NCBI GenBank assembly: GCA_950295325.1
Contig: OX485803.1
Location: 38,271,554 to 38,335,553, forward strand
Source: Polytrichum commune
Lineage: Eukaryota; Streptophyta; Polytrichopsida; Polytrichales; Polytrichaceae
Length of the DNA: 64,000 bases
Direction: 5' to 3'
Position 1 is the first letter of the stretch; the number at the start of each line of letters is the position of its first letter. Positions 1-64,000 of the stretch are shown piece by piece. The translations under genes were made by a program, and so were the position numbers. The notes beneath the pieces were generated by a model. It did no database searches and was not told the origin of the DNA. It was given only the letters and a program-made list of their open reading frames with translations.

Positions 1-2559
1 GGAGCATTTAGGAAAGTCCCGCATGGGCAAAGGGATGGTTTTGTCCACTATGAACATTCCCACTTTTGAAACACTACTATTATGTTTGGTCTTATGCCTG
101 ATCCTTCTTAACAAAGACAAAACACACAGACAGACGTGACGAAGCACTTCTTCTTCTTGTCTACGGCTCTGCCAAACCCTAGAGCTTGACCTTCTCATTT
201 CATGGGGTCAGAAATTTTACCTGCTTAGAGATTGCGCAAGCACGTTGTACTCTTGAGCTGCCCTGGTGCAGTGGAATTCCTGCCACACAATTTGGGAAGT
301 ATTACTATTTTTCTGTGAAACAATATGCATTTCCTCAGGTACGTCCCAGGCAGGTCAGAACAGGTACTTCAGTACTACAATCTATCTTCGGCGTTGATTC
401 CAACTTGTTAAGTCTGATTTGGTGTCAGCAGCTAGCTAGCTACTTACAGAATCCAGATTGCGCTGCTTTTCTCGGAGCTCTCTCAAGAACTCAACTCCTT
501 ACTGATATTCTCTTGCTCGCTCTACGAAATCCTGTGATGAGCTAAGGTAAATCCTTCGTGACAGCGCCATAGGTATTGTCGAAGACATCTTACAGCAAGG
601 AGAGTGTTTCGACTATGATTCATTCGTACTCAAGGCTTGAATAAATCCGACAATATGGAGAGAAGGAGGGTACTTACAATGGCCGATTCCTAGAATGTGT
701 GATAATAACAAAACTAGAATGGTAACAACATGCGTCAAGATTCTATCTATCTTCTACAGGATATCTGCCATTCAATTTCCTCTCTGATTTGAATGCCTGA
801 AGAACGCAGTTTAGACACTCAAACTCGAGATAAACTCCACTACAGACAAGAAATCATAATGTGGATACTAAAGCTAGCCTTCCGGTGATTTCTGCTGCGC
901 AAACTAATGAGCATAGAGACTAGGCGGTCTGCATCTGCTGCGATGCTCAATCACTTTTCTGATCTACTATGGAATCATTTGTTTAGGTATCATTTCTGAA
1001 GAACAGATTACAACTTCGGGTGACAGATATCCTCTATACTCTCGTGTGCTCATGTAGTTGCCAAAGAGGTATCAATCATCTATCAAATCAACAATCATTG
1101 ACAACCTCGACCCAAGAAGTCAATATTACACAACCAAAACTTTTCAAAGACACTTTTCAACAACCTATTGAAACACGTGAAAGTGCATTGAACGCAATCC
1201 AAGGGAGCTGACTTAACCATTAGTGTACAAACAATAAGAGAAACCCTTATGCTAACATGTGGCGAAGTGTGGAGAAGTGCCAAGTCTTTACATGTACAGT
1301 AAGAGCATGCAGACTGTCAGACTGTTAGAAAAAGTGAACTGTAGTACCTTATTATCTCCTCAAACTTCTGTGTGCTTTTTCGGATGTGCTGGAGATTTGG
1401 GACCGCCACCTTAAGAATGTGGTTGTAAATCACTGTCTCCGGTGGAAAATATAGAGATCTGCTTTTAGAATATCAAGAGCATTAAGAATGCACTTTGTTC
1501 GGCACTTTAGTGTTTTCTTTCTCACCTCTTCAGTCCAAACTTGACATCTAGAACCAAACTTGTGTTGGACTAATAAGTGTATGTTGTTTTCTTCAACCCT
1601 TTCTTGCCTTGGGGTCCATTACATGGGATCCTTAAATTTCAAACCACCTCCGTTGTTACACAAAGTTCAAGCCTTTTAAATAAACATTCTTTTTCGATCG
1701 GGATTATGATTGTGTTACATAAGTTGAGCACACATTCTATGGTCCAAGACAATATAAAATCCATGGAAATTTCATAAAATCCAACGGGTGTCAAAGTTCA
1801 ATAACCCATGTAGGGGCAGCTTTGAAAATACTAACCCTAACAAGTGACGTGGCCGCCTCAGAGGGCAACATTTCGGGAAAATGCTATAAGCCTCCTCCTT
1901 GACTAGTTTTTTTTCTATATTTGGATGACGGGTTGACTATGAAACCTCAAAAAAAATCCTATACGCATATCCCCCATTCAAAATAGAGTACTCTCCCATT
2001 TTAAAAATATAGGTTTGGATTATTTATGGCGAAGTTATGGTTGGTCAAAGTCCATTGACCGTTTCCTAGTCAGCCTCATGTGGAAAACTCCCATCCCCTT
2101 GGGCGGTGTGAAAATAATTTCGGGTCTGCCCATTTATTTGCCCATATTCTTTCTGGTAGCGCCAAAAATTTCCTACCCGCCCCGCCAATATGTCATCTTT
2201 TTACCTACAACACTTATTGAATATCATTTCATGTGCAATTATCTCTAAATTGCTTTACATATTACATCCCGTATATATGATGGTGTGCATGATTTCTTTT
2301 ATTTCATGTACAAATATATATATCTCAAAAAATTGCTATTGAGGGGAATTGACCCTCTTCAACCCCCCTACAAGCACTAGTTCTTACCTACCCCCCACCT
2401 TATGTAGTAAACATTTAAATATAATTTGTGATTATTTTACATGCCATGTCACAAAACATTGACCTAGAATTGGGGAAGAAGGAATGGACTTCTCCACGGT
2501 CTTATGCCACCTTTTCACAAACACAACTTCATTCATGTCAATAGGTGAGAACACCGTGC
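1..2559. other. gene-free stretch
   Basis: I see no supportable gene here. The longest open frame (186-545, plus) has no recognisable motif and a composition expected by chance. From about 1,800 the DNA is AT-rich with poly-A and poly-T runs. No terminal repeats or target duplications were found. Confidence 0.5.
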
Positions 2560-3110
2560 TCAACAAACTAACTGGCTTATCGTCATACAAGTTATTGTTG
2601 CTAGTAAATTAGATGCATGCATTCTCCAACATATGTCTCCCCTCTCCGGACCCTCTTTAGCCAAAGTCAATGCTTGTGGCCATCCCTTTCTATTGGCCTT
2701 GGTAGTACATGTACATGTTGCACCTATCCCTTTCAACATCAAATCCCAAAACAATTTGGGTGAGGTAAAAAAAATTGTCACATGTTACAATATGGCCTTT
2801 ATCTTCCAACCCTTCTAGAAGACGCAATACGACTTTGTAGCCAACTAGCGCTTCATCCTTTGCATTCAATGACTATTCTTTTCCACAATAAACCTCTAAC
2901 TTTTGTACAAACTTAGATATGGCATTGGCCAATGCCCAACACTTGAACCCATACTGGCAAGGTTTATTTTTCAAGTATTGTCTCATCGGATACCTCTTCC
3001 CCATGTACCTAACCATCATCTCATCGACAGTTATGTTTTGCACCAAATGCCAATATTCCGCATATAAAGAGTTGGCCCTCTCTTGTTCAAGATTCCTTGG
3101 TACAAGAAGA
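2560..3110 (-). pseudogene. piggyBac-like transposase fragment (DDE_Tnp_1_7), decayed
   Basis: Read right to left, this encodes the core of a piggyBac-type DDE transposase, the nuclear enzyme that cuts and pastes its own element. Seen in order: a DEMMVRYMGKR segment, then QYLKNKP, then YGFKCW, matching the family's DE-x-M-(I/V)-x-F/Y-x-G-R and K-P-x-x-x-G-x-K-x-W blocks. Next come a GHIVTCDNFF block, which carries a family catalytic Asp, a TSPKLF segment and a GATCTCTTKANRKGWP segment matching the GT...NRKG-P block. One in-frame TAG (2873-2875) and one extra T in a T8 run (plus-strand A run at 2767-2774) split the frame between DNFF and TSP. Neither the N-terminus nor the terminal repeats were found, so this is an internal relic of a much older insertion. 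Family assignment rests on several ordered motifs; activity is not possible. Confidence 0.75.
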
Positions 3111-4460
3111 GTCTACTGCCTACCTTGCAGTAGGTGGGCCTTAGTTTGTTGTTCACTGGTTAAATGGCGGGGGGTTGGGTAGTATAGGCACTTGTTTGTT
3201 GTCTAGTTTTGGTTTGTTTAAGACCATATATGTGAGGTATTTAATGGCTAGCATATGTATGCTTTTCATTTGATGTATGTCATGGGTATGTGTAGGCTAT
3301 GGAGTTCTTTGAAACAGTTTGTATGGATAGATCCTCTAACACTTGCAATTATCACTTTAGAGGGATTTACCATCCATCCTTGTGTACGGATTTTTTTTTA
3401 TTAGTGGATTGTGTTTTTATTTTTTTTGGCTTGGATGGCTTGGATAGAGTATCTATCATGGGTAAATGTGAATTTAATGGAGAGGTTGTATGCTCAGGGA
3501 GGTGACCATCGGAATTTTAGAAAACCATGTGAGATTAAAAAAAAGTAAGGTCAAACTTATAATTTTGTTAGATTTACCATAACATTTGAAATATGTCCCC
3601 TACATTATTATATGTAATATAGTGTGATGGATAATTCCTCCATTTTAGTATTCAATAGAAAAAAAAAGTCATAAACATAGGATCCCCCTAACAATGTGTA
3701 GTAGGATCACTAGAATAATTTTGGGTTTGAGTACTTGGATGAAGAATTAAGTAGTTTCTATTCAAATTTAAATCAAATGTGTTAGTATGGAGGGAAATGT
3801 CATGGGATTTTTTTGGGGGAAAGGAATGTGTTGGCACTCCTCAACAGCCACTAGGTTTTGCAACGGTCCCAAACATGTGGGACCTTACTAGATGCTTAGA
3901 ACTTGATGGTCTCCACCATCACCCTTAACCGCTTCATGCAACTAGTTTTGGTTTGGTCATAACCTCAATCTTCGATTGTTGAGCTCATGTTTTTTTTTTA
4001 GCATTTTCTAGGGTTCTTTCATCTAAATTGATGGTGCAAAGTGGCCACTCCCTTTGCAATGTTTTCTGCGTGTATTTGGTTTAGGGTTTGGCTTTCATGA
4101 TTTGTCTCTTTTTTGATGGTTTTGTGATTATGAGTTATTTTTGGGGTTCTAGGTATGGCCTTGCAAGATGTGAACTTAAGGTTACAGTTTGGCATGAGAA
4201 TGAAAAAGATCAAGGTATATACATTCATTGATGAAGGAGCATCTCCAAAGTGCATTGGAATTATGAAGGGGGAGGTTGGAGAATCCTTAGCTGAGATAAA
4301 ATACACCTAAAAGAAAATAAGATTTTAAATTTTAAATTTTAGTATTGGGATCCAAATAAGTGGTGTAGAATGGCAATCAATCTTGAATCTTGAAATTCTC
4401 TTGCTTCATTCAAGATGTTGTTTATTAATGAGTACTTGATGGGCGAAGTAATGAGCATGT
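3111..4460. other. gene-free AT-rich stretch
   Basis: There is no supportable gene. It may include remains of the piggyBac element whose transposase core lies to the left, but no further transposase motif is readable. Short ORFs on both strands lack motifs. Confidence 0.4.
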
Positions 4461-4468
4461 ATTAGACT

Positions 4469-4878
4469 CACGGGTAGATCATTCCATTGTCAAGTTGAAC
4501 ACCACGTGCGTCCAAAAAAAATTTTCTTTTGGTAAGTTGCACCACCAAAATGGGTCAAAATTTTATCAAATGTTTTTCATGAGTAGATATACACAGTACC
4601 TATGACATAGTTAAAAGTGGTAACTGAATTCGATGATTTGTTTTTTTCATAAAACATACCGTTTCTAACTAGAGTAACACATAATTGAACTAAAACAATT
4701 ACTAAAAAAAATAAAGATGACTAAAAATTTCAAAAAGTTATGCAAAAGATACTATCAATGATTATGTATATGTAGAAAAAATATCATAAATTTGAAAATT
4801 ATATATGGCATGTAATATAGGGGTAGCAAACGTTGTCCGCACGTGGTGTCAACTTGACAATGAAGTGACCTCCCCGTG
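4469..4878. mobile_element. 410-bp hAT-type MITE, copy 1
   Basis: A 410-bp non-autonomous element begins CACGGG and ends CCCGTG. It has near-perfect terminal inverted repeats of about 41 bp, both ending inwards in CACGTGCG. It is flanked by a perfect 8-bp duplication, ATTAGACT (4461-4468 and 4879-4886), which is typical of hAT-superfamily insertion. The interior is AT-rich and non-coding. Related copies lie at 5218-5614 (inverted) and 27355-27764. No autonomous partner was identified. Confidence 0.85.
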
Positions 4879-5217
4879 ATTAGACTTTTAAATGCATGAA
4901 GATGATGAGTCAACTCTTGATTCAAATTCGGAGGAAGTTAGGTATTATGTTTTTCCTAAATCTTGAATTTGCATCATTTCTTGTTGTTTGGTCTTGTATA
5001 GATTTTTGAATGAGCACGTTTAGTTTCTTTAAGTATTAAAATATAGTATTTTAGCCATGAATTTATGAGAATTAAAAGTGGCATGTGGTTCATTTTTCAT
5101 CCATTTTAGTTTTAGTTTTTATTTGTCTTACTAGTAGTCTCAAATAGGCCAACCTTGTATTGATTATCTTTTTGCTATAACAAATCTTTAACTAGTGATG
5201 CGCTACAACATTTGGCT

Positions 5218-5614
5218 CAGGCGATCACACCCCCTTACGTTTCATAACCACGTGCAATAACATTTTGCTACACTATATTATATGCCATAGATAGTTTAAA
5301 AATTAAGATTTTTTCTACATATGCATAACCATTGATAATATATTTTCTATTTTTCAAAAAAAATTACGCATCTTCATTTTTTAGTAATTGTTTTAGCTCA
5401 ATTTTGCGTCATTCTAGTTAGAAACAATATGTTTTTTTTTAAAATCATCAAATCTAGTTACCAATTTTTACTATGTAATAGATACTGTGTATATCTACTC
5501 ATGAAAAATAAATTGATAAAATTTGACCCATTTTTGTGATGTTTTATGTTATTTTTTTTATTTTTTTTATCACATGTGGTGTTCAACTTGATTATGGAGT
5601 GCACCCCCCAGGAC
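5218..5614. mobile_element. hAT-type MITE, copy 2 (inverted, older)
   Basis: This is an inverted, more diverged relative of the 410-bp MITE, sharing the interior and the TIR core (CCACGTGCAATAA at the left, ATCACATGTGGTG at the right). The flanks are ATTTGGCT (5210-5217) and ATTTGGCA (5615-5622), a 7/8 target duplication. The outermost bases of both ends have decayed. Confidence 0.65.
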
Positions 5615-5622
5615 ATTTGGCA

Positions 5623-8600
5623 ACCTCACCATGGTAGACTTGAAGGATTGCACTTTGCCTTGAAGAAAGACAAGGTGAAGTGGTTGGAGACTTCGAGGAT
5701 TGCCTTCCTTATGCCATCAACTAGTTTTAAAAACCTTTCACAATTTATCAGTCTTACCATGACATTGTAAAGGATGTTGAATATATATCTTTATAGTATT
5801 GGAAGGTGCATAGTTGTATCCTAAACCTTCACATTATAAATGTTTGTTACAAGGTTTGAATGAGATTATTGTTGAATGTGTTTGTGAACATATTTAAATT
5901 AAATATTTTTAGATTTTAGTTTTTGCATTTAGTTTTTTGTATTTGAATGTAACGTTACTTTCTTGGAATAGATAGTTATGCAAAATTTCATGTCTTGTCA
6001 CAACTAATTGTATCCGTGATTACAACTTGTCTATTTCAACTTGTATATTTTGTTATCTCCATGTAACCCTTTAACTAGTATCCAAGTGGTATTGTTTGTG
6101 TTTTGAATGGTGTTTTGAATGCTTTAGGATTGGTATTACTAATTGAAACCACATGAATGACAATTTGAGTGCTATGAAATGTTTGTTGCTCACATAATCA
6201 ATTTCGCAATGTTGTAGTATTGTGTCCAGTATTTGATACTTGTACAATTTATTAAAAAAATATTATACCAAAAATTAACCTCTCTAGATAATCAAAAATA
6301 AATATAAGGTGCTAAAAATACATCAAATTATATTCATATAATCTACAAATACGGAGGGAAATTTTAATGACAGGTGCATAAATATCCCCCCATTAAATAC
6401 CTCATTATTGCATGTGGTTACGAAACGTAAGGGGGTGTGATCACCCCGTGGTTGTATGAAAAAGTTGGATGTGGGTATTAGTGGGCATGTTTGTAATGTT
6501 GCAACTCCTTGTTTGTATATGATGCATGGGCAAGGCAAGGCAATAGACTGAAAACTCTCAAATCACTACTCGGAAACAATGCAAACCTTATATGCCCAAA
6601 TAATAGCTCCCAACTGTAGTAAGTTTTTGCTATGGCTTTAAAACAACAAAACCCAGGGAACTATGTCTCCAGGAAGACTGAGATAGTGTCTATAAGGGTT
6701 AATGTCACATTGGTTTTAAGGATCACAATAACAAGGTAGGACTCTTATCCCTTCATTCCTTCTTTTTTCTCCACATTCTCCACTCTTATGGTTCGTTCGT
6801 GCCTCTTTGGTCGTGAGTGATTTTGTCCTATCTTTGGGTAAGTTTCTATCACTCTATGTTTTGACCTACTGCAGTCGTGAAGCTCAATAGCTTGGACAAT
6901 AGTCTTTTGGTATCCGGACAATAATCTTCGAATGGGTTTTCATCACCCTATTGGGGTTAGTATCTTCTGGTGTCCATAAATCAACAATACAATGTCCTTA
7001 ATCCCTATTCAAACAATCTCCTTCAATGCAATAGTTTTATTAATTATTTCAATCACATTAATCTTCCTTTAATAACTTATCTCATTCATGAACCATCACA
7101 CACACCATCTCGGACTGCAATCTCTGCACAATTCAAGATAAGATAAACATACATGACTATATTCAATTTTAGCTTAAATCTTTAAATAGCCAAGTATTAA
7201 TCATGCTCAATACTATAATCCACTTCAACCACTCATTTCCCGGTGGGATATCTCAATATCAAATAGTCACCTCATATACTAGGTTATGATGAGGGCAACA
7301 CTCTCAACCCATATTTCTTCCACTTCTAGGGTGAACACGTCTGTAATCACATCATTAGACTGCACTCTTCTCTACCCTAATAAGCCTTTGTCTTTCAATG
7401 CCCCTCACTCATGCTGAGTCTAATTAACTATCGGTCTCCTCACTTCTCTTTGATGATAATATGCATTCATGCTTCTTTCTCTTTCTTGCTCTCTCTCGTT
7501 AATTTCTCCTCTTTGCAGATCGCTAACTCTCCCAAATGACTATAGCCTTTTTGGGCCCTGAATATCAGTGTTAAGCCTCAACTCCCTGACGCTATCTCTC
7601 TCTCTTTCGCCCCTTGCTGGATGTTCTCAACCTTGCTGGCTCTCGGCGAAACAACTTGAGTCAGCCTCCAATATTTCATTCAATTGCCTTAACTTGATGT
7701 TTTAACTTTCTTAGATTATAAATTGGTTTCTGTGACGCCGTTATGTTCCTCCTCGTACTGATTCGCTCAATATTTCCTCAACTTCAAATGTTTCATTTTC
7801 AATTATCTTTCTCTCTGATCTGTCTCTCCACTTCCCGAGACGTATTCATCCGCACTCTCTGTAAGACTACTTGCGCACATACACGTAATCTCTCAGGTTT
7901 CCACTCAGATTATGACTCTAACACAAGGAACTTGTACAACACTACCACATGGGAAAACAACATGTTCTACCCCGTGGATCCCTCGAGAATATAAAGCATC
8001 TCTGAAATGTCACGCACCTGAGAAACTTAGGACTTTGCCTCATGACGAATCCTTCATGACTATAGAAGAGGGCAAAAGAAGTGGCATTAGCATGTTGTGA
8101 AAGCGAATACATTCCCACATGTATGTTGAGAAAAAAGGAATTGTTTATCACATGGTAAAGTCTTAGACCTCTTGGCCTCATTGTGGAATGGATGGAGTCT
8201 ACATGAGAAATTCTAAAAGAATTCTAATTCTAATTTGCCTCTCAAACAAATTTTGAGCTAAAGTTTCTTGATGTTATCTAAGAACAGTAATTGTGGCCCA
8301 TCACTCATAGGTGGAGCATTGATGATGCCTACTTTGAATTCCTTCAACGCCCAAGCCACCACCAAATCGAGGTGCTGAAATCTCTCCTCCCACGATCAAT
8401 TTCTTCCTTCCTAGTGTTGATGAAGAGTTCAGGAAAATTCTTGCTTGCAAAACTCATAAATTTTAGGGAGTATTTCGTGGGTCTTTCCAAGTCCCATGAC
8501 CACCATGGCAATCGCTTTCTTGGAGCTTTCGGGAAGAGTGTTCATTTGAATCCCCTGAAATAATTCAAGTTCAAGAGATGTTCAGCTAACATATAATAAA

Positions 8601-8777
8601 GATTCGAACCAATAAATAGTTTGAAATCAACAAAAACAAGTTATTTTCTCTTACATGATATTGCATACCCATGTCTTTAGCAAGTGCCGCATCCAAAAGT
8701 TTGTCTCCATCGACTGTAGATTTTTTGGCTTTTGGTTTACTGGCCTCCATTGTAGTATCACAAATTGCTTCGACCAC
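5623..8777. other. gene-free stretch with a MITE end fragment
   Basis: No gene is supported. Bases 6414-6447 repeat the terminal segment of the 410-bp MITE family (GTTACGAAACGTAAGGGGGT then GATCACCCCGTG), without a second end nearby. A CT-rich tract lies at about 7,450-7,620. ORFs around 7.7-8.2 kb overlap on both strands and have no recognisable motif. Confidence 0.4.
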
Positions 8778-9912
8778 TTAAAGAGTTGCGATCCTCTTTC
8801 GTTTGAGGTTACTTGAAGCAGCCTAATCAATGCATGATTATAAGCCAAGGGTTGTGTTAATGTACATCATATGTGATAACATCAAATTTGATTGGTTTCA
8901 ACCTAAATTTCTAAAGCTGATATGAATTTTGAATTACTCACTAGATTGAATGACCATTGGCACTCTAATTCCAACTCATCAACCATGAGAAGAAAACAGA
9001 TCCACACTATAGGGTTTAATGTATAAGAATAAGGATTATTTTACCTTGATTTGTGGAAAGAGTTCTAACATCTTTGTCTTGTTCTCCAATACTCTTTCAT
9101 TCCTCAACCGCTCATATTCGTTGCTTTCATTTGAGTTTTCTTCTTGCACCTTTTTTACTTTGTTCTTTTGGCCTTGTCCGACCCTACATGACATATTTTC
9201 AGATAAAGCTTCACCTGCACATGACATCCAACACAAGGCAATTAATGAAGTAAAACAAAAGGTAATCGATGAAAGATTGATTTATAAAGTGCAAGAGTAA
9301 TATACAAACCTTGTGCAATATTATTCTCATTATGTTCTCGTTGAATGCCATGTGGTTCTTGAAACCTCGTGTCCACAGATTGCAAAGCCTCCATGTTGTC
9401 TTGTTGTATCACGCTCCTGAAAAAGAACAATTGCATAAACTTTATTATTCTCATTATGTTCTCGTTGAATGCCATCTGGTTCTTGCAACCTAAATTCATA
9501 TCTCAAAAATTTCAAAAAATTTCAAGAAGCTCAGAATTTTTAGAATGGGAGCCTTTGAATACCTAGTTTTTTTTGTTTTAGCACCAAAGTAGTGTTTGTG
9601 CCCCTTGAACCATTTGTAAATTTCATCCACTTGCCAACGAACAAGCAACATACTTCCACTTGATTGGAAAAATAAAACAGAAAGAGAAGGCTCTCTTTTC
9701 ACTTTCTCTGCCATCCCTTGTTGATTCCTCAAATTGCTCTTCAACAACATAGCTATATCAACAACCTCATCATCATAGAACCAAGACCGCACCATACTCA
9801 CATTTTGCTTGTAGATTTTCCACTGCAAGGGGTGATATTCATACAAGAAGTTTCTTCCCCATAAAAACCCTGTCATATTACTTGGCGCCTTCTTGTAGAT
9901 GCGATTATACAA
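8778..9912 (-). CDS. unrecognised multi-exon gene candidate
   Basis: I do not recognise this product. The minus strand offers a coherent series of open segments bounded by splice-like sites: 9912-9563 (up to 116 codons, aromatic and lysine-rich), 9489-9441, 9416-9310, 9214-9045 (highly charged, E/K/N-rich) and 8822-8778. The last would encode a short basic tail with LKRKR, possibly a nuclear localisation signal, and then TAA. Each junction has a GT donor and an AG acceptor, for example CAGGTGAAGC at 9214 and ATCAAGGTAAAA at 9045. The second and third segments contain a duplicated 45-bp unit encoding QEP(D/H)GIQREHNENN (9321-9365 and 9445-9489). The true start lies upstream of 9912 or is lost. 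I checked the phase only at the last junction, so the model is tentative. It could be an accessory gene of a transposon. Confidence 0.3.
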
Positions 9913-10278
9913 CTCTTGTTGGCTATAATTGCCTAGTTAATAAGGATTGTGAGCCCAAAATGGTGTCCACATGTGTTCTTAACCCTTTGAAATTATTAGA
10001 AGTTATGTTTTGATGTTTTATGATTATTCACAAAAATATAAAAAGAGTGAGGCTTGAGTGAAGTTATATTTAGACCTTAGGTTGATTAGAAGTTTAGCGG
10101 TGTGAAAAAAATTCCTTAGTTAGGTGAGCATAGTGTGTGGTGAACCAATGGTGGCTCCTTGAGTTAAATGTTTGAATTAGGATCTATATTGTTGGTTTAA
10201 GAGTTGAAGGCTTAAATGATAGGATGAGAGCCTACAAAGTAGGAAATGATCAAAAGGTTTATCTTGAGCCTTGGGGGT
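9913..10278. other. short gene-free spacer
   Basis: AT-rich DNA between the unrecognised candidate gene and the left target duplication (GGGGT, 10274-10278) of the CCGGA-rich element. Nothing recognised. Confidence 0.4.
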
Positions 10279-10729
10279 TGTGGGAACACGCGAACACCAA
10301 AATATCCGGATTGACGGTTTTAAGTGCCTAATCCGGGTTGTCCGGATGATCCTAGTATCGTCCAGGGATTCTGTGAAGTGTAGGAGGTCTAGAACTCTCT
10401 GTACCTGCTTATTTCCTCTTCCTTAGCCAAATTTCCGGAAACCCTAGTTTCCGGACTTTTGGTTTTTGGGGACACTCTTAGCCTTTTTCCGGAGGGTGCC
10501 TTTCCGGATTGTACCCCTAGGTCCTAATTATAATGCTTACTCACCCCTCTACGCCTACCCTCTAGAATAGGTGGTTTCTTCCGGTGAATACGTCCTTGAT
10601 AAGATTAGAATCCGGAAACTCCCTCACAACCAATCCGGATTGATCAGGTCCGTCCTGGCAGGTCACGCAGAGAGATCCGGATTGTTTCTTGGGACCATAG
10701 TGACCAGAGGAGTCCGGATTCCGACCGGA

Positions 10730-11260
10730 GATCTGACTCGATGGGATGAGTGGGTGACCCGTACCACTTCCCAGATTGCCCCGTCCACCAGTGATGATAC
10801 CTCTTCGGAAGATCAGTTAAGTCCGGATCCCTTCCGGTCCTTTGCCTAATCTCCCCCACGGCTATCTCACCGGGATGTTACCCAGACATCCGGAACAATG
10901 AGGATCTCTTCCTACTGCACTCCGGAGGTGGCCTCCAATCCGGAATCCTTACTAATCCGGACCTTCCCTTCTCCGTTCGACGGATCTGTCCGGCTACCTC
11001 TACCTTGGATTCTACTCAATCTGAGCTAACTGGGCGATCCGTACCACCAATCCGGATAGGTCCGGATCAGTAAGGTGGGACCTCTTCAGAAGATCAGATT
11101 GGCGTAAGTCCGGATCCCTTCCGGATCTCACCCAATCTTCCCAGCGGCTATCCCACCTAGACGTTACCCAACCTACCGGATTAGTGAGGTTTCCCTCCCA
11201 CTACACTCAGAGAGGATCTACAAGGCGATAACCGAATCTGATCCGGGTCTCCTCTCTCAT
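10730..11260 (-). repeat. internal tandem duplication of the CCGGA-rich element
   Basis: Two related blocks of about 280-300 bp lie side by side in the distal part of the element. Each has a conserved order: CCGTACCAC, then an AGATCAG stretch, then TCCGGATCCCTTCCGG, then GGCTATC(C/T)CACC, then GTTACCCA. The same duplication with a period of 280 bp is present in the second element (39778 onward), so it predates the divergence of the two copies. Confidence 0.65.
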
Positions 11261-11660
11261 GTCCTATCCGGAACTCCTATCCCTCATGCTCTCTCTCTCT
11301 TCCATTAACAATCTCCAGATCATTCACACAAACATCAACCAAGAGAAGTCAAGGAGTGAGAAGCAAAAGACATTTATTCAGAATCGGAGTAATCGCAATA
11401 CAACAATTGAGAAGGAACCATTCTCAAGCTCCTTATTCAGCCTTAAGTAGAGGCTCAAAATCCCTAAACTGAGGGCGGCGGCCCAAGCGGCCGCCGCTTA
11501 AGAAAAACCCTAACCACACCCGGTCTCCCGGATTTCCCGGATCCAGATCCGGGTTTTCCGCTGACACTTCTAAGGGAAAATTTTATTACTCGTCTTCAAA
11601 AACTCCTAAGTCCTACCTGCCTACCTCTATTCTGCCTAACTAATCTAGCTACTCTCCTAA

Positions 11661-13715
11661 CTAAGAAGACCGGTGCTTCTTTGGAGCCGATCCCTCCTTT
11701 GAGTGACTCCCTAACCCGTTGACGGCGGATGAGCCCCCTGCCGGCGATGCCTTCTGCAGCCGCGTGAGCATCCTCCTCATGTTCGGAGACGGAGCAACCT
11801 CGTCCTCCGAATCCGCTGCCCTCTCGGTCCGTGGGGTAGCGGTCCCTGGTGTTCCGGAGACTGTCCCTGGGGTTCCGGAAGCTGTCCCCATCCGGATGCT
11901 TCGGACTGGAGAAGGATCGCTTCCGGTGCCCTGCTCCGGATTCCGTCCGCCCGAGATCGAAGCCGTCCGCGGATCCCTGTTGGAGGCCGCCCTTGAGGGT
12001 GGTGGAGGAAAGGGACTCACCATTTGGCAGTCCCGTGGAGACGATGGCGAGGCGTGGGTCATAGGGGCCTTGCCCCTACTCGGAGTTGCCTCCCGATCGG
12101 AAGTCTGGTGCCGGATCGGCGTCCTAGCCCTATCCGAGTTCCGCGGAACAGGGGACTGGCCCCTTCAGGATCGGACCGACCCGGTGCTCTTCCGTCTCAC
12201 CTGGGGAGAACGGACCCTTTCCGGAGCCCCTCCGGAACTACCAGGTCGAGAGCCGCCTCCCTGTTGGTTGGGTCTTGCAGAGGACGGCGGATTCTGAACC
12301 AGGGCTACTTCACCAACCACCTCGTAGAGGGTTCCGGTTGGTGACCCTGGTGGACCCGGATAGAGCACCCTCCGGGGTGTTCCGCTTGGCGGGACCACCC
12401 TCTGGATTTCCGCCAGGAGATCCTTCATCGTCTGTGAATACTTCACGAGGATGAGGAAGGTCTGCCTGGCGGAAGCGGGATCTCCGGACTCCATCATCCA
12501 GTCGTAGAGATGTGCCTTGTTGACGATCTCCGCCGGATGACCCACCAGCTCCCGGATCCGGCTGAAGAGCACTGCCTGCTCTGCATGGTACTTCCGGATC
12601 TCCTCGCTCTTCTGACTCAGCTCCTGAGTCATGGCCGCTACCTGTGCGGTGAGGTGGGCGTTCTCCGTCTTGGCCTGCTCTAGCTCCTTCCGGTCCGCCC
12701 TCTTTGCCAATTCCCGGAGAATGTTTCCGGGTCCGCAGTCGTCCAGAGCATGGTTCGCCCCCCTGACGATGTGCTCCAGCCGATAATACTGGGTCTTGAG
12801 GTCCTCCATCCCCTCCTGGAACCGTTTGAACGGATTCTCCGGAAAGTCCCAAGCGGATAGATCCACGTTTCACCATGGGGTCTCCCGGCTGGGTCCGGCT
12901 TCCGGATGTTGGTGAGGGGGAGGAGGAGAGAGTGGCCTCGAGACGGTTGGCGGCGGGCTTCCGGGTGACGAGGGAGGTGCTTCCGGAAGAATAGGGTCGC
13001 TGGAGGTCTCTGTCTCGACGTCTCCAGCTTCCGGAAGCAGCTTGTAGGTGACCTCGTCCGCCGCTATCGTGAGCAGGTCCTCCTCCTCGGCTGTGATACA
13101 GTCGAAATGCTGGTAGAGATGCAAAATGAAGGGGGAGAGGAAGGAGGGTTTCCGGCCAATATGGGGGAGGGCCCGCCCCACTATTTCCTGGATAATTAGC
13201 CCCCAGTTCACAGGCCGGACTCCGGACATGGCACCGAACAGCGTGTTAGCCATGGTAAGGCTAATCCGCTTCGGCTTGTCCGGGTTAAGGATAGGCAGGA
13301 GGAATTCCAACACCCTCTTCTCTCGCAGGTTCCGGCAGTTCCCGGGGTGGAAGCCGTCCTTCGGATCCGCGTCCCTTCTAAATTTTCCGGCGAACAAGCC
13401 GTCGCGGCGGCCGGCCCATCCTTCTGTAATCCCCCGAGGAAACCCGTAGACCCTGTTCCAAATGTCCGGAGTCCAGTGTTCCGGATCTCTCCTCTTTGTC
13501 CCTAGCCACTGATTTCCTCTCTCAAACTTAAACTCTCGGAGGGTATCTTCGGCTCGGAGGTTCCAGGGTTTGGCTAGCAACCCCGCGCAGCCCATAACCC
13601 GGAGATCCTCCGCGAGCTCCTGTAGCTCCCTATCCTCCCTCGGAATTGCAGGGATGAGGGCTTTGAGCGGAACCGGGATAGGTTCCCTCTGATCCTCTTC
13701 CCGTGCTTCCGGCAT
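11661..13715 (-). pseudogene. gag-like / plant-transposon-protein ORF with two in-frame TGA codons
   Basis: One frame of 685 codons runs from ATG (13715) to a stop at 11661. Two TGA codons (12870-12872 and 12165-12167) split it into 281-, 234- and 168-codon parts. All three parts are in phase, so no frameshift is needed. Part 1 has WNRVYGFPRGI and a hydrophobic RISLTMANTLFGAMSGVRP stretch. That layout recalls the putative plant transposon protein domain seen beside LTR retrotransposons; this is resemblance, not proof. Part 2 is a heptad-like coiled coil rich in E, K and Q. Part 3 is proline/serine-rich and ends in a basic KKHRSS tail. A capsid-like or RNA-packaging role is inferred. Both TGA codons could derive from CGA by a single CpG transition, or be read through. 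The same C-terminal tail ends the ORF remnant of the 38.98-kb copy. Confidence 0.6.
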
Positions 13716-14379
13716 TTTCTTCTTCGCTTAGTTTCCGGCTCGACCACGGAAACTCCCTCTCTTCCGGATTCCTTCCCTTCCGTCTAATTGCCACAGAGTC
13801 CCGGCAAGCCCACTGCCGGTGACTGAAAAGTGCAGAGTCCCAGCAATTCCACTGCTGGCGGCTCGAAAGAATTAACACCTTACCACTCGTTCTCTCAACA
13901 AGTTGCATTTTTCATAAAAGAGTAGGAGGGAGAAGGAAGGGACCCTTAAATATCCTTCCTCCCTCTTCCTTCCCCTGTTACCGTTTGGTTTAACGGAAAA
14001 CGGTTACCAACCGTTTTCCGGCGGGTCTAACCAACGGTTTTACTAACATTTTTACCAACGGCTTTCTTTTTTCCCCAACCGTCATAAGGCCCGTTATAAC
14101 CGCCACTTCCGGGCCGTTGGGTAATCTTGGCACGTCCGTTACTTGGTCCGGACCAATGGTTTGGACCATGATTACATGATCCGCCCATCCTATTTGACGG
14201 ACCGGTCATAGTACTTATTTAGAGTCGTTTTATCGCACAAGGCGGGGTTAGAATACTCTATTTCCTAGTACAATTAATTTTAAACTAAAAGACCTTATTA
14301 CTTTCAGATAAGCACGAAAAAATACGGAAATGGAACCCGTATTTCCGTATTTCTGTCGAATTTGGACTCCCACAGGGGT

Positions 14380-15602
14380 GCTCACCTACTCCCTTTCATC
14401 TCACTATGTAATCCTCACTCTCCCCTCTCCCTCTATCTTTTTCCTTTGTGCTCCTTGGCACCCCACGTGTTATGAGTGTGGATGTGTGGGAAGCAAGAAA
14501 GGAGCACGTATGTGTGCAAGGTCTCAAGGTGAAGAACCAAGACTAATTAGCCTTGAAGTTAGTTGACACTTGTTAGGAGTAGTCTTTGGTTTGAGGCATT
14601 TAGAGTTTAGCTCGTTGTGTTCAATTTATAGAATTTAGGCTTATATCATTTAAATTTATAGTGTTTAGAATTATGACATTTAGAATTGTAGCATCTAGAT
14701 TCATGTTAGATTTAAAGCATTCAACCTTGTAGGCTTTAAGGCGGAGGCCACTTAGGCTAGCTGTTGGTTTGAAGTTGGAGGCAGTCGGCTTAAGTTGTTG
14801 GTTTGAAGTTGGAGGCAGTTGGCTTAGCTGCTGGTTTGAAGTTGGAGGCAGTTGGCTTAGCTGCTGGTTTGAAGTTGGAGGCAGTCAGGCTTAGCTGCTG
14901 GGTTGAAGAAGGAGGCTAGTTAGGCCTAGCGGCTGGATTAAGTAGAGCCAGTTAGATTTAGCGAATGGGTTAAAGAGGAATCTAGTTCCAACTAGTTGTG
15001 CACTCCCGAGTCTAAGCTAGATCGACAAGCTAAGTTACTACTAGTCAGTGAGGATGGTTAATTAGACTAATTAGTTAGGCTAGAGGGTTTGGCTAGTTAG
15101 ATTAGACTAGTTGGTTTAGTGGTTGCATTATGAGATGAAGTTGGGAAGGATTTGTGAGGGACTTATGAAAAAGGAAATAATGTTAAGTTATATAAGTATT
15201 TTTTAACACTTGTATTAAAACTTATGTGCCTCATGGAATCAACACATCATAGCCTCAGCGAGATGTCATGCACCAGTGAAGAATCGACATCCAAAACCAA
15301 AGTTGCAAGGGGAAAATCATTGAAGGCATGTGTGGCAAAGACAATGGGGTGGACTCTGGAAAAAACCAAGGATGTGTCTATGCACGAGGTTTACATTAAT
15401 AAAATGTCATGATTTGAATTAAGTTAGAAACTCATCAAGATAGAACGTACATCCTATGTTACCACAAGTTGTTATGTTACACATGTAATTTCCAAACCTA
15501 TTACCCGGACTAGAACGCTTAAGGGTGGTAGGTTTGGCCTCACAAGGATCTTTCACACCGGAATAGGCAATTACTCCTTGCCGACTAATGAATCTTGTTT
15601 CC
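14380..15602. other. gene-free stretch with a minisatellite
   Basis: No supportable gene. Apart from the tandem array listed separately, the DNA from 14.6 to 15.2 kb is a loose series of TTAGGCTAG-like and TTTAGAATT-like words. The 62-codon ORF at 15224-15412 has no motif. Confidence 0.4.
14762..14935 (+). repeat. 33/34-bp tandem repeat, about 5 units
   Basis: Five units start near 14766, 14800, 14833, 14866 and 14900 (spacings 34, 33, 33 and 34). Each reads GGTTTGAAGTTGGAGGCAGT followed by an (A/T)GGCTTAGCTGCT-like segment. The last unit is diverged. Non-coding. Confidence 0.8.
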
Positions 15603-15989
15603 TTATTTATATCTTTGCTCAGTGAGCATCCGGGCTCTAAGTTTCATTGTTTGGCCGAAGAGTGCTTCATTGACTGTAAAGTGTACCTCTGTAACTCTCT
15701 TGTCTTCGGAAGGATGGAGTAATTTTAAAGATACTTCAATGTGCGGAAGGGCAACAATAGAATAACGCACAAAAGATAACATGTAAGTTGCTCCAGCATC
15801 AAATGTATCCATGCTTAGGCCATCATTATCCGCTTCAAGAATGCATCCGTCTTCCATAATTGTCATTTTTGAGTTCAAACAAGCAAGGATGTTCGCCACC
15901 TTCACACGCTTTTTGTCCGGCCCGAAAAGATTCACTTTCAAGATTTGTGATTTGTCATCTCTATTCACAAAAATTACTTTGGCTGCCAT
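15603..15989 (-). CDS. hypothetical 128-residue protein or exon
   Basis: I do not recognise this protein. It starts MAAKVIFVNRDD and alternates short hydrophobic strands with charged turns, consistent with a small alpha/beta or beta-rich fold (visual impression only). There are no membrane segments, signal peptide or metal-binding cysteines. The ATG at 15989 is followed by an uninterrupted frame to TAA at 15603. Just upstream on the minus strand is a pyrimidine-rich stretch ending in CAG, so the ATG may sit close to an exon start. A second minus-strand ORF at 17382-17801 may belong to the same gene, but I could not connect them. Confidence 0.35.
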   Translation of the reverse strand: MAAKVIFVNRDDKSQILKVNLFGPDKKRVKVANILACLNSKMTIMEDGCILEADNDGLSMDTFDAGATYMLSFVRYSIVALPHIEVSLKLLHPSEDKRVTEVHFTVNEALFGQTMKLRARMLTEQRYK

Positions 15990-16603
15990 GGCCTGGAGAA
16001 AACAAAAACTAGTCGTTAGGTTGTAAAAGTGATACCATTAAAGGTTGTATGTATTCTTTTTCACAAAGAGATGAGGAAAAATTGACTAGTACAAGAACGC
16101 TACCTATAAAAAAGATCTCACTTATAATTCCGCTACATTCAAACAAGTACATGATTATTCACATATTGTGAAGAGCTCATCAATTCACAAGCACAACAGG
16201 AACTCAATCATTAAATTGCAAGCACTTCGAGGCAAAAGATTGCAAGTAGGACTAATCTAGAAATCTAACTTGCTATGGATGTAAATGAAACTCATACTTA
16301 CCGTTGGTATACTCTTACAACTTCTCCTGTGTTGTGTGTCCAGAATTTTGATGCTCTCGCCTATGCTCTAGTGTTCTCACCAACGCTCCTTATAATCACC
16401 TACAATCACATAAGAAACAAAGAGGCATTAACATCAATTATAGCCAAAGAAGCTTGTCTGAACCTACAATTACATTTAGCTAATCTTGTGTTGTGATGCT
16501 CATGGTCAGACGAGTGCAAAGACAAGGCAATCTCAAAGTAATGAAACAATTATGATAAAACACACAATTAGCAATCGTGCAGTTCATGAGCATTCACATG
16601 AAG

Positions 16604-16688
16604 CTTTGAAAACGCACAGGTAGTGCCAGCGTACATGCATTCACCTAATCATGTGCAAACGCTTTGAAAACGCACAGGTAGTGCCGAT
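16604..16688 (+). repeat. short direct repeat of about 25 bp
   Basis: The segment GCTTTGAAAACGCACAGG followed by TAGTGCC occurs twice, near 16605 and 16661, in otherwise non-coding DNA between the two unrecognised minus-strand ORFs. Confidence 0.7.
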
Positions 16689-17381
16689 TTTTTTTTCTTC
16701 CAGTATTTTCCTCGAACAATCCACTTCCTCCGTCCTTCCGCCAACCACACGCCTTCTGTTCTCGCGACAAAAAACTTGGAAAGAGTAGCTACAAACCGAC
16801 AAGTGAAAGTGACCGCTTCTGCAACTTTAAAACTCTAAGTTACTTACCGCTTTCTTCTCCACAAATACGTTGAAAGAAGTGTAAACAACATGGAAAGAGT
16901 AGCTTCAAACCTGTGGCTCCTCAAAAAACTCGTTCTACCTCTAGAAATGTCCGTTTTAAGCGCAAGCTTCTACGCCGTGGCTGCTCCGCATTAATCTGGC
17001 GCCTCCAGGTTGCATTGCACCGGGTCAGATGTCTGCATTGTAGTGTTCTCTCACAGGTGAGAGCTTGCGATCAAGGCGATTCACTACATATTCTCCCATT
17101 GCATCTTCTGCACATTCTCCTTACTCAACCTCTCAACTCCAAACTTTCTTAAACTCTGGTCCAATGTTGAAGCCTGTACATATCTGTATCCAGCAGAACC
17201 AACGATGGTTCGTATCCACACTTGCGAGACAAATGTTGGTACGGAATTCTCCAAACTCCTTCAGAATCCATCGTCCAAGACTTCCTACATAATCTTTTCT
17301 TCCTAATTAGAATTTCACCGACAAAAGTGAGATTCTTGAAGAATCTTGCAAAATTATTATCCTTACTCCATTTATGCTATT

Positions 17382-17801
17382 TCAAATAAGAGGTTCACTT
17401 ACCGCTCCAAAGTAAGTGGCTCTGAGCGGTAAGTGGCCTATGTATCTCCACGATGATGGATAAGTAAGGGTAAATCCAAAGGTTGTATCAAAAAAAAGAC
17501 GAGATAAAATTTGACAAACCGTAAGGGTGGAGTTCTCCATCACAAAGTCCTCTGATACGAGCTCAAATGTTGAACTCGGACGGTCTGGATCTCCTAAGGT
17601 AAGAGAGCTCCCAGACAACATTCTCGCCATCCCCCCAACCTGTGATGATTTCCACATCATGTAAATATCATATTTTTTTATTGTGACTGGTATCCCACCC
17701 AATCTCAAGATGGAAGAGGTGTCTGACATATCATCACTATGGACTTCCAACACAAAGTGCACAAGTAGAAATGTACTCCTGAGTGCCAGCCGCCCCTGCA
17801 T
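17382..17801 (-). CDS. hypothetical 139-residue protein or exon
   Basis: Unrecognised. The frame begins MQGRLALRSTFLLVHFVLEV, with a short hydrophobic stretch at residues 8-18 that is too short for a confident signal peptide. The rest is mixed. Near its end the minus strand has GGAGCG followed by GTAAGTGAACC, a strong donor at about 17,395, so coding would probably continue in a further exon to the left. The segment around this donor (17408-17445) is repeated at 18980-19018, where it no longer follows an ORF. Confidence 0.3.
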   Translation of the reverse strand: MQGRLALRSTFLLVHFVLEVHSDDMSDTSSILRLGGIPVTIKKYDIYMMWKSSQVGGMARMLSGSSLTLGDPDRPSSTFELVSEDFVMENSTLTVCQILSRLFFDTTFGFTLTYPSSWRYIGHLPLRATYFGAVSEPLI

Positions 17802-19084
17802 TTTGCAGGCACCCTAAGCTATCTCCACCTGCAACCAAGCCACATGTGTTCCAGAAATGTGCATAAGTTAACGGCATTAGATTCCACACATACAAGAACC
17901 TTGATGTTCAACTTTCACAGGACAAGCCTTCATGTCATCAGGCATTTGGTCCAAAATAAGTGATTAAAATACACAGTAAACCTAAAAATGACACACAAGC
18001 ATTAGAACAGTTGGTCTCTCTTAAGTTTAAACTCAAGAAACACCAAGACCATGATGAGTGGCAATTTATGCATCAGCTTCAGAATAGAAAAATTGAACAT
18101 GTCTTTGTTTGTAAGACATGTATCATCAATGTTTTGTCAAGTCTTCACGGGAATGTTTGTTTCAGAATGGATAAAAAGCAGTTGAGAAAAGTCCAAACCG
18201 TGACTGAAACTTTCTACATCAGCGAAGCGCTCATAATCAATGGCTATACGACCTCCTCCACCACCACCGCGCCCTGTCCCTCCAGAGGCTGAGATCTTTC
18301 CTCCCTCCCCTAATCTGCAACCCCATCAAGATGCATTTTGTAAGCAAGCACTATCAATCCCCTGAACAAACGCAACATCCTTGGAAGAAGACGATGCATA
18401 GATTAATGCCGGAAAGCTCAAGAATCAACCATTACTCAAGAAGTGCATTGCTCATGGAAGTGGCACCCAATCAGGTTTGATAACAGACTGGATAAAGAAG
18501 AAGAAGCGCATACGCACTTTCGTAAGACCACGAGCCACTGGCGCGGACTACTTCCTTCGGTCGGCATTTACAATGTTCTTGCAACTTCTGCACAGGTTGA
18601 GGAGGTAGCAAGAACTACTAGTAATGTTCACGGCGTGGCTCTAGTGCAGCCACGGCCCCAAGGGTTAAGAAGAATCCTGGCCTCCGACTCCACTCCAACT
18701 ACTCGTTGGCGACCACCTAGGGTTTGGTTTGTTTGAACCACCAATGGTCGTCTACGACAACGAACACAGGACCTCTTCCGATGAAGTCTCATTCAGCAAC
18801 CAGAAGTGACGGAGGAAGATTGTGACGAGAGGGGAGACAGAGAGAGGTAGGGTTTCCCGAAAACAGGGTAGACAGAGACAGTCCCGAAAATAGGGTAGAC
18901 GAAAACAAGGTCGAGATGAAAAGCACGGAGATTGGACGGTCGAGATTAAAAGTGAATGGTGAAGTGCACGGTAAAGTGCACGGTAAGTGGCTGTGAGCGG
19001 TAAGTGGCCTATGTATCAATCACAAATTATCATCCATCCATTTAACAACTTTTCATCCAAGAGAGGCTTGGAACCCTACTGGAG
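17802..19084. other. gene-free stretch
   Basis: ORFs at 17960-18292 and 18443-18736 have no motif and unremarkable composition. 18980-19018 repeats about 33 bp of the 17.4-kb donor region (AAGTGGCT then GAGCGGTAAGTGGCCTATG). Nothing else recognised. Confidence 0.35.
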
Positions 19085-19606
19085 GTGGAGCTGAACCATT
19101 TGGGAGCCTCGCGTGCGAGTTCTAGTTCAAGAAATTCTACGGGTACCATGGAGTTAGGTGACGATTTTAATGCTGCTTCTTCGTTTCTGATTCGGCAAGC
19201 AGTATCCTTGATCATATTCTATGTGTTTCGATTTTCTTGCTTGGTAGCTGCTTCTTCGGTTTTGATTCGGCAAGCAATATCCTTGATCATATTCTATGTG
19301 TTTCGATTTTCTTGTTTGGTAGCTGCTTCTTCGGTTTTTATTCGGCAAGCAGTATCCTTGATCATATTCTATGTGTTTCGATTTTCTTGCTTGGTAGCTG
19401 CTTCTTCATTTCTGATTCGGCAAGCAGTGTCCTTGATCATATTCTATGTGTTTCGATGTTCTTGCTTGGTAGCTAAGCTTCTCAGGTCCGCGACTCTTCA
19501 GATACTACCGTACTGTAGTTCGTCGCTTGCGAGGATCTCAAACCTCCCGCACACAACCAAGCTATGTATGCCTGGACAGACGATTGATCACGCATACTAT
19601 GGTTGA
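19085..19606 (+). CDS. repeat-built hydrophobic ORF, 173 codons
   Basis: Unrecognised. After a serine-rich start of about 30 residues, the frame consists of four 25-residue units, each with about 14 consecutive hydrophobic or aromatic residues. The tail is short and mixed. If made, it would be predicted to insert in membranes. The ORF is built almost entirely from the 75-bp tandem array, so it may simply be a repeat without stops. No neighbour suggests a role. Confidence 0.2.
   Translation: MELNHLGASRASSSSRNSTGTMELGDDFNAASSFLIRQAVSLIIFYVFRFSCLVAASSVLIRQAISLIIFYVFRFSCLVAASSVFIRQAVSLIIFYVFRFSCLVAASSFLIRQAVSLIIFYVFRCSCLVAKLLRSATLQILPYCSSSLARISNLPHTTKLCMPGQTIDHAYYG
19172..19471 (+). repeat. 75-bp tandem repeat, 4 units, in frame
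   Basis: Four units start at 19172, 19247, 19322 and 19397. Each contains GCAAGCAGTATCCTTGATCA and ends in TTTTCTTGCTTGGTA. Because 75 is a multiple of three, they stay in frame inside the ORF at 19085-19606 and encode four copies of a 25-residue unit with the core SLIIFYVFRFSCLV. Each unit also ends like a splice acceptor (pyrimidine run, then GGTAG). Whether it is translated is unknown. Confidence 0.85.
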
Positions 19607-20079
19607 TAATAGAACCATGTTCTTGGTATGCATATTTCTTACCTCCTAAGTTTTTTTCTTTGCATCATCTTTGATAATCTGCATCTTTTAATATGACTTT
19701 CTCATCGTCAGATTTTGCATTATTATTGAGCATTGATGAGACAGAAAGTGTGAAGCGCTAGGTATTGTCTGCTTCAGTCTCGCTGCTTTCGCATGGCATT
19801 TTTCGGTGGCCTTATTATTCTGCTCTCTTACACTGGTTTGGTTTTGAAATAGGTCAACACTTTCATTACACATATGGTCCTTCTTCTCATCAACTTCTCG
19901 GCAGTCTGCGAAGAGAAATTGGTTCAGGAAGGTGCACCTGTAGGTTCAGGAAGGACGATTGAAAGGGACTAAATCGTGTTCAGGAAGGACGACTTCTAGA
20001 AGGGACATAATCTTGTTTTTTTTAAAGGGTTGTTACAATTGAAGATAGGTTTTGGATAAGGAAGAAGATTAGAGTCAAT

Positions 20080-23009
20080 ATGGAGCAAGGAGCATCAAGT
20101 AGTAAACAATTAATGCAGTGTTTCTATATTATATGTCGAGGGTCAAAATGGTGGAGCAAAAGTACAGTATACAAGCATTTAAGTAACCAAGTTATAGATG
20201 TTGCTCCACATGATCCATCAACTATGTCGGAGCCATGGATGATGGAATCTACAGGAGACATACATATGCAAGAAGGGAAGGACACAGATGTGGGAGATTG
20301 TCCAAGTTCTTGTCCAAAAGGGAGCCCTTGTTCCAGTGAACCAGTAAGACTTGCACCCCAAGCATTGACCTTGCAAAAAGCAATTACATGTCGCATGGTT
20401 GAACTTCAAAGTATGTGGGATGATGCTCATGTACCAATCAAATTGCAAGGTCATATGTTGCATCAGCTCTTTGGATGTCTAGAAGAAGAGCCTAAAGTAT
20501 TTGAAGATGGAAGCATTGATCATTTTGGGTTAACTTTGGGAAAACTACTAACACTTGCTGGGCCAACTTGGAGAGGAGAATTAGAAGAATGTGATGCTCC
20601 TAGCTCTTGGGGGGATTTGAAGAAGTTTTATTCTTCCATTGGTTTAATAGAAGCACAAAGATGGAGATTGTGTACAGGATCTAAAGAAGTGCCACATTCA
20701 CCAGAGCTTCTACAACCAAATCAAGAAGATATTTATAAGGGTGGTGAAATGGTACAATATCAATGTATACCAAGCCAAAAGAAGTACAAACGTGATTGTG
20801 TAGAGTGTTCAGAGAAATGCCTTGTTTGTCAAAAAATGAGGAAAACTACTTTAGCATTTGAGTACATGCCAATTGGTCAAGTACTGAAGAGTCTTTGTAA
20901 AAGTAGGTCTATATGCCACAAACTTTTGACCACTTGGAGAAGCAAAGAAAGGTGGTTAGGAAAGGATCCTTTGGTAATTCCAGACAAGATTGAGGAGAAC
21001 TTTGATGGAGCAAATTTCGAGAACTTCAAGCGTTTTTTGATCCTGAAGGAGAGTGGGAAGCACTAGTTGTATGCCCAAACAAATTTTGTTTACATGCATA
21101 CAAGGCATTTCCAACAAGGTGTGACGAGTTGCTTACAAACTGGGATGAAGAGTCCAAACAATATTCATTTCCATGTTCTGAGTGTTCAACCCGAAATTCT
21201 GCTCCAAAAAAACTAGAAAAGGTAAGTTATTTTTATTTTTATTTTTAGTATAGTACAGTGCTTTTGAAATCTTAGCTCTTAAAATTTATGCTTATAATAC
21301 ATTGCTATAGTTTATTACCGGCTTGATTGTATTTCATATGGATTATTGATGTTTGCATCTTTTCATTTTGTGGCATGTATAGGGAGATCCACGAAATTCC
21401 TCCTTGATGCTACACTGGGACGGATTTTCAACTGCCAAGACAAGCTCAAAAAATTGTTGGGCGGTAAATTTAGTTGTACTAAATGCTGGAAAATTAGAGC
21501 CTGTAGGTCCTGTACCCATTCTATTCATTCCTACAAGTTCTGAAAAGTTGATTAAAAGTGGTGATGGGGTGTTGATGTCATTTATACAACCACTAATTAC
21601 AGATCTGGAGGCCATATATGTAAATGGATTCAAAGTGGTTTACAATTATCCAGTGGAATTGATATCTGATAAACTGCCAAAAGTATATATCAGTGAACCC
21701 ATTGAATGTCGGGCCATACTATCAATTTGGACTGGGGACCATCCAGCCCAAACTAAGATCGGTGGGTGGAAACTTGGTGGTTATTCTGCATGTAGACGGC
21801 ACAAGATTCCATCAAGATGGCGAGGAATTCCAAATACAAAGAAATGCCTAGTGGAATATCATGATAGTCAACAACAATATAGAACCCCTCCCCTTATTCG
21901 CACAGTTGAGAGCACTGCTTCAGCATTGGAAGTTTGGCGTGAATTACTGCATGGAAGAGAAAAAGACATAATTGGACGTGAAGCAGGTATGTTTTTAGAT
22001 TTTAGATTTGTTGAAATCGTTCGGATGTTTGTGGTTTTGCTCTTGGCATTTATCATCATTCTGTAAAACTAACTTACAGTAGAAATATTAGAAGAATTTG
22101 AAAAGTCTCTTACAGTAGCAAACACATTTTTTTTAAACATGCATTTCAGGGTATTCAAGTTTGTGGAGGCTGTATAATTTGTACGGTTTTGACCTCGTGA
22201 GAGACTTGGTCTACGATATCATGCACGTTCTGTTACTATACATATTCAAGAAGTATGTTCTTTTTTTTATAAAGTATGCTGAAGAGATTGGAAAGACGAG
22301 GGACATTGACTTGGCAATGGTTACTGTGAAGAAGCTTCGGCCGGTTGGATTCGGAGCAAGGTGGCCTCGAAATTTAGCATCTATAGGCTATTATAAAGCT
22401 GAAGAATATCAAATTTTTGTTATGTGGTGCTTGCCGCACATTTTAGACCATTTGAATCTTGGACCTGGATCCGTTTTGGGCGCTTCGGGGATGTTGCTAA
22501 CAGAAATTAACCGCCTTTTTTACATTCATAGTAGAAGACACGGATGGACATCCCAAGGAATGCAGAATGCAAGACAATTCCTAGCTGCTTGGCACATCAT
22601 GATGGAAGAGAGTGTCGGTCCCAATTCTTCTCCATTGGAACATGTAGTAGGTATCATATTTCTCTTCTTTAGTTCTCTTCTCCCATTTGCCTATGTCTAA
22701 TTAATGTGATGTTCTAATTATGAGAACTATTTTGTAGGTAGTGGAGAGCTCTTGGATGATATTCTAAGGCACGGTGGTCATGACATCTTTTGGTGTTATT
22801 CTTTCGAGAGGGAGGTTTCGAATGTCATCAATATCCCATCGAATCAAGTCAATAGAAAAGTAATCTACAACAATTATTTTTCAAGATACTGGTTCACAAA
22901 AATATACAAGAATATACAAGTGGATGGTGATGGCTTATTTCCAAGATGTAGGGCTCTTGTACATGTACATAAATATCTTCAGCCCTCGCACAACGGTGTC
23001 GTGATGTAG
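20080..23009 (+). pseudogene. Tnp2-like transposase (CACTA/Plavaka-type), four exons, one frameshift
   Basis: This is a spliced transposase gene. The exon model is 20080-21221, 21383-21986, 22150-22650 and 22738-23009 (TAG); each junction has GT...AG and consistent phase. Exon 1 contains paired cysteines (CVEC...CLVC, then C...C further on). Exon 2 has HPAQTKIGGWKLGGYSACRR, the Tnp2-family block that follows a catalytic Asp. Exon 3 starts with a SLWRLYNLYGFDLVRDL segment and YDIMHVLL, matching the family's FD...D-x-MH block, and has FGARWP then ASIGYYKAEEY. Exon 4 has FWCYSFERE, matching the conserved Phe-Glu-Arg motif. One T is missing in a T6 run at 21033-21038; it shifts exon 1 out of frame just before FFDPEGEWEAL, so the copy is inactive unless this is a sequencing error. 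Terminal repeats were not found. More distant relatives such as KDZ elements cannot be ruled out. Confidence 0.65.
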
Positions 23010-24401
23010 GCCGACTACTAGTTAGAACTTAGGTATTTTATATGTTATTGTTATTTTCAAATTGATATTTATATGATGATGTAAGTTAATTGTTTAAATT
23101 GTCAAGCCGGTCTTAAGTTCAAGACTGGATGACTCGGTAGATGGAGGTAGTAGGTAGGATTAGGGAAGATAGGATTTACCGGTGGACCGTTACCTAACTA
23201 CCTAGGGGTTCTAGAAGGCCTAGCCTTTAGTTTCCTATTTGTTAGCGGGATAAGGTCTCTAGAAGCCTTAAACCCGAACCTTTCTATTGGCTTGCCGGAT
23301 TAGCCTTTAACTCAAAACTATCCTATTTCTAGCGGGATAAAGGTTCTAGAAACCTTATACCCAAATTTTTCCTATTTCTAGCTAGCAAGATAGGGGTTCT
23401 AAAAACCTTTTATAAAAAAGGTCTCCTATTAGTTAGCCACTTGGGGTTCTAGAAATCCTTACTCCAATGGTTTTCTATTGGCCGAAGGGAGCAAGGTGGA
23501 AGAGTATTTAAGGGATGTTAGAAGTGAGGATAAGAAAAAAAAACGTTAGCATTTGGGAGTTTGTACTTGTGTAGAGTTGAAGGAGCTTTAAGCATTTTGA
23601 GAAGAAGAAGTGTATAGGAAGCTCATCTATACAAGAGGGTAAAGGGGTGAGAGTTTTAGAATGACTAGGTTGCACCAAGTGCACTATTTGTATTGATTCA
23701 TTCATTATTAAGTGAGCAGAACTTTGGAATGAAAGATTTGTGAATTGTGGATGATTAGAGTGTTCGATTGTTATGAAAATTTGAGAGAATGTTCTCTATG
23801 AGATATAGAAGTTGAGGTAAAAATTTGGAAGCTTTAGTCTTTGAGGAGAAGAAGTTGTAAAGGGTTGAAGTGAAGGGTGTCTAGGAACAAAGGCAACTAG
23901 GATAACAAGGTTTGAAAATTTGAAAATTTTTGAATATTATATCTATGGCTACAAAAATTTAACACTACCTTCTGATCTTACTTATCTATTATGTGTCAAA
24001 ATTTGATATTGATTGGACTTAATGGTTAGAAGTTATTAGAGTTTTAGTGACCGGTTGTTATATCACAGCATTCATGCTAGGAAGTGAGAGTTAGAAAAAC
24101 ATGTATAACTTTTTAGTATGAACTTTGATTGTGCTGAAATTCGGTGTGGATACTTTTAATAAGGTACCTAATAAGTGTACCAAGTTTCACTTGAAAAAAA
24201 TGAGTTAAGTGAGAGTTATACTATTCTGAAGTTTAGTAGGATAACATTGAGAGGGATTTACAACAAGGGAGTAGGAGAAGAGAAAGGTACTATAATTTTT
24301 TAAACACTACCATAAAAAATAGGAGCCCCGTGCTTACCGGATAGTGTACATTTTCTTTAACAACGGAGTGAGCTCTTATGTTCAAGTTTGATATGTGAAC
24401 A
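23010..24401. other. non-coding insertion-like stretch
   Basis: No gene. From about 23,205 to 23,480 there is a degenerate tandem repeat of roughly 75-80 bp, with GGTTCTAGAAACCTTA-like and CCTATTTCTAGCGGGATA-like words. This stretch separates the transposase body from possible downstream transposase sequence at 24.4-25.4 kb and may be a later insertion. I could not define its ends. Confidence 0.35.
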
Positions 24402-25446
24402 ATGATATGCATCATGTATTATCGTTACACTTTTTCAAGATGCTGCAAGAGCACTTTGGAAGCTCATACCGACAATGAGACCGTGTTTTTGCAAAAATCT
24501 TATGAAGAAAAAAAGAATTCTTATAGGTCAAAAAAAAGGCTTGGACTCCAAAGTTTTGGAGACAGAAAGGTTATATTTACAAACATATTGGAGTCTCCAT
24601 GCAGGGTTCATTGAAGATCTTTTACCTTTTTTTAGTTCATCTATTCAAGTCTTTCCTTCTTTACTGCTCCATGAACAAGTGTATAGAGTCAATAACTTGG
24701 TAGTTATTAAACATGATGGAGCATCTTCTAGCCATTCATGGACTTGGAAAGCAAAAGTTGGAAATTCTTCGTTTATGAGTTCCAGGGCTTAAAATAAGTG
24801 TTTTTGGAAGGAGAATATTATGTCACTATTCCAAGTTCTACTTCAGTGGCCATGGCTTTGGAGCATGAGTTAACATGGATGCAAGTGGTTCAAAAAGATC
24901 ATTTGCAAGAATGGTGTGATTTTAATGTTAGGCTTGTAAAACATATCATGTTCAAATTTATTCCTTTGTCCGTATGTGGCCAAAATGTCCATGTATTTGT
25001 GGCCTATGAACTCGAAGATATAGCACCTTGAGACCATTTGCTTGCAATTGGGAAGCCAGATTGTGTACCACCTTATCCCAAGGTTGGAGATGTGGTCTTG
25101 GCAAGAGGCCTTGAGTGACAACGAGCTCGACTTGTGTTCTCAACTGCGGTTGTGAGAAGTGTGACAACACAAAAGTACTTGCTTGCATGAGCCTATGGAG
25201 GAGCTTGAAAGGAGAAAATATATTGTTGCAGGTCCCTTGGAAGAACAAGATTATTTTGTAGGAAATGTGGATTTGGAGTGGTTGCAGACTTGTGATCAAT
25301 CGACTGGAAATCATTCTCAAAAATACATATGCTCCGGAAATGTGTGTACAAGATCATGGCATTGTTTAGTGAAAGTGCTATTGAACTTTAGAGTCACTAG
25401 AACTTGTTTCGGTGAACCTATAGAGTGGATAAGTAACAATTTGTAA
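24402..25446 (+). pseudogene. decayed transposon coding sequence, probably downstream part of the Tnp2-like element
   Basis: Three consecutive plus-strand open segments (24475-24792, 24798-25031, 25183-25446) follow each other with shifts and stops. They have protein-like composition, for example a YWSLHAGFIEDLLPFFSS segment, then LEGEYYVTIP, then a VAGPLEEQDYFVGNVDLEWL segment. I recognise no domain. Their orientation and position after the Tnp2-like gene suggest they are its displaced C-terminal part or a companion ORF. Confidence in coding origin is moderate, in identity low. Confidence 0.35.
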
Positions 25447-25675
25447 TAAGGAGTGCACAGATCAAATGTGCACGGATCACGTTCTCCTCTAAAGACATGT
25501 GAAACATGGTGTGAGGATCCGCATTTTCATATCCCGCAATTTTTTTGGTCAAAACTGTGTAAAAAATATTTCAACGTATGTTCAGATATTATTCTCTGTA
25601 ATTGTGAATCGTTGCTTACATATTCTGATCATAATACACCATAGATTCTCTACACGTAGATAATATTATGCTTGA

Positions 25676-25885
25676 TGGAACTTGAGCAAAGAATACAAAG
25701 ACAGTATAATGTGAGGCTACGTAGCACAAAGGGACTACTGTAACATGGAACTTGAGCAAAGAATACAAAGACAGTAAAATGTGAGGCTACGTAGCACAAA
25801 GGGACTACTGTAACATGGAACTTGAGCAAAGAATACAAAGACAGTAAAATGTGAGGCTATGTAGCACAAAGGGATTACTGTAACA
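25676..25885 (+). repeat. 70-bp tandem repeat, 3 units
   Basis: Three nearly identical 70-bp units start at 25676, 25746 and 25816. Each begins TGGAACTTGAGCAAAGAATA and ends GGGA(C/T)TACTGTAACA. Units differ at only a few positions, so the array is recent. Non-coding. Confidence 0.9.
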
Positions 25886-26472
25886 CTCCTTAGTGGTGTA
25901 TGAGATAATTGTTTTTTTACTGTAATTGTGGTGACATGTGATGAATCTTAAAATTTGTTCCTTGTTTGGTGGCGAGTATCATGATAGTTAGTAACCTAAA
26001 AGTATGTATATTTTGGTGGCCAACATGGACACATGTTACGGATCTTAGGTTTTAGGTATTGTTTGACAATGTAAGTATTGTGAAAATTACACAATGCTAT
26101 ATTTAACTAGAAGAAGTCAAGAAGTTACACATTAGGGGTTCCCCATGTCTTTTCGAAGAAAATGTGAATCAAATAGGAAAACCATGCTCAATTGTTGCCC
26201 ATGCATTGTAGTTTTGGGACCATTTGGTTTGCAAATTCATTATCAAGAGCCCTTCACTTGTTTACAATCTTCTTGAGTATGCTTCATGTGAATACGTATG
26301 TTTTTCGCACAACTCAAACTTTACCTTGTTGTAAACCATGTGGCATTTTGTCTAGTTTTCTCTTAATAAATCCAATTTCATTATAAGTGCCGTGTATTTT
26401 TACCTCATGGTTGAAATTTCTTTCATGGATGTCAAACTGATAAGGTAAAGTGATATGTTTTGACTTGTGAAC
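25886..26472. other. gene-free stretch
   Basis: AT-rich DNA between the 70-bp repeat and the FCP1-like exon. Nothing recognised. Confidence 0.4.
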
Positions 26473-26767
26473 CTTCAGGTAAAATATCCATGAGCATAGA
26501 GCTCCAGATGATGACATGGGCCAAGCCAAGGACATCACGAAGGAAGCACCTCAACCCCGGCCGGGCCCGTACAACCTTCTTGTTAATGAGAGTATCAAAC
26601 TGTCCGCCGTAATCCATGTCTTGTGGACTACGGAAGGGACCCTTCGACGCACTATTGGAGATATGCATGGAATGACAAAGCACCCCATTGAGGTCAAATA
26701 TTATGAACGGTTTCCTCATGGGCCGGCTTGGTCTTTCAGCGGGGTTGCGACATATCTCCGACGGACC
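26473..26767 (-). pseudogene. single exon of an FCP1/NLI-interacting-factor phosphatase-like protein
   Basis: The minus-strand frame has KPFIIFDLNGVLC, followed about 45 residues later by VRARPGLRCFLRDVL and VIIWSS. This is the order of the N-terminal part of the HAD/FCP1 homology domain: the DxDx(T/V) box, then RPG...FL, then the hydrophobic strand ending in (W/T)SS. In the classic motif the second Asp is the general acid; here the box is DLNGV, with Asn in that place, so catalysis by the usual mechanism is doubtful. The exon is open from a CAG acceptor at 26768-26769 to a weak donor (GTTCAC) at 26472. The conserved WWDD-type C-terminal block is absent nearby. It may be a captured host exon, a remnant of a separate gene, or a distal exon of the palindrome-bearing minus-strand gene. 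Confidence 0.55.
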
Positions 26768-27058
26768 CTGTGATGGAAAATACTATCTAGGTGAATGGTA
26801 CTACCCATGAAAACCAATTGACAAGCATGCACAAACTCAACAAACAAATATAAGGCAAAAAGAATAGGAATACCCAGTTCAAAAAATTTGTATTAATGTG
26901 ATTGGTTTAATACATTTCGCGAATAATTTACATTGTCACAAAAGGTTTCCCCTAAAACTAATTGAATCTATGCTGGCAAAATTGCATCCACCCGCCGGGC
27001 GAAGTCGAGCATCGAACTCGACAATATGCACACGCCACGAAGTTGGCAGACAAGGAAG

Positions 27059-27190
27059 TTTCAGACGCGCGTCCGTAACGTGGGAGGCAAGCTCAAAGGT
27101 GGATTACCTCTTCAGCAGAGAGGCCCTCGCCAGCAGTGCCTCCCTCACCAGGCCCCATCGTGGGCACAGGTTCCGGATGCGCGTCCGCAA
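27059..27190. repeat. two degenerate copies of the 22-bp palindrome
   Basis: One copy lies around 27059-27080 (core GACGCGCGTCCGTAA), just past the end of the ParB-like frame. A more decayed one at 27171-27190 (TTCCGGATGCGCGTCCGCAA) lies inside exon 3 coding sequence. These are the leftmost members of the family described in the findings. Confidence 0.7.
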
Positions 27191-27354
27191 AATTGTGCAA
27201 GCTATCCTCCACCACCAAGGCGCCTCCAGCCACTTGCGACCCCTGGGTATCGACATGAGGTTGATCTTCATCTGTGGTGTCTTGGCTGCCCCGCATATGT
27301 TCATCTTCTTGGCTGCCCCGCATATCTTCATCTTCTTGGCTGCCAATGGTTGTG

Positions 27355-27764
27355 CATGGGGGGTGCACTTCATTGTCAAGTTGAACACCACGTGCGATAA
27401 AACAAAATCTACTTTTTACATAAAGAATCACCAAAATGGTTCAAAAGTTTATGATTTTTTTTTCATGAGTAGATATACATAGTATCTATTACATAGTAAA
27501 AATTGGTAACCAAATTTGATGATTTGTTTTTTTTATAAAACATACCGTTTCTAACTAGAATGACGCAACATTGAACTAAACAAATTACTACAAAAAATGA
27601 AGATGACTAAAAATTTCAAAAAAATATACAAAAGATATTATCAATGGTTATGTGTATGTAGAAAAAATATCATAATTTTAAAAATTATCTATGGCATGTA
27701 ATATAGGGTAGCAAACTTTTATCGCACGTGGTTATGAAATGTAAGGGGGTGTGATCCCCCCGTG
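27355..27764. mobile_element. 410-bp hAT-type MITE, copy 3, inside exon 3 of the ParB-like gene
   Basis: Same length and interior as the copy at 4469-4878. The ends are CATGGGGGG and CCCCCCGTG. An inner pair, CCACGTGCGATAAAA and its exact reverse complement, is perfect. The flanking 8-bp duplication TGGTTGTG (27347-27354 and 27765-27772) is perfect. Removing the element plus one copy of the duplication joins two parts of one reading frame exactly. Confidence 0.9.
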
Positions 27765-29038
27765 TGGTTGTGTTGTCTTCAATGGCGCCTTTCTCGTGAG
27801 CACCTGCCGTATAACGTGCAGGTCTCTCCTCCTCTCGTACGGTATGAGAGGAGGGCTCTGGGGTGGCGGCAACCTGGGGAGAAGGCGGGACATACAAGGC
27901 GGGGGCTGGATAGGTATGCTCTGGTATGTACACCGTATGGCTACTAGACGGAGGCCGCATGAGAGTGGGAGGCATCGACATGCCGGCTTCGGGAGCTGCA
28001 TACATTACTGGGGGTCTTGCTTGCAAGCTCTGCATGAGGCTCATAAATTGTTGGCTCTGGGTCAAGAATTGTTGATTTTGAGCCATGAGATCGGCGTGCC
28101 TTCGAGCAGACTCCAACCTAGCCTCCTCCATCTCAGTTTGGATGGCGGCCATCTTTTTGGCGTGCTCCTCGTTAGCTTCTCGAAGCTGTTGGTCAAGCTT
28201 TTCTTTCATTCTCTTCTCCAGTTTCTCGTCCAATTCGGCCACAGACATCGGCTCTTTCTTCACCTTGCCAAGTTTAGAAGGCAACGCAGAGAGGGCATTG
28301 TACATCCTAACCTCATCCTCGTCTTCATCAGAGAGTTCCAAGACGGCGCCTTCAGGGTACTCGTTGTAAGGAGTCTTCTTCCTCTGTCGACGACTCTCAC
28401 GGTATGAAGCGATATCCGGCCTCAAAATCAACTCCAGCACATCTCTACCCTCAATAGGTGGTAGCTCTGCCTGTTCAGAGCCCCCTCCAGATGAGGTTGT
28501 GCATCCGGCTTCTGTCGCAACGTCCACATCCTTCTCTGTCATAAGCCCAGCAGCACGCGATGGACCCGCAGTGGAAGGAAACCCAACTCGAGAAGTGGGA
28601 GTCCCAAAGGGAGAGGAAATAGGGATAGGATGGACCCTTATTGGAGTGAAGTCTTCATGCGCCCCCTCTGTATCCATGCGGTCTTCGCCCAAGACAAATT
28701 GATGTGGATGAACAGGATCACGAACAAGGCCGGGCACGTGATCTTGTCTGGCTGGCTGCTTTCTTGGGGAGACGGGCTCTTGGTCTCCGTCACTGTCCCA
28801 CTCCGTCGCAAGAGTTCCCTCTTCTCTTGAGGCAAAAGGCACCACAGGATGGGGGGTAAGGACATCGATGATGTCTTCGATATCCATTTTGGAGGCAAGA
28901 ACCCTATGAGTATTCGCCTCATCCATGTCGCGAGCCTCCACAAACGAATTTACCTGCAACCCAAGCATCTGCACCAAAACAAGGAAATTCTAGTCATTCC
29001 ATTGTTGCGAGCAAGTATGAGGACAAATATAAACATGA

Positions 29039-29120
29039 AGCAGTGTAATTTACGGACGCGCGGCCGTAAATTTGCACTGCATATGTGGTGGACAATGTTA
29101 CGGACGCGTGGCCGTAAATT
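29039..29120. repeat. two palindrome copies in intron 2 of the ParB-like gene
   Basis: Copies sit at 29050-29071 and about 29095-29118. Both have the core TTACGGACGCG followed by a variant right arm GGCCGTAAA. The first has mirrored flanks, GCAGTG on the left and CACTGC on the right. Both lie in the intron 28969-29164, whose donor is ATTGGTAAGTAC and acceptor GGTGCAGATG on the minus strand. Confidence 0.85.
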
Positions 29121-30562
29121 TTAATTCAGATGGAACATGGAAAGAGGTGTATACAAGTACTTACCAATGCCGCGTAAACAAATCTGGTGCCTCCGAAGAC
29201 GTTGTAAATTGTTTCACTCATCACAGTCACAGCCTTCAAGACTCCAATATAAAAATCCATTCGGAGCTTGTACGCCGGGTAGAGTGCATACATAGTCTCC
29301 GCGACAAGCTCCTTTGGGTGTGGTGGTGGCAACGAGTATACTTTCTTGAACACGTTCTGCGCTTTGATAGGCATCCGCCCACTTGGTGAAGACTTGTGTG
29401 TCAAGAAATAAAGTGCCAAAGCCCCGACCTGCTTCGCCCCTCTTGCCTCTTCAATAACACTGATCCCTTCCATCTTCGCGGAGATGTATGTGTTGTGGTA
29501 AAGATCATATTGGAGGTTCATCGTCGATGTGTAAAGCTGGACGACCGATGCGGACCTCTCTTGATCTACGATCCAGAGCCACACATTTGGCTCGAAGAGG
29601 GCAGACAACCGATAGCTCTTGAAGGCCTTGAAGAAGTTGTCAAAGAAAGCGGTTCCGCCAGCGTTTTGTCTCTAAGATCCGGGAAATGCACGGAAATCAA
29701 ATAGTGCGAACAGACAACCCCGGGGGTCATCTCTCACAGAGGCTCTTGAAGCATGTGTGTCCCATGTGCCAAACTTCAAGGCCGTTGTAACAGTGCAGAA
29801 TCTTGCGACCCCTCCGAATTTTGCTTTCTTTTTTCTGTCAAGGAAATGGACGTACAACGCCGTCTCTCTTTCGTCGATAGACCCTTTCTTCTCGTTCCTC
29901 CTAGATCTTTGGGCTAGGAAGGGAGATGCGCCTCTTATCAATGATCGCATAGAGACCCCATTGATGTGATACTCCTCCTTGAGCGTCCTCCAGTTTTCCT
30001 ACATTATCTCCCCATCTGTATTAGTGAGGTTGTGGGAGGGCAGCAGCTTGCTTATCTCCCTTATAGCCATGGTCTTCTTCTTCCTGTATTCGCACCATTC
30101 CTTAATGTGGTACGTAGAAGGCTTCATGTGCTTTGGTCGCTTCAGGAAGATTTTGGGGTAGGGCAGTGTCCTCCTCGGAGTCTCCAATAGGATGTGTTGT
30201 GCCGCTCTGTACAGTTCGGAATCGAGCAATCATTGGAGGGGACGAAAGAACTCTCTCAGGATATGTGGCACCTTAACCTTCGAGTCGCTCTTGTACGTGT
30301 TTTCTGCATCCAGATTGATAAGGTCTCCGTTGTTGTGGGCATCGAATAGGCGCAACCAAATTGCCCATGTCTCTTCTGTGGCGGTGATGAGCTTAAGTTC
30401 CCCCTTCATCTCCTGCACCGTCTTCATGCCGCTTGTCTTCAAGTCAATGCTGGAAAACTTTGTCAAGATGACATTGCTGAATGTCTGCAATGCCATGTAT
30501 TACAAGAAATCAGCAGAGTTTAAATTGAAAGAATTAAAGAATTGAAAGGAGATGGGAAGAAG

Positions 30563-30584
30563 TTTACGGACGCGCGTCCGTAAA
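30563..30584. repeat. perfect 22-bp palindrome in intron 1 of the ParB-like gene
   Basis: TTTACGGACGC followed immediately by its exact reverse complement GCGTCCGTAAA. It lies inside the 117-bp intron 30485-30601, close to the donor (GGCAGGTATGT on the minus strand). Confidence 0.95.
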
Positions 30585-31942
30585 ATTATACTGAGACATA
30601 CCTGCCATTTGGGATTCTTGATGACTGCATTCTCCCTCTCTTTTGGGGGACAATCGTGCTCCACCCACAAGGTCCTTCCAGCCACGATGTTGGCAGCCCA
30701 TGAAGCCTCGAACTACCTCACTTTATTCCCTTGGTTCATGAAGGCAGATATTGCGATGAGCTGGTTCGAGTCTTTGAAATGGACGACGAATGCCTTCCAG
30801 TATCGGATTGTCTCTTTCAAAGGGCTCTTCCACTCATCGTCCTCTAGGAGAGTTTTTGCAGCCATCACACTATGTTGGCCGTCAACTATGTAGAACTCTC
30901 CATCTTTGAAAATTGGCCAGTTTTGTGCTGTGACTTCAACCACATGATCCTTTGGTGTCACACATATGGTTTGCCTATCAAATTTGGGATTGTTCATAAT
31001 GTTATTCATTTGCCACCACACCCCGGTCTCTTCTTTGGCACGAGTATTTATACTCTCCGTGCCCTTGTGGCATTTGTAGACATCCACATCAAACGTGAAA
31101 TACCTTCCAAGTGGCCAGTAGCCCTTTGTCTTCTCGTCAAACTCTTGGAAAATCTTTGTGGAAAGTTCGGCGTCAGGGCGTTGTCCTTTCTTCAGGAGTG
31201 GTGCGGCAGTAAGAGTAGAGCTCACATCTGGACCCTCTGTTAGCCCTGACGACTCCATCTGTGAGTGGGAGCGTTTACTGGCCTGCTTGCCCCCTCTTGA
31301 TGCCCCACTCTGTGAGGGTCTGGAGGCTTCTGGCACGTGTTTAGGAACATGTTTAAGTCGTTCAGGAACTGGTTTTTTCTCCTTTCCTTTCTTAGCTTCC
31401 AGTAATGCCCCATTTACTCTTGTGACATTGTTCAAGAGACGTCCAAGCCGTTTACCCGTCGAGGGTGAATTGCATGCATAGTCTTGGAATTCATTATGTA
31501 GATTGAAGCAAGACGCATCTGGGCTGGCATTTTCACATTCATTTTTGTTGAACGGATGGTACAACTCGTGCAAAATGAATGTGATCCTATCATTTTTCTT
31601 TTCAAGGTCAATGACAACATAATCACCTTGGGCTACCGCACACTCTACTGTCCAGCTTTTAACCTTCATCCACTTCTCAGATTCATGTATATCTGCTTTT
31701 ATTTGATAGGCAAATCTAAGGACAAATATATCATTTTTGTCTTTTTCTACAATAACTGTCCAGTTATCTACAATGTCTTCGCGTGGCTTGTAATGGTCGA
31801 TGTGGCTTATGTCGTTGATGGCTTCTGGAAGCGGAGGATGGACAAGCTCTGCGAATATATCAATAGCGGGCCTTTTTGTAGATTCCATCTGCAAATGTAA
31901 AATATACAAGTCAATATTAAGGTCTAGGGATGCAGAGCGTAT

Positions 31943-32566
31943 CTTACAAACGCGCGGTTGTAAACCTTTGCGTACCTTTTCTTATAGAATGTGGTTATGT
32001 ATTATGTTATAGTACATGTCAAGTTTACGGACGCACGTCCGTAAACTTGAGATATCTTATAAAAAGAAATCTCATACATGATATATGTGCAGAGTTTACA
32101 GACCCGCGTCCGTAAACTCTGCACATATATCATCCAAAAGTCTTTATTTCTATATTTCATGAATATAATATGTTTTTTATTATTATATAGCCCTAATTTA
32201 CGGACGCGCGTCCGTAAATTTTTGGAAAATAAGTTTGTTTTTGTTGTGTAGAACTTGTATATTTTGTAGAACTTATTTTGAAAACCCATGACATGTATTA
32301 TACATGAGATTTTCATAGTTTTTTCTGCCTAGTTTACGAACGCGCGTCCGTAAACTCTGCACATGTATCATGTATTAGATTTAGTGTACTTAGATATTTC
32401 AAGTTTACGGACGTGCGTCCGTAAACTTCTCATTCATGTTTTTAAATAGTTCTTTTTAAATATATCTACAATTTACGGACGTGCGTCCGTAAACTGTTCA
32501 CACATAGTGCGATGCATATTCCCAGGGTTCCCTGAAGTTTACGGACGCGCGTCCGTAAACTTCAGG
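31943..32566. repeat. cluster of eight palindromes in the leader intron of the ParB-like gene
   Basis: Cores lie at 31943-31965 (decayed), 32023-32044, 32095-32116, 32197-32218, 32333-32354, 32403-32424, 32472-32493 and 32538-32559. Variation sits mainly in the central bases (GCGC, GCAC, GTGC). The third is the centre of a 56-bp palindrome (32078-32133, 26 of 28 pairs matching). The last is the centre of a perfect 36-bp one (32531-32566). All lie in the leader intron 31889-32814. Confidence 0.95.
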
Positions 32567-32814
32567 CCATTTTTTAATTACTCTGAATTTAATTACTTTG
32601 CACAATTGATGTGTTTCTGGATATTGTTCCGAAATTTTCGGAACAACTTTTTTGTTGCATCCATTCATGTGCAATGTTCATCTTAACTTGGAATGCAACA
32701 TGGATTTGCACTCCAAATTATAATGTATCAGGTGTTGCATTGCAATAGCAGATTCTACACTCCAAACTAAGAAGAATGTTCCATTTCAATTTGCAATGTA
32801 CTAGAAACACTTAC

Positions 32815-33760
32815 CTTTGTACAATGTTTGTTGCTCAACCACAGCTACAGCTAGGACAGACTGCAAATTAACAATAAAATTGAAGTTAGAAACCTCTGGT
32901 AATGCAATGTGCACATTCAAGAATCAACTAAACTGTGTGTTGCTCCTAAAATGCATCAAACCCACAAAAAAAACCCTACTACAAAGATTGCACTGGATTG
33001 AACATTGACATCAGATAGAAGTGAACAAAGCAAAACATATGATTTCTTAGAACTTGGACAAAGTGAATTGAAGTGAAGTGAAGACTTACAAACTGGAGGG
33101 AGGAGCACTCTGAAACAACTGAAAATACTCCAATCCTAAAACCCTTGCAACAACTGAAACTACTCCAATAATGTCCTAATGAGACTCCGAGCAAAAAACT
33201 ACTCAATTTCTGATGGTACTTGCAATTGTGAGTGCAACAAAACATTGCATGCTCACACAATACTCACAATCCTTCTCTTATGCATCAAAACATACACTCA
33301 AATCACCTAATAAGCACCTGGAACAACACATCTTGAAGTGAGGGAAGAAAAAAACACCTTCCTAGAGCTCCTAGAGCTCTTGTGGAACTAAGACACTAAG
33401 CAACAAATGAAGAGCAAGGAGGAGGAGAAAGAGGATAAACACCAATAAGGAGGAGAAGGAGGAGAAGGAGGAGCAACAATAGTAGCAAGGGAGAAGGAGG
33501 AGAAGGAGCAGCAAAAGTAGCAAGGGAGAAGGAGGAGAAGGAGGAGCAGCAAGGGCGACCAGCAAGGGCGAGGAACAAAGGCGAGGAGCAAAGGAGCGAT
33601 GGTGGGCGAGGAGGAAAGGAGCGAAAGGGAGTAAGCGAAAGGAGCGAAATGAGCAAAAAGGAGCGAAAGGAGCGAAGAGCAAGGGAGTGTATCGAAACCC
33701 TAAACCCTAAACGTCGCATCCACTCCCTACCTAGACGTCCCATCACCCCGCGCCCAAAGG
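32815..33760 (-). promoter_or_regulatory. leader region of the ParB-like gene
   Basis: On the minus strand, splice signals define a small non-coding leader exon (32860-32815) and an upstream leader intron (32861-33089, donor GTTTGTAAGTC and acceptor TTTGCAGTC). Upstream, 33,408-33,680 is a long run of TTCTCC/CTTCTCC-like pyrimidines on the minus strand, common in plant 5' leaders. A double telomere-type motif, AAACCCTAAACCCTAAA on the plus strand (33695-33711), resembles the telo-box of plant promoters. The start of transcription is inferred to be near 33.7 kb and is not directly visible. Confidence 0.4.
33408..33680 (+). repeat. purine-rich (GGAGAA/GGAGCGAA)n low-complexity tract
   Basis: Irregular runs of GGAGAAGGA and AAGGAGCGAA. 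Overlapping leucine/serine/proline-only ORFs on the minus strand come from this tract and are not genes. Confidence 0.85.
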
Positions 33761-33764
33761 CCAC

Positions 33765-36700
33765 ATGTAACCCTTACGTGGCATATGTCTATTGGTCTTT
33801 TTTGTGATTGCTAGAGTCCACCCTTGATAAATGTTACACTTCCACATGTTAACTCATAATTGTATTTGTTAACAAATTCGTACTCCTCTCATATTGCTAA
33901 CTAGAATGTAAACTTTGTTACATGTTAAGAATAATTTATTCCCCTCTTTGTTAATTTGCCACTTATAAATGTTAACCTACGAACTACATCCAATATTGTG
34001 AGATGACATCCATTACATTGAGTCACAACCTTTCAAAGTGGCAAAAGCCACCAAATTTGACTTTTGTGATCAAATTATTAATATGGGTTATATTGTGATT
34101 GATACACATATTTTATATTTGATAATTTTGCAAAACTCTCCCTCCATAATTGTAATGAATCAAATTTGTTAAGCATTCAAAAAGCTCCCTTTATAGTTGT
34201 TACAATGTTAACTCACAATAAATGTAAGGAAAATTATATTCCAGAGCATAACATTTATAGAGGATGGATTGTATGTGGTTTGAGTCCAAAAACGAATACC
34301 AAAAACAATTGTTGACCAAAAATAAAGGAACCTCAATGCTCAAATTATAATAACCATCTAGGCCCAATAATAAACATAATTCTGAAGTATGGGTTGAGGT
34401 TGAGTAACTCAAGTGTAAGATTTTCTTTGTGGATTTGTTGTAATATGAAGGTAAGCGGGCTTTAAATTACTAGTACACTAAATATTATAAGTAGTATTGC
34501 TTAATATTTAGAATTATGGAATGCTATATTAAATATACATTGTATATTATGTCATTGGCATCAATTAAATAACATCAATAATAAAAAAGATAAAGCATTT
34601 TGTAACTCCAAACAATGAGTGAAACTAAATTATACCATTTCTAGTGTAGCAGGTATGGAGGGGACTTTATATTTTGAGAATAGTAATAATATTGAATATA
34701 AAGTATGTCTTCTTGATTAAGTTAAGTATAATTTTTTTTCCACAAAGGTGGGATTCAAATGCAATTGGGACAATAATATACCCATTGGCCAAAAATTCAA
34801 TTAACCCTAAACCCCTACACCCTTATGAATCCCTCAATTATCGCAATAATTTGTGAAAGGGGATTTTCAACCTAAATTATACTATCAATAGCAACTTGGG
34901 GACTTTATTGAAGTTGGACACTTGGGATGCTTTGATGTGAATATCATTATTAATGATATTTAAATTAAGCATGTTTGAAACACAATTAACAAAACCAAAC
35001 ATCGAGATAATATGGGTTAAGATCAAATGCTTATAATATCTTAAACAACGTTAGGGGTTAATTCAATCCCTCTGCACATAGGTCTAAGCTTGTATTAGAA
35101 CAAAAGGAATGGGTAGGTGTTGAATTTACATCCCTCTTGTCCATTAAACAACCTTCAGGATTCATGCAATCCTTCCAAACCTAGGCATGAGCTTGTATTA
35201 TCGCCTATAAGTAGTAGCAAATTGTTGTTTATATTGGAGTTTTGTTTCCATGGCGACATGTATGGTTGTGTTAAGTATTCGATTATAGAATACCAATATA
35301 TGATGTTCAAAACCTATCTTCAAAAGTAAAGGTTTAAAGCAAATGGATAAATATGACTTAGAACATAACTTTGATGATCTTAAATGTTTTGAAGGCTTAA
35401 TTGTTTTCATATTGTATCCCATCAAAGAATAACAAGTCTCGGCTAAATCTTGTACTTGCCTCTAAGGGGTGGATTTTACCCAGGCAAACAAAGATTAAAA
35501 AAATGAAAGGTAAGGTTACGCAACCCAAGTACCTTTTTCCTTAGCCAAATTAAGACAACATGTCGGATTGCCATTCACAATTTGATAAATCTTTGTTCTA
35601 TGTCACCTACTTTTTCACCACTTACCATGTCTTCAAGAATAATTTGTGAACATAAACTTGCTTGACTTTTGAAATCTTTATGGTTTTGTTTTAGAGAATT
35701 TTAAGCCTTGACATGAGTTGGGAGTCGTTTATACGGTTTAGGGTTAAGGGTATCCCCCTTGTGTCACCGACTTAATATTGGTTGCCTTATTACTATTTGG
35801 ATACCCTACCCTCCCTTTCTGTCCATTATATTTTATGGGTTAATAGTATTACGTAGAACAACTATTGGTATAATTGTTTGCTTGCTTGTTTTGAATTACT
35901 TTCCACTTAAGCCTTGACATGTATCAGGAGTTGTTCAGTTAACCATGCTTGCATCTCTATGTCCACATGTTTGTTTAGGTTTGGGTGGTTATAGGGTTTA
36001 GGGTTGAGGGTAATAATGTTACTTGGAGCAACAATTGGTATTGTTTGAGTATTAATTAATGTAGGTAATGTACATGAGGTACTAAAATATGTTTTCCTCA
36101 CGTATAGTACATGAAGAAGGCTAGTATAATTAGTTTTTTTGAAGTAAATGTTGATGTACGGAAGGGGCCCCTAAGGTTTAGAGAGAAAACTGATAATATT
36201 GAATTTAATGCAACCCATGTTACCTAGGACAATAGATGTGCTACTATCATGGCCTTACAGTAATCAAAGTTTCTGTATCAGATATGAATACAATTATGTA
36301 TAGGTGTGTATAGGTGGGTAAATTAAAAATGTTGGATGGTTAGGTGGTGGCCAATGTAATTATAATATTAAATGCAAGATGAGAGGAGATAGCATGATAT
36401 TATGGTCAATACCATTACATTGTATGCAAAACAATAAAGTAGTTGCTAATTTAATTTTGATTACATGTATTTTTATACTCCATGTACTATTGTTGTTGTT
36501 GTGGTTGATTTTTCACACGATTGTATAATTTTTTGTCTACGTTTTTTAAAATGTACTCTTCATATTAGGTACTCCAATATTATTGCTCCAATAAACTACC
36601 TCTCAACAATGTTTATTGCTCATATAATATTAGCCAATCTACTTTGTTGTATACCACAAATACATAGATGCATTTTTCTTTGTCATTATGTGGACTCATG

Positions 36701-37121
36701 GTCTATGCATGTTGTCCACATGAATACACATTCCATTGTAAGGCTGGCACACGGAATGTAGTAATGCTAGGTTTGTATTTATAGGACATAGTTGGTGGCT
36801 AGTATCCTATGTTGGAAAACGGATCCAAGGGAAAGCGATCAGTACTTAAGGGGACACCCCCCCACCGTCGGGACTCTTTTTGCATCTCAGCTGTGGGTTG
36901 CGCTCCTTGGATCCTTGTAGTGTGCTCCTGCTACAAATTTTGTGCAGGTAAAGATCCTATTGCATGGACCTATTATACACTAAACCCCAAGCCCTGAACC
37001 CATTAGGGTAGAGAATTTGTATTTGGGTTGCACTCTCCGGATCCTTGTAGTGTGCTAGATTTTTATTTTGGACAGTTATCATTTCTGGTGCAATGTTCCG
37101 ATTTTAACGCCGCAAATCACG
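33765..37121. other. gene-free AT-rich intergenic region between the two divergent genes
   Basis: There is no supportable ORF on either strand and no copy of the 22-bp palindrome. It contains scattered TTTAGGGTT words (about 34.8, 35.7 and 36.0 kb). A short direct repeat occurs near 36,895 and 37,025: GGGTTGC then GGATCCTTGTAGTGTGCT. It may be a shared promoter region, or a later insertion separating two unrelated genes. Confidence 0.45.
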
Positions 37122-37924
37122 AAGGTTTACGGACGCGCGTCCGTAAACCTTAATCATATTGGTTCTTTGAACCTTTATTTGTTTGATCCAATACTCATGT
37201 ACGTTGAGGTTTACGGACGCGCGTTCGTAAACCTCCATACCTTTGGTGCCATATGTCATCTACACCACGTGTCGTGTCGAGTCTGTATGTCACCTACACC
37301 ACGTGTCGTGTCGAGTACCACAATGTGAATATATTGCCATGGAAGTTTACGGACGCGCGTCCGTAAAACGTGAACCCCTTGTCGCGTTGTACATCGTAGC
37401 TAGGCTAGTAAAGAGGTCCACAGAGGTTTACGGACGCGCGTCCGTAAACCTGGAAACCTTTGTTGCCATAATGTTGACCATGTGCCATGTAGGGGATTGC
37501 ACAGAGGCTGTACGGTCATGAAGGGTTGGGAGCTCGCATCCCTTAGCCTACATCACCCTATGTGTCATAGTATAATATTTGACATTGATAGAACATAGTA
37601 GGAAGTGCGTATGATAACCTCTTCAAATTTCATGAGTCGTCAGGCTTGCGTATACATGGCCGTGTTGCCAGGAGCTTTTGCTTCCCTGAACCTCCATGTC
37701 TAAGACTGCATTTTTACGGACGCGCGTTCGTATACCTATGTTGTAGTTTAGCATGATACTGCACTCTGTGCACGAGCCGATTTACGGATGCGCGTCCATA
37801 AACCAGTGGTGTTTTGGTTGTCATCACCTTTCCGCTGACTATGAACACATAAATGTATCCGTATGCGCGTGTGCTTGCGCTGCTAATGTTGTTACATGGA
37901 GGTATACGGACGCACGTTCGTATA
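37122..37924. repeat. cluster of seven palindromes upstream of the DUF7869-like gene
   Basis: Cores lie at 37126-37147, 37210-37231, 37346-37367, 37427-37448, 37713-37734, 37781-37802 and 37903-37924. The first, third and fourth keep the perfect core; the others have one to four changes. Flanks are mirrored in several: AAGG/CCTT at the first, GAGG/CCTC at the second, AGG/CCT at the fourth. The stretch ends about 145 bp before the ATG at 38069, so these probably lie in the 5' leader or its intron. Confidence 0.95.
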
Positions 37925-39179
37925 TCAATGTGTCTTTGTTTCCAAGCCATGATATCAACTATTGTTCACATTGTGTTTCATTAACAATAATAAGCGTTAG
38001 GGCTATCCATGACATTTATTGAATGGGATATTTTGACATACTCTTCATTGGGCTTTCTTGTAGTGGCCATGGATTCCAACGTCGGTGATAGTGGGGTTGA
38101 TTTTTTTTCGGAAGCGTCAAGCTATGATAGCGAGTTTGAAGTTGTCGTGGAACAAGATACTACAATTGGTGTCGCCAATGTAGAGGATGAATTCCTTCCA
38201 GCATGTGAGAGTTATTCGCGGGAGCAGTGGATTGATCTTGATGTCGTCCTAGTCAATGGATGTGGCGTCCCCGTGGCCGATGGTGTTTGTCGGAACTCGA
38301 ATCCTACGGATTGTATTGATGCAAATCCCCTTGGGGAAGAAGATGTGGAAGTGTGCATTTTGAATTCCTTACATCCGTTGGAAGTGCCTTCTGGTTGGAG
38401 ATTCTCTCTTCGTCGATGGCCGTTGCGCAGTGTTCTTCATAATGGTGTCAGCTTGTGGAATCATTCCCGCCGTTTTGATCAAATGCAATCGGCTTTGTTC
38501 TCCACAACGCGCCCTAGAATAGGTCGGCGTAAATATGATTCCTTTCGTTTGCCTCGTGAACCCACGCAACGTCGTCGAGATCAAACATTGGGAGATGCAT
38601 CTATTAGGTCTGTAGCAACAAAGGATTGTTGTGCAAAGAGATGTTGCCAACTATTTCCCCGTGACAAGATCAAATCTTTGAGACAAGAGATGTGGCTCGC
38701 GGACTTTCGTATGCGATCTGCAAAGAAACTTGAAGTCCATCGCAACATGCACCTTGATGTCGAAGGTCGTAAGGTTGTGACCTTGGAAAATGTAGAGATA
38801 TGTTGCAAGGCATGGTACATTATACATGCAGTTTCAAAGGCAGATTTTTATAGGTTCCGGAACTACTCGTTGCAAGGACGCCGTTCTCGGTTCCATGACA
38901 ACTCTGGCACAAAGAAGCCCAGGGAGGCAACACTCCAAGCGGCTGCAACACTATCAACCATCATTATGCCATTGGCAGTGTGGGAGCCCACTTTTTCGCC
39001 GGAATACGGAAATACGGATCCAAATTCCGTATTTTACCATGCTAACCTAGGGGTAATCAGGTTTATTTGAGTGTTTTAGCCGTATTAGGAATAATGGGTT
39101 TTTGAACTCCGCCTTACACGATAAAATGGTTAAAACTGATACTTTGGCCGGACCGGAATTTAAGTCAAATTCCGGATCC

Positions 39180-39323
39180 CGGGAGCAAACCAGGCCTTCA
39201 GCGGCTAGGGCCTTCAGCAACCAAGGAGACTATTTTGCCCCCGGAGGAGGAGCTTCCGCCATCAACGGATTACCAAGTCAAACCAAAAATGGAAAGGCGG
39301 CGAAAAAGCACCACACCACTTGA
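39180..39323 (+). pseudogene. C-terminal remnant of the gag-like ORF
   Basis: The frame ends GGGASAINGLPSQTKNGKAAKKHHTT and a stop. It is homologous to GGSSAVNGLGSHSKEGSAPKKHRSS at the end of the gag-like ORF of the 10.3-kb copy. The N-terminal and coiled-coil parts are deleted. Confidence 0.8.
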
Positions 39324-39777
39324 ATTAGACTTAGGCATGCAGCTGTAGGTAGATCAGAATTAGGACAGCAGGAATAGGTAGATCAGACTTAGGCGAGCAT
39401 GCAATTCAAATTTTGTGTCAGCAGATCAAGATCCGGGAATTCCGGATCTTCCGAGAAATCCGGAAAGTCCGAAGTTCCGGATTTCTCGCAGTTAGGGTTT
39501 TCCAGGGCGGCCGCCTGGGCCGCCACCCTTAGTTAGGGATCACAGCCTCTACTTAAGGCTGAATAAGGAGCTGGAGAAGTGTTCCTTCTCCATTGTTGTA
39601 TTGTGTTGCTCCCTACTCAATAAAACTCTAGATCTTCACCTATTCTCATTTGTTTTGTGCACGGACGGATTGGGAGGTTGTTGTACGCTAGAAGTAAGGA
39701 AGGAGTAGGAAGTCCGAATAGGACAAAGGAGAGGAAACCCGGATTAGATCCGGTTGCAAGCCTAGGGATCCTTTTTG

Positions 39778-40300
39778 AGTGTAGTGGGAAGGAAACCTCA
39801 CTATTCCGGATGTTTGGGTAACGTCCGGGTGGGATAGCCGCTGGTAGGACTGGGTAAAATCCGGAAGGGATCCGGATTTACGCCATCCGATCTTTTGAGA
39901 GGTCTCACCGCCCTCGGACGGAACAATCCGGAAAGTGGTACGGATCGCCCAGTTATCTCAGATTTAGTAGAGCCCCAGGCAGTTGTATACCGGATCCGTC
40001 CGCCGGAAGGGGAGACCCGGATCAGATCACTAGTCATTACCTTCCGGAACCTTTCCGGGTGTAGTGGGAGGGAAACCTCATTTTCCCGGCTGGTCGGGAA
40101 ACGTCTAGGTGGGATAGCCGCTGGGAGGATTGGGTGAAGTCCGGGAGGGATCCGGATTCATGCCATCCGAGCTTCTGAAGAGGTCCCACCGCCTTTAGAC
40201 GGACCAATCCGGAAAATGATACGGATCGCCTAGTTAGCCCGGATTCAGTAGAGCCAAAGGTAGTACTAGCCGGATGAGATCCGGAGAAGTACAGGAGTAA
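39778..40300 (+). repeat. 280-bp tandem duplication in the CCGGA-rich element
   Basis: Two units begin GTGTAGTGGGA(A/G)GGAAACCTCA at 39778 and 40058. Both continue through GGTGGGATAGCCGCTGG and a TACGGATCGCC(C/T)AGTTA segment. The same arrangement is present in the 10.3-kb copy. Confidence 0.85.
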
Positions 40301-41428
40301 GTTAGGATTCCGGATGAGGGGATACAGATCCGGAGGAAGGGGGAAGGAGACACCATCGATCCGGATATCCGAGTAGCGTAGAGACAAGATATTCTGGAAC
40401 GTGGTACGGATCACTCTTTCACTCTGTTGAGCTTACCCCCCTTCGTGGAATCCGGCACCCTCCTGTCGTTGTAGTCCTAGGAGGTAATCCGGACTCCCTG
40501 TGTGACCTGCCAATCCGGCTTGGTTGTGAGGGAAGATCCGGACCCCCCTCTAGAGAAGGACGTCTTCACCGGAAAATACCCATCATTAAGGGAGGATAGA
40601 ACGTAGTACAAAGATATTTTAGGGAGGAAACAATCCGTCTGGGACTTAGGAGTCAAATCCGGAAGAGGAAGTTCCGGATACAGGAGGACTTCAAAAAGGC
40701 CGGAAACTAGGATTTCCGGAAAATATAAAAGAAGAGGGGAAACAAACAGTTCCGGAAAGTCTCTACCTCCTACACTTCACAAAATCCCTGGACGATACTA
40801 AGGTCACCCGGAAATATCCGGATTTGGCACAAAAACCCGCCAATCCAAAACTTTTGGTGTTTGTGGGTTCCCACAGGCAGATGCGATGCCACACAAGACA
40901 CGGACTCTGCCGTCGGGGGAAAAGGTTGTTCAGATGGTTTTGCCTACAGGGACAAAATGGAAGAACATACTTATGGATGTTAATGAAGTTGGCGAAAAGG
41001 CTGGATGTGGGCCGATTTCGTTGTCAAAATTGAGTGTGATCAAGAATCAACAATTCGCATAATACATTACAAAGAGACCTGGGGATAAGTTTGCCAAGTG
41101 TTCTGCTTGTGAGAAATATAAAGGCCTTCGAGATGCACATCCCATTGGAACTGAGTCCTACAACCGACATCAACTGAAATACATTGAACATGTCAACAAC
41201 CAGGAGGCACACCGTCAAGACTACTACAAGAATCGCGCATTATCGATAATGAGGCCGAATGAGGTTTTGACAATCATTCATGACAAAATGGACCATGCAA
41301 AGACGGCGTGCCCTTGTTATGCGCGGAAAATAAAGGCTACAGATGGATATTTCAAGCTTCCAATATCTGTCACATGTTTGTTGATTTTCACATTTATTTT
41401 TTGCGCGCCCACATACTCATTGTTAAGA

Positions 41429-41450
41429 TTTATGGATGTACGTCCGTAAG
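41429..41450. repeat. decayed palindrome in the intron of the DUF7869-like gene
   Basis: TTTATGGATGT followed by ACGTCCGTAAG. It retains the arm layout of the family. It lies within the predicted intron 41376-41523, and its right arm creates a GTAAGT donor-like sequence. Confidence 0.75.
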
Positions 41451-43169
41451 TGTACATTTTTTTGCTTGCTTGGGGAAATTTTTGAATTTCATTCATATAT
41501 ACGATTTGTGTGGCTAAATGCAGGTATGATCGCACATGGTCATGTGGACGTGAAATATGCACATTATGGCTTGGATTTCTATCCTGGCGACGCCAATCAT
41601 ACCGTAGGGTCTTTTACAAAACTTCCACGAGATCTTGAGAGTCCGCCCACATCATCCTCTCGTGCTTTTTTTGTTGGATGTGGAACAACACCGATTTATG
41701 AGGCTGTGCTAGAGGGGAAGGAGGTTTGCCTATCTTCATTGGAAGAACCGCCTAAACAACCCGTTCTTGCTAAACCTTTGCCTCCAACTCTACACGTGCA
41801 ACTTGATAATTGTGCCAAGGACAACAAATGTCGATACGTATTTTGTTTTTGGTCATTGCTCGTAGCCAAGGGCATTTTCAAAGAAGTGTTTGTGTCTTTT
41901 TTGATGGTTGGCCACACGCACGATGACATTGACGCTTCATTCGGACGTTGGAGTATGAAGTTGCACGAGGAGGATTTTCCCACAATTCCTCTTCTCATGA
42001 AATTGTACATGGATTTGGATAATGTGCCAGTCATCCCGCATTTGATTGAAGAAGTGTCCGATTTCAAATCGTTTATCAAACCATTCATTCTTAAGGGAGG
42101 TGACCGCTTAGTGGGCCATACCAAGGCTCAACAATTCCGATTCTATATCCGTGATGATGGTCTGCCGGCCATGCAATTCAAAGTTTTGTGTACCTCCCCG
42201 AATTGGGGTCCAGAGGAAGGGATACTCGTATGGCGCCAAAACGAAGATGACAAATGTATGCTACCTGATGGGGAGCCGAAGCCTTGCAAACCCAACCCCA
42301 TGAGGAATGGACCAGAAATCATCAAAGGTATATCTGGATTCATCGAGTATTGGAAATATTTGTGCGAGGAAGACATCACAAGACGTGTTTGGGATACCCA
42401 CGAACCATTGATTGCGTATTGGGATCGCATCCGCTCAGCGTTGCTAGCACCCGAAGATAATAGACCATCATGTTTGACACAAGGTTTTTGGCCACTAAGC
42501 CGAGTGACAATCGTGGAATCTGAGGCCATGTTCTTCAACAATGGGGACGTCCGTGAAGAGTTCGCGGCGGACAACGATTATGTTGGCCCTGCTCGTAATC
42601 GCCTGGCTCCATCATTTCGTGTGGCTATTGATTGCTACGAAGGTTATATGGTCCTCGTACGTCCTGGAGATGAGGAACATCCTAAACCGATTTGGTTGGT
42701 GAAAGCATTGTCATCACCAAATTTTGTTCCAACTAGCCCAAATTTTCGTCAAATTGAGGTGGAATATTGCCGTCCAAGCACCAAATATCAAAATGTGCTC
42801 CGCACATATTTAGGGTGGGACACGAAAAAAGGTTTCAAATGGACAATGGACTCAGCATACGAACCAATATGGATAAACACGGATACCATATCTTGTGCTT
42901 GGAAACCACGCAAAGGTTCCAAAACTGAAACAATGACCATCCCCCAAAAACATATAGATTTTGCCAAAGACAACTTGGCACGTATTGCTGCTGCAGAAAA
43001 CAATGTCGATAATGGAAATGAAGCAGAAGATGAAGATGGTGAATGATATTGACGTAGGTTTGGACCAAAGATATTTGAATGTATATTGGTTTTTCATAAA
43101 ATATATGACATTGGGGTCGAATACTATATTAGACACATTTTATAGCAATTTTATAGATTACAATTATAT

Positions 43170-43442
43170 TGCATGGATGCATTGATTTACAGATGTGGAA
43201 TCCAAATGTTTTTTATGTTTGTATTTTTACGGATGTGGACCCTAAACTATATAATTATATTGCATGGATGCGTTGATTTACGGATGTGGAATCCAAATGT
43301 TTTTTATGTTTGTGTTATTACGGATGTGGACCCTAAACTATATAATTATATTGCATGGATGCATTGATTTACGGATGTGGAATCCAAATGTTTTTTATGT
43401 CTCTGTTTTTACGGATATGGACCCTAAACTATATAATTATAT
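43170..43442 (+). repeat. 91-bp tandem repeat, 3 units, just after the transposase gene
   Basis: Units start at 43170, 43261 and 43352. Each contains two TTAC(G/A)GATGTGGA words followed by ATCCAAA or CCCTAAA, which look like decayed arms of the 22-bp palindrome. The period is not a multiple of three, so the overlapping ORFs here are not coding. Confidence 0.9.
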
Positions 43443-46400
43443 TGCAGATGCTAATTTGCAATTTCGTGTCATTGGAATATTGTGTTGGCATAGTTTTGAT
43501 TATCAACTGAATAATTACTATATTTTAAAACATTATGTTGCCATTGTTCCCCATGTTCCCCATGTTCGCTACGTTCACAATATTCGCATCCGAAACTACG
43601 GGTCCAATTTATTTTGAGACTTTCCAAAGTCTCCAATTAACGAATATAGTGTTCAATTGTTTTTTTGAGCAATTGTCTTCTTAGTTGATTGCTCATTTAG
43701 CAATTGATTAGGGTTTAAGGTGCACCCAAGGAATCGACTACTCCTACAGTAGTCAATCAAGGAGTCGACTACTTATTAAGCACTTGACTCCATATGTGGA
43801 TCGACATTTGAATTTAGATAACATAAAATGGTGGAAAAAAACCAATAATTGTTTGTATTCAAGAAAGAAAATTGTTGTATCATAACAAATGTTGATAGAT
43901 ATACCTTATTTTTACAAACAAGTTCATGGCAATGATGCATGCCTACTAAGTACATGAAAACCCCCCTTAGGGAGCTTGAAAAACTAAACATTCTGTATAT
44001 TACCTTGATCTTGGATCTTCAATAGTCCACATGCTCATCCCATCTCACATGGTCCACATGCATTTGACATCTTGCAGTAGCCAAGTCAATGCGCCTCCCA
44101 TGTCAAATTTGCACAAAAGTTCTAGAGCCATGGTTCAAAACATATAACCCTCCCGGCATATATAATTGAGTCGTGACCTTGGTTGTAAAAGTTGTTGTGC
44201 AAGTTGGTTGACCGTAAAACTCTTAACCTCCTCGATGTAATATTTAAACAGGTTTTGATGTCTCTTACTCTAGACCCCAAACAACTCGGTTGCCACCCAC
44301 CATTTTATATATATATATATATATATAAATTTTGGCCTTTTTTGGTTTTTGCATGCCGTAATGATACAACATTCTCGCCCATATGCAATGCACACTCCAA
44401 TCTTCAAGCTTCCGTCCAACTCCCAATGGAGCATGATGTTGTCTATGGAAAAAACAACATGTTGCACATTTTCATTATGCAATTCTGACATAGGCCATAC
44501 CAAAGCCCATGATAATTTTATCCTCTACTTTCATAACCTTTCAACATGGGCCCATTGTTGCCATTTGGTTGGACTCTCAACATGACATTGTCATTTGGTT
44601 GATATGCTCCATCTCAAATATACATTTATCGTAAAGTTTTCCCGTTCCATCATAGTGTGTAGCCCACATTGGTCTCACTACTAATCAACCAAAACTTGAT
44701 GAAGCTAGGATGTGAGTTATTTAAAACAAATGCCTCAACATTGCTTTGGATTTGAGTTGCCCACATATCGGTGGTCTTTGGAGTTTTTTGGGCCCATATA
44801 ATATCTGAAGATAAACATTCGTCATCATTAATTTTCATCATGACAATCTCCCTTAGCCCCCCCCCCCCAATTTTAATCTTGTGACCCAAGAAAATTCACA
44901 TTAATTGGCATGGGCAGGTCACCCTCAATCACTTCTCCAGCTTATGTTTCTTCCAAGGAATTGTTTTGTTGGCCGTATGGGTAAACCTTTTGCCTTGGAT
45001 TTCCCACCACATAAACAACACCCGCATTTTCGTTGCTCAAAGGGTCACAACCTCACCTACTTTGGGAGGCGGGAAAACATTATCAACCAATTGCTTGAGG
45101 TTGGAAACTCCATTTGGGCTTAATTCTTCACCCAGGAGACAGAATATGCAAGATTTTGATCCTTAAAAAATTAAGGTCCATCCATTGTGTATCAAATGGC
45201 TTCCCCAATCAACTTCTTCATGTGGTTGGTCACTTGATATTCTGGATCATACTTGAGAAATTTCCATTTGATGATGTTTGTATCGTTATGCACAAACCAA
45301 TCTACAATGATGTCATGGACCTTTTTCTTGTTATATCTTTTGAAAATCTCATCTTTGGCTTCTTGCTTTTAGTTGATGACCTTGAGGCCTCGGAAGGTCC
45401 TCCTTGCCCGCATAAGTGGGCATGGACAATTCATTAGATGAGCGCGCTACCTTTTGAACATTGATTTAAGTTTGGTTCTGACCCCATAAAATTAGCCAAT
45501 CCCACATTTGAATGCCTTTGCATTTTACTAGGTTGTTTAAACACCTTATTGGCACCCTCTCGCTCGTCGTCTCCCATCATCCAACTCCGTTTTGCCATCA
45601 TGCTTAATAACATGGTAAACATGTGTCTCACAACTCGCGGACCAATCTCCTCAATCCTCCCTGTTGGATGTGGTTGCTCCAACGATCATGATGGAGGAGA
45701 CCTTTGGTTAACTACAAGGTGGCAATCGACCAAGGCAAACGACTTATACTTGGCAATTGACTAAAGGTGTTCGATTGTTGGGTTCCAGTCAACCAAGATA
45801 GTTGATTGTCGTTTAACAATCGATTTCTATATAGTATTCGTCTATTGGATTGCAATCGACCCATGTTAACTACCCTTTTAATTGTTACTTAGTAGTTAAC
45901 ATATGACACTCAACTGCTTCTTAGTGTAGCTGACTACTTATTAGTAATCGATCTAGTAACTAGCAATCCTCTTAGTGTAAGTTGACTGTAGGTTTGTAGT
46001 CGTCATTGCAATCGATGTAGTTTGTCAATTGTTCGGTACAATCGATGTAGTTTTGTTGATTGTTCGGTGTAATCGATAGGATAGTGGACTATCATGTCAA
46101 CTTCTAGAAGCAATCAACATGGAAGTTGATTACTAATTGAAGTTGACATGGTAATCAACTACAAAGGGCGATCAACAACCTCCAGAAGAAAAATTCCCAA
46201 TGGCTTGCCGCCACAATAAGCTTCGTATGGGGTTGAAAATGATTATTAATACAAAATGATAATTTATAGTGAGTGCAAGTGAATGCACTGGGACTAGAAA
46301 ACTTCTATTTTGTCACACTCGGCATTTCCACCGATTTTATTTGACTTTAGGCATTCATTGCAAATGGAGAGAGGTAGTAGGTTATATTGGTATGGGCATG

Positions 46401-46798
46401 CAAGATGAATGGAAGCCTTATATAGCATGTGCCCAAAAAGTGGACTCCAACATCCAAGAAGGTGGAGTGCAAAACTTGCAAGTTAGAATTAGTGTATAGG
46501 AAGGACCATACAAAAAGAATAACGGCCTAATGTGGGGGTGGCATTGTATTAAAGCTTTTCTTATTCCAGGTTTGGCAGTGTATGGTTGGTAGTTCCAAAT
46601 GATGTTTTTGATGACTACGTTGAGGACATGAAAGACGATGTAGTTGCCTCCTAACAATAAGCTTCATGCGGTGCACAGTCCAACGCCAACAAAATTCAAA
46701 TTGCTTCATCATCCCCTGCACCATCAATGGTAAGGGAGGCAATGCCCAAATGGAATCTTGAATCCCATACACATTGTCAACATCAAATGGGCTTAAAG
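43443..46798. other. gene-free stretch with scattered CAATCGAC/GTTGATTG words
   Basis: No recognised gene. Short ORFs on both strands are broken by stops. A (TA)n microsatellite is at about 44,309-44,330 and a C10 run near 44,862. Words such as CAATCGAC, GTCGACTAC and GTTGATTG cluster at 43.67-43.80 kb and again at 45.7-46.2 kb. This pattern resembles subterminal repeats of a DNA transposon spanning about 43.65-46.2 kb, but no terminal repeats were confirmed. Confidence 0.35.
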
Positions 46799-46806
46799 GA
46801 AGGCAT

Positions 46807-48731
46807 CAGAGCCCAACATTTTCCTTTAAATTGCACCCATACCCAGACCGTGCCCATCAGCAGCGACCTATGGCCACCCATGCCCACCCATGCTATTCAA
46901 ATTGTGCCCATGTATTCAAGAATTGTGTAATGTGCATTACCCGCCTACACCAAGTCTTGGTTGGATCGGACAAATAAAAGGTCGTTCACTATCGTTGGCT
47001 TCAGCCCGGAGCGCTTCTTGGTTAGCATATTCCCTGCATCCGAGAAGTTTGACTCCGATTTGGAGTTGGATGCAGGGATGCACAAAACCGAACACACCAC
47101 GCGCGACATGATGGGGAATGTGGGGGCTTCTTTAAGCTTCCACCACAAGAGAATATTGAATTTAACAGTGGTATCCCAATTCATTGGCAATGCTAAGCTC
47201 ACCATTGCAATGATCTCATTTTCTTTCGAGATCAGTAACCTTATATGTCTCATACATACTAAACTCAAGCACAATACGTGCATCGAAGTTGCTAACAACT
47301 ACAATCTCAGCCTCATTGTCATGAATCTCTTCTAACTCATCCTCAAACTCATCGTACATAGACGTCGTGTCATCATTACGGCGTTTATTTTGTGGTGGGG
47401 CCGGTGCATCATCTTTCTTGTGATCCAAATTAGCTAAAACCTCCTTTGTGCCAATCGAGCACATAAGCTCCCTTAGTTTTGCTTTCGCCTTAGTAACTAA
47501 AGCGTCGGGGACCTCCATCTTGCGCATATGGTTCTTCATAACAGGATCCAGAAGTGTTGCTACGACATGGAGCACGTCGAGCTCCATCTTCTCTTGCACT
47601 AGTGGTGTCAAGAAGCACTTACAAGCTATGATCGAAGGGGAGTCTTTGCTTGTCCTGACGATACCATTGTCATTAATCACATCGTGAAAATTTGTGGAGA
47701 ATTATGACCAAAGGTCCCATGATTCCAAATGAACAAAGAAATATATGGATTCAAGCTTGATTCGAGAACTCATGTTTGTGGAATTGAATCAATCTCTCGT
47801 GGAGTTGAGACCTCATTCTTGGACTACTCACTAGGTGCGAAAGATGGATTGGGTGTTTAGGGAACTTGTGATTCCATCATCTCACTCTCTGAAATGCAAC
47901 AAAACACAACTCTTACAAAGTGGACGTTGAGATCGCTGGCAGTGAGGGAACGTGCTGCAACTTTGAAGCTTTGGCGATGGCAGATGTGGATCGCTTAGGA
48001 GCTCCAAGCTTCGACCCACAATTTCCCCTCCACTTCACACTCCGGACACCAACTCAAAACCTTTTCTTCTCAGGCCACAAAAATTGGGTTAAGGATTGCG
48101 GGTGCAAAATTGCATCGACAAATCGAGAGAAATCGGGGAAGAATCTGCAACCAGATTCCATGGTAGTTGTTTCTGGCGGCGAGGGAGTTGTTTCCAGCAT
48201 CAGGTCATGTGCATAGTCAAATTCGAAGAAGGACGTGGACGTTGAGATCGCCGGCAGTGAGGGAGTTGTTTCTAGCAGCAAGTCATGTCCTGATTTACAA
48301 CATTTTTTCCTCTCGCTCCCTACCACTTTACAACATCCTCTCTTTCTTGAGTTTTGGAATCCTCTTGGCATGACTGGGTTTAAGGTAGGGTGGGAAAAAC
48401 AAAAAGACAAAAAAAAGACAAAAAAAGACCGAGGATTCTTGGGAGCCCATGGACACACTCAAGAAGGAGGAGGAGGAGAACAAGAAGAAGACACACTAAA
48501 GGATGGACTCACCTTACTGGGTGAAGGTGATTCGGTGCTCTTACCCTCAAAAGCATTGAATGAGAGCTCATTCAATGACCCGTTCCAATATGCTTTGCTT
48601 TAGCCCATGCTCACCCATGAACAATAATATCGAACCCATGCCCACCCATGAACAATAATATCGCAACCATTCCCACCCATGCCCACCCAAAACCCATGGG
48701 CATGGGTATGGGCACCCAATGTAGGGCTCTG
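46807..48731 (-). mobile_element. hAT element, copy 1 (1.9 kb)
   Basis: Ends are CAGAGCCCAACA (46807) and TGTAGGGCTCTG (48731), flanked by the perfect 8-bp duplication GAAGGCAT (46799-46806 and 48732-48739). The left end has CCCACCCATG subterminal repeats. The right end has several CCCACCCATGAACAATAATA units. It contains the C-terminal part of a hAT transposase on the minus strand. It is probably a deletion derivative of an autonomous hAT element. Confidence 0.9.
46961..47680 (-). pseudogene. hAT transposase C-terminal part (hATC dimerisation domain), frameshifted
   Basis: Two overlapping minus-strand frames, 47680-47216 and 47298-46961, give first an acidic linker and then FNILLWWKLKEAP, VLCIPASNSKSESNFSDAG and KRSGLKPTIVNDLLFVRSN. 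These match the hATC domain order LLWWK...P, (S/L)xIPASSAxSER-FS-AG and KR..L.P..V..L.F...N. In most active hAT proteins the SER is conserved; here it is SES. The frame changes near 47.22-47.30 kb, so an intact product is unlikely. The N-terminal BED finger and DDE core are not present in the element. Confidence 0.8.
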
Positions 48732-48739
48732 GAAGGCAT

Positions 48740-49239
48740 GCACAATTCCCATAAAACATGCGTTGAATACGAAATGATCACAAGCCTTCTACAAGGCTAA
48801 TATGCCCATTGGTATTGTCCACCACCCCACGTTCATCGAGGCAGTGAAGGCAACCAACAAGGATTTTTTTTAATATAATCCGCTAGCCTATTATGGAATG
48901 CACAAAAATATACTTAATAATGTATAATTAAATATCCAAAAATTTATGGAGTGGAAGACAAAATCATCCATCCACAAATATGGTTGCACCATTTGTTTGG
49001 ATAGATGGGAGAATGTTGTGAACTAACCTTTGATGACCATCATACAAATTTGTCTAGTTTGGTTCCATCGACATGATCAGTTGTATAAAGGATGCCGACT
49101 ACATTGCCACCAAGGTCAAAAGATATATTGTTGGAGTGAACCCAAAAAAGGTCGTCCAAATGTGCTTTGACAATGTGATGGCCATGAAACAAACAACTAG
49201 CAATAATAATTGTGAATGACCCCACATATACTAGGAAAG
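48740..49239. other. gene-free spacer between two hAT insertions
   Basis: AT-rich, nothing recognised. It lies between the target duplications of hAT copies 1 and 2. Confidence 0.4.
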
Positions 49240-49247
49240 GTGTGTGG

Positions 49248-49639
49248 CAGAGCCCAACATTTTCCTTTTTAATTGCACCCATACCCAGACCATGCCCATC
49301 AGCAGTGACCTATGCCCACCCATGCCCACCCATGCCCACACATAGCATGACATGTGCCCACCCATGCTATTCAAATTGCGCCCATGTATTAAAAAATTGT
49401 GTAATGTGTATTGTGTAATTGTGTAATGTGTCTTGTATGATTGTGTAATTGTGCCCCACCCATGAACAATAATATCGTAATCATGCCCACCCATGCCCAC
49501 CCATGAACAATAATATCGTAGCCATGCCCAACCATGCCCACCCATGAACAATAATATTGCACCCATGCCCACCCAAAACCCATGGGCATGGGTGGGTATG
49601 GGCATGAGCATGGGTATGGGCACCCAATGTAGGGCTCAG
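49248..49639. mobile_element. hAT-derived MITE, copy 2 (392 bp)
   Basis: Begins CAGAGCCCAACATTTTCC and ends TGTAGGGCTCAG, flanked by GTGTGTGG (49240-49247 and 49640-49647). It consists almost only of the two ends of the family: CCCACCCATG repeats and CCCATGAACAATAATATCG units. No coding sequence remains. Confidence 0.85.
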
Positions 49640-49647
49640 GTGTGTGG

Positions 49648-52600
49648 TGCATTACTTGAATGTGTTGTTGAAGAATTGAGGAAAACAACAAAAGGCTAAG
49701 GACATTGTGGATAAGACAAAGGATATTGTCAAATACATCCGGGCCCACTTATGCCATACGGTGGTCTTTATTATTTACTCACCCAACTTGGAATTGAAGA
49801 TGCCCAAGTCCACGAGACTTGCCACCAACTTCCTGATGATTGATAAACTCATCAAGGTCAAACTTGCACTGAAACAAAATGTCATGCATCGTGATTGAAC
49901 CGCCTATGTGAACAAGTTTAATTGGGGGAACAATGATCGGAGGAGAGGTGGCTTCGAAGCGCATCAAGGCAAATATAAGTGACGATAATTTTTGGATTAG
50001 TTGCGATAATTACCCCCACACGTCGGAGAAGGTATTGAAAGCACTAAGAGTTCTGATGGGATAGAGCCAACAATGGACAAGGCTTGGTTGATGATGAAGA
50101 GCTTGGGAAAACACATGCTTAGCCTTAGAGAGCATCCTTTCAACTTAGCCCACAACCTTGTCACGTTGGCCAAAGAAGAGTTCTATAGCTGATGAGCCAT
50201 GGGAAGTGGCTCGTCATCCACTCTTCTTGAGTGGGTTATCAAGTCCATAATTAATAAGCTCATAAATGAAATCGAGAGAATATGGATGATTTAAATGCCT
50301 ATATGGATGAAAATGTGTGATGAGATTTGATAACACTTGAGCTTTTGGATGACACTTGAGTTTGTGGATAATATCACGTCTACACAGAGGAAATGTTGTG
50401 ACGAGTTTTTCAGAACCCTTGTGCTCTTGGATGAGCAATGGTTATGAACTTTAAAACATTTGGGGATGTTGCCACGTGTAACTTGGTGTCCACGTCACCT
50501 CCTGCCATGGCCAGCGTGGCCGCTTGTTCGCAGAGAACAGCCGCAATGACTGCTTGCGGATTCCCAAGTCCACTAAGGCCACTCAACTTCGATATTCACT
50601 GCCATCGCAGCCTACTTACTCCGTTTCAACTTCACCGCCCATTTTCCTCAACCACCATTGTCCACAGCATTCTTCAAAGTAGATCGACTTCCTGTCCCAA
50701 CGGTCACACAGCCAACTTCAGATCTGTCCACCTTTCTCTTCAACTCATTCAGGTTTGCCTGCTGCAGTTCCGGCGGAGACTTCAAGCGGGATGCGATGTG
50801 GTGACAGAAATCAAATGAAATGTGAGCCTCTGGAACTTGGTTTTGTGGTTGCGGAGATATCTACGTACTAGACACTTACGAGGAGTATTGTGTTGAAAAT
50901 CTATCCTGTGTGCGTCGTGCAATGTAAGAAATTCTCAATCGATGGTTTGATCGATGGGTTGATTGAACTGTGAGTTACTTTAACGGGAAGTTGATTTATT
51001 AGGTTCGGGGTGGTGGATCTGTCTAATTGCCGGGGTCGTTGTTATTGTTCAAGGGTTTCTTGGTTGCTAGAGGGGTTGGGGGTGGACTTTTGAGTTTGTT
51101 GAGGAGGAGCGAGTATGGGCGTATTTGTAACGGATTAGATGTGTTAGGGTTGTGGGCATCGTGTTATAATTTGTTCCGATCTTAGTCGTGTCCATGCCAT
51201 CCAGATGGATAATAGAGTGCAGATTGGGAAATTTCAAGGTTCTGAAGCTACGTTGTGATGATTTTCGATGTTAGGAATTCCACCTGCTTTTGATGATGAT
51301 GCTAGAGTTCGTTAGGTCGCCATTATCTTCTGTGGATTGAGTGTTGAAATTGGGTTTGAGCAGATTGGCCGTCTCCGAAACGGACATTATTCTGCTCTGA
51401 AATTTCATTTTGTAGTCTTGGAGTTTCTAAATGCAGCTATAAAATTCGAACCTCTAAATACGCGAGTGGATGTAGGTGATGAGGTTGCTGATAACACCAA
51501 GACAAAGTACTAAACAAGAGTTACATATTTTTTGAGGACGAAATGCAGCAAATTTTCTAGAAGAAAGTAGAACAGGATACTTGAGTTCATCTAGAATGTA
51601 TAAGGTCACTCAATGACACCTTTCGGTGTTTGATGAACTTGGGGCCCGTCCAATTCCAACATACTCCTCCCAGGTTCTGAAGAAGTACTAGGTGGCACAG
51701 AAAGGCATCACTGGAGCAATTATATCAGATTTCTGGAAAGGCATCTCAGTGAGGAGACAAAGCAGCTGACAATATTGTGGAATGTGGGATTGATCACATT
51801 CATATCTGCATCCGCCTGTGATTTTACACCAGGTGAGGCTACGTTGCAGGGATCGTCTTGTTTTGGTAATTCGAGATTCAAGTTATCGAAGGCAACATAG
51901 TGAACCATTTGTACATGTTTTTGCCTTGCATGGTGGGAGTCCTTGTTTTCATTGGTTTTCATTATACTCATTACTGAGGATGGTGAAGAAGTTGCAGGGA
52001 TCTTGGATTAGGAGTGTGATAGGGTTCTCTGTTTGTGGAGCTTGAAGGAGAGGAACCTAAGCACTGGAAATGAATGATGTCCTTGGTTTTGTATTTGTTG
52101 GAGGTAGGCCTTGGAGTGCTTCATTTTGAATTTGAGAGTCCAAATATGAGTAATGTGGTGTCTATCTTGGAAGTGCCGTAAGAAAAAGGGGAACCTTCTG
52201 TGTAGTGGTTGCTGAGGCAGGGTTGTTCTGTGATGAGATCTAGCTGATTGTGAGCATCACTCTCTTTTGAGGCTGTAGACGTTGTTCATTGTTCCTTTTA
52301 TCTTTTTTTAGTACCAATTGTCTCTCCACGTTGAGACTTTCAGTCTTGTATTGCAACTCATGCCGCGCTGTATTGTTTGACAACATTGGTTATGTAGTCT
52401 CTAAATTCTATTCTGGCTTGCTCAATTTCTTTCTTTGGCTGACACTGTGTGGAATGGCTGCTCTCCAGGTTTAAAGAAAATGTGCACAAGGACACGTTCA
52501 GCATTGGTGCCAGGAAGTGATCACTCCAGAATTCCTTGTGCTGTTAGGTCGAATCTATTTTGAGGGCTGTGTTCACGCCTTGTTCTCTACAGCATTGTAA

Positions 52601-52676
52601 GAGCTCATTCTCTATGTCCTGAAGGAAGAATTTGAAGATCTTGAAGCTCAGAAGCCATTCTTGGAAGGGTGGTTAG
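49648..52676. other. intergenic DNA and probable leader of the UBP-like gene
   Basis: No supported coding region. ORF 50438-50818 is compositionally ordinary and unrecognised. From about 50.5 kb the base composition becomes less AT-rich, and from about 52.2 kb the DNA resembles a long transcribed leader before the ATG at 52677. No promoter could be defined. Confidence 0.35.
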
Positions 52677-54203
52677 ATGGAGGAAATTTTGGACGTAGCT
52701 ATCCCAGCAGTGGTATTGATTCCTATTATTCTAATTGGTATTGCTGTATGGATTGGCCTCAATTACAATGCGAAGTCAAGCTATGTTCGCAAGGCTGAGT
52801 TTATGAAGCTCCAGCGGATGGCAGCAGAGGAGCATGAGAGGGCTGAGAGAGAGTTTGAACAAGAGTACTCTCTTCAGAGACAGGCAGATCCTTACAGAGT
52901 GGACTATCGTCGCAGGGAGTCTGGGGAAAATGAGTACAGAAAACCTGTTCAGCCTCAGGTACAACAGGAGGGGTGGAGGCAACCTGACCTAGATATTCGT
53001 AGGAGGAGGCAAGTTGAGGAAGAAGAGTACCACAGAAGGCAAGTTGAGGCTGACCTCTACAATCGACGGATGCAGGCCGAGGCTGCTGAACGGAGGCGTA
53101 GAGAAGCAGCTGAGGATGAAATCAAAAGGAGGATAGCAGAGGAGCGAGAGAGGGAAAGGAGGAAAGCAGAGTTAGAAGCTCATCTTAGGAAAGAGGCAGA
53201 GGAAGAGAGAAGAAGAAAAGCAGAAGATGAGGCCAATTGGAGGAGGAAAGAAGAGGAAGCACGAAGACGTGAAGTGGGGAACAAAGATGTGCATCCTCCA
53301 TCAAACCTCTATTGTCTTGGCTGTAACAAGCCAACAAAAAGGCGATGCTCTCGGTGCAAAAGCGCATTTTACTGGTATATTGTTCTTGTATACTTGTGAT
53401 AACTGATTAGCTCACATACTGATTTGACTCGATGCTTTGTGTTGCCACTAAAAAAAGTATGGGTCACAGTTTGATTAACCCTGCCAACTGGCATATAGTG
53501 TAAATAATACGGTGAAGATCGAAAATGATTTGACTTACTATAAAATTATCCTTCAACTCAAAGGGACTTTTCATTGGGAGTTCATCCCTTATGATTTTCC
53601 ATTGGTTGTTTTGCATACAGAATCATTATTTTCTTCCCACTTGTGGTGCATGCTTGGGGCAGTGTTGAATTTGAATGTAGAGCAACCTATTTCGGTTCAT
53701 GGGGGGTCAAACTCATTTTAGCACCTCATGGCTTGCCAGAATAAGTTTGACCCTCGATGAAGCAATATAGATTGTTCTTTGTTCAAAGTTCCACACTACC
53801 TCTCCAAGCATGCACCAAAAACTTATCGAACATGGAAGGTGTTGTATGCAAAACAATAAATTATCAACCTAAAGTCATGTTGGGTTAGAGGATAACTCTA
53901 ATAACCTAACTGTGAAGTAGTGTTTTTTAACGTGAAGTGCTGGTTCTCATAATATTGAAATGAAGTGCTATGGTGAGGTGCAAAAGTGAGGTGTGGCACT
54001 TTGTACAAAGAGTATACTAGAGTTGATTACTGGAGTGTGAGATCTGGAAGGTCTCCAAACCACAACTGTCAGGCAACCAAAAATATTATACTGATCTCTG
54101 ATGTGGTTACTCAGTTCTCAAGAATGCCAACTTCAGCATTGGAAGGAGGGGCACAAGAACGAATGTCGGCCACCTGATGTTAGCAGCCCACGAGGTTCAG
54201 AAG
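52677..54203 (+). CDS. UBP15/16-like ubiquitin-specific protease, first two coding exons only
   Basis: Exon 1 is 52677-53374 (ends ...TACTG, donor GTATAT). Exon 2 is 54115-54203 (acceptor TTACTCAG, donor GTTAGA). Together they encode a hydrophobic N-terminal anchor (IPAVVLIPIILIGIAVWIGL, about residues 9-28), then about 160 residues of highly charged R/E-rich helix, then a MYND zinc finger. The MYND finger reads CLGC...CSRCKSAFYC|SQECQLQHWKEGHKNEC, where the bar marks the splice point inside a Cys codon. This order is that of plant UBP15/16/17/19 proteins, which remove ubiquitin from substrates. The USP catalytic domain with its Cys and His boxes should follow, but I find no USP box to the right. 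The gene is truncated here, or it continues after an unusually long intron. The ATG is the first Met before the hydrophobic anchor. Confidence 0.75.
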
Positions 54204-56507
54204 GTTAGAAAACTCTTTCCTACTTGACTCAAGGAGGCTTGGAAGGCTTCATATGGCTGACATTTATAGGTCGTTACCATCTCCTTTACCTGTTTTATTG
54301 TTCTCTCTTAAATCTGCTACCATATCTGAAGTTTGGATACTGGCCTGGACTGAGTTGGTGTGATGAATATAATTGTTCTCTTGTTTTGAAATTGTTCGTG
54401 GTTTGCATCTGTAGTTGGCAGTGAGTTCCTAGGAGACTGATATCATTCTTCAAAGAAGAATGCATTGTACGTCTGAGCTGGAAGGCTCGGGAATATGAAA
54501 TGGAGCGCAGTTGTAGACATTTTCCCAACTTGCATGAGGTAAGAGGTGTTCTTTCTTATCACTCACATTTCAAATTTTCCTTCATCTGCACCTAACAATT
54601 GTTTTGACGATAGAGTTATCCTTCAATTCAACAAGAATTTTGGTTGAAAGTAGGTTGTTTTGCATAGAATGAGTTTAAATGTTGGGTAAGTTTCTGAAGC
54701 ATGCTTGGAGTTGGTGTTGAGGTTTAAACACAGAACATTCTATATTGGTTCATTTGGGGCCAAACTCATTTATGCAAAAACGACCAACCCCCAACCAAAT
54801 CTCCAGGTGAATTATAGGGTAACTCTATCATTTAGCGAGCTTCTCAATTAATTTACAGTCTCCTTAGAGCTTCTGCTGCATACTTTTTGAGCAATGAACA
54901 TACTCCTGCAGATGGTCATCATCCTCTAGTCTTCCCTGTGGACAAATAATGTACCAAGCTCATTGTGGAGGAGTTGAAATCAAGTCTCAATCTAGAACTA
55001 GAGTATATAAATAGGAGGTCTACAATGAAGTTGAAAACTGTAGTGCAATTTTGTCAAGGGTGTTGTTAGCTTATGTTTGCCAAATTTTGCCCCAATCTTG
55101 GGCCGGCACAAAGATTGCAATTTGTGGGGCTTCTAGAGGCATGCTTGGCAAATTTATAGAGAACAAAGAATGTTTGTCCTTGTTTGAAGCACCTGTATGT
55201 GCCTGAAGAACACATGCATTTGAGTGAGGGCATTGGTCCAAGAGGTGTGATGGATCAAAGATCAGCACCTGTAGCACACAGTTAACTTGAGTTCTGAGGG
55301 AATCTGATGTAATTATCGATTGTTAATGAGAATGACTGGAGGCTTATTGATCACAATATTTTTTTAATATTTTTTACAATTATATTCGACGAAGTATATG
55401 GTATCACTGTCCTTGTTGTACTGGAACCGATGGTCATTAATATGCTATAATACATATCCTATATGATTTTCTCAGTGGCCTAAATACCCAAAAATGGTAC
55501 ACTGTATCTCAAATAATCGGATCTTGCTCAAAAGTAAGTGTTTTTTTTAGCAGTACTTCTTCAAAGATGGAGCAATTAGAATTCTCTATAACCTCCAAAT
55601 AATACGTATATAGTTCCATGTATACGTGTTATTCTGTTACTTTTTTCAAACGAACGCCTATATTGGATTGGCGCGGTTACGTGAGGATCAAACAACAAGC
55701 ACCATAAAGATGCATTTTAAAACGAGATTGTACTTGGACTTTAAATTTTATGAACTATTCCACACTCAATAGTGCCACGATTGGGAGGACCTCTTCAGTT
55801 AAGAAATTAACAAACATGCACTACGGATAACCATCATAACTAAACCAAGCGGAAGTTGGATTTCCAATCCGAGTTTTACTGATGCTTCAGAGTAAATTTT
55901 CATGGCCAACAAGTTTTCTAAATCTAGTCAGTTGAAGTTGGAGAACTTGGAAAAGGAATGGAATAACACCCACTTATCCTACACACTTGCAAGAAACCCA
56001 TTATCAAAGTCAATGAACAACACTTCAACAATTCAAAAGACCTTCGAAAAGGGCTGTTGTAAGTTGTACTCTGAAAGTTGATTTGGGATTCAAAGTGTTT
56101 TCAAGGGTTTTATGTAATTTATATTACAAGGGTTTCTTGAGGATGTTAAATGAAGTTCAGAGGCACCATGACATGGACCATATGGTTAAATATGTGGTTC
56201 AATGATCGGAGTTAATCAATATATCATACGGTGAGGGAAGGTGGATGCTGATGCAGTCACCTTTCCAAAGTTCCAAAATAGCAAGTTGTGGATGACTGCA
56301 TGTTGAGTGGATGATGTGGGGATGGCTTAAGACATTTACTTCATAATGCATGGGTGAAGAAAAAATAGTGTATCTACATGCTACATAATATTCGGAGTAT
56401 TGCAATGCAATCATGTTTTACTTGTGAGTTCAATTTTAACTAACAAAAATTCAATAGGTTGTTTGGACATTATAGATCATAAACGACTTTGCTTGATAGA
56501 ATATTAC
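54204..56507. other. gene-free stretch after the UBP-like exons
   Basis: I searched for USP Cys-box (NCGNSCY/F-like) and His-box coding and saw none. Plausible splice sites occur, but no phase-compatible exon of useful length was found directly after 54203. Nothing else recognised. Confidence 0.4.
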
Positions 56508-56515
56508 ATTCTCAG

Positions 56516-57099
56516 CAGAGCCCTACATTGGGTGCCCATACCCATGCCCATGCCTAGCCAACCCATGCCCATGGGTTTTGGGTGGGCATGGGTGCGATAT
56601 TATTGTTCATGGGTGGGCATGGGTTCGATATTATAATGGGTGGGCATGGGTGGGCATTGGTGATCATGAGATCATTACAGCGGTGAGCTTAGCATTGCCA
56701 ATGAATCGGATTACCACTGCTAAATTCAGTATTCTCTTGTGGTGGAAGCTGAAAGAAGCCCCCACATTCCCCATCATGTCGTGCGTGGCGCGTTCGGTTT
56801 TGTGCATCCCTGCATCCAACTCCAAATCAGAGTCAAACTTCTCGGATGCAGGGAATACGCTAACCAAGAAGCTCTCCGGGCTGAAGCCAACGATAGTGAA
56901 CGACCTTTTATTTGTCTGATCCAACCAAGACTTGGTGTAGGCGGGTAATACACATTACACAATTTTTGAATACATGGGCGCAATTTGAATAGCATGGGTG
57001 GGCATGGGTGGGCATGGGTGGGCATGGGTGGGCATAGGTCGCTGCTGATGGGCATGGTCTGGGTATGGGTGCAATTTAAAAGGAAAATGTTGGGCTCTG
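56516..57099 (+). mobile_element. hAT element, copy 3 (584 bp)
   Basis: Begins CAGAGCCCTACATTGGG and ends AAATGTTGGGCTCTG, with flanks ATTCTCAG (56508-56515) and ATTCTTAG (57100-57107), a 7/8 match. It is inverted relative to copies 1 and 2. It holds the hATC remnant at about 56670-56919 and, near its right end, four GGGTGGGCAT repeats. Compared with copy 1 most of the interior is deleted. Confidence 0.9.
56670..56919 (+). pseudogene. hATC remnant
   Basis: The frame retains FSILLWWKLKEAP, LCIPASNSKSESNFSDAG and LSGLKPTIVNDLLFV and then a stop. It is very close to the remnant in copy 1, but it is fused directly to the terminal minisatellite. Not functional alone. Confidence 0.8.
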
Positions 57100-57107
57100 A
57101 TTCTTAG

Positions 57108-60100
57108 TCAATAGGTATAGCACTGTGTAACTCCGAATAGGAGCGTCCACTGATTGGAATAATAAGTGTAGTAACCATTTATGGTCATCCTTTATTGAAG
57201 GACCACCCAACTTAGAGGCACTTCTTTTGTATTTATCACATGGGGTGGCCACAGTTTGGGCAAGGCTTCAAAGTTCATAAGGGCATGCAAAGCTTGAATT
57301 GCCCACTCCCAACATTCTAGAAAAGGTTCTTTGTAGAATACTCTGTAGCTCCTGTAATTTCTTTGTGGGAATGATTTGGGTTTCATTATGACACAGGTGG
57401 TTTTCTGTAAAAAGTGGCAGTAAAATTGATGTTCTTTGACATTGATGATCCCAATCCGATCACCATAACATTATTCAGATCCATAATAATGTTATGTGGG
57501 ACGGATAATATTCCTTGGAATATTGTGAGTCCCATAGAACATTGTCATGGATCTGAAAAATGTTATGACTTCACACAATATATGGTGAAACTACACCCTT
57601 TCTTCTATCAAGTATGAGCTCTGAAAAAATGTGCCATTGTATTAGGGTTGTGGGATGTTTTTGTGAAATATAGTGTTTCAATTAAATTATTGTTGTCCGC
57701 ATGAGTCATTGCATGGGTTTCCACCATCATTGTTTGGCCATCACTCATTGCACAGGGTCATCACTCATTGTATAGGGTCATCACTCCTTGCAAACGGTCG
57801 ATATTACACTAACTTGTCTAAGTAGTATGGGTTACCATTTGGAGTTACGCAATGCTAAAACATTTTACTGAGAGTATAATTCACCCAAATAATGTAAGTA
57901 CACTAAATATGATATTTAGTGTCACCAATTCTTCTTATCTTGCTCAATGCTAATTGTAAACCACGGTATGTGTCACCAACACTAAATGATAACCCAACAT
58001 CATTTGTCATACCTTGTAAAAGTTTTGGGGGATTATAGATTTATAGTGTTGCAAGTACTGTCACTTACCAAGTGAGTTTTCATCCATTTGTCAATCATCC
58101 ATGACAACATTTCATCACAAGTTGCTGACAAGAGACGGTAGGGTTTTGGCCAATGGATGAACTCATCCATCATCCATGATAACATTTGTCCATTGATTCA
58201 TAAGAAGTGTCATCCAAAAAGTATTTATAGAGACATTAAATACCATATGACACTAAACATCATATTTAGTGTAATTAGTATGCACACTGAAGAACATGAT
58301 TTAATTTAGTCGGTAAAAAATGATAATGTTGGTAAAAAGTTATAGCAACGCATAAGTCTGAATGGTAACTTGCACTAATTAGAGAAAATGGTGTATTGTA
58401 AAATTGAAGTATATCTTAAAAATTCTTAAGATGGCTTGTCATGCCTTGAGGCTAGCATTGCTAATAGTGAATTTGAGATTTTCTTTTAAATCATTTATTA
58501 TTTTTATTATGTTGTGGTTATGTGTGTGTGCTTGTGGGCCTCAACCCACATTAAATTTTGACACATGATGCTTTGCACACTACACCACTTTCTTCACATT
58601 GCATAGTAAAATTGGCATTCTATTATAGTTTGTACCACATTAAGTCAAGATGATTAAATGAAAGACAATGCTTTGATAATGCAACCCACTCTAGATAGAA
58701 GAGACCATGTAGCATATGAATTGGGATGAAAGAGGAAATTACAACATTATTTGTTTTGATAGGCATTGGGATCTCATTCCTAAAGGGAGGGCTCCCGTCA
58801 CAACAATGCCATCCACATATGTTCCCTCGACAATGGATCTTTGTGTCTGCAATAAACATTGCTTCACCTTTGCTCTAAATGATGGACCATAGAAAAAGAA
58901 TGTAACAAGAGGATCTAACTTAATGCAAGGAGGGTGTGGGAGACTCACAAAAATAGGGCTATATATATATATATCATGATTTCCTTGGTCTTTGAAACTT
59001 AGTGTAAAGCCGCCCGTAGATGTTTGAGAATGGAAGACAATCTTCTAATAGGTTATTCATTGTAGCATTCTTGAGAAACGGAAGGCAAATGTATCCTTGG
59101 ATTTAAGAGGGAATCATTCTCCCTTGTGGTTCCTCTCTTTGGCTTTGCAAGCATGGAGAGTGATTCTCAAGTAGGATATTGGACATTTTTCAACCAATAA
59201 GAGATTCATTTATTCTCCGCATCTATTGCCTTCATCCTCATGCTGGCACCCTAACTTAGGGTGCGTTTACATTAGAGTTGGGTCCACGAAACTTGGGAAT
59301 CCAAAACACCCCTCAATGGACCTTACATTCAAACTCAAGATCGGATCCAAGCTTGACGATTTATACCATAACTTAGGAGGAATATTTTCTTAAGTGGGGA
59401 CCTTCAAGATTGGATGATACAGTGATGCCACATTAGCACCAATTCATTTTTCCAAGCTTTGGACCTGGACCCTCGTGTAAACTCATTGGGTCCAACCTTG
59501 AACTCTCGACCAATAGGAAACACTTCAGTTTAGAATTTCTTTGATCTTGGACCCTAGTGTGCACCTATGCTTATCATCATCATCCAAGTTCCTCATCTCT
59601 CAAGCTCGCTTGCTTTGCTTTGCTAGGTTGCATGTGCTTCAGTGTCTCTGCTACGGCCTTCCACGCTTCCCCTGCTCTGCTCTGCCCTGCCCTGCCCTGC
59701 CCTGCCTCGCCCCTCTGTCTTCCCCCTTCCTTTCTTTCCTTCTTCAATTCTCCTATCCAAGAGTGATACGGCTTGGCTGGAAAGTGTGCGTGGGCCACCT
59801 CGGAACTGCGTGGATTCTGTCTTCTGGAGCCGAAACTGCCATTCTGGTATTCGGTACACGGATGGATGCGTACGAGCTCTTCTTGGTGGGAGAGCACGAG
59901 AGGCGACAGCGTCAGCTTTGGTACCGTTTAGCGTCAGGGTGTAGTAATTTGCGGGCTGTGTGGTATGGATGTAATTGACGAGTAGGTCGGAGGCCAGGAA
60001 GCAATTACTGGTGTTCTGCGCTCCTTGCTGTGGTTGAAACTCAACAGGAGGGGAGGAACTACGATTATCCTCATTGTGTGTGTCTGTGTGTACGCTTGCA

Positions 60101-60266
60101 TTTTCGGAGGGGAAGAAGCGTCTTTTCTTTCTCGTCAGACGATTGTCTTCTCTCCCAGAGCATCGTCTTCATTGAATTTGATTCCCGGCTGTACGACTTT
60201 CGTCTTGCCTTAATTCCACGTAAGTGCCAGCGACACCTACTAGAGCTCCACTCTCCATTCTCCAAC
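57108..60266. other. gene-free stretch
   Basis: No supported gene. It contains a 104-bp hairpin (57464-57567), two small palindromes with ACTAAAT...ATTTAGT (about 57,900 and 58,253), and a CCCTG microsatellite (about 59,680-59,710). The ORF at 59541-59978 overlaps the microsatellite and has no motif. Parts right of 59.6 kb may be promoter or leader of the LEA_2 gene. Confidence 0.4.
57464..57567. repeat. 104-bp near-complete hairpin
   Basis: Two 52-base arms match at about 43 of 52 positions with essentially no loop. The outer pair is CATAACATT...AATGTTATG, the middle TTCAGATCCAT...ATGGATCTGAA and the inner AATATTCC...GGAATATT. It may be a foldback MITE or a small-RNA precursor. No target duplication was recognised. 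Confidence 0.85.
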
Positions 60267-60951
60267 CAGTGTATCTATTACCGCGTTCTTTCTCTGTGCA
60301 GTTTTCAAATTCGCAACGCTACAGTACTGGAGTTTATGTTTCTTGAAACAATTTCTGAGTTCTAGATGCGGAATGGCAAATTATAGAGCATAGGACTCAA
60401 CGAGCAGTGTAAAATCACCACGTTCTTTCTCTATGTATTTTTATCAAATTTGCATTGATTCACTGCTGGAGTTTATACGTTTTCACACAATTTCTGTCTT
60501 CCAGATGTGATATGGCAAAGAACAGAGCTTAGGACTCATCTCACTGTGTATCATTTATCTCGTTCTTTCTCGATGCAATTTCTCAAATATGCAACGCTTC
60601 AGTACTGGAGAGTTTGTTTTTAACACAATATCTGGCTTCTATATGTGGAATGGCAAATAACAGAGCATAGAACTCAACCAGCAGTGTATCAATTACCACG
60701 TTCTTTGTTTATGTAGTTTCCAAATTTGCATCGCATCAGTACTGGAGTGTATTTTTCGTACAATTTCCGTCTTCCAGACGTGGAATGGCAAATTACAGAG
60801 CATAGGACTCCATCAGCAGTGTATGACTTACCACATTCTTTCTCCATGTAGTTTTCAATTTCGAATCGCTTCAGTACTCGAGTTTATGTTTTTCACACAA
60901 TTTCTGTCTTCCAATTGTGGCATGGCAGATAACAGAGCACAGGACTCAACC
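60267..60951 (+). repeat. five tandem repeats of about 137 bp upstream of the LEA_2 gene
   Basis: Units begin CAGTGTAT(C/G) or a close variant at 60267, 60405, 60542, 60682 and 60817. Each contains the words CGTTCTTTCTC, CAGTACTGGAGT, a (C/T)TGTCTTCCAG-like acceptor and ATGGCA(A/G)AT. Divergence between units indicates an old array. It lies about 140 bp before the LEA_2 start codon and may be part of its leader. Confidence 0.85.
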
Positions 60952-61090
60952 AGCATTGTTACTTGGACGAGCTGTTAGAGATTAGTAGCGGAAGTCATCT
61001 CTCTTCCGGCTTCCATGTGAAACACAGGCATACTTAACTTCATGCGGCCTGTGTGCACCGCATGAATAGCAGCATATCCTTCTTCGTGCA

Positions 61091-62748
61091 ATGGAGAATC
61101 ATCCAAGAAAGGCAGGCTTCAGTCCTGCAGGAGGAAGGAGCATCAGACCGACTAGCATCACGGACGCTTCCGTGAGACTGAAGCGTCTGGAAGCTTCTAC
61201 CAGCCAGCAGTCTGTAACAACTCTCGTTGACACTCTAGAGACCCTCGAGGAACAACAGAGAAGACAAAACAACATTGCGACGACGTCGAGCGAAAAAGGA
61301 GAGCTATCGGAAGGAACTGATGTCGAAGAGGTGGAAATATGGCAGCCACAACAGAAGTGGAAAAGGAAGTGGAACCCGGGGGTGATGGCAGCAGTAGCGG
61401 CGGTGGGAGCTATCGGCGGTATTGCGGCGGGGATGTATGCTATTCGTCCTAGAGATCCAATTTTCCATGTAGAACTTATTACACTGAAGGGATTCGACCT
61501 TCGATTTTGCACCGATTCGCCGCTGCTGCTTGCAGTTGTGGATGTTTCTCTCGTTTTGCACATTAATGTTACGAATCCAAATGTGGCACCAATCGTGTTC
61601 TCGGACACCATTATGGACATCTATTATCGGAGCACTCTCCTTGGGCAAGCCAAGGTGAGCATAGGCATGGTTTCATTTTGTTTCTACTATTCTGATGTGG
61701 AGCTGGTGCATCCTTGACTATTCGTTCCTTTTTGCCAGCTTAGGTTGACTTGTCGACATCGATCTCTGACCGCTTGTCTGCTGAGAACCACGTCACTTCC
61801 TAGAGAAAAACACTTCGTTCACATTAGTTAATCGTTTGGAAGTACGGTTTGAACTTCTAATAGAGTTTTGGTTTTCCGTTGTCCCACGCTTCCAAATGCT
61901 ATGAAATCTGGCGTAGCAAAACAGCTCAAGCATGTTGTTTGAAGGTTAAATTAAAAACGTTTATGTCCATATAACTGGATAACTGGATAACTTGTATAAT
62001 TTGAATTCAAGCTTTCATGGCTCTTTATCTTCTGACCTTATTCAGAGGCCCAGTCAAAGGCAGCCTTGTACTAAACTACTTTTGTCTTGGCACTTTGTCG
62101 ATGTAAATGTGGAGGTTGGTGCTGTTGTTTAGTTGTTTAGATGTGGAACTTATGGTTTTTTTCATTTGCAGGTGCAATCAGGAGATCAAGCAGCAAAATC
62201 CTCGAAGGTAATGGAATTGCCTGCAAAACTTGATGGACTTGAGTTGACAAACCACATCAAGGACCTATTCTGTGATGTTGCCAAGCGCGAAATGACCCTG
62301 CACTCTGTTGTCACCATATCCGGAGACTCATTGCTCTGGAGATGGAGGCATCACTTTAAGGTACTGCAGAATCTAATCAATTCACCACATCTGTTGTTGT
62401 ATAGCAAGAGCCGTCACCTTGCTTTGGTTCATGTTGTTCTCTAGGAGTGTATTTAACTGCTTAGTGTATTCAAGTTGAAGAGCTCTTGGCCTTCTGCCAT
62501 CTCTATCTATAGGTTGCTACATTTTTTGACAGAGATGGTCGTTCACTTTCTGTATAGAACCTATCCTGCAGAATCAGGAATTCGTAAGGCATTTGTCATC
62601 TATCCATAGAAGCATATTGTGATCTAATTGCACCTGTATTTGTTTATTGCAGATATATGTAAACAGTGAGATTAAGGTGGATCCCATCTTCCTCAACGTG
62701 TTAGATCAAGATAATCAAGCACACTTGGAGATGGCTTCGATTATTTGA
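61091..62748 (+). CDS. LEA_2 (late embryogenesis abundant group 2 / NHL-type) protein
   Basis: Three exons, all GT...AG and phase 0: 61091-61654 (188 codons), 62172-62360 (63 codons) and 62653-62748 (31 codons plus TGA), giving 282 residues. After a polar, charged N-terminus of about 95 residues with a basic KWKRKW patch comes one membrane segment (about 97-118, MAAVAAVGAIGGIAAGMYAI). The LEA_2 domain follows from about 125, with PIFHVELITLKGFDL, VVDVSLVLHINVTNPN at about 149-164 and YYRSTLLGQAK. Exon 2 carries the later strands and exon 3 the last one. LEA_2/NHL proteins are membrane-anchored beta-sandwich proteins of plants linked to stress and defence. Single-pass anchoring with the domain on the non-cytosolic face is the family norm. 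The frame is intact. It is the best host gene in the window. Confidence 0.9.
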
Positions 62749-64000
62749 TTCAAATTTGGGGAATACGACACAAGAACATGGTTGAACTCATCAAGCTGTA
62801 CAGGACACTGATGATATTTGTAGCGTATATTTGTGATTTATACACCTGAGATTTCAGAGATTAAGCAGTTATTTTGTGCTCCTCCTGGAGATACAACTGT
62901 TGGCTTCCAATCCAACAACCTGCCCTAAGGCATCGATTTGTTGACCGGAGGTTGGTGAACCTCTTTTGAATTTTGAGGTTCGCTGGGAAATTTGCAACAA
63001 GGTTGCTGAGCTTGTGATTTGTTTAATTCCTATAGTAACATTACCCTAATTTGCATGTGTGAATTTGATTGCAAGTAGCAGCAAAATCACCTGGGTGGCT
63101 TTGTGGTACATCTTTTGCAGGTAGAGGGAATTGACTCCTATTGATCTTTACTCAGACTTTCTGGCCTTACCGAATTCCTCCTCTTTCTGTTCAAACATCT
63201 CCTACAGCTTTGCTGGAAGAATCATCTGACATTCCTCATCATTAGATTGTTCAAACTTTGAGGTCACTGCAATATAATAGTCCAACTGATCTTTGGCTCT
63301 TTCTCTTGAATCTTAAAACTCTGTTAACCTTACACATCTACGAAGAAGGTATGTATATTCACTTTTATTTTGTCAATGTACACTGAGCATTGGGAGAAGG
63401 AATTGTTCAATGCAAAGCTCAATCAGAGGGTATAAGGTATGACTTTCCTACTTGAAATGCGAGGATTGATTGAAAAGACTTGAGACTCCCTAATAAAATA
63501 TTTCTTAAATAGTGGTCATTGAAACTTATCTCTAATGTAGTTCTATAGTGGATAGTGTGTTTAATTTTTATTGCATTGTAAGAGCAAAAGTGGCATGTCT
63601 AATATCCCTAGAGATAGGGTTAATCAACCATTGTCCAATTTCAATGGCAAGTCTATGAGTCGAGGTGCGTTGGGGTGGTGTCAATGGTTGCTTCAAATTC
63701 ACATTCGCATTTGAGAAAGTCCTTGAGAACATGACATGTTATAATGGACACCAATTAGAAAATTGGTCAATAGCTTGTATGCCATTGCAAAGTTTATTCA
63801 TTATAGAACACAAACACAATGTGAGATTAAAAAAATAAAATAATAAAAAATAAAACATTAAAAATAAAATGGAGGCAATTGAGGTGGTTGTCCAATTCAT
63901 CTTATTAGTTGTCATGTTCATTAAACCATGTGAATCATGGGGAGACATCCACTAACATGTGAAATCAAACTGACATGTGGATAGTAGGGATAACGACTCC
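62749..64000. other. 3' region of the LEA_2 gene and gene-free DNA
   Basis: Probable 3' untranslated region directly after 62748; no unambiguous poly(A) signal was fixed. From about 63.4 kb the DNA is AT-rich with an AAATAAAATAAT tract near 63,835. No gene recognised. Confidence 0.4.

Follow-up and report, generated by a model that had tools for sequence, protein, structure and literature searches.

Family-specific palindromes in the introns and leaders of Polytrichum commune DUF7869 transposons: candidate binding sites for an element-encoded protein

A truncated W-family transposon and its palindromes

The stretch of Polytrichum commune DNA analysed here (64 kb; hereafter the window) contains a truncated copy of a DUF7869 transposon of the family that we call W, located at 26487-43653 on the plus strand by blastn against two complete copies, E1 and E2. 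W elements are DNA transposons of ~17 kb with 28-bp inverted repeats (AACACTATATTCG...) and 4-bp target duplications, and they carry a DUF7869 gene together with a divergently oriented gene, gene A, that contains a ParB-like motif. The window copy is without its leftmost ~1.8 kb, left inverted repeat included, and a single inverted repeat was found in the window: the right terminal one (AACACTATATTCGTTAATTGGAGACTTT, reverse strand) at 43626-43653 on the minus strand, with 0 mismatches to the right end of E1. E1, E2 and an element of a second family, F, share the same ends, and 4-bp duplications (CCAT, AGTG and ATGT) flank all 3 of 3 copies for which both ends were read. A tnp2-like ORF at 21383-22063 falls outside the W element.

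The DUF7869 gene (38069-43046, plus strand) encodes a putative transposase in two coding exons, the long one of which matches only PF25273 (DUF7869; E 7.1e-39) in Pfam. Its exon 1 is broken by an insertion in the window copy; the gene is open in E1 and E2. A literature search on DUF7869 found no paper. Gene A (27685-31888, minus strand) has three coding exons in E1; the window copy contains in-frame stops, with inserted sequence at the 3' end. Exon 1 contains the ParB-like motif IVDGQH, and exon 2 is possibly methyltransferase-like, judging by motif resemblance in W and F. ParB similarity to phrog_1033 is weak for W gene A (E 0.0079, E1 copy; E 0.19 for family G); Pfam gave no ParB match for gene A. 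For the methyltransferase-like domain of W there was no match in NCBIfam (window pieces), Pfam or PDB, and an hhalign comparison with family G gave 0.3%. In family G itself, exons joined at a guessed splice match the DNA N6/N4 methyltransferase family PF01555 (1.2e-7; 32.3 bits against a cut-off of 26.7) and, in the PDB, DpnA (5hfj, 2.1e-5), while the first ORF alone has no methyltransferase match. The phosphatase was without a PDB match, and AlphaFold models from single window sequences were unusable (mean pLDDT 33 for gene A exon 1 and 32 for DUF7869 exon 2).

The first-pass annotation had described about 21 dispersed copies of a 22-bp palindrome, mostly in introns and leaders of two genes. 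Searching the window for the 22-mer at ≤3 mismatches recovers 16 copies, against zero in 100 shuffles, and scoring half-sites without the 2-bp spacer (≤4 mismatches) over the whole 64 kb yields 21 sites in the same groups, 19 of which lie, by gene model, in introns or leaders of gene A and the DUF7869 gene. As annotated, none falls in the 33.1-37.1 kb spacer. In each palindrome a half-site of ~10 bp is followed, after 2 bp of spacer, by its inverted copy. Two decayed copies (27058 and 27170; 27058-27191, minus strand) lie at the 3' end of gene A, with counterparts at 11392 and 11504 in E2 and, in E1, at 10962, just past the gene A stop, and 11074, within coding sequence. Also on the minus strand, intron 2 of gene A (28969-29164) holds sites 29049 and 29097, intron 1 (30485-30601) an exact palindrome at 30563-30584, and a 5' UTR intron assigned by sequence (31889-32814) eight more, at 31943, 32024, 32095, 32197, 32333, 32404, 32472 and 32538. 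The splice signals of introns 1 and 2 and the leader acceptor at 31889, all proposed earlier, are homologous in E1 and family F; between the window copy and E1, blastn similarity in the leader intron is found only at the palindromes. Seven palindromes occupy the DUF7869 leader (37126-37924, plus strand; 37126, 37210, 37346, 37427, 37713, 37781 and 37903), and a decayed one lies in the DUF7869 intron (41429-41450, plus strand), in the same place as in E1 (23657) and E2 (24060). The earlier placement of the seven in the leader stands, except that the cluster may be inside a 5' UTR intron, as a putative splice (TTTCTTGTAG/TGGCCATGG) before the start codon suggests. Finally, a 91-bp tandem repeat (43162-43446, plus strand, ~3 units) contains two half-site-like words per unit, six in all (TTTACGGATGTGG and variants).

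Genome-wide, there are 5,214 copies of the 22-mer, compared with 2 for the reversed control. Rather than being spread evenly, the genome matches listed fall into clusters, and the motif recurs in the other W-family copies read (E1, E2 and the loci L017, L019, L020 and L036), so that neither of the outcomes named as refuting by the first-pass annotation was observed. W-family elements carry about 20 to 30 copies each, mostly in introns and leaders of their own genes. The palindrome was thus recovered as first described, but its pairing exceeds 22 bp: among 61 non-redundant W sites, outward positions +1 and +2 are paired in 40 and 41, where re-pairing of flanks leads us to expect 26.7 and 23.2, and 0 of 2,000 re-pairings reach the observed value. 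The excess is weak at +3 (p 0.017), +4 (0.049) and +7 (0.019) and absent at the remaining positions up to +12. At window site 32095 pairing runs 17 bp further outward.

Different words in comparable places

Other DUF7869 families have words of their own upstream of the DUF7869 gene: TTTACGAACG in F, and elsewhere GGTTTGGGTCG, CCCACGGGTG, CCCACGGGCG and an imperfect GGTGnGGCA. Note that families were sampled through the DUF7869 gene. An array is present, in the stretch read, at 18 of the 21 leader loci fetched; L013, L018 and L027 have no array in the stretch read and little or no leader similarity there, and the L018 array was located just upstream, in L036. F and W have sites in five shared places (both gene A introns, the gene A leader, the gene A 3' end and the DUF7869 leader), and the sites themselves are one base per half-site apart. 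Between E1 and F, identity is 85% in DUF7869 exon 2 and 53% in gene A exon 2.

The difference between W and F sites is symmetric. At half-site position 7 and its mate, all 32 sites of the F element have A/T, whereas G/C is found in 16 of 21, 20 of 23 and 18 of 22 sites of W copies. Exact palindromes number 1,147 for W/W, 2,909 for F/F and 3,138 for G in the genome (reversed controls 0), and mixed W/F palindromes only 43 (26+17) against ~1,670 expected from random pairing of halves by our own arithmetic, keeping in mind that copies share descent and the events are therefore not independent. Some observations count against the reading that we prefer below: one E1 site (15461) is of exact F type, and in family K the halves match in only 2 of 31 full-form sites. 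Spacing within arrays is 95 and 135 bp in E1, 47 bp in H and mostly 58-60 bp in K. The accessory gene lies on the strand opposite to DUF7869 in W, F and K; the accessory ORFs of family G are on the same strand, another point against that reading. No left end turned up for G and no element ends for H or K, nor did the stretches read reveal a gene A for family H.

A proposed DNA-bound dimer and its rivals

Faced with these sites, their positions, their linkage to the element and their symmetric switching between families, we lean towards reading the palindromes as sites bound by a symmetric, family-specific dimer that the element itself encodes. This dimer would bind two inverted half-sites of ~10 bp separated by the 2-bp spacer. 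Introns and leaders, free of coding constraint, would house the arrays, which would label the element as 'self' and so provide private self-recognition. Each family would have its own half-site, protein specificity and sites would evolve together, and arrays would be renewed through tandem duplication; that the sites of an element switch together, with halves matched, is what such coevolution and renewal would lead one to expect. The likeliest binder would be the gene A product, and the likeliest use an anti-silencing, specific by sequence, that acts on copies of the same family, much as VANC acts on VANDAL transposons in Arabidopsis; autoregulation comes second. Since families were found via DUF7869, which itself diverges between families, the data do not single out the binder.

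Site conservation bears on the nature of the ligand. Across 170 half-sites of F, deviations per position from outside to inside are 40, 35, 17, 9, 6, 5, 2, 3, 1 and 3, so that constraint climbs towards the centre and the inner bases vary least; the F spacer is free (12 of 16 dinucleotides across 92 leader sites). W departs from both patterns, which counts against the dimer: its deviations follow no trend from outside to inside, and its spacer is CG in 24 of 30 leader sites. Hairpins formed by intron and leader RNA, which would control splicing or small RNAs, would fit this lack of a trend in W, the transcribed location of the sites by gene model, and outward pairing above chance at the next positions (and 17 bp further at site 32095). 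However, G-U pairs do not outnumber A-C pairs in transcript sense (23 versus 25 of 1,090 cells; 19 versus 22 of 910 after removing the near-duplicate copy E2), and the would-be loop bases are among the most conserved in F. We reject hairpins as the main explanation on these counts and on the constraint gradient (clear in F, absent in W), and regard them as very improbable. We give marginally less credence still to a tiny element that moves, or spreads by gene conversion, among introns: copies are many and irregularly spaced, and the gene A leader intron of the window resembles that of E1 at the sites alone, but the motif follows the family (32 of 32 F-element sites are F type) and the regular spacing within arrays (E1, H, K) points to tandem duplication. 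Of the three readings offered by the first-pass annotation, symmetric switching, the free spacer and inner conservation in F, and the G-U counts favour protein-bound sites, and specifically a DNA-bound dimer, over both hairpin and self-spreading element.

If a protein is bound, it could be another one. The sites might serve the candidate DUF7869 transposase, in assembly of a transposition complex or in autoregulation, and an array does lie upstream of DUF7869 in each family sampled (found, as they were, through DUF7869), with half-site-like words close to the right end. Yet most palindromes are internal (the E1 left end is at 8605, its first site, a poor one, at 9318 and the next at 10962), many are within another gene's introns, and DUF7869 exon 2 is still 85% identical across the motif switch, so that we consider this reading unlikely, if the most serious of the rivals. 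Operators for a host transcription factor or insulator, used as intronic enhancers, would make sense of clusters adjoining the starts of two divergent genes. Different motifs per family within one host genome, with the W, F and G words each present in thousands of exact copies, argue against them: one host factor would not demand different family motifs, and we find this improbable. Within the element-encoded dimer that we favour, a more specific version, by analogy with bacterial parS and to our minds equally doubtful, has the ParB-like protein loading at family palindromes as a clamp, spreading over the 17-kb element and blocking the host silencing machinery. Were it true, there would be about six private partition-like codes in one genome, one protein-site pair per family.

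Related systems and implications

Bacterial ParB acts with palindromic parS sites present in several copies and has a GERR-type CTP box. Our elements likewise combine a ParB-like motif with multiple palindromic sites, but have DGQH or DGNHR in place of the GERR-type box, and the phrog_1033 match is weak. CACTA (En/Spm) transposons have subterminal repeats bound by TnpA, a 3-bp target duplication and a Transposase_21 (tnp2) protein; the elements described here also contain CACTA at their ends and many short repeats, but differ in their 4-bp duplication (3 of 3 copies), in having DUF7869 rather than tnp2, and in sites that are mostly internal rather than subterminal.

VANDAL elements are Mutator-like, with VANA as transposase. 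Here, by contrast, we find a DUF7869 gene, a 4-bp target duplication, a ParB-like gene A and no Mutator-like Pfam match for the long DUF7869 exon. Passages of PMC5735166 nevertheless describe a close parallel: in Arabidopsis VANDAL21, VANC binds a motif in non-coding parts, and motif-bearing tandem repeats lie in the VANC21 and VANB21 introns and upstream of VANA21. VANDAL21/VANC21 and VANDAL6/VANC6 thus share with our elements a dense short non-coding motif, placed within introns of accessory genes as well as ahead of the transposase gene, motifs that differ between related families (YAGTATTAY and AGTTGTCC/AGTTGTAC in those passages), and evolution by tandem repeats (array spacings of 47, 58-60, 95 and 135 bp here). 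Ours are palindromes with a spacer, whereas the VANC21 array is described there as non-palindromic and in one orientation. The earlier statement that no described family has this form accordingly holds for the palindrome but not for its placement, and among the papers listed for palindromes and anti-silencing, judged by title and opening of the abstract, there was no account of such sites. Passages of PMC12477816 describe algal transposon accessory proteins combining ParB-like and DNA methyltransferase parts, suggested to bind and modify their own element, and give no target site for them. That transposon, too, is a large DNA transposon whose accessory gene and transposase gene lie on opposite strands (as in W, F and K), but its transposase is Sola1 rather than DUF7869.

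The palindromes therefore supply candidate targets for transposon proteins of the ParB-methyltransferase type, in several family-specific versions within one genome, and W and F sites, which differ by a single base in each half-site, are ready for a specificity-swap comparison. If the system is VANC-like, sequence-specific anti-silencing would have arisen at least twice, with different proteins in different transposons, and the arms race that pits transposons against silencing would become testable beyond Arabidopsis.

Placement of the palindromes within the elements

The first-pass annotation described about 21 copies of a palindrome between 27059 and 41450, and the same positions are recovered when half-sites of the W palindrome (W being the half-site word of the window's transposon family) are scored without the 2-bp spacer: there are 21 sites at up to four mismatches, and gene models place 19 of them in introns or leaders. 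The 22-mer TTTACGGACGCGCGTCCGTAAA occurs 16 times in the window at up to three mismatches and not once in 100 shuffles. A genome-wide search at three mismatches (408 Mb, 64 contigs) returned 5,214 matches to the W 22-mer against 2 for the reversed pattern; among the first matches listed, positions are clustered. The same genome gives 19 matches to the RuBisCO small subunit, 18 of them nearly complete in length, which suggests a member of the green lineage.

The window's W copy spans 26487-43653, with some 1.8 kb missing on the left. The contig has two further copies, E1 and E2, whose common 17.35-kb unit (97.6% identity, differing flanks) is bounded by terminal inverted repeats AACACTATATTCG...TTGGAGACTTT. 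All three copies having both ends read carry 4-bp target duplications: CCAT and AGTG for E1/E2, and ATGT for a copy of family F. The plus-strand gene, a putative transposase, has the Pfam domain DUF7869 (E 7.1e-39); its first exon in the window holds a solo-LTR-like insertion (38979-40875, ends TGTGGGA...TCCCACA, 5-bp duplication GGCAG) that E1 lacks. Gene A, on the minus strand, encodes 1,346 aa with the three E1 exons joined. It contains a ParB-like motif, IVDGQHSVMAAK, in a region whose best phage-family match is a weak one to 'ParB-like partition protein' phrog_1033 (E 0.0079); Pfam gives no ParB match for gene A. Exon 2 carries FDFRAIPG and VYNVFGGTKFMYAAL, which we take to resemble a methyltransferase with an altered catalytic motif; no domain or structure library searched supports a methyltransferase-like domain there. 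A third gene in E1 (L002, L005) is a NIF-type phosphatase (PF03031, E 4.4e-13); E2 and F (L023:1358-2140) carry ORFs resembling it.

At up to four half-site mismatches there are 21 sites in the window copy, 23 in E1, 22 in E2 and 32 in the F element. By gene model, 20 of the 23 E1 sites lie in introns or leaders: for gene A, three in intron 2, one in intron 1 and six ahead of the start codon; for the DUF7869 gene, nine ahead of the start codon and one in an intron. Of the other three, one is within the coding sequence of gene A (11074), one shortly after the gene's stop (10962), and one, which matches poorly, towards the left of the element (9318). Places in F are comparable, with two sites in each of two gene A introns, nine in the gene A leader, three at its 3' end (one in coding sequence), 12 in the DUF7869 leader and, upstream of the phosphatase ORF, four that have decayed. 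No site falls between the two main clusters in E1, E2 or F, nor in the window, where this spacer had already been noted as site-free. When the gene A leader intron of the window is compared with that of E1, blastn similarity is confined to the palindromes; the sequence around them has therefore turned over while the sites remain.

Some local features of the window stand apart. At the site 32095-32116, complementarity continues for another 17 bp into both flanks, perhaps through template switching at the palindrome. About 460 bp at the gene A 3' end (27309-27771) are unmatched in E1 and E2 and probably represent a separate small repeat, since L027:141-553 is a 98% identical copy of most of this stretch. 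To the left of the element, the open frames at 19046-22700, one of them Tnp2-like (21383-22063; PF02992, E 6.5e-5, below cut-off), are a different transposon without the palindrome.

Palindrome words of other DUF7869 families

Leaders 5' of DUF7869 from other families were fetched at 21 loci, a sample drawn via DUF7869 rather than an enumeration. A palindrome array is present in the stretch examined at 18 of the 21, where 0.1 to 1.1 palindromes are expected per shuffled locus (14 of the leader loci). The W type is found at L017, L019, L020 and L036 (just upstream of L018), and the palindromes also recur in the W copies E1 and E2. The F type, TTTACGAACG-NN-CGTTCGTAAA, occurs at L007-L012, L014, L015 and L030; the G type, GGTTTGGGTCG-NN-CGACCCAAACC, at L016 and L026; the H type, CCCACGGGTG-NN-CACCCGTGGG, at L025; the H' type, CCCACGGGCG-NN-CGCCCGTGGG, at L031; and the K type, GGTGnGGCA-NN-TGCCnCACC, at L028 and L029, mostly in imperfect form (matching halves in 2 of 31 full-form sites). 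L013, L018 and L027 have no array in the stretch examined, and little or no leader similarity there. At L035:526-549 an H-type palindrome sits between two DUF7869 ORFs (the first ending at 461, the next starting at 556) and is probably intronic, as sites of the window family are. Next to other elements (L021:29-599 and 4787-5357; L022; L001; L029:1292-1387) there are further palindromes, GGGCGCTGTCCCGGGACAGCGCCC and TGGACTTCCATGGATGGAAGTCCA, arranged in mirrored order; they look like parts of another repeat family.

The W and F words differ by one base per half. Exact genome counts are 1,147 for W/W, 2,909 for F/F and 3,138 for G, with none for reversed controls. Mixed W/F sites number 43, against the roughly 1,670 that random pairing of half-sites would give by arithmetic, the counts being non-independent events owing to the common descent of copies. 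The W motif stays the same even where gene A is only about 75-80% identical to that of E1, in a series made up of the window type and a 75% group (protein copy counts being lower bounds) tied to leaders L017 and L020 via DUF7869 groups; the link of L020 rests on its DUF7869 group.

DNA-bound dimer or RNA hairpin

The first-pass annotation offered protein-bound sites and RNA hairpins side by side. Hairpins would predict an excess of G-U pairs and freer bases beside the centre. In transcript sense, however, G-U pairs are not commoner than A-C (23 vs 25 in 1,090 cells; 19 vs 22 in 910 cells with E2 left out), and in F the deviations, read from outside to inside over 170 half-sites, are fewest near the centre (40, 35, 17, 9, 6, 5, 2, 3, 1, 3). 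The F spacer is free, with 12 of 16 dinucleotides seen in 92 leader sites. In W neither feature is clear: deviations (13, 17, 1, 11, 11, 5, 13, 6, 13, 5 over 146 half-sites) lack an evident inward drop, and 24 of 30 leader sites have CG as the spacer. Because inner bases are conserved and the spacer free in F, and G-U pairs are not enriched, we favour the first of the two readings, in which the sites are predicted targets of a DNA-bound dimer.

A candidate binder and its possible role

The best candidate for the putative binder is gene A, since W, F, G and K elements have likely versions of it and its divergence outpaces that of DUF7869 (E1 and F are 53% identical in gene A, 85% in DUF7869). 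Family G has, in the same orientation as DUF7869, two ORFs with a YDGNHR motif and a weak phrog_1033 match (E 0.19). When a G ORF is extended by the following exon across a guessed splice, it exceeds the Pfam cut-off for N6_N4_Mtase and resembles the methyltransferase DpnA (E 2.1e-5); without that exon it gives no hit. The opposite strand of family K encodes an apparent relative of the ParB-like region, 26% identical to E1 when pieces joined by hand are aligned. No gene A was found for H in the stretches examined. Accessory genes of G, H and K are assigned by nearness, because the G left end and both H and K ends were not found.

In Arabidopsis VANDAL21, VANC21 is described as binding a 9-base motif in non-coding parts, with motif-bearing tandem repeats in the VANC21 and VANB21 introns and upstream of VANA21 (PMC5735166). 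The layout of the palindrome-bearing elements is similar, but their transposase differs, being DUF7869; judged by layout, the system would thus work like VANDAL/VANC without belonging to it. The Ectocarpus element Sola1-1_Ec32 is reported to encode, opposite in strand to its transposase, a 1,104-aa protein with ParB-like and methyltransferase parts; counterparts are reported from green and red algae, and it is suggested that proteins of this kind bind and modify their own element (PMC12477816, citing Iyer 2011 and Petroll 2025). In titles and the opening parts of abstracts we found no description of their target sites. The earlier statement that no described family of this form was known holds for the palindrome as far as those titles and abstract openings show, but VANDAL21 has non-palindromic motifs in similar places. 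While ParB-like plus methyltransferase transposon proteins are known, the family-specific palindromes would be new as their candidate target sites. By analogy with VANDAL/VANC we infer a possible anti-silencing role: the gene A product would bind its own family's palindromes, each family's sites acting as the private address of an element-made protein, and binding may counter silencing of the family's own copies.
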